NCBI GenBank assembly: GCA_017541105.1
Contig: JAFXZS010000016.1
Coordinates: forward strand, 1 to 64,000
DNA: 64,000 bases
Direction of reading: 5' to 3'
Origin: Clostridia bacterium
GTDB lineage: Bacteria > Bacillota > Clostridia > Christensenellales > Aristaeellaceae
This document shows positions 1 to 64,000 of the stretch, piece after piece. The stretch's first letter is position 1, and the number at the start of each line of letters is the position of its first letter. Position numbers and translations under genes: made by a program. The notes under the pieces were generated by a model that saw nothing but the letters and a program-made list of their open reading frames with translations, was not told the origin of the DNA and did no database searches.

Positions 1-40
1 CTGTGCAGTTGTCAGGGTGCGTAGCAAAACTGCTCACCAT

Positions 41-158
<118 letters not shown>

Positions 159-165
159 TCCACAT

Positions 166-196
166 AACCCTGCTGCAGATGCAGCAGGGTTTGTTC
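166..196 (+). terminator. Intrinsic terminator of the rRNA operon
   Basis: An 11-bp perfect stem (AACCCTGCTGC / GCAGCAGGGTT) with an AGAT loop is followed by a short T-rich tail. It starts eight bases after the 5S gene, as expected for the end of an rRNA transcript. Confidence 0.85.
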
Positions 197-271
197 ATTT
201 ACCGGTGGACCGCAGCCAATATGGACGCGGCTCCCCGCCGGGGGGATTGCTTCAGCAGAATATTTTATGTA

Positions 272-505
272 TCAGGAACCCCGGATCAGACTGATGACGG
301 AAAACAGAATCAGCGCCATGGCTACGCCGATTATTGCGGACGCGATCTGACGGCTGAGTTTCCTTGCTTTCTCCGGAGGCATCTTTTCGGCACCGGCCAC
401 TTTATACATCAGGACCGACTTCCCGGGATCCCTGGAGAACCATAGGACCGCGGCTGCAAGAAGCAATGCGGCACCGAAGATCAGAAGAAAAATGTAGACT
501 GCCAT
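272..505 (-). CDS. Small two-helix membrane protein (DUF3784-like)
   Basis: A 77-residue protein with a hydrophobic helix at about 3-23 and a second at about 54-73, separated by a charged stretch (AGAEKMPPEKARKLSR). That arrangement resembles the small DUF3784 membrane proteins of Firmicutes, a likeness recalled rather than tested. A good ribosome site (GGAGGTG) precedes the ATG. It is the last gene of the minus-strand run that begins near 5588, 32 bases after the YhhN gene. Function unknown. Confidence 0.7.
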   Translation of the reverse strand: MAVYIFLLIFGAALLLAAAVLWFSRDPGKSVLMYKVAGAEKMPPEKARKLSRQIASAIIGVAMALILFSVISLIRGS

Positions 506-537
506 GCAGTTTCACCTCCGATTGTGATCATAACGGA

Positions 538-1173
538 TTACAGATACAGACAGGCAATGCCGAAAAGCAGCTGGGCAGCGTAATAGGTGATCATAATCGC
601 CCAATCAAGCGCTTTGCCGGAGAGGAAAAGCAGGCGCCGAAGCAGCAGGCTGTCACTGAGGAAGAACAGGGCGCCGCCGCAGGCAATCAGGATTCCCGGC
701 AGGGACCAAAGCGTGAAGCAGCCGACAGCGCAGGAGCACATGATGCTCAGGCCTACCCCGTAGACAATCAGCGGCTTGAGCTGTTTCCCGATCTGCTTCC
801 GCCAATGGTAGTAGATAAAAGCCATGAATCCCAGCAGCAGGAGAAGAATAATTCCATGTGGAAGCGCCACAGGAACGAGGCGGAGAAAGAAAGCAATATA
901 GCAGATATGGCCTGCCAGGAACAATCCGGCACCCGCCATGAAATTAAACTCAAGCACATAATCCGCCACAGCATGGATCAGCAATCCTGCCGCACATACA
1001 TAGCAAGACGGATTCAGGCGGATGGATGCGACCAGAGCAAACATGACCGCGCACAGCGTCCCGGCAGATTTATAGCATGAAGCCAGATGCAGATGGTCTT
1101 TATACCTGAAATGCAGATAGAGGGGGAGGCAGACACAGAGGCAGACAAAACAGGCGCCGGCAATCCAAATCAT
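538..1173 (-). CDS. YhhN family membrane protein
   Basis: A 211-residue polytopic protein with about seven to eight hydrophobic helices. The pattern fits the YhhN/TMEM86 family: an Asp-containing helix HAVADYVLEF near residue 67 and a second, GGALFFLSDSLL, near residue 166. Eukaryotic TMEM86 members hydrolyse lysoplasmalogens; the substrate of bacterial members is mostly unproven. Its ATG overlaps the stop codon of the upstream CHAP-like gene by one base (TGATG), so translation is probably coupled. Confidence 0.82.
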   Translation of the reverse strand: MIWIAGACFVCLCVCLPLYLHFRYKDHLHLASCYKSAGTLCAVMFALVASIRLNPSCYVCAAGLLIHAVADYVLEFNFMAGAGLFLAGHICYIAFFLRLVPVALPHGIILLLLLGFMAFIYYHWRKQIGKQLKPLIVYGVGLSIMCSCAVGCFTLWSLPGILIACGGALFFLSDSLLLRRLLFLSGKALDWAIMITYYAAQLLFGIACLYL

Positions 1174-2006
1174 CAGTTTCCCTCCTCCGCCGTGTCGGCC
1201 ATATATTCGGAAGGCAGCCAGGTCATCAGGAACTTACTGATATACATCTTATCATTTCCGTAGGTATAGTCATAGGAGAAGATCAGGCTTTCCGGCTGAT
1301 CCCGCTCTTCCTCCGGAACGAGCGTAAGATCCAGATTCAGCTTTTCTGCGGCAGGATCATAATCCCGGATGTATCTGCGGATGGTATGTGTGGCTTTATG
1401 GCGTACCCCGGCTTCATCGGTATAATCCAGGCTGACGTTCCCCTCAATGGTGGTAATCCGGTATTTTCCGTTCTCCAGAAGCCGGACATCCTCCACAAGC
1501 CCGACATGATAATTCGGTGTCAGGCCGCCGAATTTTTTATTCTTCGAATTGCTGTTTCCGAAGACCACAATAAAGCCCTTCTGGGGCAGGGAAGAGATCC
1601 GGTTCATTTTGGTATATCCGGTCACCAGTTTCCCGACACCGGCTTCCTTTACGTGAACAACGCCGGAGACCTCCCCCTTTTTGATTTTGTTTTTCTGTTC
1701 CATGGGGATACCGGTTTCCAGCGCGCACCAGGTGATGAACCCGCCGCACCAGCCATACCCTGTATGGGAACCGTTCCAGTCTGTATACTGATTCCTCTTT
1801 TTCAGCTCGGCTCCGTTGGCAGCTTCCAGTTCTCCGCGGGCCACTTCCAGGAGCGTCTGGATCTCCTGGGGTATTTCCTCCAGGATTTCAACGGGAACCA
1901 TGGGCGGCGCGGGCTCTTCTTTTTTCTTTTTGGAGGCAGCCAGTGCAGAGGAACAGCCAATTACCAGCACACAGAGAATGGCAGCCATTCGCCTCAGAAA
2001 CGTCAT
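1173..2006 (-). CDS. Secreted CHAP-like (cysteine amidase fold) protein
   Basis: A protein of about 277 residues with a signal peptide (ends near ALAAS, residues 22-26) and a short Lys/Pro linker. The following domain looks like CHAP/NlpC-type cysteine amidases: Cys in GYGWCGGFITWC (about 87-98), His in NYHVGLVEDV and a downstream EGN. Members usually cut peptidoglycan peptides or crosslinks. ATG at 2006 was chosen because AAGGAAGGG lies nine bases upstream; a TTG one codon earlier is possible. It shares its plan with the CHAP-like gene at 50473. The exact bond cleaved cannot be told. Confidence 0.75.
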   Translation of the reverse strand: MTFLRRMAAILCVLVIGCSSALAASKKKKEEPAPPMVPVEILEEIPQEIQTLLEVARGELEAANGAELKKRNQYTDWNGSHTGYGWCGGFITWCALETGIPMEQKNKIKKGEVSGVVHVKEAGVGKLVTGYTKMNRISSLPQKGFIVVFGNSNSKNKKFGGLTPNYHVGLVEDVRLLENGKYRITTIEGNVSLDYTDEAGVRHKATHTIRRYIRDYDPAAEKLNLDLTLVPEEERDQPESLIFSYDYTYGNDKMYISKFLMTWLPSEYMADTAEEGN

Positions 2007-2032
2007 CAAGGAGATCCCTTCCTTTCTTCAGG

Positions 2033-2272
2033 TTACAGTCCGAAGGTGTCATACAGCGATTCCGGTGTGACGGAAGGCTCCGCCGCGGGCAAAGGAGTTT
2101 CTTCCGGAATGCGGGAGGATTCCTCCGCCGGGACGGATGTTTCAGCGCCGGAGGATACCGGTGAATCCCCGGCCGGAACCAGAAATGTTTTTCCGTTCCA
2201 CAGGACAGAGGCAATCAGGAGGCAAGTCAGGATCAGTGTAATCAACCTGATCCGGGAACGCATAAGTTTCAT
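2033..2272 (-). CDS. Small membrane-anchored protein with Ser/Pro/Glu tail
   Basis: A 79-residue protein with one N-terminal hydrophobic helix (about 9-25) and a low-complexity, extracytoplasmic Ser/Pro/Glu/Thr tail. No known domain was recognised. A strong ribosome site (AAAGGAGG, six bases before ATG) overlaps the end of the upstream SEDS-like gene, which argues that it is translated. It sits where a class B penicillin-binding protein often follows an FHA-FtsW pair, but it has no transpeptidase domain. Confidence 0.6.
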   Translation of the reverse strand: MKLMRSRIRLITLILTCLLIASVLWNGKTFLVPAGDSPVSSGAETSVPAEESSRIPEETPLPAAEPSVTPESLYDTFGL

Positions 2273-2283
2273 TCAGTCCTCCT

Positions 2284-3417
2284 TTACCGGGACAGCATCG
2301 CCAGATGTGTATCCTCTTCCAGATCCGCGCGGTTTCTGGCGGAAACTCCTGACAACAGCCCCAACAGGAACATCTGCCCGGCCAGGACCGGCAGGGATGA
2401 GGCAAGAAGCGGCAAATCCATTGCCACAGGCGGAATCAGCCCTGCCAGGGAGAGGAAGACTGCAAGCATCCGGAGCCCCAGCAGCAGCAGAACGCCCAGC
2501 GCCAGTGACGCGTGAAAGGAATTACGCGCACACTGTGAGACAGAAGAACAACGGAACAGCAGCAACAGCATCAGCAGGAAAACGCACAGCAACAGCACCA
2601 GTCCGTATTGCTCTCCCAGCGAAAGGAAGAACGAAAGCTCCGGATCCGGGGAAGCAGAAGCGTCCGGAACGGACTGCGATCCGATCCACCCCATGGAAGA
2701 AAGCACGGACAGCGGGGAGGAGAGGGCTGAAGGCTGCAGACGCTCCCGGCTTAACAGCCCGAAACACAGCCCTCCGGCAGCGGCGCCGAGCAGGGACAAT
2801 CCGGACCAGAGCGCGCTGCCGGAGCAGGCCCAGAAGATCAGGACGGTTGCCACTCCCCAGACAGCGGCGGAAACCAGGTCTTTCTGCAGAAGAAGCAGTG
2901 CCAGGCCGAAGAGCGCGATTCCCAGGGCAGCTGCTCTGATACGAAATGAAAGAAAAGCGGCCACTGACAGCAGCAGCAGTGCCAGCCCGGCCTCCGTCAG
3001 CGGGAAAGAGAATTCGGGATAGAGGAGGGGAGGAACCAGCAAAGCGATCCCGCAAAGCCCCGCTCCCAGCGCGGAAGGAAAAGAAGGCCTGAAGATCCGA
3101 ATCAGTACCGCTCCCGCCGGGAGCAGCATAAGCCCTGCCGCGCAATGCATTCCCTGGACCAGCGCTGCATTCGGATCTGAAGCGGCAGGCGCCAGGATGC
3201 CGAAGGCGCAAAGAATCATCGCCATACACAGGGCGGGGCGGTCCAGGGAAAAAACCCGGACGGGGATCAGATCATAGAACAGCATCACCGCCGGTACGGC
3301 CGCAGCAAGCAGATAAAGCCGGGAATCCCCGCCTGCGGCGGCAGGCAGGAGAAAAGTCAGAGCGAAAAAAAGCATAGCTGCCGTCAGGACCCGGAAATGG
3401 GAGGAACGTTTTTTCAT
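2284..3417 (-). CDS. Divergent FtsW/RodA (SEDS)-like membrane protein
   Basis: A 377-residue protein with about ten hydrophobic helices. The stretch ELSFFLSLGEQYGLVLLL (near 268-285) matches the SEDS signature DFIFAIIGEELG, and the last helices (LIPPVAMDLPLLASS) match the family C-terminus. However, the residue aligned with the catalytic Asp is Leu, and the conserved SYGGSS motif is absent. SEDS proteins polymerise glycan strands from lipid II; this copy may be inactive or structural. Its start overlaps the FHA gene by four bases, and FHA-FtsW pairs are common in Gram-positive bacteria. Confidence 0.6.
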   Translation of the reverse strand: MKKRSSHFRVLTAAMLFFALTFLLPAAAGGDSRLYLLAAAVPAVMLFYDLIPVRVFSLDRPALCMAMILCAFGILAPAASDPNAALVQGMHCAAGLMLLPAGAVLIRIFRPSFPSALGAGLCGIALLVPPLLYPEFSFPLTEAGLALLLLSVAAFLSFRIRAAALGIALFGLALLLLQKDLVSAAVWGVATVLIFWACSGSALWSGLSLLGAAAGGLCFGLLSRERLQPSALSSPLSVLSSMGWIGSQSVPDASASPDPELSFFLSLGEQYGLVLLLCVFLLMLLLLFRCSSVSQCARNSFHASLALGVLLLLGLRMLAVFLSLAGLIPPVAMDLPLLASSLPVLAGQMFLLGLLSGVSARNRADLEEDTHLAMLSR

Positions 3418-4163
3418 TCACCGATGTCCTCCTTCCACAGGTCCGATTGATGAGGTTCAGGCGCACCGGAGGACAGAGGGTCCGGCATCGCAGGCGCTTC
3501 CGCGGACTTGGACATCAAAGAATCCGGAACGGAAGGAATATCCGTGCTGAACGGCGCACCACAGGCCGGCGGGCCGGGCTGCGGCGAATAAACCTCCGGC
3601 TGGACCGGCATATCCCGGAAAGACGGCTGAACAAGCTCCGCAGGAGGGAGATCCTGACGCTGAAGCGGAAGATGATCCAGCGCTGCAAACAGATGAAGCC
3701 GCAGGACGGCTGAACCGACCTGCAGAACGGAACCGTGGGACATCGGCACGGCCGACGCATCCGTACGGCAGGTGACAGGCATTCCGTTAATCAGTACCTC
3801 ACACCCGGTCCGCGGATAAATCAGAAGCCCCAGCCCGTCTTTCCACGAGAAATCCAGATGGCGGGAATGCACGCCCGTGCATGGAATCACCAGATCACAG
3901 GAACGGATGGCTCCGAGCACTCCTTCCCGGGGAACAGGAAACCAGGAGTTTTCCGCAAGATCCCGGCCTCCGGAAAGGACGACCATTTCCCCTACGGTCC
4001 CGCTGCCGGGAAGGGAACGCTTTTTTTCCCTGCGTTCCGCGGAATCGGATACCAGCCAGATCAGGACATACAGAACGAGAAGAACGGCAAAAAAGGGAAA
4101 GAGCCAGCGGGAGACTGTGAACAGAATCCGGTAGATTTCCGCAGAATCAACAGACATTTCCAC
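3414..4163 (-). CDS. Membrane-anchored FHA-domain protein
   Basis: A 249-residue protein with one transmembrane helix (about 14-37), then a forkhead-associated fold around residues 58-155: GAIRSCDLVIP, the SR-H signature in HSRHLDFSW, and VLINGMPV. FHA domains bind phosphothreonine peptides, so it may read Ser/Thr kinase signals on cell-wall proteins. The last 90 residues are Pro/Ser-rich and probably disordered. It is translationally coupled to the SEDS-like gene downstream. No kinase gene is in the window. Confidence 0.82.
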   Translation of the reverse strand: MEMSVDSAEIYRILFTVSRWLFPFFAVLLVLYVLIWLVSDSAERREKKRSLPGSGTVGEMVVLSGGRDLAENSWFPVPREGVLGAIRSCDLVIPCTGVHSRHLDFSWKDGLGLLIYPRTGCEVLINGMPVTCRTDASAVPMSHGSVLQVGSAVLRLHLFAALDHLPLQRQDLPPAELVQPSFRDMPVQPEVYSPQPGPPACGAPFSTDIPSVPDSLMSKSAEAPAMPDPLSSGAPEPHQSDLWKEDIGE

Positions 4164-4184
4164 ATCTCCTTCCCTGCGGTGCTT

Positions 4185-5069
4185 TTACCTGGAATCCGCA
4201 GGAGCCGACAGGGCTTCCCTCAGCGTATCCATATTCCGGAGCATAACCGTTTCATAATAATCGAGCGGTACATCCTCCTCGGGTCCTGTGACAACAGGGT
4301 CCAGATAATAGACGGGGGATCCTGTCTCTCTGGACAAAGTCCGGGCGGAAAGCTCCGGGTATTGCGGTTCCACAAAAAGAGGCGGATTGCCAAGCTGTGA
4401 AATCTCCCGAACCAGAGAGGCCATTTGCGCGGGGCTCAATGTTTCTCCGGGCTCCTTGTTGACAACGGCAACCACATGCAGGCCGTATGCCTCGGCAAAA
4501 TACGGAAACGCCTCATGGAATGTAACAATGTCCTTCCGGGGCAAATCCCGGAGCCCGTCCCGCAACGCCTGATCCAGCGCTTCCAGCCGGGCCCGGTACG
4601 CCGCAAGGTTTTCATTGATGGCTGCTTCATCCCGGGGGAAAGCGGAAATCAACCCGGCTGCCAGGTTTTCCGCCATCCGGACAGCTTTGGAAACATCCAG
4701 CCAGATATGCGAATTGGTTTCCCCGTAATGATCCGTTTTCAACAGCTCGATACCGGAAGATGCCTCCACGACCGGAAGATCCGGTAAAGCCCTGACAAGT
4801 TCAGGAAGGAAAGCTTCCATTCCGGCGCCGTTGACCAGAAATATATCGGCGCCGGAAAGCGCCTTCATATCCGCCGTCTGAAGCTGATAATCATGGAGAC
4901 AGCCCACGGACGGGGCTGCAAGATTCCGGACAGAAATATGGTCCAGCCCGGTTGTAAGATTCAGCGCCATGATCCAGATCGGGTAAAAACTCGTCAGGAC
5001 GGATTCACAGCATGCAGAACAGGGCAGCAAGACCAGTACCAGAAATAAAGCGATCCATTTCTTCATCAT
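4185..5069 (-). CDS. Zinc/manganese ABC transporter substrate-binding protein (ZnuA/TroA type)
   Basis: About 294 residues with a signal peptide (hydrophobic to about residue 18, ending CSACCES). Metal-ligand candidates of the cluster A-I family are present: His in GCLHDYQ, NSHIWLDV and TFHEAFPYFAEAYG, plus a C-terminal acidic ligand region. Such proteins deliver Zn2+ or Mn2+ to a permease/ATPase pair. ATG at 5069 was chosen because AAAGG lies directly against the upstream ATG at 5075. No metal permease or ATPase adjoins it, so it must pair with components elsewhere. Confidence 0.85.
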   Translation of the reverse strand: MMKKWIALFLVLVLLPCSACCESVLTSFYPIWIMALNLTTGLDHISVRNLAAPSVGCLHDYQLQTADMKALSGADIFLVNGAGMEAFLPELVRALPDLPVVEASSGIELLKTDHYGETNSHIWLDVSKAVRMAENLAAGLISAFPRDEAAINENLAAYRARLEALDQALRDGLRDLPRKDIVTFHEAFPYFAEAYGLHVVAVVNKEPGETLSPAQMASLVREISQLGNPPLFVEPQYPELSARTLSRETGSPVYYLDPVVTGPEEDVPLDYYETVMLRNMDTLREALSAPADSR

Positions 5070-5105
5070 TTTCATCCTTTGGCCAATGTGCAGAGCAGGT
5101 TATAC

Positions 5106-5588
5106 TTATACATCAGGCAGCCATGTCTCCCAGTCAGAACGCGGACGGGTATCGCGTATGATCCTGCTGAACATCTGTCTCTCCTGTTCAGGCATGAATT
5201 CCTGAAACCGGGTTACCAGGGTCCGCATGGCGGAGAAAGAACCGGATTCCATGCAGTAGGCATGAAGGGCATCATACTGGACGGAATAAACCTTCATCTG
5301 ATCAAAAAGGACTCCCATCACATCATCCGCAGCGTCCTTCAGTTCGGAAGTGCGGACTCTGCGAAACGTCCCGTCATTCATACGGACAGACATGCCGGCG
5401 CCCAAACGGTTATAGAGCATATTGAACAGGGTGTCTTCCACGCGCGCGGAAAGACGTGAAATGGATTCCCTGTAGGGCGCCCAGGAGCGAAGGAGTTCCG
5501 CCAGCGGATCCGTAAAGCCGGGCTCATCGACCAATGCGGAGCCCAGGCGGCTGCGAAGCGCTTCCCGCACGTGCCAGGATTCAATCAT
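5106..5588 (-). CDS. Conserved-looking protein of unknown function
   Basis: A 160-residue, mostly helical, soluble protein without signal peptide or membrane helix. No family was recognised. It is rich in Arg, Asp and Met and ends with RPRSDWETWLPDV. ATG at 5588 is preferred because GGAGGA lies six bases upstream, while the alternative ATG at 5594 abuts it. It is the first gene of the minus-strand run, 36 bases from the ZnuA-like gene, under a promoter at 5622-5650. Confidence 0.65.
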   Translation of the reverse strand: MIESWHVREALRSRLGSALVDEPGFTDPLAELLRSWAPYRESISRLSARVEDTLFNMLYNRLGAGMSVRMNDGTFRRVRTSELKDAADDVMGVLFDQMKVYSVQYDALHAYCMESGSFSAMRTLVTRFQEFMPEQERQMFSRIIRDTRPRSDWETWLPDV

Positions 5589-5594
5589 GGCCAT

Positions 5595-5968
5595 TCCTCC
5601 GTTCTGTTTCCGATTAAAAGTATTATATCACATTCCCGTGTATTAATTAAATATTAATTCTTTTTGGGAAAAAGTCAAAAACAGGGGGATACAGAAAAAA
5701 AACGAATCATGGAGCCTCCTGAAATCATAAATCTGGTAGAGAAAACAGAGGCTGCCCACAAAACCTTGAAAAGGGCTAAAAATGAATTCTTACAAAAGTA
5801 TCAAATTATCCACAGGGCGGGAAAGGTTGAAATTCAAGGCCTTTTTTGTTAAGATAGTCGGGCCGGTTCTGGATTTTGAAGTTATCCACAGCTGGGTTAT
5901 CCACAGCTCACGAGCGATTCGTGTGCTTTTTTACACCCGATAAACAGGTATCTGGAGGCATCGGATGC
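5595..5968. other. oriC: Replication origin (oriC) region with DnaA boxes
   Basis: A 374-base non-coding stretch before dnaA. It holds three perfect TTATCCACA DnaA boxes in the same orientation at 5806-5814, 5882-5890 and 5897-5905; the last two are 15 bases apart. An AT-rich tract at about 5625-5665 (ATTAATTAAATATTAATTC) could be the unwinding element. Boxes plus AT-rich DNA next to dnaA are the standard layout of bacterial origins. Opening and initiation at this site are inferred. Confidence 0.8.
5622..5650 (-). promoter_or_regulatory. Promoter for the minus-strand run starting at 5588
   Basis: Read on the minus strand: TTAATT (5650-5645), 17-bp spacer, then perfect TATAAT (5627-5622). The start codon lies about 34 bases downstream. 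It sits inside the AT-rich part of the origin, so transcription here leads away from dnaA. Confidence 0.65.
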
Positions 5969-7294
5969 ATGATCGATAAGGAAACACTTTGGGAACAAGC
6001 CTGCGCATTGCTGGTTCAAAATATGAATTACGTTTCCTACACCACGTGGGTCGAAGACAACATGGTTCCCGTGGCGCTGGATGGCAATACGCTGGTGATC
6101 AGTGTGAAAATGGAAGGCATGATTTCAATGATTCAGAAAAAGTACCTTCCGCTGATCGAAAAGTGCCTGAGTGAATCCGCCGGGGAACAGATGAAAGCGC
6201 GCCTGATGGGGAAGAACGCAGCAGAGGTGCTGGTTCATCCGGATGAGGAAGACCATGATGACAGCGACCCGCATCTGAATCCCAAATATACATTTGAAAA
6301 CTTCGTTCTCGGAGACGCGAACCGATTCGCGTACGCCGCGGCGCTGGCCGTCGCGGAAAGCCCTACCGAAGCCTATAATCCGCTGTTTATCTACGGCGGG
6401 GTGGGGCTGGGAAAGACCCACCTGATGCAGGCGATCGGCCATTTTGTCCGGCAGAACGATCCGCAGAAGAAAATCATGTATATTACCAGCGAAAGCTTTA
6501 CCAATGAAATGATCAGCGCGATTCAGCAGAAAAAAACATATGAATTCCGGGAAAAGATCCGGAAGGTGGATGTGCTGATGGTGGACGATATTCAGTTTAT
6601 TGCGGGCCGGGAAAGCACCCAGCGGGAGTTTTTCAACACTTTCAATGAACTGTACAACGACAACAAACGTATTGTGCTGACCAGCGATAAGCCGCCGAAG
6701 GATATCCAGCGCCTGGAAGAGCGGCTGTGTTCCCGGTTTGAATGGGGCCTGGTGGCGGATATCCAGCGCCCCGATGTGGATACCCGGCTGGCGATTCTGA
6801 AGGGGAAAGCGAAGCAGGAGAATATTTCCGTACCGGATGACGTCCTCCAGATGATCGCGGTACAGATTGACAGCAACGTACGGGAACTGGAAGGCTGCCT
6901 GTCGAGGCTGGTTGCTTTTTCAAACATGACAGGCCGCCCGATTACCCCTGAACTGTGTGAAGAAGCCATGAAAGGGGTTCTGGACCAGAAACGGCACAAG
7001 CAGGTGACAGCAGAGCTGATCATGAACACAGCCAGCGATTTTTACGGGCTTACGCTGAACGACCTGACCGGGCCCACACGGAAAAGGGAGATTACCGTGC
7101 CGAGGCAGATCGCCATGTATCTCACCCGGGAAATGACGGGAATGAGCCTTCCGCAAATCGGGAACGCCTTCGGCGGGCGGGACCACACAACGGTCATGCA
7201 CAGCTGCAAAACCGTGGAAGCGGCCATGGTAACAAACCCCAATCTGCGCCTGGTGGTGGATGAGATCAAAAGGCTGGTCAAAAACTCCATGTAA
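5969..7294 (+). CDS. dnaA: Chromosomal replication initiator DnaA
   Basis: 441 residues, normal for DnaA. An N-terminal domain I is followed by a short linker and the AAA+ domain: Walker A GGVGLGKTH (about 142-150), Walker B DVLMVDDIQF (about 200-209). The C-terminal helix-turn-helix carries the signature GGRDHTTVMHSCK (about 401). It binds the boxes just upstream and melts the origin. ATG at 5969 was chosen because GGAGG lies ten bases before it; an upstream in-frame start at 5876 would run through two DnaA boxes. The next gene is pheS, not dnaN. Confidence 0.98.
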   Translation: MIDKETLWEQACALLVQNMNYVSYTTWVEDNMVPVALDGNTLVISVKMEGMISMIQKKYLPLIEKCLSESAGEQMKARLMGKNAAEVLVHPDEEDHDDSDPHLNPKYTFENFVLGDANRFAYAAALAVAESPTEAYNPLFIYGGVGLGKTHLMQAIGHFVRQNDPQKKIMYITSESFTNEMISAIQQKKTYEFREKIRKVDVLMVDDIQFIAGRESTQREFFNTFNELYNDNKRIVLTSDKPPKDIQRLEERLCSRFEWGLVADIQRPDVDTRLAILKGKAKQENISVPDDVLQMIAVQIDSNVRELEGCLSRLVAFSNMTGRPITPELCEEAMKGVLDQKRHKQVTAELIMNTASDFYGLTLNDLTGPTRKREITVPRQIAMYLTREMTGMSLPQIGNAFGGRDHTTVMHSCKTVEAAMVTNPNLRLVVDEIKRLVKNSM

Positions 7295-7306
7295 CAGGGG
7301 TTTTGC

Positions 7307-7334
7307 GCGGGACACGATGTGTCCCGCTTTTTTC
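7307..7334 (+). terminator. Intrinsic terminator after dnaA
   Basis: A nine-bp stem GCGGGACAC / GTGTCCCGC with a three-base loop is followed by seven T. It lies 12 bases past the dnaA stop, so dnaA is monocistronic. Confidence 0.93.
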
Positions 7335-7364
7335 TTTACAATCCAAAACCATGCGTGATATAAT
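7335..7364 (+). promoter_or_regulatory. Promoter for pheST
   Basis: TTTACA (7335-7340), 18-bp spacer, TATAAT (7359-7364). The expected leader before pheS is only about 28 bases, too short for the T-box often found before this operon in Firmicutes. Confidence 0.75.
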
Positions 7365-7398
7365 AGCCGCTGAACTTTCCAAGCAGGAGTGAAGGAAG

Positions 7399-8424
7399 AT
7401 GGAGCAAAAGATTCAGGCGCTGCGGGAAGAAATGGCGCAGCGGATCAGTCAGATTCAGTCCAAGGAGACCCTGGCATCCTTCTGGCAGGATTTTCTGGGA
7501 AAAAAAGGAAGCATCGCCGGCCTGATGAAGGGCCTTGGCGCGGTCCCGAAGGAAGACCGCCCCGCCATGGGGAAATTCATCAATGACTTCAAGGTTCAGG
7601 TCGAAGAAAAATACGCGGCTCTGAGCGAACGCATGGAACAGATGGAGCTGCAGGCCAGAAACCGGAGGGAAGCGGTGGATATTACCCTGCCCGGCGTGAA
7701 ACGGCCTACGGGCAGCCTGCATCCGCTGACCCTGGTAAAGGAAGAAATGATTCAGGTCTTTGCCGGTATGGGCTTTGATATCTTCGAGGGGCCGGAAATC
7801 GAAGACGACGATCATAACTTCACACGCCTGAATGTCCCGAAGGATCATCCTTCCCGCGATATGCAGGACACCTTTTACCTGGATCAGGAATGGCTGCTGC
7901 GGACACAGACCAGCGGCGGCCAGATCCGTGTGATGGACCGGCAGAAACCGCCGATCAAAGTGCTGGTGCCCGGACGGGTTTTCCGGTCGGACAGCGATGC
8001 GACACATTCTCCCATGTTCCATCAGATGGAAGGCCTGGTGGTGGACAAGGGGATTACCTTATGCGACCTGCAGGGGATGCTGGACAGGTTTGTGCAGCAG
8101 CTGTTTGACGAGAATGTGCGGACGCGCCTGCGCCCCAGCTATTTTCCCTTCACCGAGCCAAGCGTAGAGGTGGACGTCAGCTGTTTTGAATGCGGCGGCA
8201 AGGGATGTTCCCTGTGCAAGCACACGGGATGGATTGAAGTGCTGGGCGGCGGCGTTGTGCATCCCCATGTACTGGAAAACTGCGGTATTGATCCTTCCGT
8301 GTATTCCGGCATCGCATTCGGGATCGGCATTGAGCGGATTACCATGCTGAAATACGGCATCAACAATATCGGCCTGCTGTTTGAGAACGATCTTCGGTTC
8401 CTGGAGCAGTTTAAAGAGGCATAA
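7399..8424 (+). CDS. pheS: Phenylalanyl-tRNA synthetase alpha subunit
   Basis: 341 residues, the usual length. A coiled-coil N-terminus (about 1-85) binds tRNA-Phe. The class II catalytic core follows, with motif 2 [18 protein letters not shown] (about 191-208), the [10 protein letters not shown] loop (about 251) and motif 3 [15 protein letters not shown] (about 306). With PheT it forms the alpha2-beta2 enzyme that charges tRNA-Phe. AGGAG lies nine bases before ATG. pheT follows after 15 bases. Confidence 0.98.
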
Positions 8425-8439
8425 AGGAGAGAAAACGCG

Positions 8440-10848
8440 ATGAAAGTACCATACAGCTGGCTGAAGGAATATGTGGAGATCGACCTGACTCCTGAAGAGC
8501 TGCAGGAGAAGCTGTTCAGCTGCGGCTTTGAAGTGGAGGAGCTGATTCCGCTGGGAGGAGAAATCAGCAGGGTTGTCGTCGGCGAGGTGCTGGCATGCGA
8601 ACCCGTGGAAGGGACGCATCTGGCCATCTGCCAGGTGAACTGCGGCGAATTCGGGGAAAAGATTCAGATTGTGACCGGCGCGCCCAATGTATATACAGGC
8701 ATGCACACGCCGGCCGCGCTGGACGGGGCAACGCTGCCCGGCGGCGTGAAGATTGCCGCCAAGCCCCTGAAAGGCATTCCTTCCAACGGAATGATGTGCT
8801 CCGGAGAAGAACTGGGGCTGAACGAGGATCTGTATCCCGGCGCGGAAGTGTACGGCCTGCTGGACCTGCCGAAGGATACCGTTCCGGGCACGGACATCCG
8901 GGATGTGACAGGCCTGAATGACTGTATTTTCGATATCTCCGTCACAGCCAACCGGCCGGACTGCCAGAGCATTCTGGGGATCGCGCGGGAAGTGGCGGCC
9001 GTGCTGGGCAAAGAACTGAAAATGCCCGCAACGGATTATACGATGACGGAGACGACCGTGCCCGGGCTTGAAATCCGGGTGGACGCGCCGGATCTTTGTC
9101 CGCGGTATCTGGGGCATGCTGTCCGGAATATCACCGTCGGGGAAAGCCCCCGGTGGATGCGCCGCCATCTGGCGCTGTGCGGCCTGCGGTCCATCAGCAA
9201 CGTAGTGGATATCACCAACTATGTCCTGCTGGAGATCGGCCAGCCGATGCACGCTTTTGACATGGATCAGCTGCAGGAACGGAAGATTATTGTCCGCCGG
9301 GCCGTGAATGGGGAAAAAATTCAGACGCTGGACGAGAAAGAGTTCACGCTGAACAGCGAAAACCTGGTGATCTGCGACGGGAACCGCCCGGTCGCCCTGG
9401 CGGGCATTATGGGCGGGCTGAACAGTGAAATCACGGAGGAAACGACGCAGCTGCTGTTTGAGGCTGCCAAGTTCGCGCGGGACAACGTGCGCAAAACGTC
9501 CCGTTCACTGGGCCAGAGCAGCGATTCTTCCGCACGTTTTGAAAAGGGGATCAGCGAATACACCACCGAACTGGGCATGGCGCGGGCGTTGCACCTGATC
9601 CAGGAACTGAACTGCGGCGAGATTACCTCCAGCGCGTTTGACTGCAGCGCGGGCGCATCCCGGGAAGGGAAGCGTTTCACCGCGAGCCTGAAGCGGATCA
9701 ACGCGATCCTGGGCATTGAGGTGCCCGCGGAGGAAGTGCTGCGGATTCTGAAGAACCTGAACTTTGAGGTGGCACGGGAAGGGGACATCCTGCAGGTGAC
9801 CGCTCCGCGCTATCGGGAAGATATCGAAGTCGGCGAACCAGACCTGGCGGAGGAAGTAATCCGGGAATACGGCTACGGCCATGTGACGCCCACCTTCCTG
9901 AAGGCAGCCACTGTGACCAGCGGCGGAAAAACACCCGCCCAGATGCGGCGGGACCGGGCAGCCCGGCTCATGTGCGCCCAGGGATACAACGAGATCTGCA
10001 CCCTTTCCTTCTACGCAGACGCGGATCTGGATGCGCTGAAGATTCCGGAGGATGTACCGGAGCGGAATGTGCTCCGGATTCAGAATCCGATTTCCGAAAA
10101 GCTGGCCATCATGCGGCCGCTGCTGGCCCCCAGTATGCTGAATATCGTGGTTGAAAACCTGAAAAAGGGCAACCATGAGGGCAGAATTTTCGAAATCAGC
10201 AACGTGTATCTGCCGGGACAGGAAGGGAACGCACCGGAAGAGCGGGCGCATCTCGGCTTTGCAGCCTTCGGCGACGCGGAAGACTTCTTTACCGTCAAAG
10301 GCAGCCTGGAAGCGCTGGGAGAATCACTGGGCATTCAATTCAGTGTGGAGCGGGCGGAAGATGTGAGCTACCTGCATCCCGGCATTGCCGCTTACCTGGT
10401 GTGCGAAGGAGAACGGATCGGCGTCTTCGGCAAGCTGGCCAACGAGGTGACGGCCGAGCTGAAGCTGCATAAGGACAGCAAAGCGAACTACCAGATCTAT
10501 CTCGGTGAAATCGATTATGAGCGGATGATGTCCCATGCGGCACTGTCCGTACGGTATCGGCCGATATCCGCCTTTGCGCCTGTGGTCCGCGACCTTGCGC
10601 TGACAGTGGCGGAGGAGATTCCCTGCGGCGCCCTGATGAGCGAGATCACCCGTGCATGCCCCAGCGTCAGTGACGTGGAGCTGTTTGACGTCTACCGCGG
10701 CGAGCAGATCGGGGAGGGAAAGAAGAGCATGGCCTTCAAGATCCGCTTTGAAGCCGGGGACAAAGCACTGACCCCGGAGGAAGTGGACCGGTTTATCAAG
10801 AAAATCCTCGGAAATCTGAAATTCAAACTCGGAGCGGAAATCCGCTGA
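8440..10848 (+). CDS. pheT: Phenylalanyl-tRNA synthetase beta subunit
   Basis: 802 residues, the usual length. The N-terminal tRNA-binding OB domain is at about 40-150, followed by B3/B4 editing domains, which clear Tyr-tRNA-Phe; the B5 domain is near 400-475. The inactive class II core follows, and the C-terminal anticodon-binding (FDX-ACB) domain is at about 708-800 (YRPISAFAPVVRDLAL). AAAGGAGAG precedes ATG. It is co-transcribed with pheS and ends at a strong terminator. Confidence 0.98.
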   Translation: MKVPYSWLKEYVEIDLTPEELQEKLFSCGFEVEELIPLGGEISRVVVGEVLACEPVEGTHLAICQVNCGEFGEKIQIVTGAPNVYTGMHTPAALDGATLPGGVKIAAKPLKGIPSNGMMCSGEELGLNEDLYPGAEVYGLLDLPKDTVPGTDIRDVTGLNDCIFDISVTANRPDCQSILGIAREVAAVLGKELKMPATDYTMTETTVPGLEIRVDAPDLCPRYLGHAVRNITVGESPRWMRRHLALCGLRSISNVVDITNYVLLEIGQPMHAFDMDQLQERKIIVRRAVNGEKIQTLDEKEFTLNSENLVICDGNRPVALAGIMGGLNSEITEETTQLLFEAAKFARDNVRKTSRSLGQSSDSSARFEKGISEYTTELGMARALHLIQELNCGEITSSAFDCSAGASREGKRFTASLKRINAILGIEVPAEEVLRILKNLNFEVAREGDILQVTAPRYREDIEVGEPDLAEEVIREYGYGHVTPTFLKAATVTSGGKTPAQMRRDRAARLMCAQGYNEICTLSFYADADLDALKIPEDVPERNVLRIQNPISEKLAIMRPLLAPSMLNIVVENLKKGNHEGRIFEISNVYLPGQEGNAPEERAHLGFAAFGDAEDFFTVKGSLEALGESLGIQFSVERAEDVSYLHPGIAAYLVCEGERIGVFGKLANEVTAELKLHKDSKANYQIYLGEIDYERMMSHAALSVRYRPISAFAPVVRDLALTVAEEIPCGALMSEITRACPSVSDVELFDVYRGEQIGEGKKSMAFKIRFEAGDKALTPEEVDRFIKKILGNLKFKLGAEIR

Positions 10849-10855
10849 AGCATAC

Positions 10856-10885
10856 CCGGACGGCTGGGAAGACCGTCCGGTTTTT
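10856..10885 (+). terminator. Intrinsic terminator after pheT
   Basis: CCGGACGG (10856-10863) pairs with CCGTCCGG (10873-10880), followed by TTTTT. It separates pheST from the sugar-transport locus. Confidence 0.92.
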
Positions 10886-10954
10886 CCATTTCCTGGAAGA
10901 ATAAACGGCTGCGGAGGCGGTGAGCGGCTCCCGAAGAAGCGGCAAGAGTGATGA

Positions 10955-10983
10955 TTGACAGCAGACAGATTCAACGGTATAAT
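10955..10983 (+). promoter_or_regulatory. Consensus promoter of the ABC/DUF5696 operon
   Basis: Perfect TTGACA (10955-10960), 17-bp spacer, perfect TATAAT (10978-10983). The untranslated leader to the ATG at 11093 is about 100 bases. It contains a small TGCGG/CCGCA hairpin (11004-11017) and an 11-bp palindrome CGTTTAAAACG (11030-11040) that could be an operator. No regulator gene lies beside the operon. Confidence 0.85.
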
Positions 10984-11092
10984 CTATCAGGTTATATACT
11001 TTTTGCGGTTACCCGCAGAACAGAATATCCGTTTAAAACGCTATACGCAATGGTGTACCTGCGTGCTGAACGGGGCAACGGGAGATGAACTC

Positions 11093-13975
11093 ATGTCAAG
11101 AAAATGGCGGAATGTGCTCATTGGGGTTCTTGCGGCTGCGGCGGTTGTAGCGCTCTTTATTCTGCTCAGTCAGGGCGCTTCCGACTACAGCAGCAAGTAT
11201 GCCGGGACGGACCTGTCCACAGATATCAGCGGGATCGGCCGGAGCAATACGTATGAGGCGTATGTGGCTTCCCATGCTTCTGAACCGGAAGTGAAGGAAG
11301 AGGTTCCGGTTGACGTGCGGACTTTCAGCGGAGACGCTTCACTTCAGGCAGAAGGGCTTCTGACGCCGGACGGATCTGAAGTGACCTGGACGGTGAATGT
11401 ACCCCGGGCCGGTCTGTACAATATCCGGCTGGAGTACCTGACCACCCAGAGCCGCGGGGTTGATATTGAGCGTGAACTGCTGATTAACGGGGAGCTGCCC
11501 TTTACCGGCGCGAGCACGCTGACACTCAGCCGCCTGTGGACTGATTCGGGGGAAGTCCGGAAGGACAACCAGGGGAATGATATCCGTCCCAGCCAGGTTG
11601 AAGTGTTTGACAAACAGACCGTTTATTTCCGGGATGACATGGGATATCAGACCGAACCCTATGCTTTTTATTTCCAGGAAGGCGAAAATACGCTGACCCT
11701 GCGGGCTGTGAACGAGCCGATGGTTGTCTGCGGCATGACGCTGACACCCATCGTGAAGTATCCGGAGTATGCGGATTATCTTGCTGCGCAGCCGCAGGTC
11801 TCCATGACCGACGAAGGGAAGAATTACGCGCAGACGGTGCAGGGCGAGGCCGCGGAACTGCGCAGCGCCCCCAGCCTGTACGCGCGCTATGACCGCAGCA
11901 GTTCGAAGACGGTCCCGTACTCTGTGACCAACACGATTCTGAATTATATCGGCGGGGATCCGTGGACCCATGCCGGCGAGTGGATCCAGTGGGATTTCGA
12001 GGTGCCGGAGGACGGCTATTACAATATTTCCATCAAAGCGCGCCAGATGTATCAGCGCGGCGCTCTTTCCGGCCGTACCGTCTATATTGACGGAGAAGTG
12101 CCGTTCAAAGACCTGGAGGCCGTTACCTTCGGCTACAATACCCGCTGGGAAATGCGAACGCTTGCCGACGCGGAGGGGAATCCGTTCCGCTTCTATCTGA
12201 CCAAGGGGAAGCATAACATCCGCATGGAAGTTACGCTCGGCGAGATGGGCCCGGTGCTGAAACAGGTGGAGGACAGCATTTTCCGCCTGAACCAGATTTA
12301 CCGGAAGCTGCTGGTGCTGACAGGAGCAAATCCTGACCGGTTCCGGGATTACAAGCTGAACCAGGTCTATCCGGAAGTCATTGAGGCGATGGATCTGGAA
12401 AGCAAGCGCCTGTACAAGATTGTCGATGATATCGTAGCCACCACCGGTGAGAAGAGCGACCGCGCCGCCAGCGCACAGACCCTGGCCGTGCAGCTGGAAC
12501 AGTTCATGCAGATGAACGAACGGATCACGGAAAGCTTCACCAGCTTCAAGGATAACATCACCTCCCTGGGCACCGCGATGCAGAATATGTCCGAGAGCAA
12601 GCTGGACGTGGACCTGATCATGATCACCGGCGAGAATACCAAGGTGCCTGAGGTGCGGGAGACGTTCCTCGAAGGCGTAGCCCACGAGATCCGCAGCTGC
12701 GTCAGCTCCTTCTTTGTGGATTACAACTCCCTGGGCAACAAATATGACGATACGGACGATGTGCTGGATATCTGGATCACGACGGGCCGCGACCAGAGCA
12801 CTGTCCTGAAGACCATGGTGGACGATACCTTTACGGCGAAATCCGGTATCAAGGTCAATATCAAACTGGTACAGGCAGACGCCATTCTGACTGCCGTCGT
12901 GGCCGGAAACGGGCCGGACATCGTTCTGAGCGTCAGCGGCTGGTTCGCCGTGAACTACGCCATGCGCAACGCGGTCGAGGATCTGACCCAGTTCTCGGAC
13001 TTTGAGGAAGTGGTTCAGCCGTTCTATCAGAGCATTATCGATCCGCTGAGTTATAACAACGGAACGAAGGTCGGCGTGTACGGCCTTCCGGAGACGCAGG
13101 ATTTTCCGCTGCTTTTCTACCGCACAGATATTATGGAAGAAATGGGGCTGAAGATCCCGGAAACCTGGGAGGAGCTGATTGCCGAGCTGCCGACGATTCA
13201 GGGGGACAGCCTGACGGTGGCGGTTCCGTTCCCGGATATCACGATTGCCGATACATCCGTATTCAATTCGATGATTTACCAGAACGGCGGCGAGATTTAC
13301 GAGAAGGACGCGAAGCGCACCCTGATTGACAGCGAGGCAGGCGTGGCGGCCTTCAAACAGTATGTCAGCCTTTACAACGACTACGGCCTGCCGACCATTT
13401 TCGATTTCGTCAGCCGTTTCCGCAGCGGCGAGATGCCGATGGGTGTGGCGTCCTATGCGACGTATAACACGCTGATGGTTTCCGCACCGGAAATCCGGGG
13501 CCTGTGGGACTTTACGACGATCCCGGGCACACTCCGGGAGGACGGCACGATCGACATCACTTCGCATACCGCGGGCCTGTGCTGCATGATGATCAAAACG
13601 GACGATGAAAAAGTCCGGAACAACGCGTGGGAATTCATGAAGTGGTGGGTCAGCGCGGACGCGCAGGTTCGCTTCGGCCGTGAAATGGAAAGCGTGCTGG
13701 GCGCCAGCGCCCGTTACCAGACCGCCAACCGCGACGCACTGCGGCAGCTGGCATGGAGCAATTCTCAGCTGGCCGTGCTGGAGAAACAGATGTCCCACAC
13801 CCATGGTTTCCCGGAAATCGCCGGCGGTTATTCTACAACACGCCATATGACCAACGCGATCCGCAGGGTCATCACCACGAAAGAGGATCCGCGCGAGACG
13901 CTGCTGACATACGCGAGGACCATTAACGAAGAAATCAAGATTAAACGGCGGGAATTCAACCTGCCGATCGATTAA
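11093..13975 (+). CDS. Membrane-anchored fusion: two carbohydrate-binding-like domains plus ABC solute-binding domain
   Basis: 960 residues, about twice a normal sugar-binding protein. An N-terminal helix (about 6-25) without lipobox anchors it. Two beta-sandwich segments follow (about 70-240 and 285-390), each with a GxYxIxIxxR-type carbohydrate-binding core (RAGLYNIRLEYLT; EDGYYNISIKAR). A helical spacer (about 400-530) leads to a family 1 extracellular solute-binding domain (about 555-880; WITTGRDQSTVLKTMVDD, GNGPDIVLSV, ETWEELIAELP). ATG at 11093 has GGAG eight bases upstream; an earlier in-frame start at 10955 would lie inside the promoter. It probably presents an oligosaccharide to the permeases downstream. 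The ligand is unknown. Confidence 0.85.
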   Translation: MSRKWRNVLIGVLAAAAVVALFILLSQGASDYSSKYAGTDLSTDISGIGRSNTYEAYVASHASEPEVKEEVPVDVRTFSGDASLQAEGLLTPDGSEVTWTVNVPRAGLYNIRLEYLTTQSRGVDIERELLINGELPFTGASTLTLSRLWTDSGEVRKDNQGNDIRPSQVEVFDKQTVYFRDDMGYQTEPYAFYFQEGENTLTLRAVNEPMVVCGMTLTPIVKYPEYADYLAAQPQVSMTDEGKNYAQTVQGEAAELRSAPSLYARYDRSSSKTVPYSVTNTILNYIGGDPWTHAGEWIQWDFEVPEDGYYNISIKARQMYQRGALSGRTVYIDGEVPFKDLEAVTFGYNTRWEMRTLADAEGNPFRFYLTKGKHNIRMEVTLGEMGPVLKQVEDSIFRLNQIYRKLLVLTGANPDRFRDYKLNQVYPEVIEAMDLESKRLYKIVDDIVATTGEKSDRAASAQTLAVQLEQFMQMNERITESFTSFKDNITSLGTAMQNMSESKLDVDLIMITGENTKVPEVRETFLEGVAHEIRSCVSSFFVDYNSLGNKYDDTDDVLDIWITTGRDQSTVLKTMVDDTFTAKSGIKVNIKLVQADAILTAVVAGNGPDIVLSVSGWFAVNYAMRNAVEDLTQFSDFEEVVQPFYQSIIDPLSYNNGTKVGVYGLPETQDFPLLFYRTDIMEEMGLKIPETWEELIAELPTIQGDSLTVAVPFPDITIADTSVFNSMIYQNGGEIYEKDAKRTLIDSEAGVAAFKQYVSLYNDYGLPTIFDFVSRFRSGEMPMGVASYATYNTLMVSAPEIRGLWDFTTIPGTLREDGTIDITSHTAGLCCMMIKTDDEKVRNNAWEFMKWWVSADAQVRFGREMESVLGASARYQTANRDALRQLAWSNSQLAVLEKQMSHTHGFPEIAGGYSTTRHMTNAIRRVITTKEDPRETLLTYARTINEEIKIKRREFNLPID

Positions 13976-13994
13976 GGAAGGAGGATCGTAAAGC

Positions 13995-14939
13995 ATGCAG
14001 TCACAGTCATTCGCATCCCGCTATCTGACGATGAGGCGTGAAAAAATACAGCACGGCTGGGCACTGGCCAAACGGAACAAAGTCTGTTATCTGTTCCTCG
14101 CGCCGTACGCCGTCCTGTTTTTCACGTTTTTCATCCTTCCGATTGCGACATCCATTTTTTACAGCTTTACGTATTACAATATTCTGGAGCCTGCCCGCTT
14201 TATCGGGTTCCAGAATTACATCAACCTGATCCTGCAGGACGAGGTATTCCTTACGGCGGTCAAGAACACGTTCGTGATTGCCGTGATTACCGGCCCGATC
14301 GGGTATATCCTTTCCTTCCTCTTTGCCTGGTTCATCAACGAACTGCCCAAATGGCTGCGGGCGGTGGCGGTTGTCGTCTTTTATGCGCCTTCCATCGCAG
14401 CGAACGCCTATACCGTCTTCTCCATCATTTTCCGGGGCGACGCCTACGGCTGGTTCAACGCGATTCTGATGGAGTTCGGGCTGATCGACGCGCCGAAGCT
14501 GTGGCTGCTGGATCCGACTTATATGATGACGATCCTGATTATTGTCATTCTGTGGATGAGCATGGGCACCGGATTCCTGAGCTTTGTTGCAGGATTCCAG
14601 GGAATCGACCGCAGCATGTACGAGGCCGGTTATGTGGACGGGGTCCGGAACCGCTGGCAGGAGCTGTACCACATTACGCTGCCCAGCATGAAACCCATGC
14701 TGCTGTTCGGCGCTGTTATGAGCATTACTTCGGCATTCAACGTCAGTGACGTGCCGAGAGCCCTGTGCGGGTATCCGTCCACAGACTATGCGGCACGCAC
14801 AGTGGTTACCCACCTGTTTGACTACGGTTTCAGCCGGTTTGAGATGGGCTATGCCAGCGCCATCGCGACAATCCTGTTCCTGGTCATGATTCTTTGCAAG
14901 AAAGCAATTGCCGGATTGCTGGGAAGGGTGGGAACCTGA
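13995..14939 (+). CDS. Sugar ABC transporter permease (MalF/UgpA type)
   Basis: 314 residues with six predicted membrane helices and the ATPase-contacting EAA loop EAGYVDGVRNRWQELYHITL in the expected place near residue 215. It forms the channel with the next gene, importing the sugar delivered by the upstream binding fusion. GGAGG lies about ten bases before ATG. The gene follows by 19 bases and precedes its partner by one base. No ATPase is encoded nearby, as in many Firmicutes that share MsmX. Confidence 0.93.
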   Translation: MQSQSFASRYLTMRREKIQHGWALAKRNKVCYLFLAPYAVLFFTFFILPIATSIFYSFTYYNILEPARFIGFQNYINLILQDEVFLTAVKNTFVIAVITGPIGYILSFLFAWFINELPKWLRAVAVVVFYAPSIAANAYTVFSIIFRGDAYGWFNAILMEFGLIDAPKLWLLDPTYMMTILIIVILWMSMGTGFLSFVAGFQGIDRSMYEAGYVDGVRNRWQELYHITLPSMKPMLLFGAVMSITSAFNVSDVPRALCGYPSTDYAARTVVTHLFDYGFSRFEMGYASAIATILFLVMILCKKAIAGLLGRVGT

Positions 14940-14940
14940 G

Positions 14941-16167
14941 ATGAGTGAAGTGAGTACCGTTAAATCCGCCGGAATTATGAAAACAATTACCGGCAAGAAG
15001 TACCGTGGAACCCTGGTAGCGACGGAAACCGGCGCAGCCTTTTACGAAAAAGGGAAGGACCAGCCGCTGGTGGAATGGCAGTATCCCAGGCTGCACCGGA
15101 TGGACAATATCCGCCGGGGCGGTGTCAGCAGCCAGGTTACCGTCATCCTGAAGGACGAAAGCCGCTATGTATTCGACCTGGATTACGGCCTGAAGATCTA
15201 TAACCATATGGATAAGCACTGGGTGGACAAGCCTGTCACACCCAGGACGCGGGGCGATGAGTTACACCGCCTGGCGGAGCTGCGCGGCGAAAAGATTGAG
15301 GTGCCGAAGAAGCACTGGATCACCCGCCGCCACCCGAACCGTTCCATCGGCGGCGATATCGGCATCTACCTGCTGCTGATTATCATCGGTGCTGCAATGG
15401 TCTTCCCGCTGGTCTTCCAGATCGGCGCGTCCCTGAAACCGTTGGACGAGTTTTTCCGCTTTCCGCCGCCCGTATGGCCGCAGCATCCCACTACAGACAA
15501 CTTCTCCGACCTATTCGTAACGATGGGCCAGAGCTGGGTACCATTCAGCCGGTACCTGGTAAACACGGTTTTCATCACGCTTGTCGGGACCCTCGGGCAT
15601 CTGATCATCGCCAGCATGGCTGCTTTCGTGCTGGCCAAGTATCAGTTTCCCGGCGGCAGAACCTTCTTCACCGTTGTCACGACCTGCCTGATGTTCTCCG
15701 GCTATGTGACAGGCATTCCCAACTATCTGATCATGAGCAGGCTGGGAATGATCGACACCTATTGGGCACTGATCCTTCCGGCTTTCGCGGCCCCTATCGG
15801 GCTGTTCCTGATGAAGCAGTTTATGGAAGGTCTGCCCACCGCGCTGATTGAAGCGGCAACCATTGACGGCGCAAGCACCTTCGGCGTGTTCTGGCATATT
15901 GTGATGCCGAACGTGAAACCCGCCTGGCTGACAATGATCATCTTCAGCGTGCAGAGCCTGTGGAACACCAGCGCCGCAACGGTTATCTACTCTGAAGCCA
16001 AGAAAACACTGGTGTATGCGCTCGGGCAGATCCAGGCCGGAGGTATCGCCCGTACCGGCCAGGTTGCCGCGGCGCAGGTGATCATTACAGCGGTTCCGAT
16101 TATCATCTTCATTCTCAGCCAGAGCCGGATCCTGGAAACGATGGCTTCCTCCGGCATCAAGGATTAA
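14941..16167 (+). CDS. Sugar ABC transporter permease (MalG type) with extra N-terminal beta domain
   Basis: 408 residues, about 130 longer than a typical MalG-type permease. Residues about 135-405 hold six membrane helices and the EAA loop (IEAATIDGASTFGVFWHIVM). The extra N-terminus (GKKYRGTLVATETGAAFYEK..., residues about 17-95) alternates strands in a PH/GRAM-like way (TVILKDESRYVFDLDYGLKI) and should be cytoplasmic. It may bind an ATPase, lipid or regulator; this is a guess. ATG at 14941 is one base past the upstream stop. Confidence 0.9.
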   Translation: MSEVSTVKSAGIMKTITGKKYRGTLVATETGAAFYEKGKDQPLVEWQYPRLHRMDNIRRGGVSSQVTVILKDESRYVFDLDYGLKIYNHMDKHWVDKPVTPRTRGDELHRLAELRGEKIEVPKKHWITRRHPNRSIGGDIGIYLLLIIIGAAMVFPLVFQIGASLKPLDEFFRFPPPVWPQHPTTDNFSDLFVTMGQSWVPFSRYLVNTVFITLVGTLGHLIIASMAAFVLAKYQFPGGRTFFTVVTTCLMFSGYVTGIPNYLIMSRLGMIDTYWALILPAFAAPIGLFLMKQFMEGLPTALIEAATIDGASTFGVFWHIVMPNVKPAWLTMIIFSVQSLWNTSAATVIYSEAKKTLVYALGQIQAGGIARTGQVAAAQVIITAVPIIIFILSQSRILETMASSGIKD

Positions 16168-16181
16168 GGGAGGGAGGAAAG

Positions 16182-17714
16182 ATGATGAAAAAAGCGGTTT
16201 CCTTTCTGCTGGCCCTGATGCTGCTCTCTGTTTCCGCCGCGTTCGCGGATGACAGCAACAGCATGAAAGAGGACGGATTCAGCACTTCCTATTCATACAA
16301 TTACGATTACTGGGGCGACGTCCAGATGTCTCCGGATCCGTACCGCGTGGAAACGGTCATCGACAGCACCACCCTGGGGCTTGAGAACCTTGAGAATACA
16401 CGGATCAGCAAACCGCAGGGAATCTTCGTCCGCAATTCCGATATCTATGTGGTGGATACGGGCAACAGCCGGATCCTCCAGATCAGCTACCGGAACGGCA
16501 ACGCCGAACTGAAGCGGATTATCCGGGAAGTGAACGGTGCGGAACCCGCGACGTTCAAGACCCCGATGGACGTTTTCGTGGACGAGGAGGAAAATATCTA
16601 TATCGCGGATCAGGACAACAACCGGGTTCTGATGACAGACAAGGACCTGAATGTACTGAAAACCTTTGTCAAGCCGACGGACGCCACGTTTAACCAGTCT
16701 TCCGCCTTCCTGCCGACCAAGATCACGGTGGATGTGGCCGGACGGCTGTATGTGCTGGCAACCAACGTCAACAAGGGCTTTATGAAGTACGAAAACGACG
16801 GAACCTTTACGGGGTATATCGGAGCCAATGCCGTCAAAGTCAATATGGCGGACTATATCTGGAAGCGGTACTTCATGTCCAGGGAACAGCGCGCGGCTTC
16901 CGAAAGCTTTGTTCCGACGGAATATGAGAACATGTATATGGATGATAAGGGCTTCATCTACGCGACAACCACCGTTTTCAGCGAGTACGAGCTTCTTTCC
17001 GACACAGCCAAGCCCATCCGGCGGCTGAACGGCATCGGGAACGACATCCTGATCAAGAACGACCGTTATCCGCCGATCGGCGACCTGGACTGGAAGTCAG
17101 AGAGCCTGCAGTACGGCCCCTGCAAAATGGCGGACATCACCGCGCTGAAGAATGAGATCTATGTGGTGGTGGACAGGGTCCGCGGCCGCCTTTTCGGGTA
17201 CGACAGCCAGGGCGTCATGCTCTGGGCTTTCGGAACCAAGGGAAGCATGGACGGCACCTTCAACCGCGCGATCGGCCTCGAACACATGGGATATGATCTG
17301 CTGGTCCTCGACGAGATGAAAAACAGCATCACGATTTTTACACCGACGGAGTACGGACAGCTGATCTACGACGCGACAGATGCGTATCTGAACGGTGAAT
17401 ATGATTACAGCGCGGAACTGTGGGAGAACGTCATGAAGCTGAACGCCAACTACACCCTGGCTTTCCGCGGAATCGGACGGTCCAAGCTGCGCCAGGAAAA
17501 GTACGAGGAAGCCATGGACTACTTTGAACGCGCCCACGCGCGGGAGGAGTACGGCCGGGCCTTCAAGCAGTACCGGAAGATCTGGGTGGAAAAAAACATC
17601 TGGTGGATTATCCTGATTCTGGCACTGATCCTGATTGTACCGCTGCTGATCGGACGGTCCAAGAGAATGAAATGGGAGGTGATCATGCATGAACACGGAA
17701 AAGTTCACAAGTAA
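16182..17714 (+). CDS. Exported NHL-type beta-propeller with TPR and C-terminal membrane anchor
   Basis: 510 residues with a signal peptide (ends ..SAAFADD, about 1-23). NHL-like repeats occupy about 65-400 (KPQGIFVRNSDIYVVDTGNS, TPMDVFVDEEENIYIADQDN). A TPR-like helical pair lies near 410-460 (YTLAFRGIGRSKLRQEKYEE), and a single helix at about 474-492 is followed by a basic tail. The layout suggests an outer-face propeller held by the membrane. Such propellers often bind peptides or sugars, some as lactonases, but no catalytic residues can be assigned. GGGAGGGAGG precedes ATG. Confidence 0.8.
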   Translation: MMKKAVSFLLALMLLSVSAAFADDSNSMKEDGFSTSYSYNYDYWGDVQMSPDPYRVETVIDSTTLGLENLENTRISKPQGIFVRNSDIYVVDTGNSRILQISYRNGNAELKRIIREVNGAEPATFKTPMDVFVDEEENIYIADQDNNRVLMTDKDLNVLKTFVKPTDATFNQSSAFLPTKITVDVAGRLYVLATNVNKGFMKYENDGTFTGYIGANAVKVNMADYIWKRYFMSREQRAASESFVPTEYENMYMDDKGFIYATTTVFSEYELLSDTAKPIRRLNGIGNDILIKNDRYPPIGDLDWKSESLQYGPCKMADITALKNEIYVVVDRVRGRLFGYDSQGVMLWAFGTKGSMDGTFNRAIGLEHMGYDLLVLDEMKNSITIFTPTEYGQLIYDATDAYLNGEYDYSAELWENVMKLNANYTLAFRGIGRSKLRQEKYEEAMDYFERAHAREEYGRAFKQYRKIWVEKNIWWIILILALILIVPLLIGRSKRMKWEVIMHEHGKVHK

Positions 17715-18384
17715 GTCGACTACGAAGACCGGCCCCGGCAGGACGACAACCTGGCTGAACCGTTACGGCCAGTCTTTGAAATATGCGCTGCATGTGATCA
17801 CTCATCCATTCGACGGATTCTGGGACCTGATCCACGAGAAGAAGGGAAGCATCGCCGCGGCGAACACATTCCTGGCGCTCTTCCTGCTCATCCGCGTGCT
17901 GAAACTGATCGCCACCAATTTCCAGTTCATCATGGCGCCGATCCAGCACATCAACGTTTTTGAAGAAATGGGCTCCCTGCTGCTGCCCTTCCTGGTTCTG
18001 TGCGTTGCGAACTGGGCGATGACCACGCTGTTTGAAGGCAAAGGCCGGTTCAGGGATATCTATATGGGCATGTGCTATGCGCTGGTGCCTTATATCATTA
18101 TCCAGCTGCCCATGATCCTGGTCAGCAACATGCTGACCTTTGAGGAAGGAAGCTTTTACAGCGTGCTCCTCAACTTCTCCGTCATCTGGTGCGTTTTCCT
18201 GGTGTTTGTGGGCCTGATGGAGATCCACGACTACGGCCCCGGGAAAACATTCATATTCCTGATCGTGACGGTCGTCGGCGCCGGCGTGATCCTGTTTCTG
18301 ATGCTGGTGTTCTTCAGCCTGCTCAGCGACGCTTTCGCGTTCTTTGTCAGCTTCTACCGTGAGATCGTCTTCAGACTGAATTGA
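17689..18384 (+). CDS. YIP1 family integral membrane protein
   Basis: 231 residues with about five helices after a basic cytoplasmic N-terminus. The pattern RYALHVITHPFDGFWDLIHE-like entry, then a helix bundle with NWAMTTLFEGKGRFRDIYMG and YALVPYIIIQLP, fits bacterial YIP1 proteins. Their role is unclear; one idea is membrane organisation or transport assistance. It overlaps the NHL gene by 26 bases, with GGGAGGTGAT before its ATG, so it belongs to the same operon. Confidence 0.8.
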   Translation: MNTEKFTSKSTTKTGPGRTTTWLNRYGQSLKYALHVITHPFDGFWDLIHEKKGSIAAANTFLALFLLIRVLKLIATNFQFIMAPIQHINVFEEMGSLLLPFLVLCVANWAMTTLFEGKGRFRDIYMGMCYALVPYIIIQLPMILVSNMLTFEEGSFYSVLLNFSVIWCVFLVFVGLMEIHDYGPGKTFIFLIVTVVGAGVILFLMLVFFSLLSDAFAFFVSFYREIVFRLN

Positions 18385-18395
18385 GGAGGGGGAAG

Positions 18396-20978
18396 ATGAT
18401 GGACAGAAACAGGAAGAAAAAGATCATCCGCCGCCTGATCGCTCTGGGAATCATCCTGGCGCTGCTTGCCGGGCTGGTATATTTGTTCTATCTGATTTAC
18501 ACCGAGAAGGACGTTACCTCCGGCAGGGAACCGCGCCTGATTTTCTATGAAGGGGACGGGGAACCGGTTACCATCGAGAACGACAAAATCGCGCTGGAGA
18601 TGGATGCCGGGACGACGCAGTTCAAGGTGACCAGCAAGGAGACCGGCAAGGTCTGGTATTCCAATCCTCAGGACTGGGACAAGGATCCGATCGCCCACGG
18701 CGTGAACAGCGATTTTCTTGCTTCGACGCTGACCCTGACATACACCATTGCGGGCAGCGAAACGGAGCTGAACAATTACCGCTATTCCATGGTGAACCAG
18801 AATTACAATATCATTAAGGAAAACGATACGACGCTCCGGATTGAGTACGCGATCGGCAAGATCGAGCGGACTTACTTCATTCCGTTTGCGATCACCGTCG
18901 ACCGCTACAAGGAACTGACCGGCCAGATGTCCGGCGGCGACAAGAAGAAGGTATCTTCCTTCTATTCCCTGTACGATGCAAAGAAGATCGCCAAGCTGGA
19001 CAACCTGGAGGAAATGAAGGAATCCTATCCGGGAATCGAAGAAGGAAACCTCTACATCCTGAAATCCGGCACCGATTCAAAGAGCAAGGAAAAGATCGAG
19101 GGATACTTCTCGACCGTCGGCTACGACCAGGAACAGTATGAGATCGACATGCAGAATGTCACACAGACCACATCGAACAACGGGCCGTACTTCAACGCTA
19201 CGATGATCCTCCGGCTGGAGGGGGATCAGCTGGTGGTGGAGGTTCCCTATTCCGAAATCACATATGAGGCGGAATACCCGCTGACATACCTTGCAGTGCT
19301 GCCGATGTTCGGCGCTGCGGGAACGGAAGATGAAGGATTCATCTTCATTCCCGAGGGCAGCGGCGGCCTGATCCGGTACAACAACGGAAAGCTCTCCCAA
19401 AGCAGCTATTATGCGAACTTCTACGGCTGGGACTACGGCGAGGAACGGACCGAAGCCGTCAGCGAAACCGAGAACACGTTCGCGGTGTTCGGCATGGGAC
19501 AGGACGACGGCTCCTTCATCTGCATGATTGAAGGCGCCAGCTCCTACGGCGGCATCTACGCGGACGTGGCCGGGCGTTTCAACAGCTTTAACACGGTATA
19601 CTGCAAGTACAACCTGATTCATTACGGACAGTTCAAGCTGTCCGGACGGACCAACGAGCAGGTGCTGATGTACGAGAACACCATCCCGGACGATACGGTG
19701 ATTCAGCGGTACCGTTTCCTCGATGCCGGCAATTATGTCGGGATGGCCGAAGCCTACGGAGATTACCTGCGGAGCCTGCCGGAGTTCAAACAGGAACAGG
19801 CGGACCCGGACGCTCCCATCCATGTGGAGCTGATCGGCGCGATCGACAAGATCGTTCCCAAACTTGGCATTCCAGTGGACTCCGTCGTGGCGACCACCAC
19901 CTTCAGCGAAGCGCAGGAGATCATGGATGAACTGACCGGCAGCGGCGTCCGGCACCTGAATCTGAGGATGACAGGATGGAGCAACGGCGGCGTTCAACAG
20001 AAAGTACTGAGCGGCGTCCACACTCTGGGAGAACTGGGCGGAGACTCCGGAATGAAAAAGCTGATCGCCGCGGCAAAGGAAAAGGGCGTTTCGCTCTACT
20101 TCGACGGAATCAGCTGCTTCGCCTATGACAGCGGCCTGCTGGAGGGCTTTATCCCGACGCTTCACGCTGCACGGTTTACTACCCGCGAGCTTGTTAAACT
20201 TTATCCGTACTACATCGTTAATTACCAGCAGTGCGACTGGGAGGATCCGTATTACCTGGTGAAGCCCAGGATCGCCTCGCAGTATGCGGACAACCTGGTG
20301 AACGGCCTGAAGGACCGAGGGAGCGAGGGCGTCGCGTTCCGGGATATCGGCAACCTGCTGAGCGCCGACTATTATAAAAATGATACCGTCACCCGCGAAG
20401 AGGTCAAGGCCCTGAACGTCGATGCCCTGAAGAAGGCGCAGGACCTCGGGCTGAAGATCAGCATCAAGAAGGGGAACGACTACGCGATCTCCTACGCGGA
20501 CCTGATCACAGATATGAACCTGACAGGACGGAAGTATGCGATTATCGACCAGGCGGTTCCGTTCTACCAGATCGCGCTGCACGGGCTGAAGAACTATACC
20601 GGCGAGGCGATCAACCTTGCCGGCGATTACCAGAACGCGCTGCTGGAAAGCGCCGAGTATGGCGCGGGCCTGAACTTCTCCTTCATGAAGACGGATACGA
20701 ACATCCTGCAGGATTCCGCCTACAGCTGCTACACGGCCGCTTCCTACGACCGCTGGAAAGACGACGTGCTCCCGATGATTCTCCGCTACCAGTCCGAAAT
20801 GTCCGGGCTGAACAGCCAGCGGGTCACCGATCATGAGTTCATCACCAACGATGTCCATGTGACAACCTACGAAGACGGTACGCGCGTGTATGTAAACTAC
20901 AGCGGCACGGATTTCAGCCAAGGAGCCGTCAAAGTACCTGCCCGTGACTACGTGGTTGAAAGGGGGAGTGCCAAGTGA
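18396..20978 (+). CDS. DUF5696-type putative glycoside hydrolase, membrane anchored
   Basis: 860 residues. An N-terminal helix (about 15-36) anchors an extracellular body. Residues about 50-480 look like a galactose-mutarotase-type beta-sandwich (FIFIPEGSGGLIRYNNGK). A TIM-barrel-like region follows (about 480-790): VELIGAID, LNLRMTGWSNGG, SLYFDGISCF (Asp570), FRDIGNLLSADYY (Asp650, Asp658), PFYQIALHG. A small C-terminal sandwich ends DGTRVYVNYSG. These match my memory of DUF5696 proteins in Paenibacillus operons with ABC transporters. Hydrolysis of a glycan is inferred from the fold, not shown. AGGAGGGG precedes ATG at 18396; a TTG at 18381 is less likely. Confidence 0.78.
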   Translation: MMDRNRKKKIIRRLIALGIILALLAGLVYLFYLIYTEKDVTSGREPRLIFYEGDGEPVTIENDKIALEMDAGTTQFKVTSKETGKVWYSNPQDWDKDPIAHGVNSDFLASTLTLTYTIAGSETELNNYRYSMVNQNYNIIKENDTTLRIEYAIGKIERTYFIPFAITVDRYKELTGQMSGGDKKKVSSFYSLYDAKKIAKLDNLEEMKESYPGIEEGNLYILKSGTDSKSKEKIEGYFSTVGYDQEQYEIDMQNVTQTTSNNGPYFNATMILRLEGDQLVVEVPYSEITYEAEYPLTYLAVLPMFGAAGTEDEGFIFIPEGSGGLIRYNNGKLSQSSYYANFYGWDYGEERTEAVSETENTFAVFGMGQDDGSFICMIEGASSYGGIYADVAGRFNSFNTVYCKYNLIHYGQFKLSGRTNEQVLMYENTIPDDTVIQRYRFLDAGNYVGMAEAYGDYLRSLPEFKQEQADPDAPIHVELIGAIDKIVPKLGIPVDSVVATTTFSEAQEIMDELTGSGVRHLNLRMTGWSNGGVQQKVLSGVHTLGELGGDSGMKKLIAAAKEKGVSLYFDGISCFAYDSGLLEGFIPTLHAARFTTRELVKLYPYYIVNYQQCDWEDPYYLVKPRIASQYADNLVNGLKDRGSEGVAFRDIGNLLSADYYKNDTVTREEVKALNVDALKKAQDLGLKISIKKGNDYAISYADLITDMNLTGRKYAIIDQAVPFYQIALHGLKNYTGEAINLAGDYQNALLESAEYGAGLNFSFMKTDTNILQDSAYSCYTAASYDRWKDDVLPMILRYQSEMSGLNSQRVTDHEFITNDVHVTTYEDGTRVYVNYSGTDFSQGAVKVPARDYVVERGSAK

Positions 20979-21985
20979 AAAACAAAACCAGGCGCAACCA
21001 CTGGTACGAAGGCATTACGGAAGCCGTGAAGATGTATATTCCCGGCAACAACACCTATCGTACCATTCAGGCCAGGCGGGCCCGCATCGGCACGCGTTTC
21101 ATCCTTCCCCTGATTATCGGATTCCTGGTCTTCATGGTCCGGCCTCTGATCATTTCCCTTCAGATGAGCATGAGCCAGGTCAATGTCGGGCAGGGAACGA
21201 TGACGCCGTTCAACGTCAGCCTGGACATCCTGGGAACCAGGATGGTGCTGCCCTTCGGCAATTACAACTACGCGTTTGTTTCGGATCCCGATTTCACCAA
21301 ACTGCTGGTCAGCGAGATCGGCCGGATGGCCATCAACACGATTGCCACCCTGGTCATGAGTTTTGTGATCGCCGTCATCCTGAACCAGGATTTCAAAGGA
21401 CGTACCTTTTGCCGGGTTATCTTCTTCCTGCCGGTAATCCTGTCCTCCGGTGTGCTGCCCGGCATTGAAAGCCAGAATGCCTATTTCAACCTGATGACCA
21501 GCATATCGGATGCCGTGAACGAGTCCTCCGGCGTAAACCTTTCCCAGGCGCTGCAGAACCTCCTGTCCGTATCCGGCGTCGCCAGGGATGTTTTCGATGT
21601 TATCTTCCAGATGATTGACGCGATTTACGACATTGTCATGGCAAGCGGTATCCAGATCATCGTATTCCTGACCGGCCTGCAGTCCATTTCGCCCTCCCTG
21701 TATGAAGCGGCAGACGTGGAAGGCTGCTCCGCATGGGAATCCTTCTGGAAGATCACCTTCCCGATGGTCAGCCCGCTGCTGCTGGTAAACTGCATCTACA
21801 CGATCATCGACTTCTTCATGAAGAACGACAATACGGTCATGGAACATATCAACCAGGTGATGTACGGGACCCAGATGGATTTCGGCGCCGCATCCGCTGA
21901 AAGCTGGATCTATTTCGGCGTGGCGCTGCTGTTCATCGGAATCAGTACATTCATCATCACAAGGGCGGTGAAGTCCTATGAGTAA
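20975..21985 (+). CDS. Sugar ABC transporter permease (MalF/UgpA type), second pair
   Basis: 336 residues starting at GTG, which overlaps the DUF5696 stop (GTGA), with AGGGGGAG upstream. About six helices; the EAA loop (YEAADVEGCSAWESFWKITF) is near residue 245. Relative to the first permease it carries an enlarged loop (about 160-225) between helices. It pairs with the next gene, which it overlaps by eight bases. Confidence 0.92.
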   Translation: MKNKTRRNHWYEGITEAVKMYIPGNNTYRTIQARRARIGTRFILPLIIGFLVFMVRPLIISLQMSMSQVNVGQGTMTPFNVSLDILGTRMVLPFGNYNYAFVSDPDFTKLLVSEIGRMAINTIATLVMSFVIAVILNQDFKGRTFCRVIFFLPVILSSGVLPGIESQNAYFNLMTSISDAVNESSGVNLSQALQNLLSVSGVARDVFDVIFQMIDAIYDIVMASGIQIIVFLTGLQSISPSLYEAADVEGCSAWESFWKITFPMVSPLLLVNCIYTIIDFFMKNDNTVMEHINQVMYGTQMDFGAASAESWIYFGVALLFIGISTFIITRAVKSYE

Positions 21986-22988
21986 AAACAATACGATCTT
22001 CATCGGAGAGAACAAAAGCTTCCGGGAGCGAAACCGCCGCAGCGGGGGATACCTGCTGAAGCGCCGGGCAGGCCAGGTCACGATTTCCATTGTGCGCGCT
22101 CTGCTGATGTTCGGCCTGTGTTTCATGATCATTCAGCCGCTGGTCACCCGCTTCTCCGTCAGCCTGATGGCCGCGGAGGATCTCTATGACTCCACAATCC
22201 GGCTGCTGCCGCGGAATGTGACACTGGACAATTACCGGATCGTCGCTGAACTGACATCCATGCCGGCATCCATGATCAACACAGCGTGGATCTCGCTGGT
22301 CATGTCGCTGTGCCAGGTGGTATCCACGACACTGGTGGCTTATGGTTTCGCGCGTTACGAGTTTCCGCTCAAGAGGTTCTGGTTCGCCTGCGTGGTGCTG
22401 CTGATTATCATTCCGCCGCAGACGATTCAGACCGCACTGTTCATGTCCTTTACCCATTTCGATATCTTCGGTATCATCAAGGCCACGACCGGCAGCGATA
22501 TCAACCTGCGTTCCTCGCTGATCCCGTATACGCTGATGTGCCTGACCTGCATGGGCCTGAAGGACGGTCTGTATATTTACATGCTCCGCCAGTATTTCAG
22601 GAGTGTTCCGGTCAGCCTCGAAGAAGCGGCCTACGTGGACGGATGCGGCACGATCCATACCTTTGTCAAGATCATGCTTCCGGACGCGGTGCCGACGATC
22701 GCCAGCTGTTTCCTCTTCAGCTTTGTCTGGCAGTGGACCGACCTGTTCTATACGCGGAACTTTATCTCCGGATACAAAATTTATTCCAGGGAACTGAGCA
22801 ATATCACCTCCATCATGAGCAAGTACTTTGCCAGGAACGCGACCGAAAATATCACAGTTCCGCTGGGACGCCAGATGCAGCTGATCGGTATCGGCGTGTT
22901 CGTATGCTGTGTACCGCTGATTATTCTGTACGCTTTTACGCAGAAAACCTTCGTACAGAGCCTGACCATGACAGGTTCCAAGGAATAA
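21978..22988 (+). CDS. Sugar ABC transporter permease (MalG type), second pair
   Basis: 336 residues, about six helices, EAA loop EEAAYVDGCGTIHTFVKIML near residue 215. No extra N-terminal domain, unlike the MalG-type permease at 14941. It completes the second channel of the locus. Its likely substrate protein is the binding protein at 23160, which has its own promoter. No terminator is evident in the 171 bases that follow. Confidence 0.92.
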   Translation: MSKNNTIFIGENKSFRERNRRSGGYLLKRRAGQVTISIVRALLMFGLCFMIIQPLVTRFSVSLMAAEDLYDSTIRLLPRNVTLDNYRIVAELTSMPASMINTAWISLVMSLCQVVSTTLVAYGFARYEFPLKRFWFACVVLLIIIPPQTIQTALFMSFTHFDIFGIIKATTGSDINLRSSLIPYTLMCLTCMGLKDGLYIYMLRQYFRSVPVSLEEAAYVDGCGTIHTFVKIMLPDAVPTIASCFLFSFVWQWTDLFYTRNFISGYKIYSRELSNITSIMSKYFARNATENITVPLGRQMQLIGIGVFVCCVPLIILYAFTQKTFVQSLTMTGSKE

Positions 22989-23039
22989 AACGGATTCATC
23001 AGCTGTTGCTTCAAAAACATAAAAGTACACTTCAGATAC

Positions 23040-23068
23040 TTGATTGTCGGTTCTGATTGCGATATAAT
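23040..23068 (+). promoter_or_regulatory. Promoter of the second solute-binding protein
   Basis: TTGATT (23040-23045), 17-bp spacer, perfect TATAAT (23063-23068). The leader is about 80 bases, with AAGGAGG before the ATG at 23160. It allows more of the binding protein to be made than of the permeases. Confidence 0.8.
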
Positions 23069-23159
23069 TTCCATGTAGCGAGAGATCGCAATAAAACGTA
23101 CCTATACAGGGCTCTGTGTATGAGTTCTGTAAGGAAATAAAGAAGGAGGTTTTCTCGGT

Positions 23160-24653
23160 ATGAAGAAAATCATGGCTCTGGTTCTGGCTGCTTTGATGCT
23201 GCTGGGCTGCTGCAGCTTCGCGGCTGCGGAAGAACTTCCGGAAGGCTATCCGGAAATCATCGAAGGTCTCGACTTCGGTGGACAGACGGTTTACATCTAT
23301 GACTGGTGGTCCAGCGATGATGTGGATCATTCCACCCGTCAGGCTGATCCCGATGAAGAAACCCAGCTGCTCTACGACTATCGTGACTGGCTGGAAGCCA
23401 CCTACAATGTGAAGATCGTGAACTGCGCCTGGGACAAGGGCGGCTGGCAGGAAAGCCCCCAGGAGCTCGCCAACATGGCGAATGACGGCAAGGCCGACGA
23501 TCTGTGCCTGATCGTTATCGACCCGAACTTCGCCGGCGGACCTCTGGCGAACGGCCTGATCGAAGAGTGGACCATCGACCTGACCGGACCGCAGTGGCTG
23601 TCCTCTGTTTCTGATCTGATGACCAAGGACGGCAAGGTTTACGGCGTATTCGCCGGTGACCAGGAACCCCGCGAAGAGATCTTCTTCAACAAGAAAGTTC
23701 TGGAAGATGCCGGTATCGACTACAACGAGATCTACGACCTGGCTGCGTCCGGCGAATGGACCTGGGCCAAGTTCGAAGAGTACATGGAGAAAGTCCAGCA
23801 GGACAAGGACAATGATGGCATCAACGACATCTGGGCCCTGACCGGCAACGGCGACCGCCTCTTCCGCGGCTGCGTGTACGGCAACGGCGCTGTCCTGTTC
23901 GACATGGACGAGAATGGCAAACTGGTTATCGCTGCTGACAGCGACGCCTGCCTGAAGGGCATTGCGCAGCGCCAGGAATGGGATCGGTTCATGCCCCAGA
24001 AGGCTGACTTCGCTCCCGACGGTGAGTGGAACTGGTTCGAAGGCTTCTGGAAGCAGGGCACAACTGCTTTCTTCGTAGGCCAGAACTACGAAGGCTTCGG
24101 CGACGAGAGCTGCCTGATGCGGAGCTGCGACTTCGAGTGGGGCTGCGTGCCGTTCCCGAAGGGACCCGATGCTGATGACTACTACTACGCTGCCGTGAAC
24201 AACGTTGTGGTCATCCCCGCCAACTGCTACGACGCTGAAACCGTCACCAAGCTGGAGCAGATCTACGCGCTGTACACCTATCCCACCCCCGGTGTGGACC
24301 AGGATACCGCCTGGATCGGCGACAAGTACACCTTCGCGGATGACAAGGCTGTGGATATCACCTTCGCCACCCTGCGTGATCCCAAGCGTGCTGTCGGTAA
24401 CAAGACCTACCTGCTGGGCGATGAAAACACCGTCCTGGGCAGCACCCTGATGTGGAACCTGGGCAGCGGCACCCCCGCTGAAATCATTGAAGGCGCCCGT
24501 GAAATCTGGCAGTTCCGCTGCGACGTGTTCAATGGCGACAAGACCGCTGACGATCTGAACAACTACATCGAAGAACAGCAGAGACTGGCTGAAGAAGCTG
24601 CTGCCGCTGCCGCGGAAGAAGCTGCTGAAGAAGCTCCCGCTGAGAATCCCTGA
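23160..24653 (+). CDS. Extracellular solute-binding protein (family 1)
   Basis: 497 residues. A signal peptide (MALVLAALMLLGCCSFAAAEE) has a possible lipobox at LLGC. The mature part is a two-lobed binding protein (FGGQTVYIYDWWSSDD; EEIFFNKKVLEDAGIDYNEI; SGEWTWAKFEEYM), rich in Trp and acidic residues, ending in an Ala/Glu tail. Codon use is visibly more biased (GCT, CTG, GAA, AAC) than in the neighbours, typical of abundant proteins. It probably serves the permeases at 20975-22988. A terminator follows directly. Confidence 0.9.
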   Translation: MKKIMALVLAALMLLGCCSFAAAEELPEGYPEIIEGLDFGGQTVYIYDWWSSDDVDHSTRQADPDEETQLLYDYRDWLEATYNVKIVNCAWDKGGWQESPQELANMANDGKADDLCLIVIDPNFAGGPLANGLIEEWTIDLTGPQWLSSVSDLMTKDGKVYGVFAGDQEPREEIFFNKKVLEDAGIDYNEIYDLAASGEWTWAKFEEYMEKVQQDKDNDGINDIWALTGNGDRLFRGCVYGNGAVLFDMDENGKLVIAADSDACLKGIAQRQEWDRFMPQKADFAPDGEWNWFEGFWKQGTTAFFVGQNYEGFGDESCLMRSCDFEWGCVPFPKGPDADDYYYAAVNNVVVIPANCYDAETVTKLEQIYALYTYPTPGVDQDTAWIGDKYTFADDKAVDITFATLRDPKRAVGNKTYLLGDENTVLGSTLMWNLGSGTPAEIIEGAREIWQFRCDVFNGDKTADDLNNYIEEQQRLAEEAAAAAAEEAAEEAPAENP

Positions 24654-24675
24654 TTCGGGGCATAGTGTTCCGGAC

Positions 24676-24703
24676 GGGCCGCTCGAAAGAGCGGCCCTTT
24701 TCT
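24676..24703 (+). terminator. Intrinsic terminator after the solute-binding protein
   Basis: A nine-bp stem GGGCCGCTC / GAGCGGCCC with a GAAA tetraloop, followed by TTTTCT. It closes the sugar-transport locus. Confidence 0.93.
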
Positions 24704-24820
24704 ATACATAGCAATATTCTGTGCCGCTCCTTCACAGAAATCACGATTCGCTGCCGGATGCGCAGGCTTTCCCTGAGGGATGAGGAAGAAGCACATCATC
24801 TGCGAAACTGATATTATCGC

Positions 24821-24849
24821 TTGAAAAGCATATCTCCGGCATATATAAT
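24821..24849 (+). promoter_or_regulatory. Promoter of the SAH-recycling genes
   Basis: TTGAAA (24821-24826), 17-bp spacer, perfect TATAAT (24844-24849). The leader is about 30 bases, which leaves no room for a riboswitch downstream of this start. Confidence 0.75.
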
Positions 24850-24884
24850 TCAAATGAGAAACAGGCAGACGGAGGGATATTATT

Positions 24885-26129
24885 TTGAGTATTATCAGAG
24901 ACATCCATCTGGCACCTTCCGGAGAGAATAAAATTGAATGGGTCCGGCGGAACTGTGCGCTGCTGCGGAGTCTGGAAAAGGATTTTTCTGTTTCCAGGCC
25001 TTTTGCCGGGAAGAGAATCGCGCTGTCCATTCATCTGGAAGCAAAAACCGCGTACCTGTGCAAGGTGCTGGCCGCCGGCGGCGCAGAGATGTATGTGACC
25101 GGGTCCAATCCGCTTTCCACACAGGACGATGTGGCGGCAGCACTTGTGAAGGACGGAATGAACGTGTATGCCTGGCATGCGGCTACGGAAGAAGAGTATT
25201 ATGCGCATATCCGGGAGACGCTGAGCCATCACGCAAATATCATCATTGACGACGGCGGAGATCTTGTACACATGCTGCATACGGAAATGCAGGATGAATT
25301 GCCGTATGTAATCGGCGGATGCGAGGAAACAACCACGGGCATTGTCCGCCTGGCTGCCATGAACCGCGAAGGAAAACTGCGCTTTCCGATGATTAAGGTG
25401 AACAATGCGGACTGCAAGCATCTGTTCGATAACCGTTACGGCACCGGCCAGTCCGTCTGGGACGGAATCAACAGGACAACGAACCTGATCGTTGCCGGCA
25501 AGAACGTGGTGGTTGCCGGATACGGATGGTGCGGGAAGGGCGTGGCGATGCGCGCCAAGGGCCTGGGCGCGAGGGTGTATGTGACGGAAATTGATCCGAT
25601 CAAGGCAATTGAAGCAGTCATGGACGGTTTTTCAGTACTGCCGATGAATGAAGCAGCGGAAATCGGGGATTTCTTTGTGACGGTCACCGGCTGCTCCGGA
25701 GTCATCACGGAACCGGATTTCCTGAAAATGAAGGAGGGCGCAGTGCTCTGCAATGCCGGGCATTTTGACGTGGAAGTCGATATGAAACGCCTTCGTGAAA
25801 TTTCCACTGAAATCCGGGAGATGAGGAACAATATTACGGGATATACCCTGCCGAACGGAAAGCACGTGTATGTACTGGCGGAGGGGCGCCTTGTCAATCT
25901 TGCGGCGGGCGACGGGCATCCGGCGGAAATCATGGATATGAGCTTTGCCATTCAGGCGCTTTCCGCGAAGTATCTGGCGGAGAATGCAGGCAGGCTGAAG
26001 GAGAAACTGATCGATGTACCGCGGACGGTGGACCTGGAAGTGGCACACCGGAAACTGTCCTTCCTGGGGATCCGGATAGACAGGCTGACGCCGGAACAGG
26101 AAGACTATCTGAACAACTCCACGGTCTGA
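24885..26129 (+). CDS. S-adenosylhomocysteine / S-inosylhomocysteine hydrolase-like enzyme
   Basis: 414 residues of the AhcY family. The substrate/NAD hinge is present (ADCKHLFDNRYGTGQS, with the catalytic Lys and Asp-Asn), as is a tightly bound NAD motif, GYGWCGKG (about 208-215), and LCNAGHFDVEVD. It lacks the C-terminal KPDHYRY tail of classical SAH hydrolases, ending RIDRLTPEQEDYLNNSTV. That type occurs in archaea and Thermotoga, where an S-inosylhomocysteine substrate has been shown for a methanogen member. The SAH deaminase next door supports that reading. The start is TTG, eight bases after GGAGGG. Confidence 0.88.
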   Translation: MSIIRDIHLAPSGENKIEWVRRNCALLRSLEKDFSVSRPFAGKRIALSIHLEAKTAYLCKVLAAGGAEMYVTGSNPLSTQDDVAAALVKDGMNVYAWHAATEEEYYAHIRETLSHHANIIIDDGGDLVHMLHTEMQDELPYVIGGCEETTTGIVRLAAMNREGKLRFPMIKVNNADCKHLFDNRYGTGQSVWDGINRTTNLIVAGKNVVVAGYGWCGKGVAMRAKGLGARVYVTEIDPIKAIEAVMDGFSVLPMNEAAEIGDFFVTVTGCSGVITEPDFLKMKEGAVLCNAGHFDVEVDMKRLREISTEIREMRNNITGYTLPNGKHVYVLAEGRLVNLAAGDGHPAEIMDMSFAIQALSAKYLAENAGRLKEKLIDVPRTVDLEVAHRKLSFLGIRIDRLTPEQEDYLNNSTV

Positions 26130-26157
26130 GAAAAACAGTGAAGGCGGGGGCATACAC

Positions 26158-27480
26158 ATGAAAACACTGATCGCAAACGGCCTGATTCTTCTGTATGATG
26201 AATCCGGCTGGAAAACCGCAAAAAAAGACATTCTGATTTCCGGAAACAGGATTGAGAGAATCGATGATGCCCTTTCCGCGGAAGGATGCAAGGTAATCGA
26301 CGCTTCCGGAGAGCTGGTAATGCCGGGGCTGATTAACGCGCATACGCACGCGTATATGACCATCCACCGGAACTGCGCGGATGATCTCGCCTTCTTCGAC
26401 TGGCTTGATAAGGTCCAGAAGATTGAAGACAGTATGACGGAGGAGGATGTTTACTGGACAACCTTGCTGGCGATCATAGAGATGATCCGAAGCGGAACAA
26501 CCTGTTTCGTGGATATGACGATCAAGTCTGCGCAGGAAATGAGCGGACCGAAGTCTGCGGCTGCCGGCGCTGTCCGGGATTCCGGATTTCGCGCGGTGAT
26601 TTCCCGCGGCCTTGCCGGGACTTCCGATTCGGAAGAGTCCCTGATGAAATACGGGCAGGCCGTGCGGGAAATGGAAATGTTCAGGAACGAGAGCCGCCTC
26701 AGCTTCATTCACGGGCCGCACGCGCCGTACAGCTGCATGGCAGATTATCTGCGGAAACTGACGCAGTCCTGCAGGGACCGTGGAATCGGACAGACGATTC
26801 ATCTGTCCGAGAGCCTGGCAGAGATGGACGGAATGGAAAAAGAACACGGCATGACACCGATCCGGTATGTGGACGGACTCGGTGTGTTTGATGTGCCGGT
26901 TATCGCGGCACACTGCGTCTATGCGACGGATGCGGATCTCCGGATCATGGCGGAAAAGGGAGTCAGTATCGCAATCTGCCCCAAGAGCAACATGAAACTG
27001 GGGAACGGATTTGCCCCGGTGAAAAAAATGATGGACGCCGGCGTAAATGTGTGCATGGGAACAGACGGCTGCGGCAGCAATAACAGCCTGAACATGTTCT
27101 CCGAGATGAACGCGGCGGCACTGGTGTACAAGGGCGCCGACAGGCAGGCCCAGGACGTAAGTGCGGCGGATGTGCTGAAAATGGCCACGATCAACGGCGC
27201 GAAAGCCATCGGCCTGGAGGGGCAGCTGGGGATCATCCGGGAAGGAGCGACGGCTGACCTGATCCTGATCCGCCTGAACGAGCCGCAGTTTATTCCGGCC
27301 AACAACATTCTCTCCGGCCTGGTGTATTCTTCCAACGGATCGGAAACGGACACCATGATTGTGGACGGCAAGGTGCTGATGGAGCAGGGAAAACTGACTT
27401 CGATTGATGAAACCCGCGTGTTTAAAGAGATTCGAAAGATGGCTGCACGGCTGAACACGTCAGCAGCCTCAGACGCCTGA
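26158..27480 (+). CDS. 5-methylthioadenosine / S-adenosylhomocysteine deaminase
   Basis: 440 residues, amidohydrolase superfamily. Metal and catalytic positions are intact: NAHTHAYM (about 60), FIHGPHAPYSC (His near 183-186), TIHLSESLAEMDGM (His, Glu near 221-226), VIAAHCVYA (His) and GTDGCGSNNS (Asp about 301). The enzyme converts SAH or MTA adenine to hypoxanthine, giving S-inosylhomocysteine, which the upstream enzyme could split. It follows that gene by 28 bases. Confidence 0.92.
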   Translation: MKTLIANGLILLYDESGWKTAKKDILISGNRIERIDDALSAEGCKVIDASGELVMPGLINAHTHAYMTIHRNCADDLAFFDWLDKVQKIEDSMTEEDVYWTTLLAIIEMIRSGTTCFVDMTIKSAQEMSGPKSAAAGAVRDSGFRAVISRGLAGTSDSEESLMKYGQAVREMEMFRNESRLSFIHGPHAPYSCMADYLRKLTQSCRDRGIGQTIHLSESLAEMDGMEKEHGMTPIRYVDGLGVFDVPVIAAHCVYATDADLRIMAEKGVSIAICPKSNMKLGNGFAPVKKMMDAGVNVCMGTDGCGSNNSLNMFSEMNAAALVYKGADRQAQDVSAADVLKMATINGAKAIGLEGQLGIIREGATADLILIRLNEPQFIPANNILSGLVYSSNGSETDTMIVDGKVLMEQGKLTSIDETRVFKEIRKMAARLNTSAASDA

Positions 27481-27635
27481 AAACGGTACGGAAAACGCGA
27501 GCATGACCGTACAGAGCGGCCGGGCATATGCCTGTAAATTGTGAGGGGAGCACCACGGACGGTGATTTGCCGGATCGGGAGCCGGATGCAGGCTTCGCCT
27601 GCCCGCGGCAGCGATACCGGGAACGGAGGATGCCT

Positions 27636-28862
27636 ATGAAAAAAAGAATTACTCCGGTGACAATTCATTATATGATCATCACGGGCGGATTCTGGATGGC
27701 CTTCTGCGTCGTGACAGCCTATGCGGCAGTGTTTCTTCACGGGGCAGGCTACGATGATCAGGAACTGGGCATTATCCTGGCTTTGGGCAATGTCGGCGGC
27801 GCAGCGCTGAGCCCGGTGCTTGGAGCCTGGATCGACCGGAACCGAAAGATCCGGCATGCGGCGGTCATCAATGTACTGCTGGGGATCCAGATCCTGCTGC
27901 TGATCGCATTGCGGATGAAGCCGGAGCGCGGACTGCTGTGTTCAGCGTGCTATGTCCTGTATCTGGCATTTGTGATGCCGGTGAATGCATTGAATCTGGA
28001 TCTGTGTGTCCGGCTGGAGCACGCGAAGGCACCCCTGAACTTCGGGCTGGCCCGCTCCATGGGAAGTTTTTCCTTTGTGATTCTTTCCACGCTGCTTGGG
28101 ATTCTGACGGAACGCCTGGGCTTCCGGATGCTTCCTTTTGCCGGAATGGCCGTTATTGCGCTGCAGTTTGCCGGAAACAGGCTGGTGGACAGGGATCTGC
28201 GGGAAGCGGAACAGAGCCTCCCGGAAAGCTCAGCCATGTCTCAGGAGAAGTCTTCTTCACTGACAGTATTTGTCCGGGAAAACAAAGCTTTCTGCCTGAT
28301 GCTGTTCGGCACCATTATCATTTTTATCGCGCACAATACAGACGGGAATTTCCTGATCAACCTGGTGGAGAATCTGGGCGGCGGACCGGCAATCATGGGA
28401 TATCTGGCAGCGTTTACCGCAATTGTGGAGGTTCCGGTCATGATGTTTTCGGACCGGCTGCCGAAAAAGTGGAGCCGTGTGCAGTATATCCGGCTGGCAT
28501 TCGTATTTTTTGTGCTCAAGACGCTGGCATATGCGCTGGCACCGAGCATTCCGCTGCTGTTTGCGTCCCGGCTGCTGCAGGCACCCAGCTATGCCCTGTA
28601 TACGGTGCTGATTGTGGGATACGCGGATGAAACGGTTAACCGGAAGGACTCCGCAAAAGCACAGAGCCTTGCTTTCAGCATGACGACCATCGGTTCTGTG
28701 CTTGCGAGCCTGATCGGAGGAAACATGTTCAAGACGGCCGGTGTACAGCCGACGATGCTGACAGCCGCGGCTTTCGCAGCGGCCGGTGCTGCAATTGCCA
28801 TTTCTGCAACCTTCTGGAAGGCAAAAGCAGCAGGCCGGGAAAAAGGGAAGGAGACTGCCTGA
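27636..28862 (+). CDS. Major facilitator superfamily transporter
   Basis: 408 residues with about 12 helices in two halves. It resembles MFS_1-like carriers of the LacY/nucleoside-symporter kind (LGIILALGNVGGAALSPVLG; EVPVMMFSDRLPKKWSRVQY). The substrate is unknown; the SAH/MTA genes upstream make a nucleoside or base plausible, but this is inference. ATG at 27636 was chosen because GGAGG lies six bases upstream; an in-frame start at 27528 has no such site. The 155 bases before it hold GC-rich inverted repeats without T-runs. Confidence 0.85.
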   Translation: MKKRITPVTIHYMIITGGFWMAFCVVTAYAAVFLHGAGYDDQELGIILALGNVGGAALSPVLGAWIDRNRKIRHAAVINVLLGIQILLLIALRMKPERGLLCSACYVLYLAFVMPVNALNLDLCVRLEHAKAPLNFGLARSMGSFSFVILSTLLGILTERLGFRMLPFAGMAVIALQFAGNRLVDRDLREAEQSLPESSAMSQEKSSSLTVFVRENKAFCLMLFGTIIIFIAHNTDGNFLINLVENLGGGPAIMGYLAAFTAIVEVPVMMFSDRLPKKWSRVQYIRLAFVFFVLKTLAYALAPSIPLLFASRLLQAPSYALYTVLIVGYADETVNRKDSAKAQSLAFSMTTIGSVLASLIGGNMFKTAGVQPTMLTAAAFAAAGAAIAISATFWKAKAAGREKGKETA

Positions 28863-28864
28863 AA

Positions 28865-29010
28865 ATGAAGAAAGAACTGACACAATATACGGATTTTCTG
28901 ATCAAGGAAACCGAAACGCTCCTTAAGCATCCCATGGCTGCGAACGCAGCCACAGGGACGGGGCGGAAAACACGCTCAGGCTGCTGATTGCCTATGCGCT
29001 GGAAGAGTGA
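28865..29010 (+). pseudogene. Remnant of an M42-family glutamyl aminopeptidase
   Basis: Starting at the ATG at 28865, the frame reads MKKELTQYTDFLIKETETLL, a typical M42 aminopeptidase N-terminus. After about 28924, a different frame reads ASHGCERSHRDGAENTLRLL and then IAYALEE with a stop at 29008-29010, a typical M42 C-terminus (family pattern SHGYERTHVDG..NTLRLL). About 350 internal residues, including all metal ligands, are gone, and the two ends are out of frame. It begins two bases after the MFS stop, in the position of a former operon gene. Recognition is from memory of the family. Confidence 0.75.
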
Positions 29011-29045
29011 CAGCCGTGTATGCACTGACAGGGAGGAGAAAGAAA

Positions 29046-30032
29046 TTGCTGGATCAGGCCATAGCTCTGTACAAACTGCAGGGATATGAATTCAACGCCG
29101 TACGCGGGCATCCGGGCGGGCGCAATGCCATGACTGTCTGCCGGAAAGACGGCGAAAACAGATATGTCATCCGCATTTCCGCGATGAATGACCGGTCAGA
29201 AAAGGATTATCTGGCAGAGACCGAGTTTGTGCATTATCTGGCTCAGAACGGCGCCCCGGTGGCAGATGTGATTCCTTCCGTGAACGGAAAACTGGTTGAA
29301 TGTGCGGAGAATCACGGGCAGAAAGGCTATATCAGCCTGTTCGCCTACGCAAAGGGAATGCTGCTTTATGACAACGGCTACCGCTATCGGGACGGCGCAC
29401 CGCTTTCCGAATACTTTTACAATACAGGGAAAACACTCGGAATGATCCATCGGCTTTCCAAATGTTATCAGCCGGTTCATCGCCGGGCTGCCTATTCTGA
29501 CAAATACAATATGGCATATATCAGCCAGCTGATCCCGGATCAATACGCGGACCTGAAGCAGGCAATTTCGAACCGCCTGAAACAGTTCAGGACATTACCG
29601 CGGGACAGTGAATCCTTCGGCCTGGTACATTTCGATTTCTGTGACGGCAATTACCATATCGATATGAATACGGGCAAACTGACTGTTTTTGATTTTGACA
29701 ATTGCATATACTGCTGGTATATGTTTGACCTGGCCCATCTGTGGACGCACGGTGTGGGCTGGTACCGGCACGAGAAGGATCCTGCCAGGCGGATGGAAGG
29801 CATGTCCCAATACTTCCAAACCATTCTGGAAGGGTACCGGAGCGAAACGAAAGTTTCCGAAGAACTGCTTGCACAGCTGCCGCTGTTTATAGACATGGTA
29901 CTGATTGAGAACGTGATCGATGCGTTCGAGTGCAGTGCCCGTGACCACGAGGAACCGGATGAAGAGGAGTTCGGGAATGCCGCGAGATGCCTGACAGAGG
30001 GCATTCCGTATGCCGGGTTCGGAGAAGAATAA
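29046..30032 (+). CDS. Aminoglycoside phosphotransferase-like kinase
   Basis: 328 residues of the APH/choline-kinase fold. The catalytic loop is GLVHFDFCDGNYHID (about 191-205; His, Asp, Asn), and the metal-binding loop is TVFDFDNCIYCWYMFDL (about 212). Members phosphorylate small hydroxyl compounds; the substrate here is unknown, and drug resistance should not be assumed. TTG at 29046 is preferred because GGGAGG lies nine bases upstream. A GTG at 29007 would overlap the peptidase remnant and has no ribosome site. It converges with the flavodiiron gene, nine bases away. Confidence 0.82.
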   Translation: MLDQAIALYKLQGYEFNAVRGHPGGRNAMTVCRKDGENRYVIRISAMNDRSEKDYLAETEFVHYLAQNGAPVADVIPSVNGKLVECAENHGQKGYISLFAYAKGMLLYDNGYRYRDGAPLSEYFYNTGKTLGMIHRLSKCYQPVHRRAAYSDKYNMAYISQLIPDQYADLKQAISNRLKQFRTLPRDSESFGLVHFDFCDGNYHIDMNTGKLTVFDFDNCIYCWYMFDLAHLWTHGVGWYRHEKDPARRMEGMSQYFQTILEGYRSETKVSEELLAQLPLFIDMVLIENVIDAFECSARDHEEPDEEEFGNAARCLTEGIPYAGFGEE

Positions 30033-30041
30033 AAAGACCGG

Positions 30042-31205
30042 TTACTGCATCATTTCATCAGCCAGAGCTTCGATCTGGGCTTTGTTTTCTTCGGAAAGGG
30101 AGGAGAGGATCTTCACGGTGGTTTCCGCGAAAGAGATCTCTTTACAGCCTTCCAGCAGCCCTTTCATTACCTTCGCAGCCGTCGGCGCCCAGGACCCGTT
30201 TTCCATCAGGCCGATTTTCCGGCCGCGGAAACCGTGCTCCGCCAGCGTCTCAATAAAGGTTCTCATGAAGGGGAAGATATCGGCATTATAGGTTGTGGTG
30301 GCAAGGACCAGCCTGCCGTAACGGAAAGCGTCCTCCACACATTCAGCCATATCACTGCGCGCCAGATCGCTGACAGCCACCTTTGGACAGCCTTTTGCTT
30401 TCAGGCGCTCTGCCAGGTACTGTACCGCTTTTTCCGTGTTGCCGTAGACAGAGGTATAGCAGACGGCGATGCCTTCGCTTTCCACGCCGTAGGAAGTCCA
30501 GGTGTTGTAGAGGTCCAGATAATAGGGAAGGTCGCTCTGCAGGACGGGGCCGTGCAGCGGACAGATGATCCGGATATCCAGGGCTGCCGCCTTTTTGAGG
30601 ACTGCCTGGGCCTGCATGCCGTATTTTCCGACGATGCCGAAATAGTACCGCCGTGCTTCACACGCCCAGCCTTCGGGATCCTCCGTGTCCAGCGCACCGA
30701 ACTTTCCGAAAGCGTCTGCAGAGAAGAGGACATGGTCCACGCTGTCGTACGTCATGATGACTTCCGGCCAGTGCACCATCGGCGCGGTGATGAAACGAAG
30801 TGTGTGAGTGCCGAGGGACAGCTCCGTTCCTTCCGCGGCAACGATCCGCCGGTCCGCATAATCCTCGCCGTAGAAATTCTTCATCATGGTGAAAGCCTTT
30901 GCGGAAGCCACAACGACGGCAGCGGGATACTTCGCCGTGAAAGCGGAGATGCTGGCGGAATGATCCGGCTCCATATGCTGAACGATCAGATAGTCCGGGA
31001 CACGGCCGGCAAGCGCGCTTTCCAGATTCTGCAGCCATTCGTCCCCGAAACGCCTGTCCACACTGTCCATTACGGCAATTTTGTCATCCAGAATGACATA
31101 GGAATTATAAGCCATTCCATCCGGAACGGCGTACTGGCCTTCAAAAAGATCGATCTCATGATCATTCACACCGATATAGCAGATATCTTTTGTTACACAA
31201 TTCAT
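30042..31205 (-). CDS. fprA: Flavodiiron protein (FprA type)
   Basis: 387 residues. The N-terminal metallo-beta-lactamase-like domain holds the diiron ligands: H77-x-E79-x-D81-H82 in QHMEPDH, His in MVHWPEVIM (about 145), Asp in SADAFGKFG (about 163) and His in CPLHGP (about 225). A flavodoxin domain follows (about 250-387; TSVYGNTEKAVQYL) and binds FMN. It reduces O2 to water or NO to N2O, protecting an anaerobe. It has no fused rubredoxin, so an external electron donor is needed. Monocistronic, with its own promoter. Confidence 0.95.
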   Translation of the reverse strand: MNCVTKDICYIGVNDHEIDLFEGQYAVPDGMAYNSYVILDDKIAVMDSVDRRFGDEWLQNLESALAGRVPDYLIVQHMEPDHSASISAFTAKYPAAVVVASAKAFTMMKNFYGEDYADRRIVAAEGTELSLGTHTLRFITAPMVHWPEVIMTYDSVDHVLFSADAFGKFGALDTEDPEGWACEARRYYFGIVGKYGMQAQAVLKKAAALDIRIICPLHGPVLQSDLPYYLDLYNTWTSYGVESEGIAVCYTSVYGNTEKAVQYLAERLKAKGCPKVAVSDLARSDMAECVEDAFRYGRLVLATTTYNADIFPFMRTFIETLAEHGFRGRKIGLMENGSWAPTAAKVMKGLLEGCKEISFAETTVKILSSLSEENKAQIEALADEMMQ

Positions 31206-31247
31206 TCTGATACGCTCCTGTTCTATGGGATTATGGATGTCCTGGCT

Positions 31248-31276
31248 ATTTTACCATACATATACAGGCTGCGCAA
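31248..31276 (-). promoter_or_regulatory. Promoter of the flavodiiron gene
   Basis: On the minus strand: TTGCGC (31276-31271), 17-bp spacer, TAAAAT (31253-31248). It is back to back with the plus-strand promoter at 31323. Confidence 0.65.
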
Positions 31277-31322
31277 GGCGGTACAAAACACGTATCCGGT
31301 CTGTCTGCAGAAAATCCGCATC

Positions 31323-31351
31323 TTGTATCTTCTGCCGGGAAGTGCTACAAT
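31323..31351 (+). promoter_or_regulatory. Promoter of the CPA2 antiporter gene
   Basis: TTGTAT (31323-31328), 17-bp spacer, TACAAT (31346-31351). The start codon lies about 65 bases downstream. Confidence 0.6.
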
Positions 31352-31416
31352 CAGCGCCGTGAAGAAACGCTGCCGGCGGTTCTTTCCATTTTTTTGCCCG
31401 AAAGGAAGCGGAAATC

Positions 31417-32724
31417 ATGCAGACACTTTTGATGATCGCAGCGGCTTTGTTCGCGGGATTACTGATGACCCGCCTGTTCATCCGGTTTCACCTTCCGGAT
31501 GTTACGGCGTATCTTGTGGCCGGTGTACTGATCGGCCCCTGTGTGCTTGGCCGGCTTCATCTGGGATTTCAGACTTTTGAGGATGTGGACGCGCTTTCCC
31601 TGATTAATGATGTGGCATTGGGTTTTATCGCTTTTGCCATCGGCCATGAATTCCGGCTTTCAGCCATTCGGCAGACCGGGAGGCAGGCGACCATTATCGG
31701 TATTCTGCAGGCGGTTACAGCTACCGTTATTGTGGATCTTATTCTGATTATCGTTCATTTTCTGATGCCGGATCTGCTGAGCCTGCCGGTGGCCATTACA
31801 CTCGGCGCAATCGCGGCGGCCACTGCGCCGGCCGCCACGCTGATGGTGGTTCGCCAGTATAAAGCGAAAGGCCCGGTGACAGACGTGCTTCTGCCGGTTG
31901 TCGCACTGGATGACGCGGTCGGCCTGGTGATTTTCGCAGTTTCCTTCGGCGTGGCGCAGGCCATGCAGAACGGGACGACACACATTGCCGCACTGATCCT
32001 TGAACCGCTGATGGAAGTGATACTTTCCCTTGCGCTGGGAGGGATTACCGGGATTGTGCTGACCTATCTGGAACGGTATTTTCATTCCCACCGCAACAGA
32101 AACGCGCTGATTGTCGGCAGCGTGATCATGAACGTGGCGATCAGCCAGCTGAAAATCCCGACAGGGGCTTTTACTTTCGGGTTTTCTTCCCTGCTGGTCT
32201 GCATGATGCTGGGAACGGTTTTCTGCAATTTCTGCCCGCTGAGCGAGGATCTGATGCTGCAGGCGGACCGGTGGTCCGGACCGGCCATTACCCTGTTCTT
32301 TGTGCTGAGCGGTGCCGCACTGCAGTTTGATGTATTCTCGGAACCGGCTGTGATTCTGATCGGCGTGATTTATATTCTGGCGCGTTCGGCGGGGAAAATG
32401 ATCGGCGCAAGGGAATCCGCCCGGCTTGCCGGAAGCCCGGAGACAGTCCGGAAATATCTTGGAATTACGCTGCTTCCCCAGGCCGGCGTGGCCCTGGGAA
32501 TGTGTACGACGGCTTACCGGGTGCTGGGCGGCGCGGACGGTACGCTGATCCGGAACATCATCCTGTTTTCCGTACTGGTTTATGAGCTGATAGGTCCGAG
32601 CCTGACCAAGGCAGCGCTGACGCGGGCCGGGGACATTCGGGAAATGCCTGCCGATGTAAAGGGAAGACGGAAAAAACGGCTTCAGGAGATCAGCAAGCCT
32701 GTTCCTCCGCAGTTTGAAAAGTAA
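31417..32724 (+). CDS. Cation/proton antiporter, CPA2 (Kef/NhaS-like) family
   Basis: 435 residues with about 12-13 helices and a short basic cytoplasmic tail. Family signs are the N-terminal RFHLPDVTAYLVAGVLIGP and the core helix VVALDDAVGLVIFAVSFG, with two adjacent Asp residues (about 168-169) as expected for ion/proton exchange. No RCK/TrkA-N domain is attached, unlike KefB/C. The ion (Na+ or K+) cannot be told. AAAGGAAG precedes the ATG. Confidence 0.9.
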   Translation: MQTLLMIAAALFAGLLMTRLFIRFHLPDVTAYLVAGVLIGPCVLGRLHLGFQTFEDVDALSLINDVALGFIAFAIGHEFRLSAIRQTGRQATIIGILQAVTATVIVDLILIIVHFLMPDLLSLPVAITLGAIAAATAPAATLMVVRQYKAKGPVTDVLLPVVALDDAVGLVIFAVSFGVAQAMQNGTTHIAALILEPLMEVILSLALGGITGIVLTYLERYFHSHRNRNALIVGSVIMNVAISQLKIPTGAFTFGFSSLLVCMMLGTVFCNFCPLSEDLMLQADRWSGPAITLFFVLSGAALQFDVFSEPAVILIGVIYILARSAGKMIGARESARLAGSPETVRKYLGITLLPQAGVALGMCTTAYRVLGGADGTLIRNIILFSVLVYELIGPSLTKAALTRAGDIREMPADVKGRRKKRLQEISKPVPPQFEK

Positions 32725-32729
32725 ATTAC

Positions 32730-32762
32730 AAAGAAACCGTGAAGCATTTTCACGGTTTCTTT
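32730..32762. terminator. Bidirectional terminator between the antiporter gene and carB
   Basis: A 14-bp perfect stem AAAGAAACCGTGAA / TTCACGGTTTCTTT. The stem is flanked by A-rich and T-rich sides, so it gives a U-tract on either strand. The two genes converge on it. Confidence 0.88.
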
Positions 32763-32779
32763 GTATATGTGCGGAGGAC

Positions 32780-35700
32780 TTATCCCCGCCGCATCCGGTT
32801 GATATCCACCAGTTCGGTGTTTTCCGGAGAGAAACGGGAACCGAGGATATCCATCAGGGCATTGGCGGTATCCAGGGAGGTCATGCAGGGAATGCCCAGG
32901 AACATCGCCCTGCGATGCAGCACGGTATAGTCTCCCACAGTGTCGTCTTTAACCGCACCGGTATAGATGATATAGTTTACGAATCCGCCCTCCATCAGTT
33001 TTGTGATATCATCGCTTGAGGAGGGATCGGCCACCGGATTCACATGAATGCCGACGGAGGAGATTGCCCGGGCGGTATCCTTGGTGGCATAAAGATGGAT
33101 ACCCAGGTCATAGCAGCGCTTGGCTACAATAATGGCATCCGGGAAATCCTCATCCTCCACGGAAAGAAGCACACCGGTGTGCGACCGGTCCCGGATGGTA
33201 GGCAGCGAGAAGCCGGCGGCAGACAATCCTTTGAACAGGGCTTCCGCTTTTGTAATGCCGATGCCCAGTACTTCCCCGGTGGACTTCATTTCCGGTCCGA
33301 GAATCGAGTCCGCATCGTTCAGCTTTTCAAAGGAGAAAACCGGCACTTTGATGGCGCAGTAGGGCGGAGCAGGATAGAGCCCCGTTCCGTATCCCATCTC
33401 CTTCAGCGGTTCGCCCAGCATGACACGGGAAGCCAGGTCCACCATGGGAACCCCCGTGACCTTGGAAATATAGGGAATGGTCCGCGAGGCACGGGGATTG
33501 ACTTCTATCACATACAGCTCATTATCGAAAATCAGGTACTGAATGTTGACGAGCCCCTGTGTCCCGAGCGCCAGCGCAAGCCGGGCAGAAATGTCGCAGA
33601 TCTTTTCCTGGTACTTTTCTGTCAGATTAAAGGGCGGATAGACAGCGATGGAATCGCCGCTGTGAACGCCTGCCCGCTCAATATGCTCCATAATGCCGGG
33701 AATCAGGACATCCTTTCCGTCGGAAATGACGTCTACCTCCAGCTCGATCCCGGGAAGATACTGGTCTACCAATACCGGGTTTTCGATCCCGCCGGCCAGG
33801 ATCCGTTCCATATAGTCCACGGTCTTTTCCCGGGAACGGGAGATGGTCATATTTTGCCCGCCGATCACGTAAGATGGCCGGAGAAGCACGGGATAACCCA
33901 ATTCTTCAGCTGCCGCGACCGCTTCATCCAGGGTGCGGACAGCCATACCCCGGGGACGGCGGATGCCGAAACGCTCCAGAAGGGTATCAAAACGTTCCCG
34001 ATCCTCGGCGATATCAATGGATTCGGCACTGGTGCCCAGAATCCGGATGCCTTTCTCAGAGAGGAACCGGGTCAGTTTAATTGCGGTCTGGCCGCCGAAG
34101 GCAACGACCACACCGATGGGTTTTTCCACCCGGATGATGTTCCAGACGTCCTCCGGCGTCAGCGGTTCGAAATACAAACGGTCCGCCGTATCATAGTCGG
34201 TGGAGACGGTTTCCGGATTGTTGTTGATGATCACGACATCATACCCGATCTGCCGAAGGGTCCAGACGCAATGAACGGAGGAATAGTCAAACTCGATGCC
34301 CTGGCCGATACGGATCGGCCCGGAACCGAGAACGATGACAACGGGACGGCCGGAACGCTTCAGCATCCGGGATTCACATACCTGATCCGTACAGGAATAG
34401 AAGTAGGGGGTTTCCGCGGCAAATTCCGCGCCGCAGGTATCGACCATTTTATAGCTGAATTCAAACCCGGGCAGGGAATCCGTGCCGGTGATCCGGCGGA
34501 TGGCGGCATCCGGATAGCCCAGCTGCTTCATGCGCTGATAATCCCCGGGCCCGAGGCCGGACTCGGCTACGCGGTTTTCAAAATCGGCCATGCCTTTGAG
34601 CCGGAAGAGGAAAAATCGGTCAATCCGGGTAATCTCAAAGACTTCTTCCACGGACATCCCGTTTTTCAGCGCTTCGAAGACCGTAAAGAGCCGGCGGTCA
34701 TCCTGGCGGGCGAGGCGGGTCCTGAGCTCCTCGTCAAAGAGCGGAGGCGCGTTCAGCGTATCCAGCGAGATCTCCGCGCCGCGAACGGCTTTCATCAGCG
34801 CTTCCTCAAAACGCTGACCGATGGCCATGACTTCGCCGGTAGCTTTCATCTGCGTGCCCAGGCGGCGGGAGGAACCATAGAATTTGTCAAAAGGCCATTT
34901 GGGGAACTTGACCACGACATAATCCAGGGCGGGCTCAAAACAGGCACAGGTTTTTCCCGTGATATCGTTGGGAATCTCATCGAGGGTATACCCCAAGGCG
35001 ATCCGCGTCGTAATCTTGGCGATCGGATAACCGGTCGCCTTGCTGGCGAGGGCGGAGGAACGGCTGACCCGGGGATTGACCTCGATGACGGCATACTCGA
35101 AGGAATCCGGATTCAGGGCAAACTGGCAGTTGCAGCCGCCCACGATGCCGATGGCGGAAATGATATCAAGCGACGCGGTACGCAGCATCTGATACTCCTT
35201 GTCGGAGAGTGTCAGGGCCGGTGCGACCACCACGCTGTCCCCGGTATGAATGCCGACGGGATCCACATTTTCCATGGAGCAGACGGCAATCACATTTCCC
35301 AGGGCATCCCGCATGGTTTCAAACTCAATTTCCTTCCAGCCGGCGATGCATTTTTCCACAAGAATCTGGGTAATCGGGGAAGCATCCAGGCCGGAACGCG
35401 CGATCTGGCGCATTTCCTCTTCGTCCGCGGCAATGCCGCCTCCGCTGCCGCCCAGCGTATAGGCAGGGCGGACAATCACCGGGTATCCAATGGAGCGGGC
35501 GGCTTCCAACGCGTCCTCCAGCGTCTCCGCAATACCGGAAGGAACACAGGGCTGGCCGATGGACAGCATGGTTTCACGGAACTTTTCCCGATCCTCTGCT
35601 TTTTCGATCGCATCCATCGGGGAACCCAGCAGCCGGACATGATAACGCTCCAGGATCCCTTCCCGGCTGAGCTGCATGGCCAGGGTCAGGGCGGTCTGCC

Positions 35701-35974
35701 CGCCGAGACCGGCCAGCAGCCCGTCCGGACGTTCCTTTTCAATGATCCGGCGCACGGATTCCGCGTTCAGAGGCTCCAGATAGATTTCATCGGCCAGATG
35801 CTGGTCGGTCATGATTGTGGCGGGATTGGAATTGACGAGTACAACGTTGATGCCTTCCTGTTTCAATACCCGGCAGGCCTGGGCACCGGCATAGTCAAAC
35901 TCAGCCGCCTGGCCGATCACGATGGGGCCGGAACCGATGACCAGAACTTTACGGATGGAAGTGTCTTTAGGCAT
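32780..35974 (-). CDS. carB: Carbamoyl-phosphate synthase large subunit
   Basis: 1064 residues, the normal length. Two duplicated ATP-grasp halves ([20 protein letters not shown] at residue 9; [20 protein letters not shown] at about 550) and a C-terminal MGS-like allosteric domain (about 930-1064; [19 protein letters not shown]). It makes carbamoyl phosphate from bicarbonate, ATP and ammonia from CarA, for arginine and pyrimidines. It overlaps carA by eight bases and is the last gene of the arginine operon. Confidence 0.98.
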   Translation of the reverse strand: [1064 protein letters not shown]

Positions 35975-37031
35975 GCGTCAGCCCTCCCATTCTTTCCAGA
36001 AAGCGGTCAAAGAGAAACGCCGTATCCCGCGGGCCGGAAGCGGCCTCCGGGTGGAACTGAACGGTAAAGCAGTTCAGGTCCGGATAGGACATTCCTTCAT
36101 TGCTGCCGTCATTGGCATTCAGGAAGGCAATTTCACCGACTCCCCGAAGTGATTCGGAAACAACAGCATACCCGTGATTCTGACTCGTAATATAGGTACG
36201 GCCGGTTGCCAGATCCCGAACCGGCTGATTACCGCCCCGGTGGCCGTATTTCAGTTTGACCGTATCTCCGCCCAGGGCAAGCGCAGCCAGCTGATGCCCC
36301 AGACAGATGCCGAAAGCCGGCTTGCGCCCCAGCAGTTTCCGCAGTTCGGCAATGGAAACGGTATTTTCCTTCGGATCCCCGGGACCGTTGGAAAGCATAA
36401 TACCGTCCGGATCCATGGCCAGAATGGTTTCCGCGGGGGTCTCCGCCGGGAAAACGGTGACAGAACACCCCCTGAACCGAAGCGAACGAAGGATATTTCT
36501 TTTGGCTCCGTAATCCAGCAGCGCGACCCTGTATTTTTCCGCTCCTTCTGCCGGATATGTGCGGATTTCCCGGCTTGTGACGGAAGCAACGGCATCTTTT
36601 ACGCGGAAGGAAGCAAGCACCGAGAGATCCTCCGGGACCTCGTCGCAGATCATGGCGTTCATGACCCCTTCCTCCCGGGTGATACGGACGATTTCCCGGG
36701 TGTCCACCCCACAGAGGCCCGGGATTCCCTTTTCCCGCAGGAATGTATTGAGCGGCGCAGAGGAACGGAAATTGGAAGGCGTTTCACACAGCTCCCGGAC
36801 GATATAGCCAAAGAGTGCACTGGCCCCTTCGAAATCCTCTTCAATCAGTCCGTAATTGCCAATCAGGGGAAAAGACTGGGTGACAATCTGCCCATAATAG
36901 CTGGGATCGGTCAGCGTTTCCAGGTAGCCCTCCATGCCGGTGGTAAAGACAAGCTCTCCCACACGATCCACACAGGCGCCGATGCGCTGCCCCTGAAAGA
37001 CGGCACCGTTGCTTAATACCAGATAAGCCAT
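35967..37031 (-). CDS. carA: Carbamoyl-phosphate synthase small subunit
   Basis: 354 residues. The N-terminal small-subunit domain is followed by a class I glutamine amidotransferase: nucleophile Cys in GICLGHQLAALALGG (about 241) and His/Glu in VQFHPEAASGP (about 326). It releases ammonia from glutamine for CarB. GGAGGATCATC precedes ATG. Placed 45 bases after argD in the operon. Confidence 0.98.
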   Translation of the reverse strand: MAYLVLSNGAVFQGQRIGACVDRVGELVFTTGMEGYLETLTDPSYYGQIVTQSFPLIGNYGLIEEDFEGASALFGYIVRELCETPSNFRSSAPLNTFLREKGIPGLCGVDTREIVRITREEGVMNAMICDEVPEDLSVLASFRVKDAVASVTSREIRTYPAEGAEKYRVALLDYGAKRNILRSLRFRGCSVTVFPAETPAETILAMDPDGIMLSNGPGDPKENTVSIAELRKLLGRKPAFGICLGHQLAALALGGDTVKLKYGHRGGNQPVRDLATGRTYITSQNHGYAVVSESLRGVGEIAFLNANDGSNEGMSYPDLNCFTVQFHPEAASGPRDTAFLFDRFLERMGGLTHA

Positions 37032-37076
37032 GATGATCCTCCATGATAATAATGAGAACCGGGAGTGCCGGGCGGA

Positions 37077-38237
37077 TCAGGCGCAGGCGGCACGCAGGAC
37101 GGCCGCAGCATTCCGCAGGAGCTCCTCGGGGATATTCAGCGCCGGCAGCAGACGGACCTTGTCCTTCGCCGTGAGGCAAAGTACGCCGTGCTCCATACAG
37201 GTCCGGACAACTTCTGCAGCGGGCTTTTCTGTCCGTATGCCCAGCATCAGGCCGAGTCCGGAAACGGAAAGAATTCCGGGAGCTCCTTCCAGCAGGCTGC
37301 GCAGCAGTGCACCTTTTGCCCGGACTTCCGCAAGAAAAGAATCCGTCAGCCGGTTCAGCACAGAAAGGGCTGCCGCAGAAGCGACAGGATTGCCTCCGAA
37401 GGTGGAGCCGTGATCTCCGAAAGAGAGCACATTCTGTACCCGCTCTCCCAGGAGGCAGGCGCCCAGCGGAAGCCCCCCCGCCAGTCCTTTCGCCGTTGTG
37501 ACCACATCAGGACGGATCCCGTAGTGCATATAAGCATACAGGAGGCCGGTACGGCCGTTTCCGGTCTGCACTTCATCCGCCATGAGCAGGATGTTCCGCC
37601 GGCGGACAAAATCATTCAGCGCGCTGACATAGCCGGGATCCAGAGGAATGACTCCTCCTTCGCCCTGTACGCACTCAATCAGCACCGCAGCGATGGCGTC
37701 GTCGGCACAAAGCTTTTCCAGCGCATCCGGATCGTTCGCGGGGATATGGATAAAGCCGGGTGTAAGCGGCCGGAACAATTCATGATAATGATCCTGCCCG
37801 GTAGCGGCCAGGGTCGTCAGCGTGCGGCCGTGGAAACTGTTCTCCAGGGTGACGATGGTTGAACAGGCGGGGCCTTTTGTCTCAGCAGCCCATTTCCGGG
37901 CCACCTTGATGGCGCATTCATTGGCTTCCGCACCGGAATTGCCGAAAAAAACCTTTTTCATCCCGGTGCGGAGGCAGAGCGCTTCCGCCAGATTGGCGCA
38001 CGGTGCGGTATAGTACAGGTTGGACATATGCTGCACCCGGTGAATCTGCGCTTCCACCGCCGCAATCCACTCGTCATCCGCGACGCCGAATGAAGTAACG
38101 GCGATGCCGGACCCCATATCAATATATTCTTTTCCTGCAGCATCCCGTACAAGAGATCCTTTCCCGGAAACGATTTCCACCGGGAAACGCTTATAAGTTC
38201 CGGCAACGTAGGTCTGATCCAGCTGCATGATATCCAT
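37077..38237 (-). CDS. argD: Acetylornithine aminotransferase
   Basis: 386 residues, class III PLP aminotransferase. The PLP Lys lies in TTAKGLAGGLPLG (about 248), preceded by LLMADEVQTGNGRTG; the phosphate-binding loop is GNSGAEANECAIKVAR (about 93). It converts N-acetylglutamate semialdehyde to N-acetylornithine. ATG at 38237 has AGGAGG six bases upstream; the in-frame start at 38270 does not. Confidence 0.96.
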   Translation of the reverse strand: MDIMQLDQTYVAGTYKRFPVEIVSGKGSLVRDAAGKEYIDMGSGIAVTSFGVADDEWIAAVEAQIHRVQHMSNLYYTAPCANLAEALCLRTGMKKVFFGNSGAEANECAIKVARKWAAETKGPACSTIVTLENSFHGRTLTTLAATGQDHYHELFRPLTPGFIHIPANDPDALEKLCADDAIAAVLIECVQGEGGVIPLDPGYVSALNDFVRRRNILLMADEVQTGNGRTGLLYAYMHYGIRPDVVTTAKGLAGGLPLGACLLGERVQNVLSFGDHGSTFGGNPVASAAALSVLNRLTDSFLAEVRAKGALLRSLLEGAPGILSVSGLGLMLGIRTEKPAAEVVRTCMEHGVLCLTAKDKVRLLPALNIPEELLRNAAAVLRAACA

Positions 38238-38300
38238 AGCGGCCTCCTTCTGACACACGGGAGCAGGCATATTTCCGCCTGCTCCGTGAGATCAACAAAT

Positions 38301-39203
38301 TCAGGATTCCCAACCGGCCTGCCGGTCATCAAATCTGCGCGCCGTCCCGGAAATACGGGTACCGGCACCCTCGTCCGTCAGCAGTTCCATCAGGATTGAA
38401 TGAGGCACCCGGCCGTCCATAATCACGACGTTCTTCACGCCGCGTGAAATGGCAGTGGCACAGCATTCCACCTTTGGGATCATTCCGCCGGAAATGATTC
38501 CTCTTTCCTGCAGTGCAGGCAGCTCATCTACGGCAATCTCCGGAATCAGGGTGGACGGATCCTCACGGTTTTCCAGAACGCCGGCAATATCGGTCATCAT
38601 GATCAGGTTTTCGGCGCCGAGAGCTCCGGCAATATAAGCTGCCGCTGTATCCCCGTTGATATTATAAGCATTCCCGGACTTATCGCATCCGACGGTGGAA
38701 ACCACCGGAATATATCCGTTGTTCAGAAGATCCGTCACGGGATGTATATGCACCTTCTGAATATCCCCCACATAGCCGAGACGTTCATCCTTTACGGTGC
38801 ATTGGAGCAGACGCCCGTCCATACCGGACAGGCCGACTGCTTTTCCGCCTTTCATTTCCAGCAGATTGACAAGCGTTTTGTTGATTTTTCCCGCAAGAAC
38901 CATCTGGACGATATCCATGGTCTCCTTGTCCGTGACGCGCAAGCCACCCACAAATTCCGGCTTTTTGCCCAGCCGGTCCATCAGCTCGTTGATCTCCGGG
39001 CCGCCGCCGTGCACGAGCACCACGCGCACACCGATCAGCCACAGCAGGACGATATCCTCCATTACCTGCTGCTTGAGCTGTTCGTTAATCATTGCGTTTC
39101 CGCCGTATTTGACAACGATGACCTTGCCGGTATACTGCCGTATATAGGGAAGAGCGGCGGTCAGCACTTCCGCACGCTCCATGTTGGTCAGTTCGTTCTG
39201 CAT
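38301..39203 (-). CDS. argB: Acetylglutamate kinase
   Basis: 300 residues, amino acid kinase family. Signature elements are VIVKYGGNAM (about 28), LVHGGGPEINELMDRLG (about 63) and YNINGDTAAAYIAGAL (about 182). It phosphorylates N-acetylglutamate, the second step of arginine synthesis. The N-terminus (TAALPYIRQYTGKVIVVKYG) resembles arginine-inhibited hexameric forms, so feedback inhibition is likely. Confidence 0.97.
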   Translation of the reverse strand: MQNELTNMERAEVLTAALPYIRQYTGKVIVVKYGGNAMINEQLKQQVMEDIVLLWLIGVRVVLVHGGGPEINELMDRLGKKPEFVGGLRVTDKETMDIVQMVLAGKINKTLVNLLEMKGGKAVGLSGMDGRLLQCTVKDERLGYVGDIQKVHIHPVTDLLNNGYIPVVSTVGCDKSGNAYNINGDTAAAYIAGALGAENLIMMTDIAGVLENREDPSTLIPEIAVDELPALQERGIISGGMIPKVECCATAISRGVKNVVIMDGRVPHSILMELLTDEGAGTRISGTARRFDDRQAGWES

Positions 39204-39229
39204 GGATGTTCCTCCGTCATTCCGGCGCG

Positions 39230-40480
39230 TCAGCTCCGGTAATCCCCGTTGATTTTCACGTAATCATAGGTCAGATCACAGCCCCATGCGGTGGCTTCCT
39301 GATCGCCCATATGCAGATCACAGGAAAAGCGGACCGCTTTTTCAGCCAGGATGGCGGCAGCCGCCTCCTCATCAAAGTCCTGCACGCAGCCGTCCCGGAA
39401 GAAACAAAGCGTGTCTTTTTCGCCTGTCAGGAACAGCTCAAGCCGGGCCGGATCAAAGACGGGACCGGCATAGCCAAGCGCGCAGAGAATGCGCCCGCAG
39501 TTGGCATCCCGGCCGAAAACCATGGCTTTGACCAGGCTGGAAGAAACAACGGAGCGTGCCAGTATCCTGGCGTTCTCCTTCGTGTCCGCGTGGCATACGC
39601 GCATTTCCATCAGGTGTGTTGCGCCTTCTCCGTCAGAGGCCATCAGGACGGCCAGATCCCGGCAGATGCTGAAAAGCGCTTCCCGGAAAAGCAGCCAGCT
39701 GTCATCCTCCGCGGTGATGGGACGATTTCCCGCCAGGCCGTTTGCCAGCACGAGAAGCGTGTCATTGGTACTGGTATCCCCGTCGACGGAGATCATATTG
39801 AAGGTATCCGGCACCACGTCAGACAATGCTTTCTGCAGCAGGGCGGGGGAAATGGCGCAGTCTGTCGTCAGATAGCCGAGCATGGTGCACATGTTCGGAT
39901 GGATCATACCGGATCCCTTGCTCATGCCGCCCAGGTGAACCGTGACCGGTACGGATCCGTCCGCCGGAGGCAGCTCAAACGAAACGGCATACTCTTTATG
40001 AACGGTATCGGTGGTCATAATGGCTTTGCTTGCTTCTGTCCCGGCCTGCAGGGAATCTGAAAGGGTTCCCGCCATGACGGAGATACCGGTACAAAGCTTC
40101 TCCAGCGGCAGCTGGGGGCCGATGACGCCGGTGGATCCGAGGAGCACTGCTTCCGGCGCGATCCCCAGTGTTTGTCCCGTATACTCCGCGGTGGCCCGGC
40201 AGAGATCCATCCCGGTTTTCCCGGTGGCGGCATTTGCGATTCCGGCGTTGACCACCACAGCCTGTGCCGGACTTCCGGAATGTACTGCTTCCTGATCCCA
40301 GATGACCGGGGCTGCCTTGACCAGATTGGAGGTAAAGGTTCCCGCAACGGTACAGGGAACGGAACTGCAGAGCATGGCCATGTCCTTCCGGCCCTGGTAT
40401 TTAATGCCGGCGGCACAGCAGGAAGCGCTGAATCCTTTTGCGGCGGTAACCCCGCCGGGAATCTTACGGATTGCCATCAT
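39230..40480 (-). CDS. argJ: Glutamate N-acetyltransferase / ornithine acetyltransferase
   Basis: 416 residues, the usual ArgJ length. Self-cleavage should occur before Thr in NMCTMLGYLTTD (Thr near 198; the family has ATML, here CTML), giving alpha and beta chains. An oxyanion pair is present in GSTGVIG (about 113). It moves acetyl from N-acetylornithine to glutamate, and may also use acetyl-CoA. It overlaps the upstream GNAT gene by 17 bases. Confidence 0.97.
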   Translation of the reverse strand: MMAIRKIPGGVTAAKGFSASCCAAGIKYQGRKDMAMLCSSVPCTVAGTFTSNLVKAAPVIWDQEAVHSGSPAQAVVVNAGIANAATGKTGMDLCRATAEYTGQTLGIAPEAVLLGSTGVIGPQLPLEKLCTGISVMAGTLSDSLQAGTEASKAIMTTDTVHKEYAVSFELPPADGSVPVTVHLGGMSKGSGMIHPNMCTMLGYLTTDCAISPALLQKALSDVVPDTFNMISVDGDTSTNDTLLVLANGLAGNRPITAEDDSWLLFREALFSICRDLAVLMASDGEGATHLMEMRVCHADTKENARILARSVVSSSLVKAMVFGRDANCGRILCALGYAGPVFDPARLELFLTGEKDTLCFFRDGCVQDFDEEAAAAILAEKAVRFSCDLHMGDQEATAWGCDLTYDYVKINGDYRS

Positions 40481-40937
40481 CTTCTCCTATAAACTGCGTA
40501 AAGTTTTCCTGATTCAGAATCAGTTCGTAATAGTTGACATCAGACTTCCGCGTCCAGCCGATCTGATTCCAGAAGGCGTTTCCCGCGTCATTCCGGGTGA
40601 AGGCGATCAGCGAGACTTTGTTGATACCCATCAGCCGAAGCTGCTGCATACAATAGTTCACCATACGGGTGCCGATGCCGCGGCGGCGAAATTCCTGCGC
40701 GACACAGACATGGTACAGCGCACCCTGGCGTCCGTCAGACCCGCAGAGGATGGAACCGACAATCCGGTCTCCCGCGCGGGCAACGACGCTCGTAGTCGGA
40801 TTCCGGCGGATAAAACGCGAAATATCCTCATATGAGTCGTCCAGTGCCCGGATGCCGAAACCGCGTATGGTCAGCCACAAAGCCCGGACATCATCATAAT
40901 CCGCAACGGTCATGGGCTGAATGCGTACCTCTTCCAT
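40464..40937 (-). CDS. GNAT family N-acetyltransferase in the arginine operon
   Basis: 157 residues with the GNAT acetyl-CoA loop QEFRRRGIGTRMVNY (about 87-101) and a following FWNQIGWTRKS. Lying between argC and argJ, it may be a short N-acetylglutamate synthase that primes the acetyl cycle, as for some single-domain ArgA-like enzymes; this is inference from position. It could also modify another substrate. Confidence 0.85.
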   Translation of the reverse strand: MEEVRIQPMTVADYDDVRALWLTIRGFGIRALDDSYEDISRFIRRNPTTSVVARAGDRIVGSILCGSDGRQGALYHVCVAQEFRRRGIGTRMVNYCMQQLRLMGINKVSLIAFTRNDAGNAFWNQIGWTRKSDVNYYELILNQENFTQFIGEDDGNP

Positions 40938-40938
40938 T

Positions 40939-41865
40939 TTACCCCCTTACCAGACCGAACGCTTCATCCACACCGAGTACGAGGTTCATATTCTGAATCG
41001 CAGCGCCGGACGCGCCTTTTCCCAGATTATCAAAACGGGAGACCAGAAGGATCCGTTCTTCATTTCCGAATACGGATATTTCCATGTCATCCCGCCCGGC
41101 CAGCGCACCCGCGGAAAGGAAGCCGTTTTCATCCGCTGCTTCGTTCAGGCGGACAAGGCCGGACGAATAGTATTCCCGGTAGAGGCTGCGGATCTCCTCC
41201 GGAGACGCCGCGATCTCATTCCGCGTCAAAGGCACTGTAACCTCCATGCCGGCAGGGAAATTCCCGACGATGGGGCAGAAGACCGGCGGGTGACACAGGC
41301 CGCAGAGCGCAGCCATCTCCGGAAGATGCTTATGCGTCTGCCCGAGGGCGTACATCCGGGGGGCGTGATACAGATCCGGAAGAGGGTCCGATTCGTATTC
41401 GGCGATCATTTTTTTCCCGCCGCCGGAATATCCGGTCAGGGAGAAGCAGGAGAGCTGCGCGCCCGCGGAAAGGAGGCCGGATTCTGTCAGCGGAGCGATC
41501 AGCGCGATAAACCCGCTGGCGTGGCAGCCGGGATTGGCAATCCGGCGGGAGGAGATGATCTTCTCCCGCCGGCCTTTCAGTTCCGGGAATCCATAGGTCC
41601 AGCCTTCCGCGGTACGGTGTGCCGTGCTTGTATCAATTATTACGGCGGAAGGCGAGGTGACCCAGGAGGCAGCTTCGTGCGCCGCCGTGTCCGGCAGGCA
41701 AAGGAAGGAAACATCTGCGCTGTTGAGCGCATCGGCCCTGGCGGATGGATCCTTCCGAAGCTCTTCCGGAAGGGACAGCAATTCCAGATCCGCCCGGTTC
41801 GCAAGGCGTTCCCGGATGCGGAGGCCGGTGGTTCCCGCACTGCCGTCAATAAATACTTTCGTCAT
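40939..41865 (-). CDS. argC: N-acetyl-gamma-glutamyl-phosphate reductase (short type)
   Basis: 308 residues, the length of type 2 ArgC. The N-terminal NADP fold starts KVFIDGSAGTTGLRIRERL; the catalytic Cys is in NPGCHASGF (about 113), and the catalytic His region is AHRTAEGWTYGFPEL / GQTHKHLPEM. ATG at 41865 is one base from the argG stop; the longer reading to 42015 would sit inside argG. Confidence 0.95.
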   Translation of the reverse strand: MTKVFIDGSAGTTGLRIRERLANRADLELLSLPEELRKDPSARADALNSADVSFLCLPDTAAHEAASWVTSPSAVIIDTSTAHRTAEGWTYGFPELKGRREKIISSRRIANPGCHASGFIALIAPLTESGLLSAGAQLSCFSLTGYSGGGKKMIAEYESDPLPDLYHAPRMYALGQTHKHLPEMAALCGLCHPPVFCPIVGNFPAGMEVTVPLTRNEIAASPEEIRSLYREYYSSGLVRLNEAADENGFLSAGALAGRDDMEISVFGNEERILLVSRFDNLGKGASGAAIQNMNLVLGVDEAFGLVRG

Positions 41866-41866
41866 G

Positions 41867-43090
<1,224 letters not shown>

Positions 43091-43391
43091 GGGAACTCCT
43101 CCTTCGTGCATGATTATGCATGGAAATATACACCCGCACGGAGCTCATGTCAAGCCCCGAAACGGCATGAAAACAGAAAAAAACAAAAAATCAGATCAGA
43201 AAAGCACAAAAAGAGCAAGAATGCATAATATGCATTACAAAATGTATAAACGGACGCAAAAAAGACAGGCATCCGGGAGAAAAAGGATCCGGAGCGCTTC
43301 CGTGTGCATAATCCGGGCTTGTGATTGCATCTTTGGTGAAAGAGGAGTAAAATAACTATGTATGTATATTTCTGGCGGGGAGGGGCAGGAG
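43091..43391. promoter_or_regulatory. Divergent control region argG / rnz with ArgR-like operators
   Basis: A 301-base AT-rich spacer without a credible gene. It contains TGCATGATTATGCA (43107-43120), which fits the 14-base ARG-box form TGNAT-4-ATNCA, and a perfect 17-base palindrome AATGCATAATATGCATT (43220-43236). Two ArgR sites about 115 bases apart, one beside the argG ribosome site, suggest arginine repression, perhaps by looping. On the plus strand, an rnz promoter is present at 43325-43353. A minus -10/-35 pair for argG could not be fixed; TATTAT inside the palindrome is a candidate -10. Confidence 0.6.
43325..43353 (+). promoter_or_regulatory. Promoter of rnz-uvrB
   Basis: TTGCAT (43325-43330), 17-bp spacer, TAAAAT (43348-43353). 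Confidence 0.55.
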
Positions 43392-44333
43392 ATGCTGGAA
43401 TGCTGTACGCTTGGAACCGGCGGAACGCTGCCGCTGGCTGACCGTGCCCTGTCCTCCCTGTATATCCGGGAAAACGGCCGGGGTTTGCTGATTGACTGCG
43501 GAGAGGGAACACAGGTAGGGATCCGCAGGCTCGGATGGGGATTCCGCTGCCTGGAAGGTGTGCTGCTGACCCATTTTCACGGGGATCACTGCACCGGGCT
43601 GGCCGGTTTGCTGCTGAGCCTGGAAAAGGCGGGGAAAACCGACCCGTTTGAGATCTGGGGCCCCCGCGGGCTGAAACGTATCGTGGAAGGTCTGTGCGTG
43701 ATTGTGCCTCCGCTCAGCTTTCCCGTACTGCTGCATGAGCTGCCTCCGGAAGGGGAGAAACTGAAAGCCATCGGCCTGAAGATCCGGGCTTTTCCGGTGG
43801 ATCATGGCGGTATTCCGTGTTTCGGATACAGGATGACACTGGAGAGGAATGCGGCCTTTGATCCGGAAAAGGCAAAAGCGCTGGGCGTTCCTCTTGCAGA
43901 ATGGAAAAAACTGCAGGAAGGGCATCCGGTGCAGGCCGGCGGACGCAGCGTGCGCCCGGAAGACGTAACCGGCGCACCGAGGAAAGGCATTACAATGGTC
44001 TTTTCCACGGATACCCGTCCCTGCGAAACACTGGCGAAATATACAAAGGAAGCGGACCTGCTGATTCTGGAAGGCATGTACGGGGACGAAGAGAAGATGC
44101 CCCTGGCGCTGAAAAATCACCATATGATGTTCAGAGAGGCGGCAGAGATTGCCCGTGACGCACAGCCCGGCGCGCTGCTGCTGACACATTTTTCGACGAG
44201 CCTGGAGGATCCGGAAAGCTATCTGCCGGAGGTTCGCGCTATTTTTCAGAAAACATGGACGGCGAGTGACGGGGAAATAATCACTCTGCGCTATCCGGTG
44301 AAAGAGGAGAAGGCATGGATCAGTTTGTGCTGA
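43392..44333 (+). CDS. rnz: Ribonuclease Z (tRNA 3'-end endonuclease)
   Basis: 313 residues, normal for the short form. The zinc motif [10 protein letters not shown] (about 59-68) is followed by further ligands in FPVDHGG (His), FSTDTRPC (Asp) and LLTHFSTS (His). It cuts tRNA precursors after the discriminator base. ATG at 43392 has GGGGAGG about seven bases upstream; an in-frame start at 43362 lacks a site. It overlaps uvrB by 19 bases. Confidence 0.95.
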
Positions 44334-46336
44334 AAGCGCCGTACAGCGCGTCAGGGGATCAGCCGCAGGCGATTGAGGCACTGGCAGCCGGTATCCGGGC
44401 CGGAATGAAGGAGCAGATCCTGCTGGGTGTCACCGGCAGCGGAAAAACGTTCACGATGGCCTCCGTGATTGAAAAAGTTCAGAAACCGACACTGGTCATC
44501 GCACACAACAAGACGCTGGCAGCCCAGCTGTGCAGCGAACTGCGCGCCTTTTTCCCGGACAGCCGGGTGGAGTATTTCGTTTCCTATTACGATTATTATC
44601 AGCCGGAAGCATATATTGCCTCCTCCGACACTTATATCGAGAAGGACGCTTCGATCAACGACGAAATTGACAGGCTGCGCCATTCCGCGACGGCCGCGCT
44701 CCGCGAACGGAAGGATGTCATCATTGTTGCGTCCGTCAGCTGTATCTACTCCATGGGAGACCCCAGCGAGTATGAGGGACAAATGATTTCTCTTCGGCCG
44801 GGAATGTCCTATCCCCGCCAGAAGCTGATCCGGGATCTGATCGACATTCAGTACGAACGGAACGATACGGAATTTGACCGGGGAACCTTCCGGGTTCGGG
44901 GAGATGTTATTGAAATCATTCCGGCGGGGGAGAACGAGAAGGCGCTGCGGGTGGAACTGTTCGGAGATGAAATCGACAGGATTTCACAGATTGAGGCAGT
45001 GAGCGGCCATGTGCTGGCGACACTGGAACACGCGGCGCTGTTCCCTGCCACCCACTATGCTACGGATCCGGCCCATATGGAAGAGCATATCACGGAGATT
45101 GAGGATGACCTGAAGCGGCGGATTGCGGAATTCGAGGGAAACGGACAGCTGCTGGAGGCCCAGCGCATCGCCCAGAGAACCCGGTATGACATCGAAATGA
45201 TGCGGGAGATCGGCTACTGCCAGGGGATTGAGAACTATTCCAGGTATTTCGACGGCCGGAAACCCGGAGATGCGCCATACACTTTGCTGGATTACTTTAC
45301 CGGGGATTTCCTGGTCATGATTGACGAAAGCCACGTGACGGTTCCCCAGATCCGCGCCATGTATAACGGGGACAGGGCCCGGAAGGATACGCTGGTAAAA
45401 TACGGGTTCAGGCTTCCGTCCGCCTACGACAACCGCCCGCTGCTGTTTGAAGAGTTTGAGAGCCGGATCGGGCAAACCATCTATGTTTCCGCCACACCGG
45501 GCCCCTATGAGCGGGAACGGGCGGAGCAGACAGTGGAACAGATTATCCGGCCGACAGGGCTGGTTGATCCGCAGGTGATTCTGCGCAAAGCAACCGGACA
45601 GGTTGACGATCTGGTGGGGGAGATTCGCGCGGTCGCGGCGAAGGGGGAGCGCATCCTGGTAACCACGCTGACCAAGCGCATGGCAGAAAGCCTGACAGAT
45701 TACCTGAAGGAGATGGAGATCCGGGTACGGTATCTTCACAGCGACATTCAGACAATCGAACGGATGGAACTGCTGCGCGATCTCCGAATGGGTGAATTTG
45801 ATGTGCTGGTGGGGATTAACCTGCTGCGGGAGGGCCTGGATTTGCCAGAAGTGGCATTGGTTGCCATTCTGGACGCAGATAAAGAAGGTTTCCTGCGCAG
45901 TGAGACCTCCCTGGTACAGACTATCGGACGGGCAGCCCGAAATGCAGACGGGCGGGTGATTCTCTACGGGGACACGCTGACGGAAAGCATGGCCAGGGCC
46001 ATGTCGGAGACCAACCGGAGGCGATCCCTGCAGGAGGCATACAACCGGGAGCACGGAATTACCCCGGAAACGGTTCGCAACGCCATCCGTTCCGTGCTGG
46101 AAATCACCCGCAAAGTTGAAGAGACCGCGCCGGCGGTTCTGAATGAGGAAGAACGGGATGCCCTGATGCGGCAGATTGAGGAAGAAATGCTGGGAGCCGC
46201 GAAGGAGCTTGAGTTCGAGCGGGCGGCACAGCTGAGAGACAGGCTGCTGCAGCTGCGCGGAGAAGCACCCATGAAAGAGGATCAGCAGCAGAGGAGACAT
46301 CGGCGAAGGGAGCGGACGAGAAAAAGTGAACACTAA
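44315..46336 (+). CDS. uvrB: Excinuclease ABC subunit B
   Basis: 673 residues, the normal length. Walker [12 protein letters not shown] (about 38), the damage-probing beta-hairpin [11 protein letters not shown] (about 92), helicase motifs ([39 protein letters not shown]), and a C-terminal UVR motif (about 610-645; [20 protein letters not shown]) that binds UvrC. It verifies damage in nucleotide excision repair. uvrA and uvrC are not in the window. Confidence 0.98.
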
Positions 46337-46487
46337 GGCAAAAGTGAAAGAAGGGCGCGGCATTTACGCGCTGCCATTCCTTGCGGCGCTGCCCATGATT
46401 CTGGCCATGGCTTTTGCAGTGCTCCGGTTCTGGCCTTCCCTGAGGAAGCTGATAAGCATTATGATGAAGCTGGCGGTGAGAGCATGA
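46326..46487 (+). CDS. Small single-helix membrane protein
   Basis: A 53-residue reading frame starting at GTG inside the uvrB end (11-base overlap) and ending in an ATGA overlap with the next gene. It has a basic start, one hydrophobic helix (about 14-36, [20 protein letters not shown]) and a basic amphipathic end. Tight overlaps on both sides argue for translation, but the ribosome site (GGAG, about 12 bases off) is weak. No family recognised. Confidence 0.5.
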
Positions 46488-47341
46488 GGTGGACAAAGAT
46501 CTGCGCCTGGACAGCTGTCCTGGTTCTTGTTCCTTTGCTGGCGATCACCGTGCTGTCCTTTCCGTGCATGCGGGCACTTACGTCAGCCGGGCTGGATCGG
46601 CAGACGGCAACGGACAGCCGGATTCCGGACGAACAGATTTCGCGAATCATGGACCGGCTGGATCTCCTGGCGGAAGATTACGGGTATTCCCCGGAAAGGA
46701 TCAGATCCCTGATCAGGCGGGAAGACCTCCAGGAATTAAACAGAGAGCTCTCTGCATGGTGGACCGGGATTGTCACCGGGGGTACGGTCGGAGAGGTACC
46801 GAAATGGCAGGGCGACGGGCTGGAAGAAGCACTGCTGGAAGAAGACCTGACAGCTGACCCGGCAGAAACCGCCGAAATGATACGGAACACGGTGCAGGAC
46901 GTGGTTCTTCCCGTCAGGGAGACCCTGCTGATCACCGGTATCGGGTACATCAGCCGCAGGGTGGATCTGCCGAATGTGATTCGTTTTGCGGAGAAAGCGC
47001 CCCTGTTTTCCCTGGCACTGAGCATGCTGGCAGCGGGAATGATCGCACTGCTGCTGGGAAATCATATACGCAGCAGCCTGAAGTACTACGGCACAGCCGC
47101 GGCAGGAGCCGGCATCACAGTAATAACGGCTGCTGTTCTTGCCCGGCTGATGGATCTGCGGGGAACAATCCGGCAGGCGGCAGAAGGATTGGCGGATGAA
47201 TTCGCACGGATGATGAGCAGCTTCTGGCTGGAAGCGTGCCTGGCAGCTGCCGTCCTGCTTGCAGGCGGAATGCTCAGCCTGTTCCTGTACCGCAGGGGCA
47301 GCATGAAAGCCGCCGGAGCGGAGAGCAGGATAAGCCCATGA
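46484..47341 (+). CDS. Membrane protein of unknown function
   Basis: 285 residues. An N-terminal helix (about 8-27) is followed by a large outside segment (about 28-175) rich in acidic residues and helices (DEQISRIMDRLDLLAEDYGY). Three further helices lie near 176-195, 205-222 and 246-266. The architecture is seen in uncharacterised clostridial proteins. No domain recognised. It overlaps both neighbours by four bases, so is co-translated with them. Confidence 0.65.
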   Translation: MRWTKICAWTAVLVLVPLLAITVLSFPCMRALTSAGLDRQTATDSRIPDEQISRIMDRLDLLAEDYGYSPERIRSLIRREDLQELNRELSAWWTGIVTGGTVGEVPKWQGDGLEEALLEEDLTADPAETAEMIRNTVQDVVLPVRETLLITGIGYISRRVDLPNVIRFAEKAPLFSLALSMLAAGMIALLLGNHIRSSLKYYGTAAAGAGITVITAAVLARLMDLRGTIRQAAEGLADEFARMMSSFWLEACLAAAVLLAGGMLSLFLYRRGSMKAAGAESRISP

Positions 47342-48057
47342 AACGAATACTGACACAGCATACCATTCGATCGGACAGGATTCCTGAAAAGCTGCGGCTG
47401 GCTGTGGCTTCAGATCTGCACAGTTCGGAGTACCGCGATGTCCTGGATGAATTTGCCCGGTGCGATGCGATCCTCGTGCCGGGGGATCTGGTAGACCGGC
47501 ATCGGCGGGATAACCGCTTAGCGCTGCGCTTTCTGCAGGAGGTTCCGGAAATAGCGCCGGTTTTCTTCTCAATCGGCAATCATGAAAACAAGTACCGGTA
47601 CCGGGAAATGTTTCTGGAGGCTGTCGGAAAGAGCCGCGTAACGCTGCTGCGGGATGAGAGCTGCCTGTTCAGGGGCATCCGGATCGGCGGGCTGAGCAGC
47701 AGACGGCAGGGGCCTCCGGATACGAACTTTCTGGATCGCTTTGAGAAGGAAAGCGGATTCCGGCTGCTGATGTGCCATCATCCGGAGGTATACCGGGAAT
47801 ACGTGCGGGGCAGGGCAATAGATTTTACCGTATGCGGCCACGCGCACGGAGGCCAGATTCAGCTGTTCGGCCGCGGCCTGTATGCGCCGGGGCAGGGACT
47901 GTTTCCGAGACTGACGTACGGCATCCATGATGAAGGGCGGATGATGGTGTCCAGAGGTATGACAAACGGGGCCAAACCCCGCATTCCGCGAATCAATAAT
48001 CCATGCGAACTGATTATTCTGACACTTGAACATGAAAACGGAGGGAAAACAGAATGA
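47338..48057 (+). CDS. Metallophosphoesterase
   Basis: 239 residues with all calcineurin-like motifs in order: ASDLHS (Asp, His; about 24), PGDLVDRH (about 49), GNHENK (about 81), MCHHPE (about 142) and CGHAHGGQ (about 163). It resembles YkuE/YaeI-type enzymes acting on lipid-linked or cell-wall phosphate esters, but lacks their N-terminal membrane helix; the substrate is unknown. ATG at 47338 overlaps the upstream stop (ATGA); the in-frame start at 47236 lies inside the neighbour. Confidence 0.9.
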   Translation: MKRILTQHTIRSDRIPEKLRLAVASDLHSSEYRDVLDEFARCDAILVPGDLVDRHRRDNRLALRFLQEVPEIAPVFFSIGNHENKYRYREMFLEAVGKSRVTLLRDESCLFRGIRIGGLSSRRQGPPDTNFLDRFEKESGFRLLMCHHPEVYREYVRGRAIDFTVCGHAHGGQIQLFGRGLYAPGQGLFPRLTYGIHDEGRMMVSRGMTNGAKPRIPRINNPCELIILTLEHENGGKTE

Positions 48058-48215
48058 ATGAAGAAGACCTGAAACTGCTGCTGGACTGGTTTGAACAGAA
48101 CAAGGGCCATAAACTGAACCTGATTGAAAAGGAAGGAATCAAAATGGCAGTCCGGCGGGCTTCCACCGTAGGAGATCTGCTGCAGACGGCTCTGGATCTG
48201 CTAAAGCATTCCTGA
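48054..48215 (+). CDS. Small acidic/basic soluble protein of unknown function
   Basis: 53 residues starting in an ATGA overlap with the phosphoesterase stop and preceded by GGAGGG. It reads MNEEDLKLLLDWFEQNKGHK at the start and ends DLLQTALDLLKHS, mostly helical. Good ribosome site and coupling suggest it is real. No family recognised. Confidence 0.55.
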   Translation: MNEEDLKLLLDWFEQNKGHKLNLIEKEGIKMAVRRASTVGDLLQTALDLLKHS

Positions 48216-48296
48216 AGGCAAAAAGAGACCCGAAACGGAATCAGCTGCCTCCGGAGGAAGCGGATGATATGGCACTGCATACCGCAAAATCCTTCA

Positions 48297-48920
48297 TCAC
48301 ACAAGTTCCTCAAGCCTGCTGATGATCCGGTCTTCCATTCCGGTGGGCACTACGCAGGAATCCTGCGGCAGATACAGGATTGCCAGCACATCCGCGTCCT
48401 TCGCACAGGCCACGTCCAGTGTCCGGTCTCCGACATAGGCTGTAGATGCGTTGTCCAGACTGTATTTTCTGACTAAATATCTGACACCCTCTCCCGACGG
48501 TTTCGGCCGGAATCCGTTTTCAAAGGTGACAACTTCAGCAAAGAACCGGGACAGACCGAGACGGCTTAACAGCGGCCATGCGGACTGTCCCCTGTGGGTA
48601 TAGACAAATTGCTGTGCGCCGCCGCTTTTCAGTGATTCCAGCGTTTCAAGCGCACCGGGGATCAGGGTGATCTCTTCCACACGCCCGTGGCTGATTTCCC
48701 GATAACGGCTGTACAGGAATTCATATTCCATGCTGCTTCTTCCGCTCAGCGCGGACAGATAGGCAGAAACCGATCCATGCTTGACAGCCTTCAGAATCTC
48801 AGCAGGGGAGTCCGGACACCGGCATTCCCCGGAGAGGGAAACAAGGCTTGATACAATGGACCCGTATGAATCGAGCAGTGTGCCGTCCAGATCCCAGATA
48901 TATGATTTCAGATCAGGCAT
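48297..48920 (-). CDS. HAD-superfamily phosphatase
   Basis: 207 residues. Motif I WDLDGTLLDS (Asp9, Asp11 region), motif II in VYTHRG, motif III Lys in FRPKPSGEG, motif IV AYVGDRTLDV. A helical cap follows motif I. It resembles phosphoglycolate/beta-phosphoglucomutase-like hydrolases; the substrate is not predictable. GGAGG lies close before ATG. Single gene. Confidence 0.92.
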   Translation of the reverse strand: MPDLKSYIWDLDGTLLDSYGSIVSSLVSLSGECRCPDSPAEILKAVKHGSVSAYLSALSGRSSMEYEFLYSRYREISHGRVEEITLIPGALETLESLKSGGAQQFVYTHRGQSAWPLLSRLGLSRFFAEVVTFENGFRPKPSGEGVRYLVRKYSLDNASTAYVGDRTLDVACAKDADVLAILYLPQDSCVVPTGMEDRIISRLEELV

Positions 48921-49022
48921 ACAACCTCCGGCTCCGGATCAGTCCCGGCCATGCTCTGTTCGTCTGCGGCTATGAATGAAGTTTCGCGCAGCAAACGACA
49001 AACCAGTGTCCGGGAGTGACCG

Positions 49023-49070
49023 CGGAAAAAGAATAAAGCGGCAGAACCGGAGATTCTCCGGATGCTGCCG
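49023..49070 (-). terminator. Intrinsic terminator after the secreted gene at 49094
   Basis: On the minus strand, a two-part stem CGGCAG..CCGGAG / CTCCGG..CTGCCG is followed by CTTTATTCTTTTT. Confidence 0.78.
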
Positions 49071-49093
49071 GTGATGGTATGAAAGAAACGGCT

Positions 49094-50476
49094 CTACTTC
49101 AGGATCAGTTCCAGAATGCCGTGGTTTTCAAGCTCGTCCATGATACTCTGGCAGGAACTTGCCGGGAGCTCATAGAGGAAATTCAGCAGGCCGTCAAAAA
49201 GCGTCCAGCCGTTGCGATGAACAAAATCATAGAGCGACTGGTCATTGACGGAAAAAATATTGAAATTGCCTGAAAGCTCGGAGGTATCAAAGGACAGTAT
49301 TCCGTCATACGCGGAAGGAACAACGGAACCGGTACAGGAAAAGACAGGAACGGAAGGCAAATCACCCATGGGGCGGGAAAGAGACAGCACAATGCTTCCG
49401 TCTGAGGAAGTGCTGAGATCCAGCGTATACTCGCAATTCGGCAATGCGTATCCTTCTATCCGGATGGCGGCATGAACGGCCGCATCCGCCGGAAAGGCCG
49501 ATGGGATTCCTTCCAGACGCAGGAAAAGGCGCAGCAGGGAATCCGGAAGAGACTCCAGATCCGGATCCACATCGTCCGCAAGATCCCAGGCAGCACGAAG
49601 CGTAACAGAACGGCCGGTGCCGCCGGTTTCCGCGGAGTATTCAAAAGAAGGGATATAATCCGTACCGGTTTCCGGAAGGGTCAGAGAGCAGGAGTAACTG
49701 CTTTCTGTTTCTTTTTGGCTGAAAAGAACCTGGTGTTTTCGGTTGGAAACAGTCAGCACGCCCTCCGATTCCGATACGGTCAGCCGTTTTCCGCTGGAGA
49801 CGGTGTGCAGAATATCCGGCAAGGCGAGAATCTCCCGCTCGACAATGGATCCGTTCGGCAGAGGAGAGGTAAAAGCGCTGATCCAGCTGGTGAGCCGATA
49901 CTCATTCTCCAGATCCTTCCGCCAGGCTTCTTCCACTTTGGAAAGCTTTTTTGTGGACAGGTTTTTCCCGGCTGTGAGGGGGCCGAACTGTGCGTTCCAT
50001 CTTTTTACAAGAGGCCTGAAAGCGCCGATCGTCACATACGGATCAAGAAGAACCAGATAGGGAAGGGGAAGTCGGAAGGTCTGCCAGGCCTTGGCTGCAA
50101 ATTCCATCAGCGCATAATTGTGCAGGAAAATGGTTTCCGATTTAAGAAGAGGCGTCGTCAGGCACATATAGTCCGGAACGCCGTAGAGGCGAAAGCTGAT
50201 TGCGGCGGAAGGATTCGATACGGGGACAAGCTCCGCGTGCAGATCCATGGACTGGGTGGGCGGACACCATGCAAGGTTTCCCCGGAATTCCAGCAGATCC
50301 AGCAAATCCGCGTAGCCCTGAGCGCGGGACCGGTCATGAGCGGGGTATTCTTCCGCACGGAGATGAAAACGCAGCTGAAAATCATAGCTGAGGACTTCAT
50401 CCTCTTCGGCATGCGCGGCAGACAGAATACTCAGCAGAAGCACCAGTGCCGTTATCAGGGATGTGATCCGTTTCAT
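49094..50476 (-). CDS. Secreted protein of unknown function
   Basis: 460 residues with a signal peptide (ends SAAHAEED, about 1-23). The mature part is beta-rich with alternating strands (LSYDFQLRFHLRAEEYPAHD; GSIVLSLSRPMGDLPSVPVF) and no cysteine-based or enzymatic motif I can name. Its ATG overlaps the stop of the CHAP-like gene by four bases, so the two are made together and may act together outside the cell. Function unknown. Confidence 0.7.
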   Translation of the reverse strand: MKRITSLITALVLLLSILSAAHAEEDEVLSYDFQLRFHLRAEEYPAHDRSRAQGYADLLDLLEFRGNLAWCPPTQSMDLHAELVPVSNPSAAISFRLYGVPDYMCLTTPLLKSETIFLHNYALMEFAAKAWQTFRLPLPYLVLLDPYVTIGAFRPLVKRWNAQFGPLTAGKNLSTKKLSKVEEAWRKDLENEYRLTSWISAFTSPLPNGSIVEREILALPDILHTVSSGKRLTVSESEGVLTVSNRKHQVLFSQKETESSYSCSLTLPETGTDYIPSFEYSAETGGTGRSVTLRAAWDLADDVDPDLESLPDSLLRLFLRLEGIPSAFPADAAVHAAIRIEGYALPNCEYTLDLSTSSDGSIVLSLSRPMGDLPSVPVFSCTGSVVPSAYDGILSFDTSELSGNFNIFSVNDQSLYDFVHRNGWTLFDGLLNFLYELPASSCQSIMDELENHGILELILK

Positions 50477-51396
50477 GGGTTTTGCATCTCCTCTTCTTCA
50501 TCATCCACCACGGTCCATATTTCCGGATCGGAATTGACTTTCTGACGAACCTGCTGATCCAGCTCCAGCTGGGTGGAAAGATTTGCGATACCGGAAGACC
50601 GAAGGCCGCATCCCTGCTGGAAGGCCCGGACCGCATTCAGCGTGGCGTCTCCGAAACGGCCGTCTGCCTTTGCCGGATCCAGCAGGCCGAGATAAGCAAG
50701 CTTATCCTGAAGCTGCCGGACCTTTTCTCCCTGATTGCCGAACTGCATGGTAATATCCGCTACATCGTGCACCGTACCATATCCAAGGATCCGGCTGTAA
50801 TGGAGCGAATACGTGTCCCGGGATACGGAAGAAGGCTTGTTTCCCTCGATCACATGGATCATGATTTCCCCGGTGATGCTGTTCTGGGAGCAGTATTCCA
50901 CCAAAGCGACATGATCTGTATTCTGATCGCTGGTCCAGGTAAAGAACACCCAGTCTCCCGGCTGGGGGATATAATCACCGGAGGAAAGAAAGGAGGTCTG
51001 TCCTTTGAGCCATTCATACCCCCAGCCTTCCACCTGCCCCCTGCGGATTACATAGCGGCCGGCACGGATAAACCAGCTGCGGCCTGTATTACTGGCGGAA
51101 TAGCGGGGATATACGCTGCCCAGCAGCTCCGTTCCGAACTGCCGGTCCACCTGGTCCACACACCAGCACAGAAATTCCGCGCACCACTGGCAATACGGAT
51201 CCCCTGCCCATTCCCCGTATTTCGTGCGTCCGTGATCTTCTTCCGTGTACCCGACCTCTCCGGAGGCAACCTCAAGGAGGCGGGAGGCGTATTCCGGCAC
51301 AGGCCACTGCGGCGCAAGGATTTTCTCCTCCGCATGGGCAGAGGTTAACACAGCCAGTAAAAACAGCAGCGGAATGAACCGGCAGGCGCGGAACAT
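50473..51396 (-). CDS. Secreted CHAP-like amidase with C-terminal peptidoglycan-binding domain
   Basis: 307 residues: signal peptide (ends TSAHAEEK, about 1-23), a CHAP-like domain (about 35-215; Cys in QWCAEFLCWCVD, His in NTDHVALVEY, then VIEGN), and a PG_binding_1 domain (about 225-290; GEKVRQLQDKLAYLGLLDPA). It probably cuts peptidoglycan in the wall. ATG at 51396 has GGAGG upstream; the longer in-frame start at 51441 overlaps the rplL terminator. It is a paralogue of the gene at 1173. Confidence 0.82.
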   Translation of the reverse strand: MFRACRFIPLLFLLAVLTSAHAEEKILAPQWPVPEYASRLLEVASGEVGYTEEDHGRTKYGEWAGDPYCQWCAEFLCWCVDQVDRQFGTELLGSVYPRYSASNTGRSWFIRAGRYVIRRGQVEGWGYEWLKGQTSFLSSGDYIPQPGDWVFFTWTSDQNTDHVALVEYCSQNSITGEIMIHVIEGNKPSSVSRDTYSLHYSRILGYGTVHDVADITMQFGNQGEKVRQLQDKLAYLGLLDPAKADGRFGDATLNAVRAFQQGCGLRSSGIANLSTQLELDQQVRQKVNSDPEIWTVVDDEEEEMQNP

Positions 51397-51415
51397 CAGG
51401 AACCTCCTTAAAGCG

Positions 51416-51450
51416 GAAAACAGGCGGGTGTAACAGAACACCCGCCTGAA
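51416..51450 (-). terminator. Intrinsic terminator after rplL
   Basis: A ten-bp perfect stem CAGGCGGGTG / CACCCGCCTG with an eight-base loop; on the minus strand it is followed by TTTT. Confidence 0.9.
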
Positions 51451-51464
51451 AACCGATAATGGAA

Positions 51465-51839
51465 TTACTTGATTTCGACTGTGGCGCCGACAGCCTTGAA
51501 CTGCTCGGCGATCTTTTCGGCTTCTTCCTTGGAAACAGCTTCCTTGATGGTCTTGGGAGCAGACTCCACGATATCCTTCGCTTCCTTCAAGCCCAGGCCG
51601 GACACGACTTCGCGGACAACCTTGATGACCTTGATCTTTTCAGAACCGGTCTCCTTCAGGATCACGTCAAATTCAGTCTTTTCCTCTTCAGCAGCAGCGG
51701 CAGGGCCACCGGCAGCGGGACCGCCGGCAACGGCGATGGCACCGGTCACGCCGAATTTTTCTTTCATTTCGTCAACGAGTTCTTTGACCTGAAGCAGAGT
51801 CATGGACTCAATGGCTTCGAGAATTTCCTGATTAGTCAT
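51465..51839 (-). CDS. rplL: 50S ribosomal protein L7/L12
   Basis: 124 residues, the usual length. An N-terminal dimer domain ([20 protein letters not shown]), an Ala/Gly-rich hinge (about 35-52) and the C-terminal factor-binding domain ([36 protein letters not shown]). It forms the stalk that recruits elongation factors. 57 bases after rplJ. Confidence 0.99.
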
Positions 51840-51896
51840 TGAAATATTCCTCCATTATTATCAATAAGTCATGCAGCCGTCAGGCTGCGGGAATGA

Positions 51897-52397
51897 TCAG
51901 GCTGCTTCCTTTTTCTCGGCGATTTCTTCGAGAACGGAAACCAGCGAGGATACGGGGGATACCAGGCAGCCAACCACGGTAGCCAGCAGCTCTTCCCGGC
52001 TGGGAGTGGCGGCAAGGCCTTTCACTGCATCCACGTCCATCACGTCAGTGCCCATGAGGCCGCCTTTGATCTCCAGAGAGGTCAGTTTGTTCTTCTCGAT
52101 GAAGGTGTTGATGATTTTCGGCGCGGCGGTAACGTCATTATCGCCGAAGACGAAAGCGTTGGGGCCTTCAAGCAGATGATCGAGCCCTTCGATGTTCAGC
52201 TCCTTCAGCGCGCGAAGCACGAGGCGGTTCTTCAGAACGCAGTAATGCACGTCATTTTCACGGCACTGCTTGCGCAGAGCGGTAACCTGTTCCACAGTCA
52301 AGCCGCTGTAAGAACAAACCACCATGGATTCGGCGTTCTTCAGTTTCTCAACGATGTCAGCCACAACCTGCTTTTTGAGTTCGAGATTTGTGCTCAT
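51897..52397 (-). CDS. rplJ: 50S ribosomal protein L10
   Basis: 166 residues. The N-terminal domain binds 23S rRNA (VVADIVEKLKNAESMVVCSY; LRKQCRENDVHYCVLKNRL) and the C-terminal helix (about 140-166) carries L7/L12 dimers. ATG at 52397 follows AGGAGGTG by about 12 bases; the longer frame to 52586 would run through the leader. rplK-rplA and rpoB are not adjacent. Confidence 0.98.
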   Translation of the reverse strand: MSTNLELKKQVVADIVEKLKNAESMVVCSYSGLTVEQVTALRKQCRENDVHYCVLKNRLVLRALKELNIEGLDHLLEGPNAFVFGDNDVTAAPKIINTFIEKNKLTSLEIKGGLMGTDVMDVDAVKGLAATPSREELLATVVGCLVSPVSSLVSVLEEIAEKKEAA

Positions 52398-52437
52398 GAT
52401 TCCGGTTACACCTCCTGTCCGGTTCAGAATAAAGAAA

Positions 52438-52557
52438 CCCTTGCGTGCAGGCGCAAGGGAAAAAGACGATCCTCTCACACCTCGGCAGGCGGGGAACCCC
52501 TTTAAACCGCGTCGCGGTACCGGCTGTCTTCGGCACTGGTTTCTCAAAACCTTTGAA
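52438..52557 (-). ncRNA. L10 (rplJL) leader with attenuator
   Basis: The minus-strand leader has the L10-binding pattern (AGACAGCCGGTACCGCG, then CCGCCTGCCGAGGTGTGA) recognised by L10-(L7/L12)4 for feedback control. It ends in an intrinsic terminator hairpin: CCCTTGCG (52459-52452) / CGCAAGGG (52445-52438) with TTTCTTT after it. Excess L10 would favour termination or block translation. Ends approximate. Confidence 0.8.
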
Positions 52558-52586
52558 ACTTTACCACAGAAGAATCTTTTTGTCAA
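52558..52586 (-). promoter_or_regulatory. Promoter of rplJL
   Basis: On the minus strand: perfect TTGACA (52586-52581), 17-bp spacer, TAAAGT (52563-52558). Confidence 0.85.
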
Positions 52587-52644
52587 TCAAAAATCCACAT
52601 ATGAAAAATCTCACAAACAAAAGAAGAAAATATGACGGAATAAG

Positions 52645-52673
52645 TTGACATCGTAATAAAATCGTAATAAAAT
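52645..52673 (+). promoter_or_regulatory. Promoter of the SH3/peptidoglycan-binding gene
   Basis: Perfect TTGACA (52645-52650), 17-bp spacer, TAAAAT (52668-52673), divergent from the rplJL promoter. Between 52587 and 52644 there is only A-rich spacer. Confidence 0.8.
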
Positions 52674-52706
52674 TAACCTGAATGTTCAGAGAAAGGAGAC
52701 GTTCGC

Positions 52707-53693
52707 ATGAAGAAATGGCGTACATTCCTGATGTTAACGTTGCTCCTTTGCCTGATTCCTCTGTTTTCCGCCCTGGCCCAGACAGGAACAGTCACCGCCT
52801 CCTCGCTGAATATGCGCAAAAGCACGTCCACGGAAAGCAAAGTGGTTGCTGTAATGCGGAAAGGGAAAAAAGTGACCATTCTGGGCACTTCAGGAAGCTG
52901 GTACAAGGTCAAGTATAACGGAAAAACAGGATATGCAGCCAAGAAATATATAAAAGTATCGTCCTCCGACGCCTCTTCGGATTCCAAAGCGAAAAGTTCC
53001 AAAGGCACCCAATCCTCCTCCCGTACCTCCTCTGACGGCACCTGCGGCCCGGGAGACAGCGGGGCGGCGGTCCGGAAGGTGCAGAAAAGGCTGAAAGCTC
53101 TGGGATACCTGAGCGGAAGCATTGACGGGGATTACGGTTCCGGAACCAAGGCGGCCGTCAAGGCGTTCCAGAAGAAGAACGGGCTGAAAGTAACCGGCAA
53201 GGTCAATAAAGCGACGCTGAACAAGCTGAACAGTTCCAGCGCGAAAAAAGGATACGCGGCAGACAGCCAGTCTTCCTCGGGGGGAGGCTATAAGACAGAA
53301 CGGCTGAACTGGTTCAAGGGCGGAAGCAACAAGATTCCCAAAGGCGCGGTTTTCAAGATCAAGGATATAAAAACCGGCAAAGTATTTACGGTCCGGCGCT
53401 GGAGCGGGGCCAACCATATTGACGCAGAACCTCTGACAAAGTCTGATACCGCGATTCTGAAAAGCATTTACGGCCACTGGAGCTGGAGGAGGCGGTCGGT
53501 TCTTGTGAAGTACAACGGGCATGTATATGCCGCTTCCATCAACGGAATGCCACACGGAACCTCCACCATCGGCAATAACAACTTTGACGGCCATTTCTGT
53601 GTGCATTTCTACGGCAGCAAGACCCACTGTTCGCAGAAGGTCGATGCCATGCACCAGAAATGCGTCGCAGCGGCCATGCACTGTACCTGGTAA
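52707..53693 (+). CDS. Secreted SH3 / peptidoglycan-binding protein with a conserved C-terminal His/Cys domain
   Basis: 328 residues. Signal peptide (ends FSALAQ, about 1-24), bacterial SH3 domain (about 27-88; VTASSLNMRKSTSTESKVVA), Ser-rich linker, PG_binding_1 (about 118-180; GAAVRKVQKRLKALGYLSG), and a C-terminal domain (about 200-328) with GMPHGTSTIGNNNFDGHFCV and GSKTHC. The last domain recurs, as I recall, in clostridial wall proteins and has no named function I can give. GAAAGGAG precedes ATG. Single gene. Confidence 0.85.
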   Translation: MKKWRTFLMLTLLLCLIPLFSALAQTGTVTASSLNMRKSTSTESKVVAVMRKGKKVTILGTSGSWYKVKYNGKTGYAAKKYIKVSSSDASSDSKAKSSKGTQSSSRTSSDGTCGPGDSGAAVRKVQKRLKALGYLSGSIDGDYGSGTKAAVKAFQKKNGLKVTGKVNKATLNKLNSSSAKKGYAADSQSSSGGGYKTERLNWFKGGSNKIPKGAVFKIKDIKTGKVFTVRRWSGANHIDAEPLTKSDTAILKSIYGHWSWRRRSVLVKYNGHVYAASINGMPHGTSTIGNNNFDGHFCVHFYGSKTHCSQKVDAMHQKCVAAAMHCTW

Positions 53694-53709
53694 AACAGTC
53701 ATCCGTTTT

Positions 53710-53739
53710 TCCGGGAAGGTTTTCTTTCCCGGATTTTTT
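53710..53739 (+). terminator. Intrinsic terminator
   Basis: TCCGGGAA (53710-53717) / TTCCCGGA (53726-53733), then six T. Confidence 0.9.
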
Positions 53740-53742
53740 CAT

Positions 53743-53770
53743 TTTACAAGAGAATAAAATATGATATAAT
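53743..53770 (+). promoter_or_regulatory. Promoter of hisS-aspS
   Basis: TTTACA (53743-53748), 16-bp spacer, perfect TATAAT (53765-53770). The leader is about 35 bases, so there is no T-box. Confidence 0.7.
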
Positions 53771-53811
53771 CTATTAGTTATGATTCTTATTTCCCGAACA
53801 GGAGGAGTATT

Positions 53812-55074
53812 ATGCTGACTCAGGCGCCAAGGGGAACCAAAGACGTGCTGCCTGCCGAGAGCTATCGCTGGCAGTTTCTTGAGAAAAAGATGCGCGAAGC
53901 TGCCGCGCTGGCAGGATACCGCGAAGTCAGGACCCCTGTGTTTGAACATACCGAGCTGTTTCTGCGCGGCGTCGGTGATACTACGGATATCGTACAGAAG
54001 GAGATGTACACTTTCAGGGATAAGGGGGACCGTTCCATCACGCTGAAACCGGAAGGAACGGCCGGCGCCGTCCGCTGTTTCCTGGAGCACAATCTGTATG
54101 CGGACGCTTTGCCCTGCAAGATGTACTATCTGAATGCTCCGATTTTCCGGTATGAAAATCCGCAGAGCGGCCGCCTGCGTGAGCATCACCAGTTCGGACT
54201 GGAATGCTTCGGTGCGAAAGAGGCCACGGCGGATGCGGAACTGATTCTGCTGGCATACCGCCTGCTGCAGGATCTGGGAATTAAAAACCTGAGCGTCGAG
54301 ATCAACAGCATCGGATGCCCCTCCTGCAGGCCGGTCTATCACACCCGGCTGAAGGAATACCTCGGCGGAAAGCTCAGCCAGATGTGCGAGACGTGCCGGG
54401 AGCGGTTTGAACGGAATCCGCTGCGGGTGCTGGACTGTAAGGAAAAGAAATGCCAGGAACTGACGAAGGATGCCCCGAGCATGCTGGACCTGCTGTGCGA
54501 CGAATGCCGCGGGCATTTCGACCAGCTGAAGAGCTGCCTGGAACAGGCCGGAATTCCATACCGGGTCAACAGCAGGATCGTCCGCGGACTGGATTATTAT
54601 ACAAAGACCGTGTTCGAACTGGTAACGGAGACGAAGGACGGAAAGCTGACTGTCTGCGGCGGCGGGCGGTACGACAACCTGGTCGGCCAGATCGGCGAAC
54701 AGGATATTCCGGCGGTTGGGTTCGGCATGGGCCTGGAGCGGGTTCTGATGCTGCTGGATGCCGACGGTATTGTGCTGCCGAAGCCTCCGCAGTACGATGT
54801 ATTTGTCACTTTTATGGGCGCACACGGGCTGCGGGCGTTTGCGCTGGTGCAGCAGCTGCGCGCGGGAGGGATCCGAGCGGATCTGGATCACTGCGGCAGG
54901 AGCCTGAAAGCCCAGTTCAAATATGCCAATAAAACCGGGGCACCGCTTACAGCCGTGATCGGCGATGAGGAAGCTGCCGGCGGAACGGTGAAACTGAAAA
55001 ACATGGCCGGCGGAGAAGAGCGTACCGTGCCTGTCAGCGAGGTGTGCGGCGCGGTCCGGAATATGATTGGATAA
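53812..55074 (+). CDS. hisS: Histidyl-tRNA synthetase
   Basis: 420 residues. Class II motifs: PRGTKDVLP (about 5), motif 2 FRYENPQSGRLREHHQFGLE (about 112), the HisA loop GLDYYTKTVFEL (about 260), motif 3 GFGMGLERVLMLL (about 303). A C-terminal anticodon domain lies at about 325-420. GGAGGAG precedes ATG. It overlaps the aspS leader; aspS begins 13 bases after its stop. Confidence 0.98.
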   Translation: MLTQAPRGTKDVLPAESYRWQFLEKKMREAAALAGYREVRTPVFEHTELFLRGVGDTTDIVQKEMYTFRDKGDRSITLKPEGTAGAVRCFLEHNLYADALPCKMYYLNAPIFRYENPQSGRLREHHQFGLECFGAKEATADAELILLAYRLLQDLGIKNLSVEINSIGCPSCRPVYHTRLKEYLGGKLSQMCETCRERFERNPLRVLDCKEKKCQELTKDAPSMLDLLCDECRGHFDQLKSCLEQAGIPYRVNSRIVRGLDYYTKTVFELVTETKDGKLTVCGGGRYDNLVGQIGEQDIPAVGFGMGLERVLMLLDADGIVLPKPPQYDVFVTFMGAHGLRAFALVQQLRAGGIRADLDHCGRSLKAQFKYANKTGAPLTAVIGDEEAAGGTVKLKNMAGGEERTVPVSEVCGAVRNMIG

Positions 55075-55087
55075 GGGAGAGATAAAT

Positions 55088-56860
55088 ATGCAGAACAGAA
55101 CGCATACGTGCAATGAACTGCGGCTTGCGGACGTGGGAAAAGAGGTCCGGCTGAGCGGCTGGGTGGAAAATGTCCGGGAAGTGGGAGGAAACCTTGCTTT
55201 TGTCGTGCTGCGGGATTTCTACGGATCCACGCAGCTGGTTGCGGAAGACGGGGAAACGCTGGAAGTGTTCCTGAACCTGAACAAGGAAAGCGTCGTCTCG
55301 GTGACGGGAACGGTACGGGAACGGGCCAGCAAGAATCCCAAAATGCCCACCGGCGATATTGAAGTGGTGCCGGACAGTGTGGATGTGCTGGGAAAATGCC
55401 GATACAATGCGCTGCCGTTCCAGATCAGCCGCAGCCGGGAAGCGGACGAGAGCATCCGGCTGAAATACCGGTATCTGGACCTGCGCAATCCGGAGGTCAA
55501 GAAGAACATTATTCTGCGGTGCAACGTGGTTTCCGCCCTTCGCCAGGCGATGAATGAGCACGGATTCCTGGAGATCACAACCCCGATCCTGACGGCTTCC
55601 TCTCCGGAAGGCGCCCGGGATTACCTGGTACCGGCCCGGAAACACCCCGGCATGTTCTATGCGCTTCCGCAGGCACCGCAGCAGTTTAAGCAGTTGCTGA
55701 TGGCCAGCGGTTTCGACCGGTATTTCCAGATCGCTCCCTGCTTCCGGGACGAAGACGCCCGCGGAGACCGGAGCCCCGGAGAGTTCTATCAGCTGGATAT
55801 GGAAATGGCCTTTGCCAGCCAGGAGGATGTTTTTGCCGTGCTGGAGGATGTGCTTCCGCCGGTGTTTTCCAGATTCGGCAAATATCACACCGCTTCCGCC
55901 GCGCCTTTCCGCAGGATTCCGTATCTGGAAGCCATGGAAACCTACGGCACGGACAAGCCGGATCTGCGGATTGACCTGACGGTGAAGGACGTGACCGCAC
56001 TGATGGACGGCTGCGGATTCGGGCCGTTCGAAGGCAGCACCGTCAAGGCAATCCCCGTTACAAACTTCACTGCCACACGGAAACAGATCGACAAGCTGTG
56101 CGCCGACGCGGAAGTGGTCAGCGGGAACAAGAGCTACTGGTTCAGGCTGGACGAGAACGGAGAGATTTCCGGCGGAATCGCCAAGTTCCTGCAGGAGAGG
56201 AAGGAAGCGGTCATCCGCGAGCTGAACCTGCAGCCCAACACGTTCGTGGCGCTGGCCGCCGGCAAAAAGAATGCGGCGCAGAAGACCGCGGGCGTGCTGA
56301 TCCGCAAGCTCGGGGAACTGTGTCCGAACCATATGGATACGGAACGGTATGAGTTTTGCTGGATTGTTGATTTTCCCATGTATGAAATCGGCGAGGAGAG
56401 CGGGGAACTGGAGTTCTGCCATAATCCTTTCTCCATGCCGAACGGCGGGCTGGATATCCTGAACAGGGCTGCTTCCGGCGAAGTGGATCCCCTGGAGATC
56501 ACCGCCTTCCAGTATGACCTGGTTTGCAACGGTGTGGAACTCTCCTCCGGCGCGGTGCGGAACCATGATCCGGAGATCATGATCAAAGCATTCGAAATGG
56601 TCCGGCTGGGAGAAGAGGACGTCAAGGCCAAGTTCCCGGCCATGTACAACGCGTTCTGCTACGGAGCGCCGCCGCATGCGGGGATTGCTCCCGGGGTGGA
56701 CCGGATGGTCATGCTACTGGCAGGCGAGGAATCCATCCGGGAAGTGATTCCGTTCCCGATGAACAAAAATGCCCAGGATATTATGATGGGAGCGCCCGGC
56801 CCCGTAGACGACAAACAGCTGGAGGAACTTCACATCCGCGTTGAAAAGGACGAGAAGTAA
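55088..56860 (+). CDS. aspS: Aspartyl-tRNA synthetase
   Basis: 590 residues, the bacterial type with an OB anticodon domain (about 1-100; VRLSGWVENVREVGGNLAFV), class II motif 2 (FRDEDARGDRSPGEFYQLDM, about 214), the GAD insertion (about 300-400) and motif 3 (GIAPGVDRMVMLLAG, about 535). ATG at 55088 was chosen because GGGAGAG lies upstream; the in-frame start at 55067 lies in hisS. Whether it also charges tRNA-Asn cannot be told. Confidence 0.98.
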   Translation: MQNRTHTCNELRLADVGKEVRLSGWVENVREVGGNLAFVVLRDFYGSTQLVAEDGETLEVFLNLNKESVVSVTGTVRERASKNPKMPTGDIEVVPDSVDVLGKCRYNALPFQISRSREADESIRLKYRYLDLRNPEVKKNIILRCNVVSALRQAMNEHGFLEITTPILTASSPEGARDYLVPARKHPGMFYALPQAPQQFKQLLMASGFDRYFQIAPCFRDEDARGDRSPGEFYQLDMEMAFASQEDVFAVLEDVLPPVFSRFGKYHTASAAPFRRIPYLEAMETYGTDKPDLRIDLTVKDVTALMDGCGFGPFEGSTVKAIPVTNFTATRKQIDKLCADAEVVSGNKSYWFRLDENGEISGGIAKFLQERKEAVIRELNLQPNTFVALAAGKKNAAQKTAGVLIRKLGELCPNHMDTERYEFCWIVDFPMYEIGEESGELEFCHNPFSMPNGGLDILNRAASGEVDPLEITAFQYDLVCNGVELSSGAVRNHDPEIMIKAFEMVRLGEEDVKAKFPAMYNAFCYGAPPHAGIAPGVDRMVMLLAGEESIREVIPFPMNKNAQDIMMGAPGPVDDKQLEELHIRVEKDEK

Positions 56861-56866
56861 CCTCGG

Positions 56867-56895
56867 TTGTCAACGGAAGCAGAATCTGGTATAAT
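56867..56895 (+). promoter_or_regulatory. Promoter of the Asp23-AmaP-DUF2273-nusB run
   Basis: TTGTCA (56867-56872), 17-bp spacer, perfect TATAAT (56890-56895), directly after the aspS stop. The run of ten or so close-packed genes to 63587 may start here. Confidence 0.78.
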
Positions 56896-56932
56896 TATCA
56901 GGATTGAAAACCCACCGGAGGAGGAAGGTTCA

Positions 56933-57532
56933 ATGGCCACAAAAAAGGAGACGGGAAGTGTTCTGCCCCTGAATATGGAGGATGATCTGACTCCGTCCAC
57001 AAAAGTTACCTATGCCAATGAGGTGGTTGCGATTATCGCGGGCCTGGCAGCGAACGAAGTGGAGGGCATCGCGGGAATGTGCTCCGTCAGCGGAAACATT
57101 CTGAACAAGAACCGTAATGTCACCAAAGGGGTAAAAGTTGAAATCGGCACGGAAGAGGCTGCCGTGGACCTGTATGTCATCGTTGAGTACGGGACGCCGA
57201 TTCAGCGCGCTGCCATGGATGCGCAGGAGAATGTGCGCAAGGCCATTGAATCCATGACCGGACTGCATGTCGTCCGGGTCGACGTGCATGTGCAGGGTGT
57301 CAGCTTTGAACAGGAGAACAAGGCCGCGCTGCAGTCCGGAGCCGCCAGTGCCGTACTGGAAGCCGGAGAGGCACCGGGCGGTAACCTGGAAGAACCCAAA
57401 CAGGCGGATCCGGTTCCGGAAACGGCGGAAGCGGAACAAAAAGCCGCCAAACCGGTACGGAGCAAAACCGCCAAGACAAAGAAAACCCCCGCGGAGAAGC
57501 AGCCGGAGGAGACGCCCTCCGAAGAGAACTGA
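56933..57532 (+). CDS. Asp23/Gls24 family envelope stress protein
   Basis: 199 residues. The Asp23 domain is at about 22-125 (VTYANEVVAIIAGLAANEVE; VDLYVIVEYGTPIQRAAMDA; VVRVDVHVQGVSF); the last 70 residues are an acidic/Lys-Pro tail. In Staphylococcus Asp23 sits under the membrane bound to AmaP, which is the next gene here. ATG at 56933 has GGAGGAAGG upstream; a start at 56867 lies in the promoter. Confidence 0.95.
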   Translation: MATKKETGSVLPLNMEDDLTPSTKVTYANEVVAIIAGLAANEVEGIAGMCSVSGNILNKNRNVTKGVKVEIGTEEAAVDLYVIVEYGTPIQRAAMDAQENVRKAIESMTGLHVVRVDVHVQGVSFEQENKAALQSGAASAVLEAGEAPGGNLEEPKQADPVPETAEAEQKAAKPVRSKTAKTKKTPAEKQPEETPSEEN

Positions 57533-57607
57533 AACCATTATTGACAGGGGAGAGATCCTCTGTCTTTCTGACTTTTCAGGGAACGACAGAAACAGGAGGG
57601 AAGCTCG

Positions 57608-58648
57608 ATGAAAATCCGAATTCTGGACCGGATTCTGGTTGCACTGGCCGGCCTGATCCTGGTGGCCGCATGCGTCGGCCTGGTCGGGCAGGTTTTTCTC
57701 GGGAAGGACGTAATCGGGTTCGCGACAAAACAGCTGACACGGAGTTCCACCACTGCAAAGATCGTGATCGGTGCATGCGCGGCGCTGCTGCTGATCCTGG
57801 GAATCTACTGCGTGCTGATGCTGTTCCGCCACCGCAGCCGCAAGGACAAATTCATCCTGCAGAAAATGGAAACCGGAGAACTGGCAATTTCCCTGACCAC
57901 GCTTGAAACGATGGTCCGGAAATGCCTGGACCAGCATCCTGAAATCAAGACGGAGCAGATCCGGCTGGAGAACCAGCGGGACGGCCTGCTGGTAAGGGTT
58001 CGCGGGATCGTGGCAGGCGGAATCAGCATCCCGCTGACGATCGATACACTGCAAAAGCAGATCAAGCAATATGTGACCGCCTGCAGCGGAGTGGAAGTCA
58101 AGGGAATCAGAATTCAAATCGAAGCGTCCGGGGAGGACGCAAAGGACGCGCCGTTCGCCATTGAGGCGCCTGCCGGGATTCTGCTGCCAAAGGGCGGTGA
58201 GCCAAGGACGGAAATTCAGACGGAGGAGGCGCCGGCGCAGGAAACCCCGAAACCGGAAACGGCCTCTCCGGCAGAAACTCCCGCGGAACCGGAACCCGTC
58301 GGATCCGGAGAAGCTTCCGCTGCCATTGCCGCAATGGCTGCTGCGGAAACACTCATGAACGAGATGGATTTGGAAGACGACCGGCCGCTCCATCAGCGGC
58401 TGTTCAGCACGCAGGACGAGCCGTGTATTATGCCGCTTCCGCCTGAAAATCTGATCCGGGACGATGGGGAAGCCGGGAAAACGGAAGCTTCTGAAGGCTC
58501 CGGGGCCTATGATCCGGCCGGTTCAGCGGACCGGGAACCCGGAGAGGAAACAGAGACGGAAGAAGCCGGAAAGGATGAACCCGATGCTGCATCCGGAACA
58601 CCGGAGGAGAATACCGAAAATCGGGAGAAGGGAGAGGACAACGCATGA
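57608..58648 (+). CDS. amaP: Alkaline shock response membrane anchor protein AmaP
   Basis: 346 residues, longer than typical AmaP because of a 170-residue Glu/Pro/Ala-rich tail. Two helices (about 7-28 and 51-72) form the anchor, followed by the conserved segment GELAISLTTLETMVRKCLDQ and VRVRGIVAGGISIPLTIDTL. It tethers Asp23 to the membrane. AGGAGGG precedes ATG. A partial inverted repeat lies upstream at about 57541-57562. The tail may be species-specific. Confidence 0.88.
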   Translation: MKIRILDRILVALAGLILVAACVGLVGQVFLGKDVIGFATKQLTRSSTTAKIVIGACAALLLILGIYCVLMLFRHRSRKDKFILQKMETGELAISLTTLETMVRKCLDQHPEIKTEQIRLENQRDGLLVRVRGIVAGGISIPLTIDTLQKQIKQYVTACSGVEVKGIRIQIEASGEDAKDAPFAIEAPAGILLPKGGEPRTEIQTEEAPAQETPKPETASPAETPAEPEPVGSGEASAAIAAMAAAETLMNEMDLEDDRPLHQRLFSTQDEPCIMPLPPENLIRDDGEAGKTEASEGSGAYDPAGSADREPGEETETEEAGKDEPDAASGTPEENTENREKGEDNA

Positions 58649-58941
58649 AGAATAAGCTGAAGATGGGCACGCCGCTCATGGGCCTGGCGATCGGCCTGGC
58701 ACTGGTTGCAGCGGCGGTACTGGTGATGCTGATCGGCTTCTGGAAGACACTGCTCCTTCTGTTGCTTTTCGCTGTGGGTTATTTCATCGGAACAGTTGAG
58801 AACAAACAGGAGTTTATCCGGGAGACCGCCAATAAAATCATTCCCGCGAAAGAAACGAAGGTCATTGATCTCAAAAGCGAGATCGCGAGGGAACAGGATG
58901 AGGCCGCAGTGCGGACAAATCAGGAAAAGGATGGAGAGTAA
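58645..58941 (+). CDS. DUF2273 small membrane protein
   Basis: 98 residues with two tight helices (about 10-29 and 33-49; GFWKTLLLLLLFAVGYFIG) and a soluble tail (NKIIPAKETKVIDLKSEI). This is the usual third partner of Asp23 and AmaP. It overlaps amaP by four bases. Confidence 0.9.
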   Translation: MKNKLKMGTPLMGLAIGLALVAAAVLVMLIGFWKTLLLLLLFAVGYFIGTVENKQEFIRETANKIIPAKETKVIDLKSEIAREQDEAAVRTNQEKDGE

Positions 58942-58946
58942 AAGGC

Positions 58947-59399
58947 ATGTCTCGAACGACTGCGAGATCCGCTGCCATGCAGATGATTTTTGAAAAGGTT
59001 TCCGGAGGGCAGGGCGGTGAAGATACGCTGAAGATGATTTATGATGAGCTTCGGGAAAACGGAATGCCCGGGGAGCCGTCCGTCAGCCGAAAGGAACCGG
59101 ACGAGGAAGACCGGGCGTTTATTTCCGATGCATTTAACGGGGTCCTGGACCATCTGGAAGAGATTGACGAAAGGATCGGGAAGACAGCAAAGGGATGGAC
59201 GACGGACAGGATGTCCCTGGTGGATCTGACGATTCTGCGGCTGGCGGTATGGGAAATCCTGTACGATCCGGATATTCCGGCCGGTGTCTCCGTTTCGGAA
59301 GCGCTGGAGCTGACTGAACGCTATTCCGATCCGGACGACAAACCTTTTGTAAACGGTGTTCTCGGCACAATTGTCCGCGAGCACGAGGGAGAAGAATGA
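58947..59399 (+). CDS. nusB: Transcription antitermination protein NusB
   Basis: 150 residues, all-helical. Starts SRTTARSAAMQMIFEKV and contains TDRMSLVDLTILRLAVWEIL and the C-terminal KPFVNGVLGTIVRE. It binds boxA RNA with S10 in rRNA antitermination. Overlaps the next gene by four bases (ATGA). Confidence 0.96.
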   Translation: MSRTTARSAAMQMIFEKVSGGQGGEDTLKMIYDELRENGMPGEPSVSRKEPDEEDRAFISDAFNGVLDHLEEIDERIGKTAKGWTTDRMSLVDLTILRLAVWEILYDPDIPAGVSVSEALELTERYSDPDDKPFVNGVLGTIVREHEGEE

Positions 59400-60346
59400 C
59401 GGTACTGGGGCTTGATACCAGCAATTACAGAACCAGCGCGGCGCTGATCAGTACGGACGGACAAGTTCAAATGAACTACCGGGAACTGCTGCCCGTTTCC
59501 CCGGGAGAGAGAGGGCTCCGGCAGAACGAAGCCGTATTCGCTCATCTGAAGCAGCTGGGCGCAGCGGGGGATATGCTTCGGCAGACCGGAGACGGACAGA
59601 TCGCGGCTATCGGCGCCAGCGTGGCTCCGCGGGACGGGAACGACTCCTATATGCCTGTTTTTCAGGCTGGGGCTTCCTTCGGCAAGCTGATGGCTGCCAT
59701 GCTTCACATTCCCTTTGTTGCCACAACCCATCAGCGCGGGCATCTGGCTGCGGCAGCACTCGGAACGGAACTGGAAGAGGCTGACCGGTATCTGGCGCTT
59801 CATCTTTCGGGAGGCACAACGGATCTGCTGGAGGTGCGGGAAGAGGCGGTTCACCTGATCGGCGGAAGCCTGGACCTGCATGCCGGCCAGCTGGTGGACA
59901 GGGCCGGAGTCGCGCTGGGAATGCGTTTTCCGGCGGGGCCGGAACTGGAAGCGCTGGCACAGCGGGGGAAGAGCAAAAGCCTGTTGGGATGCAGCATGTG
60001 CAATGATGATCTTTCCTGCCATCTGAGCGGTGCGGAGAGCCAGGTACAGCGATGGATCAGGGCACAGGAACAGGCCCCCGAAGATATCGCGCGGGAGATT
60101 TACGATTTTCTGGCCAGAACGGTATCCCGCCTGATTCTCGCAGGACAGAAGAAAACCGGACTTGGATCCGTACTGATCACCGGAGGCATTGCATCCTCAG
60201 CCTTGTTCCGGAAAATGCTGGCAGAGCGGATCGCGGGACGCGGCGGTGCGCCGAGGCTGGTCTTCGGAAAGCCTGAACTGAGCGGTGACAATGCGGTGGG
60301 AGTCGCCTTCATTGCGCTGAAGGCATGGCAAAAAGGACAGCAATGA
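59396..60346 (+). CDS. Kae1/TsaD-like paralogue (ASKHA fold)
   Basis: 316 residues. It has the TsaD-type start LGLDTSNYRTSAALI, a metal-binding HQRGH (about 111), phosphate-binding LHLSGGTTDLLEV and LITGGIASS. It is shorter than true TsaD (about 335-345) and has different spacing, so it is a paralogue, not the t6A enzyme. Such genes often follow nusB in Clostridia; their role is unknown. Confidence 0.85.
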   Translation: MTVLGLDTSNYRTSAALISTDGQVQMNYRELLPVSPGERGLRQNEAVFAHLKQLGAAGDMLRQTGDGQIAAIGASVAPRDGNDSYMPVFQAGASFGKLMAAMLHIPFVATTHQRGHLAAAALGTELEEADRYLALHLSGGTTDLLEVREEAVHLIGGSLDLHAGQLVDRAGVALGMRFPAGPELEALAQRGKSKSLLGCSMCNDDLSCHLSGAESQVQRWIRAQEQAPEDIAREIYDFLARTVSRLILAGQKKTGLGSVLITGGIASSALFRKMLAERIAGRGGAPRLVFGKPELSGDNAVGVAFIALKAWQKGQQ

Positions 60347-60370
60347 GACCTTGTTGATACGGAGGCAAAT

Positions 60371-61225
60371 ATGGCTGCGAAGATTCTGGACGGAAAAACC
60401 ATGTCCGAAGAACTGAAAAGCAATATCGCCAGGCGGGTGGCAGCCATGAGAGAGAAGGGCGTAATCCCCGGGCTTGCCGTGATCCTGGCAGGGGATGATC
60501 CTGCCAGTGAGATTTACGTTCGCAACAAGGGAAAAGGCTGCGAGGAAGTCGGGATGTTTTCCCGGACAATCCGGATGGGTGCGGATGTTTCCCAGGAGGA
60601 ACTGGAAGCAGAGATTCAGAGGCTGAACGAGGATCCTGCCATTCACGGGATTCTTGTACAGCTCCCGCTGCCCGGGCATCTGAACGAAGAAGCTGCCCTG
60701 TCGCGGATCCTGCCGGAGAAGGACGTGGACGGTTTTCACCTGATCAACGCCGGCCGGCTGATGACAGGCGCGGAGGGAGTGATTCCCTGTACGCCCAAAG
60801 GCGTTCTGCATATGATCCGGGCCACCGGAGAACCGCTGAGCGGGAAAGAAGCTGTTGTCATCGGCCGCAGCAACATTGTCGGGAAACCGATGGCCATGCT
60901 GCTGCTGAGGGAGAACTGTACCGTTACCGTCTGCCACAGCCGGACAAGGAATCTGGCGGAGCATACCCGGCGTGCGGACATTCTGGTAGCCGCCGTCGGC
61001 AAGGCCAGGTTCGTAACGGCTGATATGGTCAAACCCGGTGCCATCGTGATTGACGTCGGAATCAACCGGGTGGACGGAAAAGTCTGCGGGGATGTGGATT
61101 TTGACGCGGTCAGGGAAAGAGCGGGATGGATTACGCCCGTACCGGGAGGCGTCGGGAAAATGACGATCGCGATGCTGCTGGCCAATACGGCCGATGCGGC
61201 GGAAAGGACGCTGCGGCATGCTTGA
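60371..61225 (+). CDS. folD: Methylenetetrahydrofolate dehydrogenase / cyclohydrolase
   Basis: 284 residues. Catalytic Lys in [16 protein letters not shown] (about 42-55), the folate motif [12 protein letters not shown] (about 95), the NADP segment [14 protein letters not shown] (about 160), and the end [16 protein letters not shown]. It interconverts methylene- and formyl-tetrahydrofolate. GGAGG lies before ATG. Overlaps xseA by eight bases. Confidence 0.97.
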
Positions 61226-62492
61226 AACCGGCAGCCTGTCGGTCTCGCAGCTGAACCTGATGGTGGCGGAAGCAATCCGGAAGGATCCGAGAATCCGCAG
61301 CGTGACGGTTCGGGGAGAAGTCAGTGGTTTCCGGCATCATTTATCCTCCGGGCACTGGTATTTTTCCCTGAAGGATGACGAGTCCTCTGTCAGCTGTGTG
61401 ATGTTCCGGCAGAATACATTCCGGGCGCAGATGCGGCCGAGGGACGGGGACGCTGTTCAGGTCACCGGATATGTGGATGTGTATCCGAAGAACGGCAGCT
61501 ATCAGCTGTATGTGACAGGGCTGCGCGCAGGCGGAACAGGAGACCTGTTCATCCGGTATGAGGAACTGAAGAACCGGCTGAACGCGGAAGGACTGTTCGC
61601 ACCGGAAAGAAAACGGATGCTGCCGATGGTGCCGCGAAAGGTTGCGGTTGTGACATCCGCAAGCGGAGCGGCGCTGCATGATATCCTGAATGTTTCCGGA
61701 ATGCGGAATCCTTCGATCCCGATTGTGCTGATTCCGGTCAGCGTACAGGGAGAACGCGCTGCCGGGGAGATTGCGGCCGGCATCCGGAAGGCAAACGAAC
61801 AGACAGACGCGGAAGTGCTGATTGTTGCAAGAGGCGGTGGGTCCGCGGAGGATCTGTGGTGCTTCAATGAGGAGACCGTCGCAAGGGCTGTGGCGGGCAG
61901 CCGTATTCCGGTCGTTTCCGGCGTGGGACATGAGATTGATACAACCATCTGTGACCTGGCGGCGGATGTACGGGCTTCCACCCCCAGCAACGCAGCGGAA
62001 ATTGTCTTTCCGGACCGGAAGGAACTGAAAGGCAGGACGCGCGCGCTGGCGCTTCTGCTTTACAAGGCGGCAGGCGCGCAGATACAGGCCGGTGTGACAA
62101 AAACCCGGGAGACAGCCCTGCGGCTGTCCGCGCTCCGGCCGGGGAGGCAGATTGCGGAGCTGAATGCCAGATGCCGGTTATCCCGGGGGAATCTGATCCA
62201 CGCGCTGGACAACCGGCTGGAAAACCAGGCGGGAAACCTCCGGATGGAACGAATCCGGATGGAAAACGCGATGGCCCGCCGGATGGACGCGGCTGCGACG
62301 CAGACCGGGAAGATCAGGGAACGGCTGAAAGCCATGAACCCGCTGGGCATGCTGGAAAGGGGCTATGTCCTGGTGCAGAACCGGGAAGGTCGCGTGCTGA
62401 CAGAGAGAAAGCAGGCACTGGAAGCCAAAGACATGACGGTACGGTTTGCGGACGGATCCGTAAACGTGACCGTGACGACGGACGGAGAATGA
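61218..62492 (+). CDS. xseA: Exodeoxyribonuclease VII large subunit
   Basis: 424 residues. N-terminal OB fold ([40 protein letters not shown]), then the nuclease core ([55 protein letters not shown]), then a coiled coil. ATG at 61218; an in-frame start at 61194 lies in folD. It forms ExoVII with XseB. Confidence 0.97.
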
Positions 62493-62731
62493 ACCGCATG
62501 GACAGACATGAAGAGAACGGGACGCAAAGTTTTGAGGAACGGCTGGCACAGGTACAGGATATCATCGGAAGAATCGAGAGCGGTAAGCTTCCGCTTGAAG
62601 ATTCCGTGACAGCGTATGAGCAGGGCATGAAACTGCTGGATGCGCTGGACGGCGAACTGAAACAGATGAACCGAAGGCTGACAGTGCTGCAGGAAGGAAA
62701 GGAGACCGAAATGTCTCATGAGGACCTTTGA
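62489..62731 (+). CDS. xseB: Exodeoxyribonuclease VII small subunit
   Basis: 80 residues, the usual size. The family signature is SFEERLAQVQDIIGRIESGK, then LPLEDSVTAYEQGMKLL. ATG at 62489 overlaps the xseA stop (ATGA); an ATG at 62498 has GGAG ten bases upstream and is equally likely. Overlaps ispA by 14 bases. Confidence 0.95.
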   Translation: MNRMDRHEENGTQSFEERLAQVQDIIGRIESGKLPLEDSVTAYEQGMKLLDALDGELKQMNRRLTVLQEGKETEMSHEDL

Positions 62732-63587
62732 CGAATACCGAAGGATTACGGAAGCGGCGCTGGAGCCGATGCTGGACTCGCTCGGAGCCATTCCGGACCG
62801 GCTGAAGGAGGCAATGCTGTACAGCCTGACAGCAGGCGGAAAGCGGATCCGGCCGTCCCTGCTGCTGGGCGCGTGCGAGTCCGCCAGCGGAAGCCTGGAG
62901 GAGGCGCTCCCTTTTGCCTGCGCGCTTGAGATGATCCACACATACAGCCTGATCCACGACGATCTGCCTGCGATGGATAACGATGATCTGCGCAGGGGAA
63001 AGCCGACCAGCCACAAAGTATTCGGCGAGAACATTGCCATTCTGGCCGGGGACGCGCTGCTGAACGGCGCGGCGGAACTGATGACCCGTGCGGCTGTCCG
63101 GCGGAACGATATGCTGGGTGTGCGGGCGATGGAGATCATTATGCGCAGAGCCGGCGTGACCGGTATGATTGCGGGGCAGACGATGGACGTTCTGTCCGAA
63201 GGGGAGCTTCCCCGCGAGGATCTGGTGCGTTTTATCCACAGCCATAAGACAGCCGATCTGCTGGAGGCACCGGTGGAAGCCGGGCTGACGCTTGCAGGCG
63301 CTGCAGAGGAACAGATTGCCGCGGGAAGGGAATACGCATTCCATATGGGCCTGGCCTTCCAGATGACGGATGACCTGCTGGATGTGACGGGGGATGCTGC
63401 CGTGATGGGAAAAAATCCGGGCATGGACGGGAACAAGATGACCTGGGTAGCATTTCGCGGCGTGGAGGACACGAAGAAAGACGCGGCGGACGAAGTACGG
63501 AAAGCATGCGAGGCGCTTCGTAAGCTGCCGTGGGATCTGACGGCATTCGCTGTTTTCGCGGAGCAGCTGATTCACAGGGAACAATAA
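62718..63587 (+). CDS. ispA: Polyprenyl synthetase (farnesyl/geranylgeranyl diphosphate synthase)
   Basis: 289 residues. First Asp-rich motif DDLPAMDNDDLRRGKPTSHK (about 76), second motif FQMTDDLLDVTGD (about 213). Product length is usually C15 or C20; residues before the first motif (HTYSLIH) favour farnesyl diphosphate. It supplies undecaprenyl and quinone precursors. Neighbouring dxs, common after ispA, is not seen. Confidence 0.95.
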   Translation: MRTFDEYRRITEAALEPMLDSLGAIPDRLKEAMLYSLTAGGKRIRPSLLLGACESASGSLEEALPFACALEMIHTYSLIHDDLPAMDNDDLRRGKPTSHKVFGENIAILAGDALLNGAAELMTRAAVRRNDMLGVRAMEIIMRRAGVTGMIAGQTMDVLSEGELPREDLVRFIHSHKTADLLEAPVEAGLTLAGAAEEQIAAGREYAFHMGLAFQMTDDLLDVTGDAAVMGKNPGMDGNKMTWVAFRGVEDTKKDAADEVRKACEALRKLPWDLTAFAVFAEQLIHREQ

Positions 63588-63610
63588 GCACAAAACCGGA
63601 GGAACAAAGT

Positions 63611-64000
63611 ATGAAAGACCATTTTATGGAAGAAGTCGTTGTCAGGAAGAGCAATGGGCTGAACCGCATTCTTTACCTGCTCAGCTGGGTGATTATCATC
63701 CTGTCCGGCATGTCTGCCATGTTTATGTTTTCCGCGGTATCCAGCAGTCTCATGAGCGGCGGATTTGATCTGCAGACACTGCTGATGCTGCTTCTGTGCG
63801 CCGGCATCTGCGGATATACGTTTTTCTTTCATGACAGACTGCTGAACGAATATGAATACACGTTTACCAATGGCGCACTGGACTTTGCGGAAGTGTACAA
63901 CAACAAGAAGCGGAAATCCCTGGGCAGCCTGAATGTACGGAATGTGGAATGCTTTGCGAAGGTGAGTTCCGGGCATTTTCAGCGCTATGTGAATATGCCG
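63611..64000 (+). CDS. Membrane protein, truncated at the window edge (DUF6106-like)
   Basis: The first 130 codons of a frame that runs off the window. Two helices (about 19-40 and 55-72), then a cytoplasmic part starting LLNEYEYTFTNGALDFAEVY and KKRKSLGSLNVRNVECF. It resembles clostridial DUF6106 proteins as I remember them. AGGAGG precedes ATG. It may belong to the same run as ispA. Confidence 0.65.
   Translation, partial: MKDHFMEEVVVRKSNGLNRILYLLSWVIIILSGMSAMFMFSAVSSSLMSGGFDLQTLLMLLLCAGICGYTFFFHDRLLNEYEYTFTNGALDFAEVYNNKKRKSLGSLNVRNVECFAKVSSGHFQRYVNMP

Follow-up and report, generated by a model that had tools for sequence, protein, structure and literature searches.

CUT1 ABC importers of Gram-positive bacteria combine binding proteins (SBPs) with pairs of BPD_transp_1 permeases and are powered by shared ATPases of the MsmX type. 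Gram-positive polysaccharide utilisation loci (PULs), such as the Butyrivibrio xylan loci of PMC6344614, bring together glycoside hydrolases (GHs) of families GH10, GH43, GH67, GH115 and GH3 with AraC regulators. Here we analyse a nine-gene operon within the window, a 64,000-nucleotide stretch of DNA from a Clostridia bacterium. The operon resembles CUT1 importers in its SBPs, permease pairs and external ATPase, but differs from them in that two permease pairs share one conserved operon with an NHL/TPR protein, a YIP1 protein and an anchored DUF5696 protein, and in that the first SBP is a 960-residue anchored fusion. The cassettes of many relatives sit with the same GH families and AraC as the PULs, whereas the window copy has no CAZyme or carbohydrate-regulator family in its nine genes and the ten flanking ORFs scanned (5876–10848 and 24885–35974).

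We propose that the cassette encodes one conserved two-permease CUT1 membrane importer of glycan fragments, powered by an MsmX-type ATPase, with an anchored DUF5696 subunit that would not cut and a xylan-type cargo in the window's clade, a reading that we regard as probable although far from certain. The formation of one physical complex, the holding role of DUF5696, the direction of transport and the cargo in this bacterium are inferences. Such a two-permease importer complex would be widespread in Firmicutes and is not described in the open-access literature searched; the comparison draws on PMC6344614, PMC5217386, PMC8106489 and PMC12394665, and the main text of the first of these contains neither 'Yip1' nor 'NHL'. 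If right, the proposal would give DUF5696 and two orphan membrane proteins a shared role in the uptake of plant fibre fragments by gut and rumen Firmicutes.

Operon layout and protein families

The nine tandem genes, g1 to g9, all lie on the + strand and span positions 11093 to 24653, in agreement with the original prediction (Table 1). Genes g1 to g8 are packed or overlapping, with gaps of −26 to +19 bp (g4 and g5 overlap by 26 bp), and g9 follows after 171 bp, with a promoter-like site in front of it. The perfect consensus promoter that had been predicted is present upstream of g1, as the sole 12/12 match among 21 promoter-like sites in positions 10700–25000, compared with a mean of 8.7 such sites in shuffles. 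A Pfam/NCBIfam scan of the nine genes likewise bore out the predicted absence of an ATPase, regulator, sugar kinase or ordinary GH.

Table 1 Features of the operon and its borders, in window coordinates
Feature	Position	Strand	Evidence
Terminator-like stem between pheT and operon	10862–10882	+	7 pairs, 3 G-C; weak consensus match
Sigma-70-type promoter, TTGACA-17-TATAAT	10955–10983	+	12/12 consensus matches
g1, N-terminally anchored SBP fusion (960 aa from ATG 11093)	11093–13975	+	SBP_bac_1, E 2.7e-22
g2, permease A	13995–14939	+	BPD_transp_1, 9e-13
g3, permease B	14941–16167	+	BPD_transp_1, 8.1e-11
g4, signal peptide, NHL region, TPR-like region, C-terminal membrane helix	16182–17714	+	NHL, 3.7e-07
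g5, YIP1 multi-spanning membrane protein	17689–18384	+	Yip1, E 4.9e-14
g6, N-terminally anchored DUF5696 (PF18952)	18381–20978	+	E 4.5e-182
g7, permease C	20975–21985	+	BPD_transp_1, 1.7e-08
g8, permease D	21978–22988	+	BPD_transp_1, 5.2e-11
Promoter-like site ahead of g9, TTGATT-17-TATAAT	23040–23068	+	10/12; consensus only
g9, second SBP-like protein (SBP2)	23160–24653	+	Weak phmmer match
Intrinsic-terminator-like stem, operon end	24676–24697	+	9 pairs, 8 G-C, then TTTTCTATAC

In g1, the SBP domain is preceded by an N-terminal stretch whose CBM_35 match (23.1 bits) does not reach the cut-off of 28; hydropathy places a hydrophobic segment at residues 4–31, and the best PDB match of the protein is Lin1841 (5ysb, E 1.7e-13). 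Permease B carries about 100 additional N-terminal residues; in Lachnospiraceae-like loci most copies are about 300 aa long. For g4, predicted to be an anchored NHL/TPR protein, the NHL assignment stands (30.3 bits; cut-off 20) and the TPR match, at 16.5 bits, falls under its cut-off of 27; hydrophobic segments lie at residues 1–24 and 466–496 by hydropathy. The g9 protein has no Pfam or NCBIfam match, and its phmmer match is to an arabino-oligosaccharide-binding protein (E 0.0034). By hydropathy alone, g1, g4, g6 and g9 look extracytoplasmic and YIP1 is multi-spanning, so that the five extracytoplasmic proteins of the original prediction were slightly overcounted.

The genome contains the components of a CUT1 importer: SBP_bac_1 in g1, BPD_transp_1 in g2, g3, g7 and g8, and an ATPase elsewhere in the genome. 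This MsmX-like ORF (G000:C3:217380-218495) is 61% identical to an ATPase encoded beside the cassette in locus L061, and UgpC is encoded beside the cassette of Paenibacillus cellulosilyticus. In the proposed importer, the anchored g1 fusion and SBP2 would deliver substrate to the two CUT1-type permease pairs, and the energy would come from an MsmX-type ATPase that stands alone in the genome.

Conservation of the gene set

Many Firmicutes of gut and rumen carry the cassette with its gene order kept, and its conservation is far above chance. By tblastn, the SBP fusion, two permeases, NHL/TPR, YIP1, DUF5696 and two further permeases were all present in 82 of 85 relatives, the 85 being those of 112 loci whose flanks were long enough. 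The genome-contig scan, from which the 80 top-ranking of 535 confirmed relatives were taken, gave a sample biased towards the window's clade. The DUF5696-like matches L063 to L068 lie in other contexts and are excluded from the cassette counts. An order test, which asks only that the SBP fusion start before the first permease and the first permease precede the NHL end, was passed by 81 of the 85. The incomplete loci are L050 and L051, with a single permease upstream of DUF5696, and L056, without the SBP fusion; L121, which has an extra permease pair further upstream, fails the order test. These tblastn results supersede an earlier test on gene calls, passed by 81/85 loci, which required the SBP fusion, NHL/TPR, one permease or more and a further permease downstream.

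Across 248 genomes from the same order, 33/34 near-full-length DUF5696 matches had a Yip1 domain at a distance of 3 kb or less, and counting from Yip1 to DUF5696 likewise gave 33/34. Furthermore, the g4 and g5 homologues are fused in 12/85 loci, and also in Paenibacillus, and the NHL/TPR protein and YIP1 may work as a single unit. The similar Paenibacillus gene sets named in the original prediction have a counterpart on a P. cellulosilyticus plasmid. Together, the complete sets, the two-way linkage and the fusion support the predicted single system at the level of gene content.

By coverage, two permeases follow DUF5696 in 85/85 loci and two precede it in 83/85, which, with the packing of g1 to g8, argues against a pair of independent importers, each with its own cargo, that just happen to occupy one operon, the NHL/TPR, YIP1 and DUF5696 proteins being accessory to one of them. 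That arrangement, which we consider improbable, would suit the 171-bp gap and separate promoter-like site of g9, the permease-B-like gene found downstream in L050 and L051, and the behaviour of SBP2, which is far more variable than permease A (27–85% versus 65–94% identity to the window across the compared cassettes) and goes unrecognised by homologue search in many distant loci.

DUF5696 and the question of catalysis

The g6 protein matches the DUF5696 model at 607 bits, over the curated cut-off and across positions 2–612 of 612. Profile comparisons relate it to GH129/GH101 glycosidases (E about 1e-9 to 3e-11), with similarity over the barrel domain to NagBb (5wzn; E 3.1e-11, residues 220–361 of the chain) and to the 3,6-anhydro-D-galactosidase 5opq (E 2.4e-10); the similarity to 5opq and 8rzg also takes in the N-terminal region. 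On this profile evidence, the fold of DUF5696 is predicted to be of GH101/GH129 type. Unlike these glycosidases, DUF5696 has a membrane anchor and lacks Asp at the nucleophile column. The catalytic Asp of GH129 is located in the LHLDGW motif, and the variant structure 5wzq differs at this position. The corresponding residue in g6 is T531, and Asp occurs at the column in none of 109 aligned cassette copies, a set restricted to frames of 690–960 aa that includes one identical pair (L042 and L115) and copies on short contigs with the cassette partly out of sight. Outside cassettes, five of six relatives keep the Asp (L064, L065, L066, L067 and L068; not L063).

The original prediction of one capture-cut-import machine survives as a single, carbohydrate-related system, but cutting by DUF5696, its nucleophile Asp being absent in 109/109 copies, is not supported. 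Were DUF5696 an active enzyme at the cell surface, trimming glycans before they reach both importers, its catalysis would have to use residues other than the GH129 Asp. Its superfamily membership by sequence and its remaining common acidic residues (E483, D663, D723 and E759) would allow this; among the 109 copies the E483 column is D/E in 104, the E759 column in 103, and the D723 column is D in 97. Yet no barrel acid checked is fully invariant, and ordinary-family enzymes adjoin the cassette in many relatives; we consider an active enzyme unlikely. DUF5696 is instead probably a non-catalytic, anchored glycan-holding subunit, which would hold or guide glycan at the cell surface. The predicted catalytic loss is a sharp, testable claim. 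The polymer would be cut by separate glycosidases that vary between clades, and the ordinary GHs encoded next to the cassette could do this in many relatives.

More tentatively, and with the odds leaning against it, the pseudo-glycosidase and the NHL/TPR–YIP1 unit of the two-permease complex might together funnel oligosaccharides that are long or decorated at the cell surface. The complex would then be a Gram-positive functional counterpart of SusC/D, re-used in each clade for different polymers. By analogy, SusC/SusD of Bacteroidota also constitute a conserved uptake chassis surrounded by variable glycosidases. However, the cassette uses ABC permeases rather than an outer-membrane transporter, and we know of no homologous component. 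If the proposed importer is right, glycan-uptake loci in Gram-positive genomes could be recognised by the cassette sequence, like those of Bacteroidota by susCD, with the cargo readable from the neighbouring enzymes.

Neighbouring enzymes and cargo

The flanks of Lachnospiraceae-like loci encode AraC (13), GH43 (11), GH10 (10), GH3 (6), GH67 (2), GH8 (2) and GH115 (1), in a scan of 107 of 138 proteins from 26 of 28 loci. In the other loci (108 of 199 proteins from 44 of 51 loci), GH5 (12), GH10 (10) and FGGY kinases (6) were found. These CAZyme and AraC neighbours in relatives support the predicted carbohydrate locus. Xylan markers (GH10, GH67, GH115 and GH8) flank 27/84 loci of the window's clade versus 0/22 outside it, in a clade split taken from a FastTree tree with long-branch warnings; the other 57/84 have none of the four in the sequence stretch available. 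In other clades, the cassette is paired with GH43/GH51 or GH94/PF10091, and in Paenibacillus its neighbours are LLM flavin oxidoreductases. Since the partner enzymes differ between clades in this way, the cargo is not fixed.

Genome-level co-occurrence of GH10 was set aside as xylan evidence because GH28 shows a similar pattern: inside the window's family the counts are 11/12 versus 1/6 for GH10 and 9/12 versus 1/6 for GH28. Outside the family, GH10 occurs in only 2/11 cassette genomes. In the genome identified as Butyrivibrio proteoclasticus B316, the ninth-gene homologue counts out to bpr_I0313: seven anchors by protein mass, together with counting of the genes, make the cassette bpr_I0305-I0313. 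The gene bpr_I0313 belongs to a Butyrivibrio xylan locus and is reported from xylan-grown cells in PMC6344614. Another xylan-specific SBP of B316, Bpr_I0182, proved to be the wrong candidate for the cassette SBP2, as it lies in another locus, outside any cassette. Counting against a xylan cargo, xylan-type enzymes of Butyrivibrio hungatei MB2003 are listed as pectin-induced.

These neighbours also bear on whether the complex transports nutrients. A sensing or membrane-homeostasis role, in which the permease-like subunits would be receptors or exporters, would accommodate the YIP1 and NHL/TPR parts, which to our knowledge are unusual among importers, and the Paenibacillus locus, where an incomplete gene table names no CAZyme up to 12 kb from DUF5696. 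We nevertheless regard this role as very improbable: SBPs encoded with BPD_transp_1 permeases, the CAZyme and AraC neighbours and an SBP reported from xylan-grown cells favour uptake.

For the importer that we favour, the most likely cargo in the window's clade is xylan or arabinoxylan oligosaccharides, and the cargo in this bacterium would be the same. In the nearest relative, L069, a GH10 gene lies directly after SBP2, and the window's own genome contains two GH10 matches on other contigs.

Organization and conservation of the operon

The locus in the window comprises nine genes on the + strand (g1–g9), encoding a solute-binding protein (SBP) fusion, permeases A and B, an NHL/TPR protein, YIP1, DUF5696 (PF18952), permeases C and D, and a second binding protein (SBP2). 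The gene number, strand, families and promoter agree with the original prediction. Neighbouring genes from g1 to g8 are separated by −26 to +19 bp, and g9, for which Pfam and NCBIfam scans returned no match, lies 171 bp behind g8 with its own promoter-like site ahead. The NHL assignment of g4 was recovered, whereas its predicted TPR part fell below the cut-off; judged by hydropathy only, four of the five proteins predicted to be extracytoplasmic look so, and YIP1 is a multi-spanning membrane protein. No CAZyme or carbohydrate regulator was found among the ten flanking window genes scanned. A pheT-like neighbour cluster was also seen by eye at nine relatives' loci, and the site next to pheT seems to have been kept among close relatives. 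The N-terminal extension of permease B is present in many relatives of the window (~400 aa) and missing from most Lachnospiraceae-like copies (~300 aa).

Features of the window operon and its surroundings
Feature	Position	Strand	Basis
Upstream neighbours: dnaA-, pheS- and pheT-type genes			
pheT	8440–10848		
Promoter, 12/12 match	10955–10983	+	consensus match
Operon, g1–g9	11093–24653	+	
g1: SBP domain		+	Pfam
g2, g3, g7, g8: BPD_transp_1		+	Pfam
g3 (permease B): ~100 additional N-terminal residues	14941–15350	+	
g4: NHL		+	Pfam; TPR match under its cut-off
g5: Yip1		+	Pfam
g6: DUF5696, whole model covered		+	Pfam
Terminator-like stem	24676–24697	+	consensus features
Downstream neighbours: S-adenosylhomocysteine hydrolase, amidohydrolase, MFS, APH-family, metallo-hydrolase, Na/H exchanger and carbamoyl-phosphate synthase genes			

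Among 248 genomes of the same order as the window, PF18952 gave 34 matches above 390 bits and Yip1 gave 34 matches over its cut-off; a Yip1 match lies within 3 kb of 33 of the 34 DUF5696 matches, and the converse holds for 33 of the 34 Yip1 matches. We also compared relatives' loci, comprising stretches of up to 20 kb together with 80 loci with organism titles, the best 80 of 535 confirmed relatives and thus biased towards the window's clade. In 112 loci the DUF5696 frame reaches 540 aa or more, and 85 of them have flanks of 8 kb or more 5′ of this frame and 2.3 kb or more 3′ of it. When tblastn was run with references from twelve sources, the complete set (SBP fusion, NHL/TPR, YIP1 and, on each side, enough match for two permeases) was detected in 82 of these 85 loci, and 81 passed the order test. 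Two loci (L050 and L051) failed the full-set test with one permease upstream of DUF5696, the SBP fusion is absent from L056, and an extra permease pair tripped the order test at L121. Twelve of the 85 loci have no separate YIP1 gene; their NHL/TPR proteins (671–723 aa) have a C-terminus that reads as YIP1, and it is within these frames that the Yip1 matches of those genomes lie. This co-occurrence argues strongly for the predicted single system. In L050 and L051, a permease-B-like gene instead follows the SBP, as in a rearranged cassette.

A Paenibacillus cellulosilyticus plasmid carries the cassette in the same order, with a UgpC ATPase in front and a single 719-aa protein combining NHL and Yip1, in agreement with the similar Paenibacillus gene sets of the original prediction. 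In another relative, an MsmX-like ATPase (L061:16300–17433) adjoins the cassette, and an ORF in the window's genome (G000:C3:217380–218495) is 61% identical to it; that assembly is 62% complete, so absences in it mean little. The system would be a CUT1 importer whose partner proteins are conserved and unexplained. An open-access literature search found no paper on DUF5696 or on the searched combinations.

DUF5696 and catalysis

A profile of 28 DUF5696 copies matched GH129-type structures (5opq, 2.4e-10; 5wzq, 8.8e-10), and a profile of 11 copies matched 5wzn (3.1e-11). Four non-cassette relatives exceeded the Pfam cut-off for DUF5696 in four cases, GH101 in three and GH129 in one. The Asp of LHLDGW in 5wzn, which we take to be the nucleophile, aligns with T531 in the window protein. 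Across 109 aligned copies, this column holds T (44), S (44), R (7), A (4), K (3), Q (2), I (2), M, L and V (1 each), and Asp in none, whereas five relatives outside cassettes (L064–L068) keep DGW, GYDN, and HDQYRDYY or HDQFRDYF. These data do not support the cutting role originally proposed. On the simplest reading, DUF5696 would be a pseudo-glycosidase retaining a sugar-binding fold, from which we infer a glycan-holding role. Alternatively, it may catalyse by another mechanism, as the acidic residues E483, E759, D723 and D663 are still common among the copies. The catalytic Asp is likewise missing from one further DUF5696 protein outside a cassette (L063:9437–11134), which sets it apart from L064–L068.

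Neighbouring genes and cargo

Glycan import is the likely function of the system, and neighbouring genes point to its cargo. In Lachnospiraceae-like loci, chosen by organism title and list position, 107 of 138 flank proteins of at least 150 aa were scanned (26 of 28 loci), matching AraC (13), GH43 (11), GH10 (10), GH3 (6), GDSL esterases (6), GH67 (2), GH8 (2) and GH115 (1). In the other loci, 108 of 199 flank proteins (44 of 51 loci) matched GH5 (12), GH10 (10) and FGGY kinases (6). When clades were read off a FastTree phylogeny of the DUF5696 region behind residue 240, a GH10, GH67, GH115 or GH8 relative was present in 27 of 84 stretches in the window's clade versus 0 of 22 outside. The nearest relative (L069; 80% over tree columns) has GH10 directly after SBP2. 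The cassette's neighbours in other clades are either GH43/GH51 or GH94 together with PF10091. These clade-specific neighbours indicate that the chassis is re-used and that cargo differs by clade; xylan-type cargo is probable for the window's clade, and, by kinship, xylan-type fragments are most likely for the window. On a Butyrivibrio fibrisolvens plasmid, the cassette adjoins GH43, histidine kinase and response regulator genes. In P. cellulosilyticus (L192; NZ_CP054609.1 79363–105120), downstream of the cassette come four LLM flavin-dependent oxidoreductases and two further SBPs; the stretch has no named CAZyme, which hints at a very different cargo.

At the genome level, two GH10 matches lie on other contigs of the window's genome. 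Inside the family, GH10 occurs in 11 of 12 genomes with the cassette versus 1 of 6; this is weak evidence for xylan, because GH28 behaves nearly the same (9/12 versus 1/6) and, outside the family, GH10 occurs in only 2 of 11 cassette genomes (10 of 219 without).

Published protein data and additional loci

Computed protein masses in one relative (G623) equal seven masses published in PMC5217386 for Butyrivibrio proteoclasticus B316 (in kDa: XylB I0173, 53.7; Agu67A I0177, 76.1; SBP I0182, 63.3; Xyl3A I0184, 78.2; Bga2A I0279, 118.7; Xsa43H I0301, 107.9; Xsa43A I0302, 57.5); Xsa43H and Xsa43A match with an internal Met as start, and computed pI is ~0.2–0.3 higher than published. Two genes after I0302, one of them AraC-like, take the count to the SBP fusion as I0305, which makes DUF5696 I0310 and SBP2 I0313. 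A missed small gene could shift this count, as the gene calls lack three genes in the I0279–I0301 interval and two in the I0177–I0184 interval. Published work calls I0313 a binding protein, however, and SBP2 fits that description. PMC6344614 names bpr_I0182 and bpr_I0313, both within hemicellulose-use loci, as two binding proteins that were identified when B316 grew on xylan. In the same paper, B. hungatei MB2003 has xylan-type enzymes listed as pectin-induced, so the inducer may be broader than xylan.

Counting partial and distant matches, a Butyrivibrio DUF5696 was matched in 86 of 391 genomes at class level and in 46 of the 79 genomes of G272's genus. Some genomes hold three or four divergent DUF5696 loci (G129 and G243; L038, L046, L051, L052, L055, L056 and L058), which suggests parallel importers for different glycans. 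At 15 loci, the cassette is followed by proteins carrying HLPGLR or WHLPGF close to the N-terminus (for example, L116:16510–17496, L124:17890–18798 and L129:9665–10615); the three scanned comprise a weakly U32-like protein and two without a Pfam match. At six loci (L117, L119, L135, L136, L139 and L142), HlyD-type proteins lie downstream of SBP2, as assigned from clusters with two of L117 scanned, and an FtsX-like permease, by eye, also follows the cassette.
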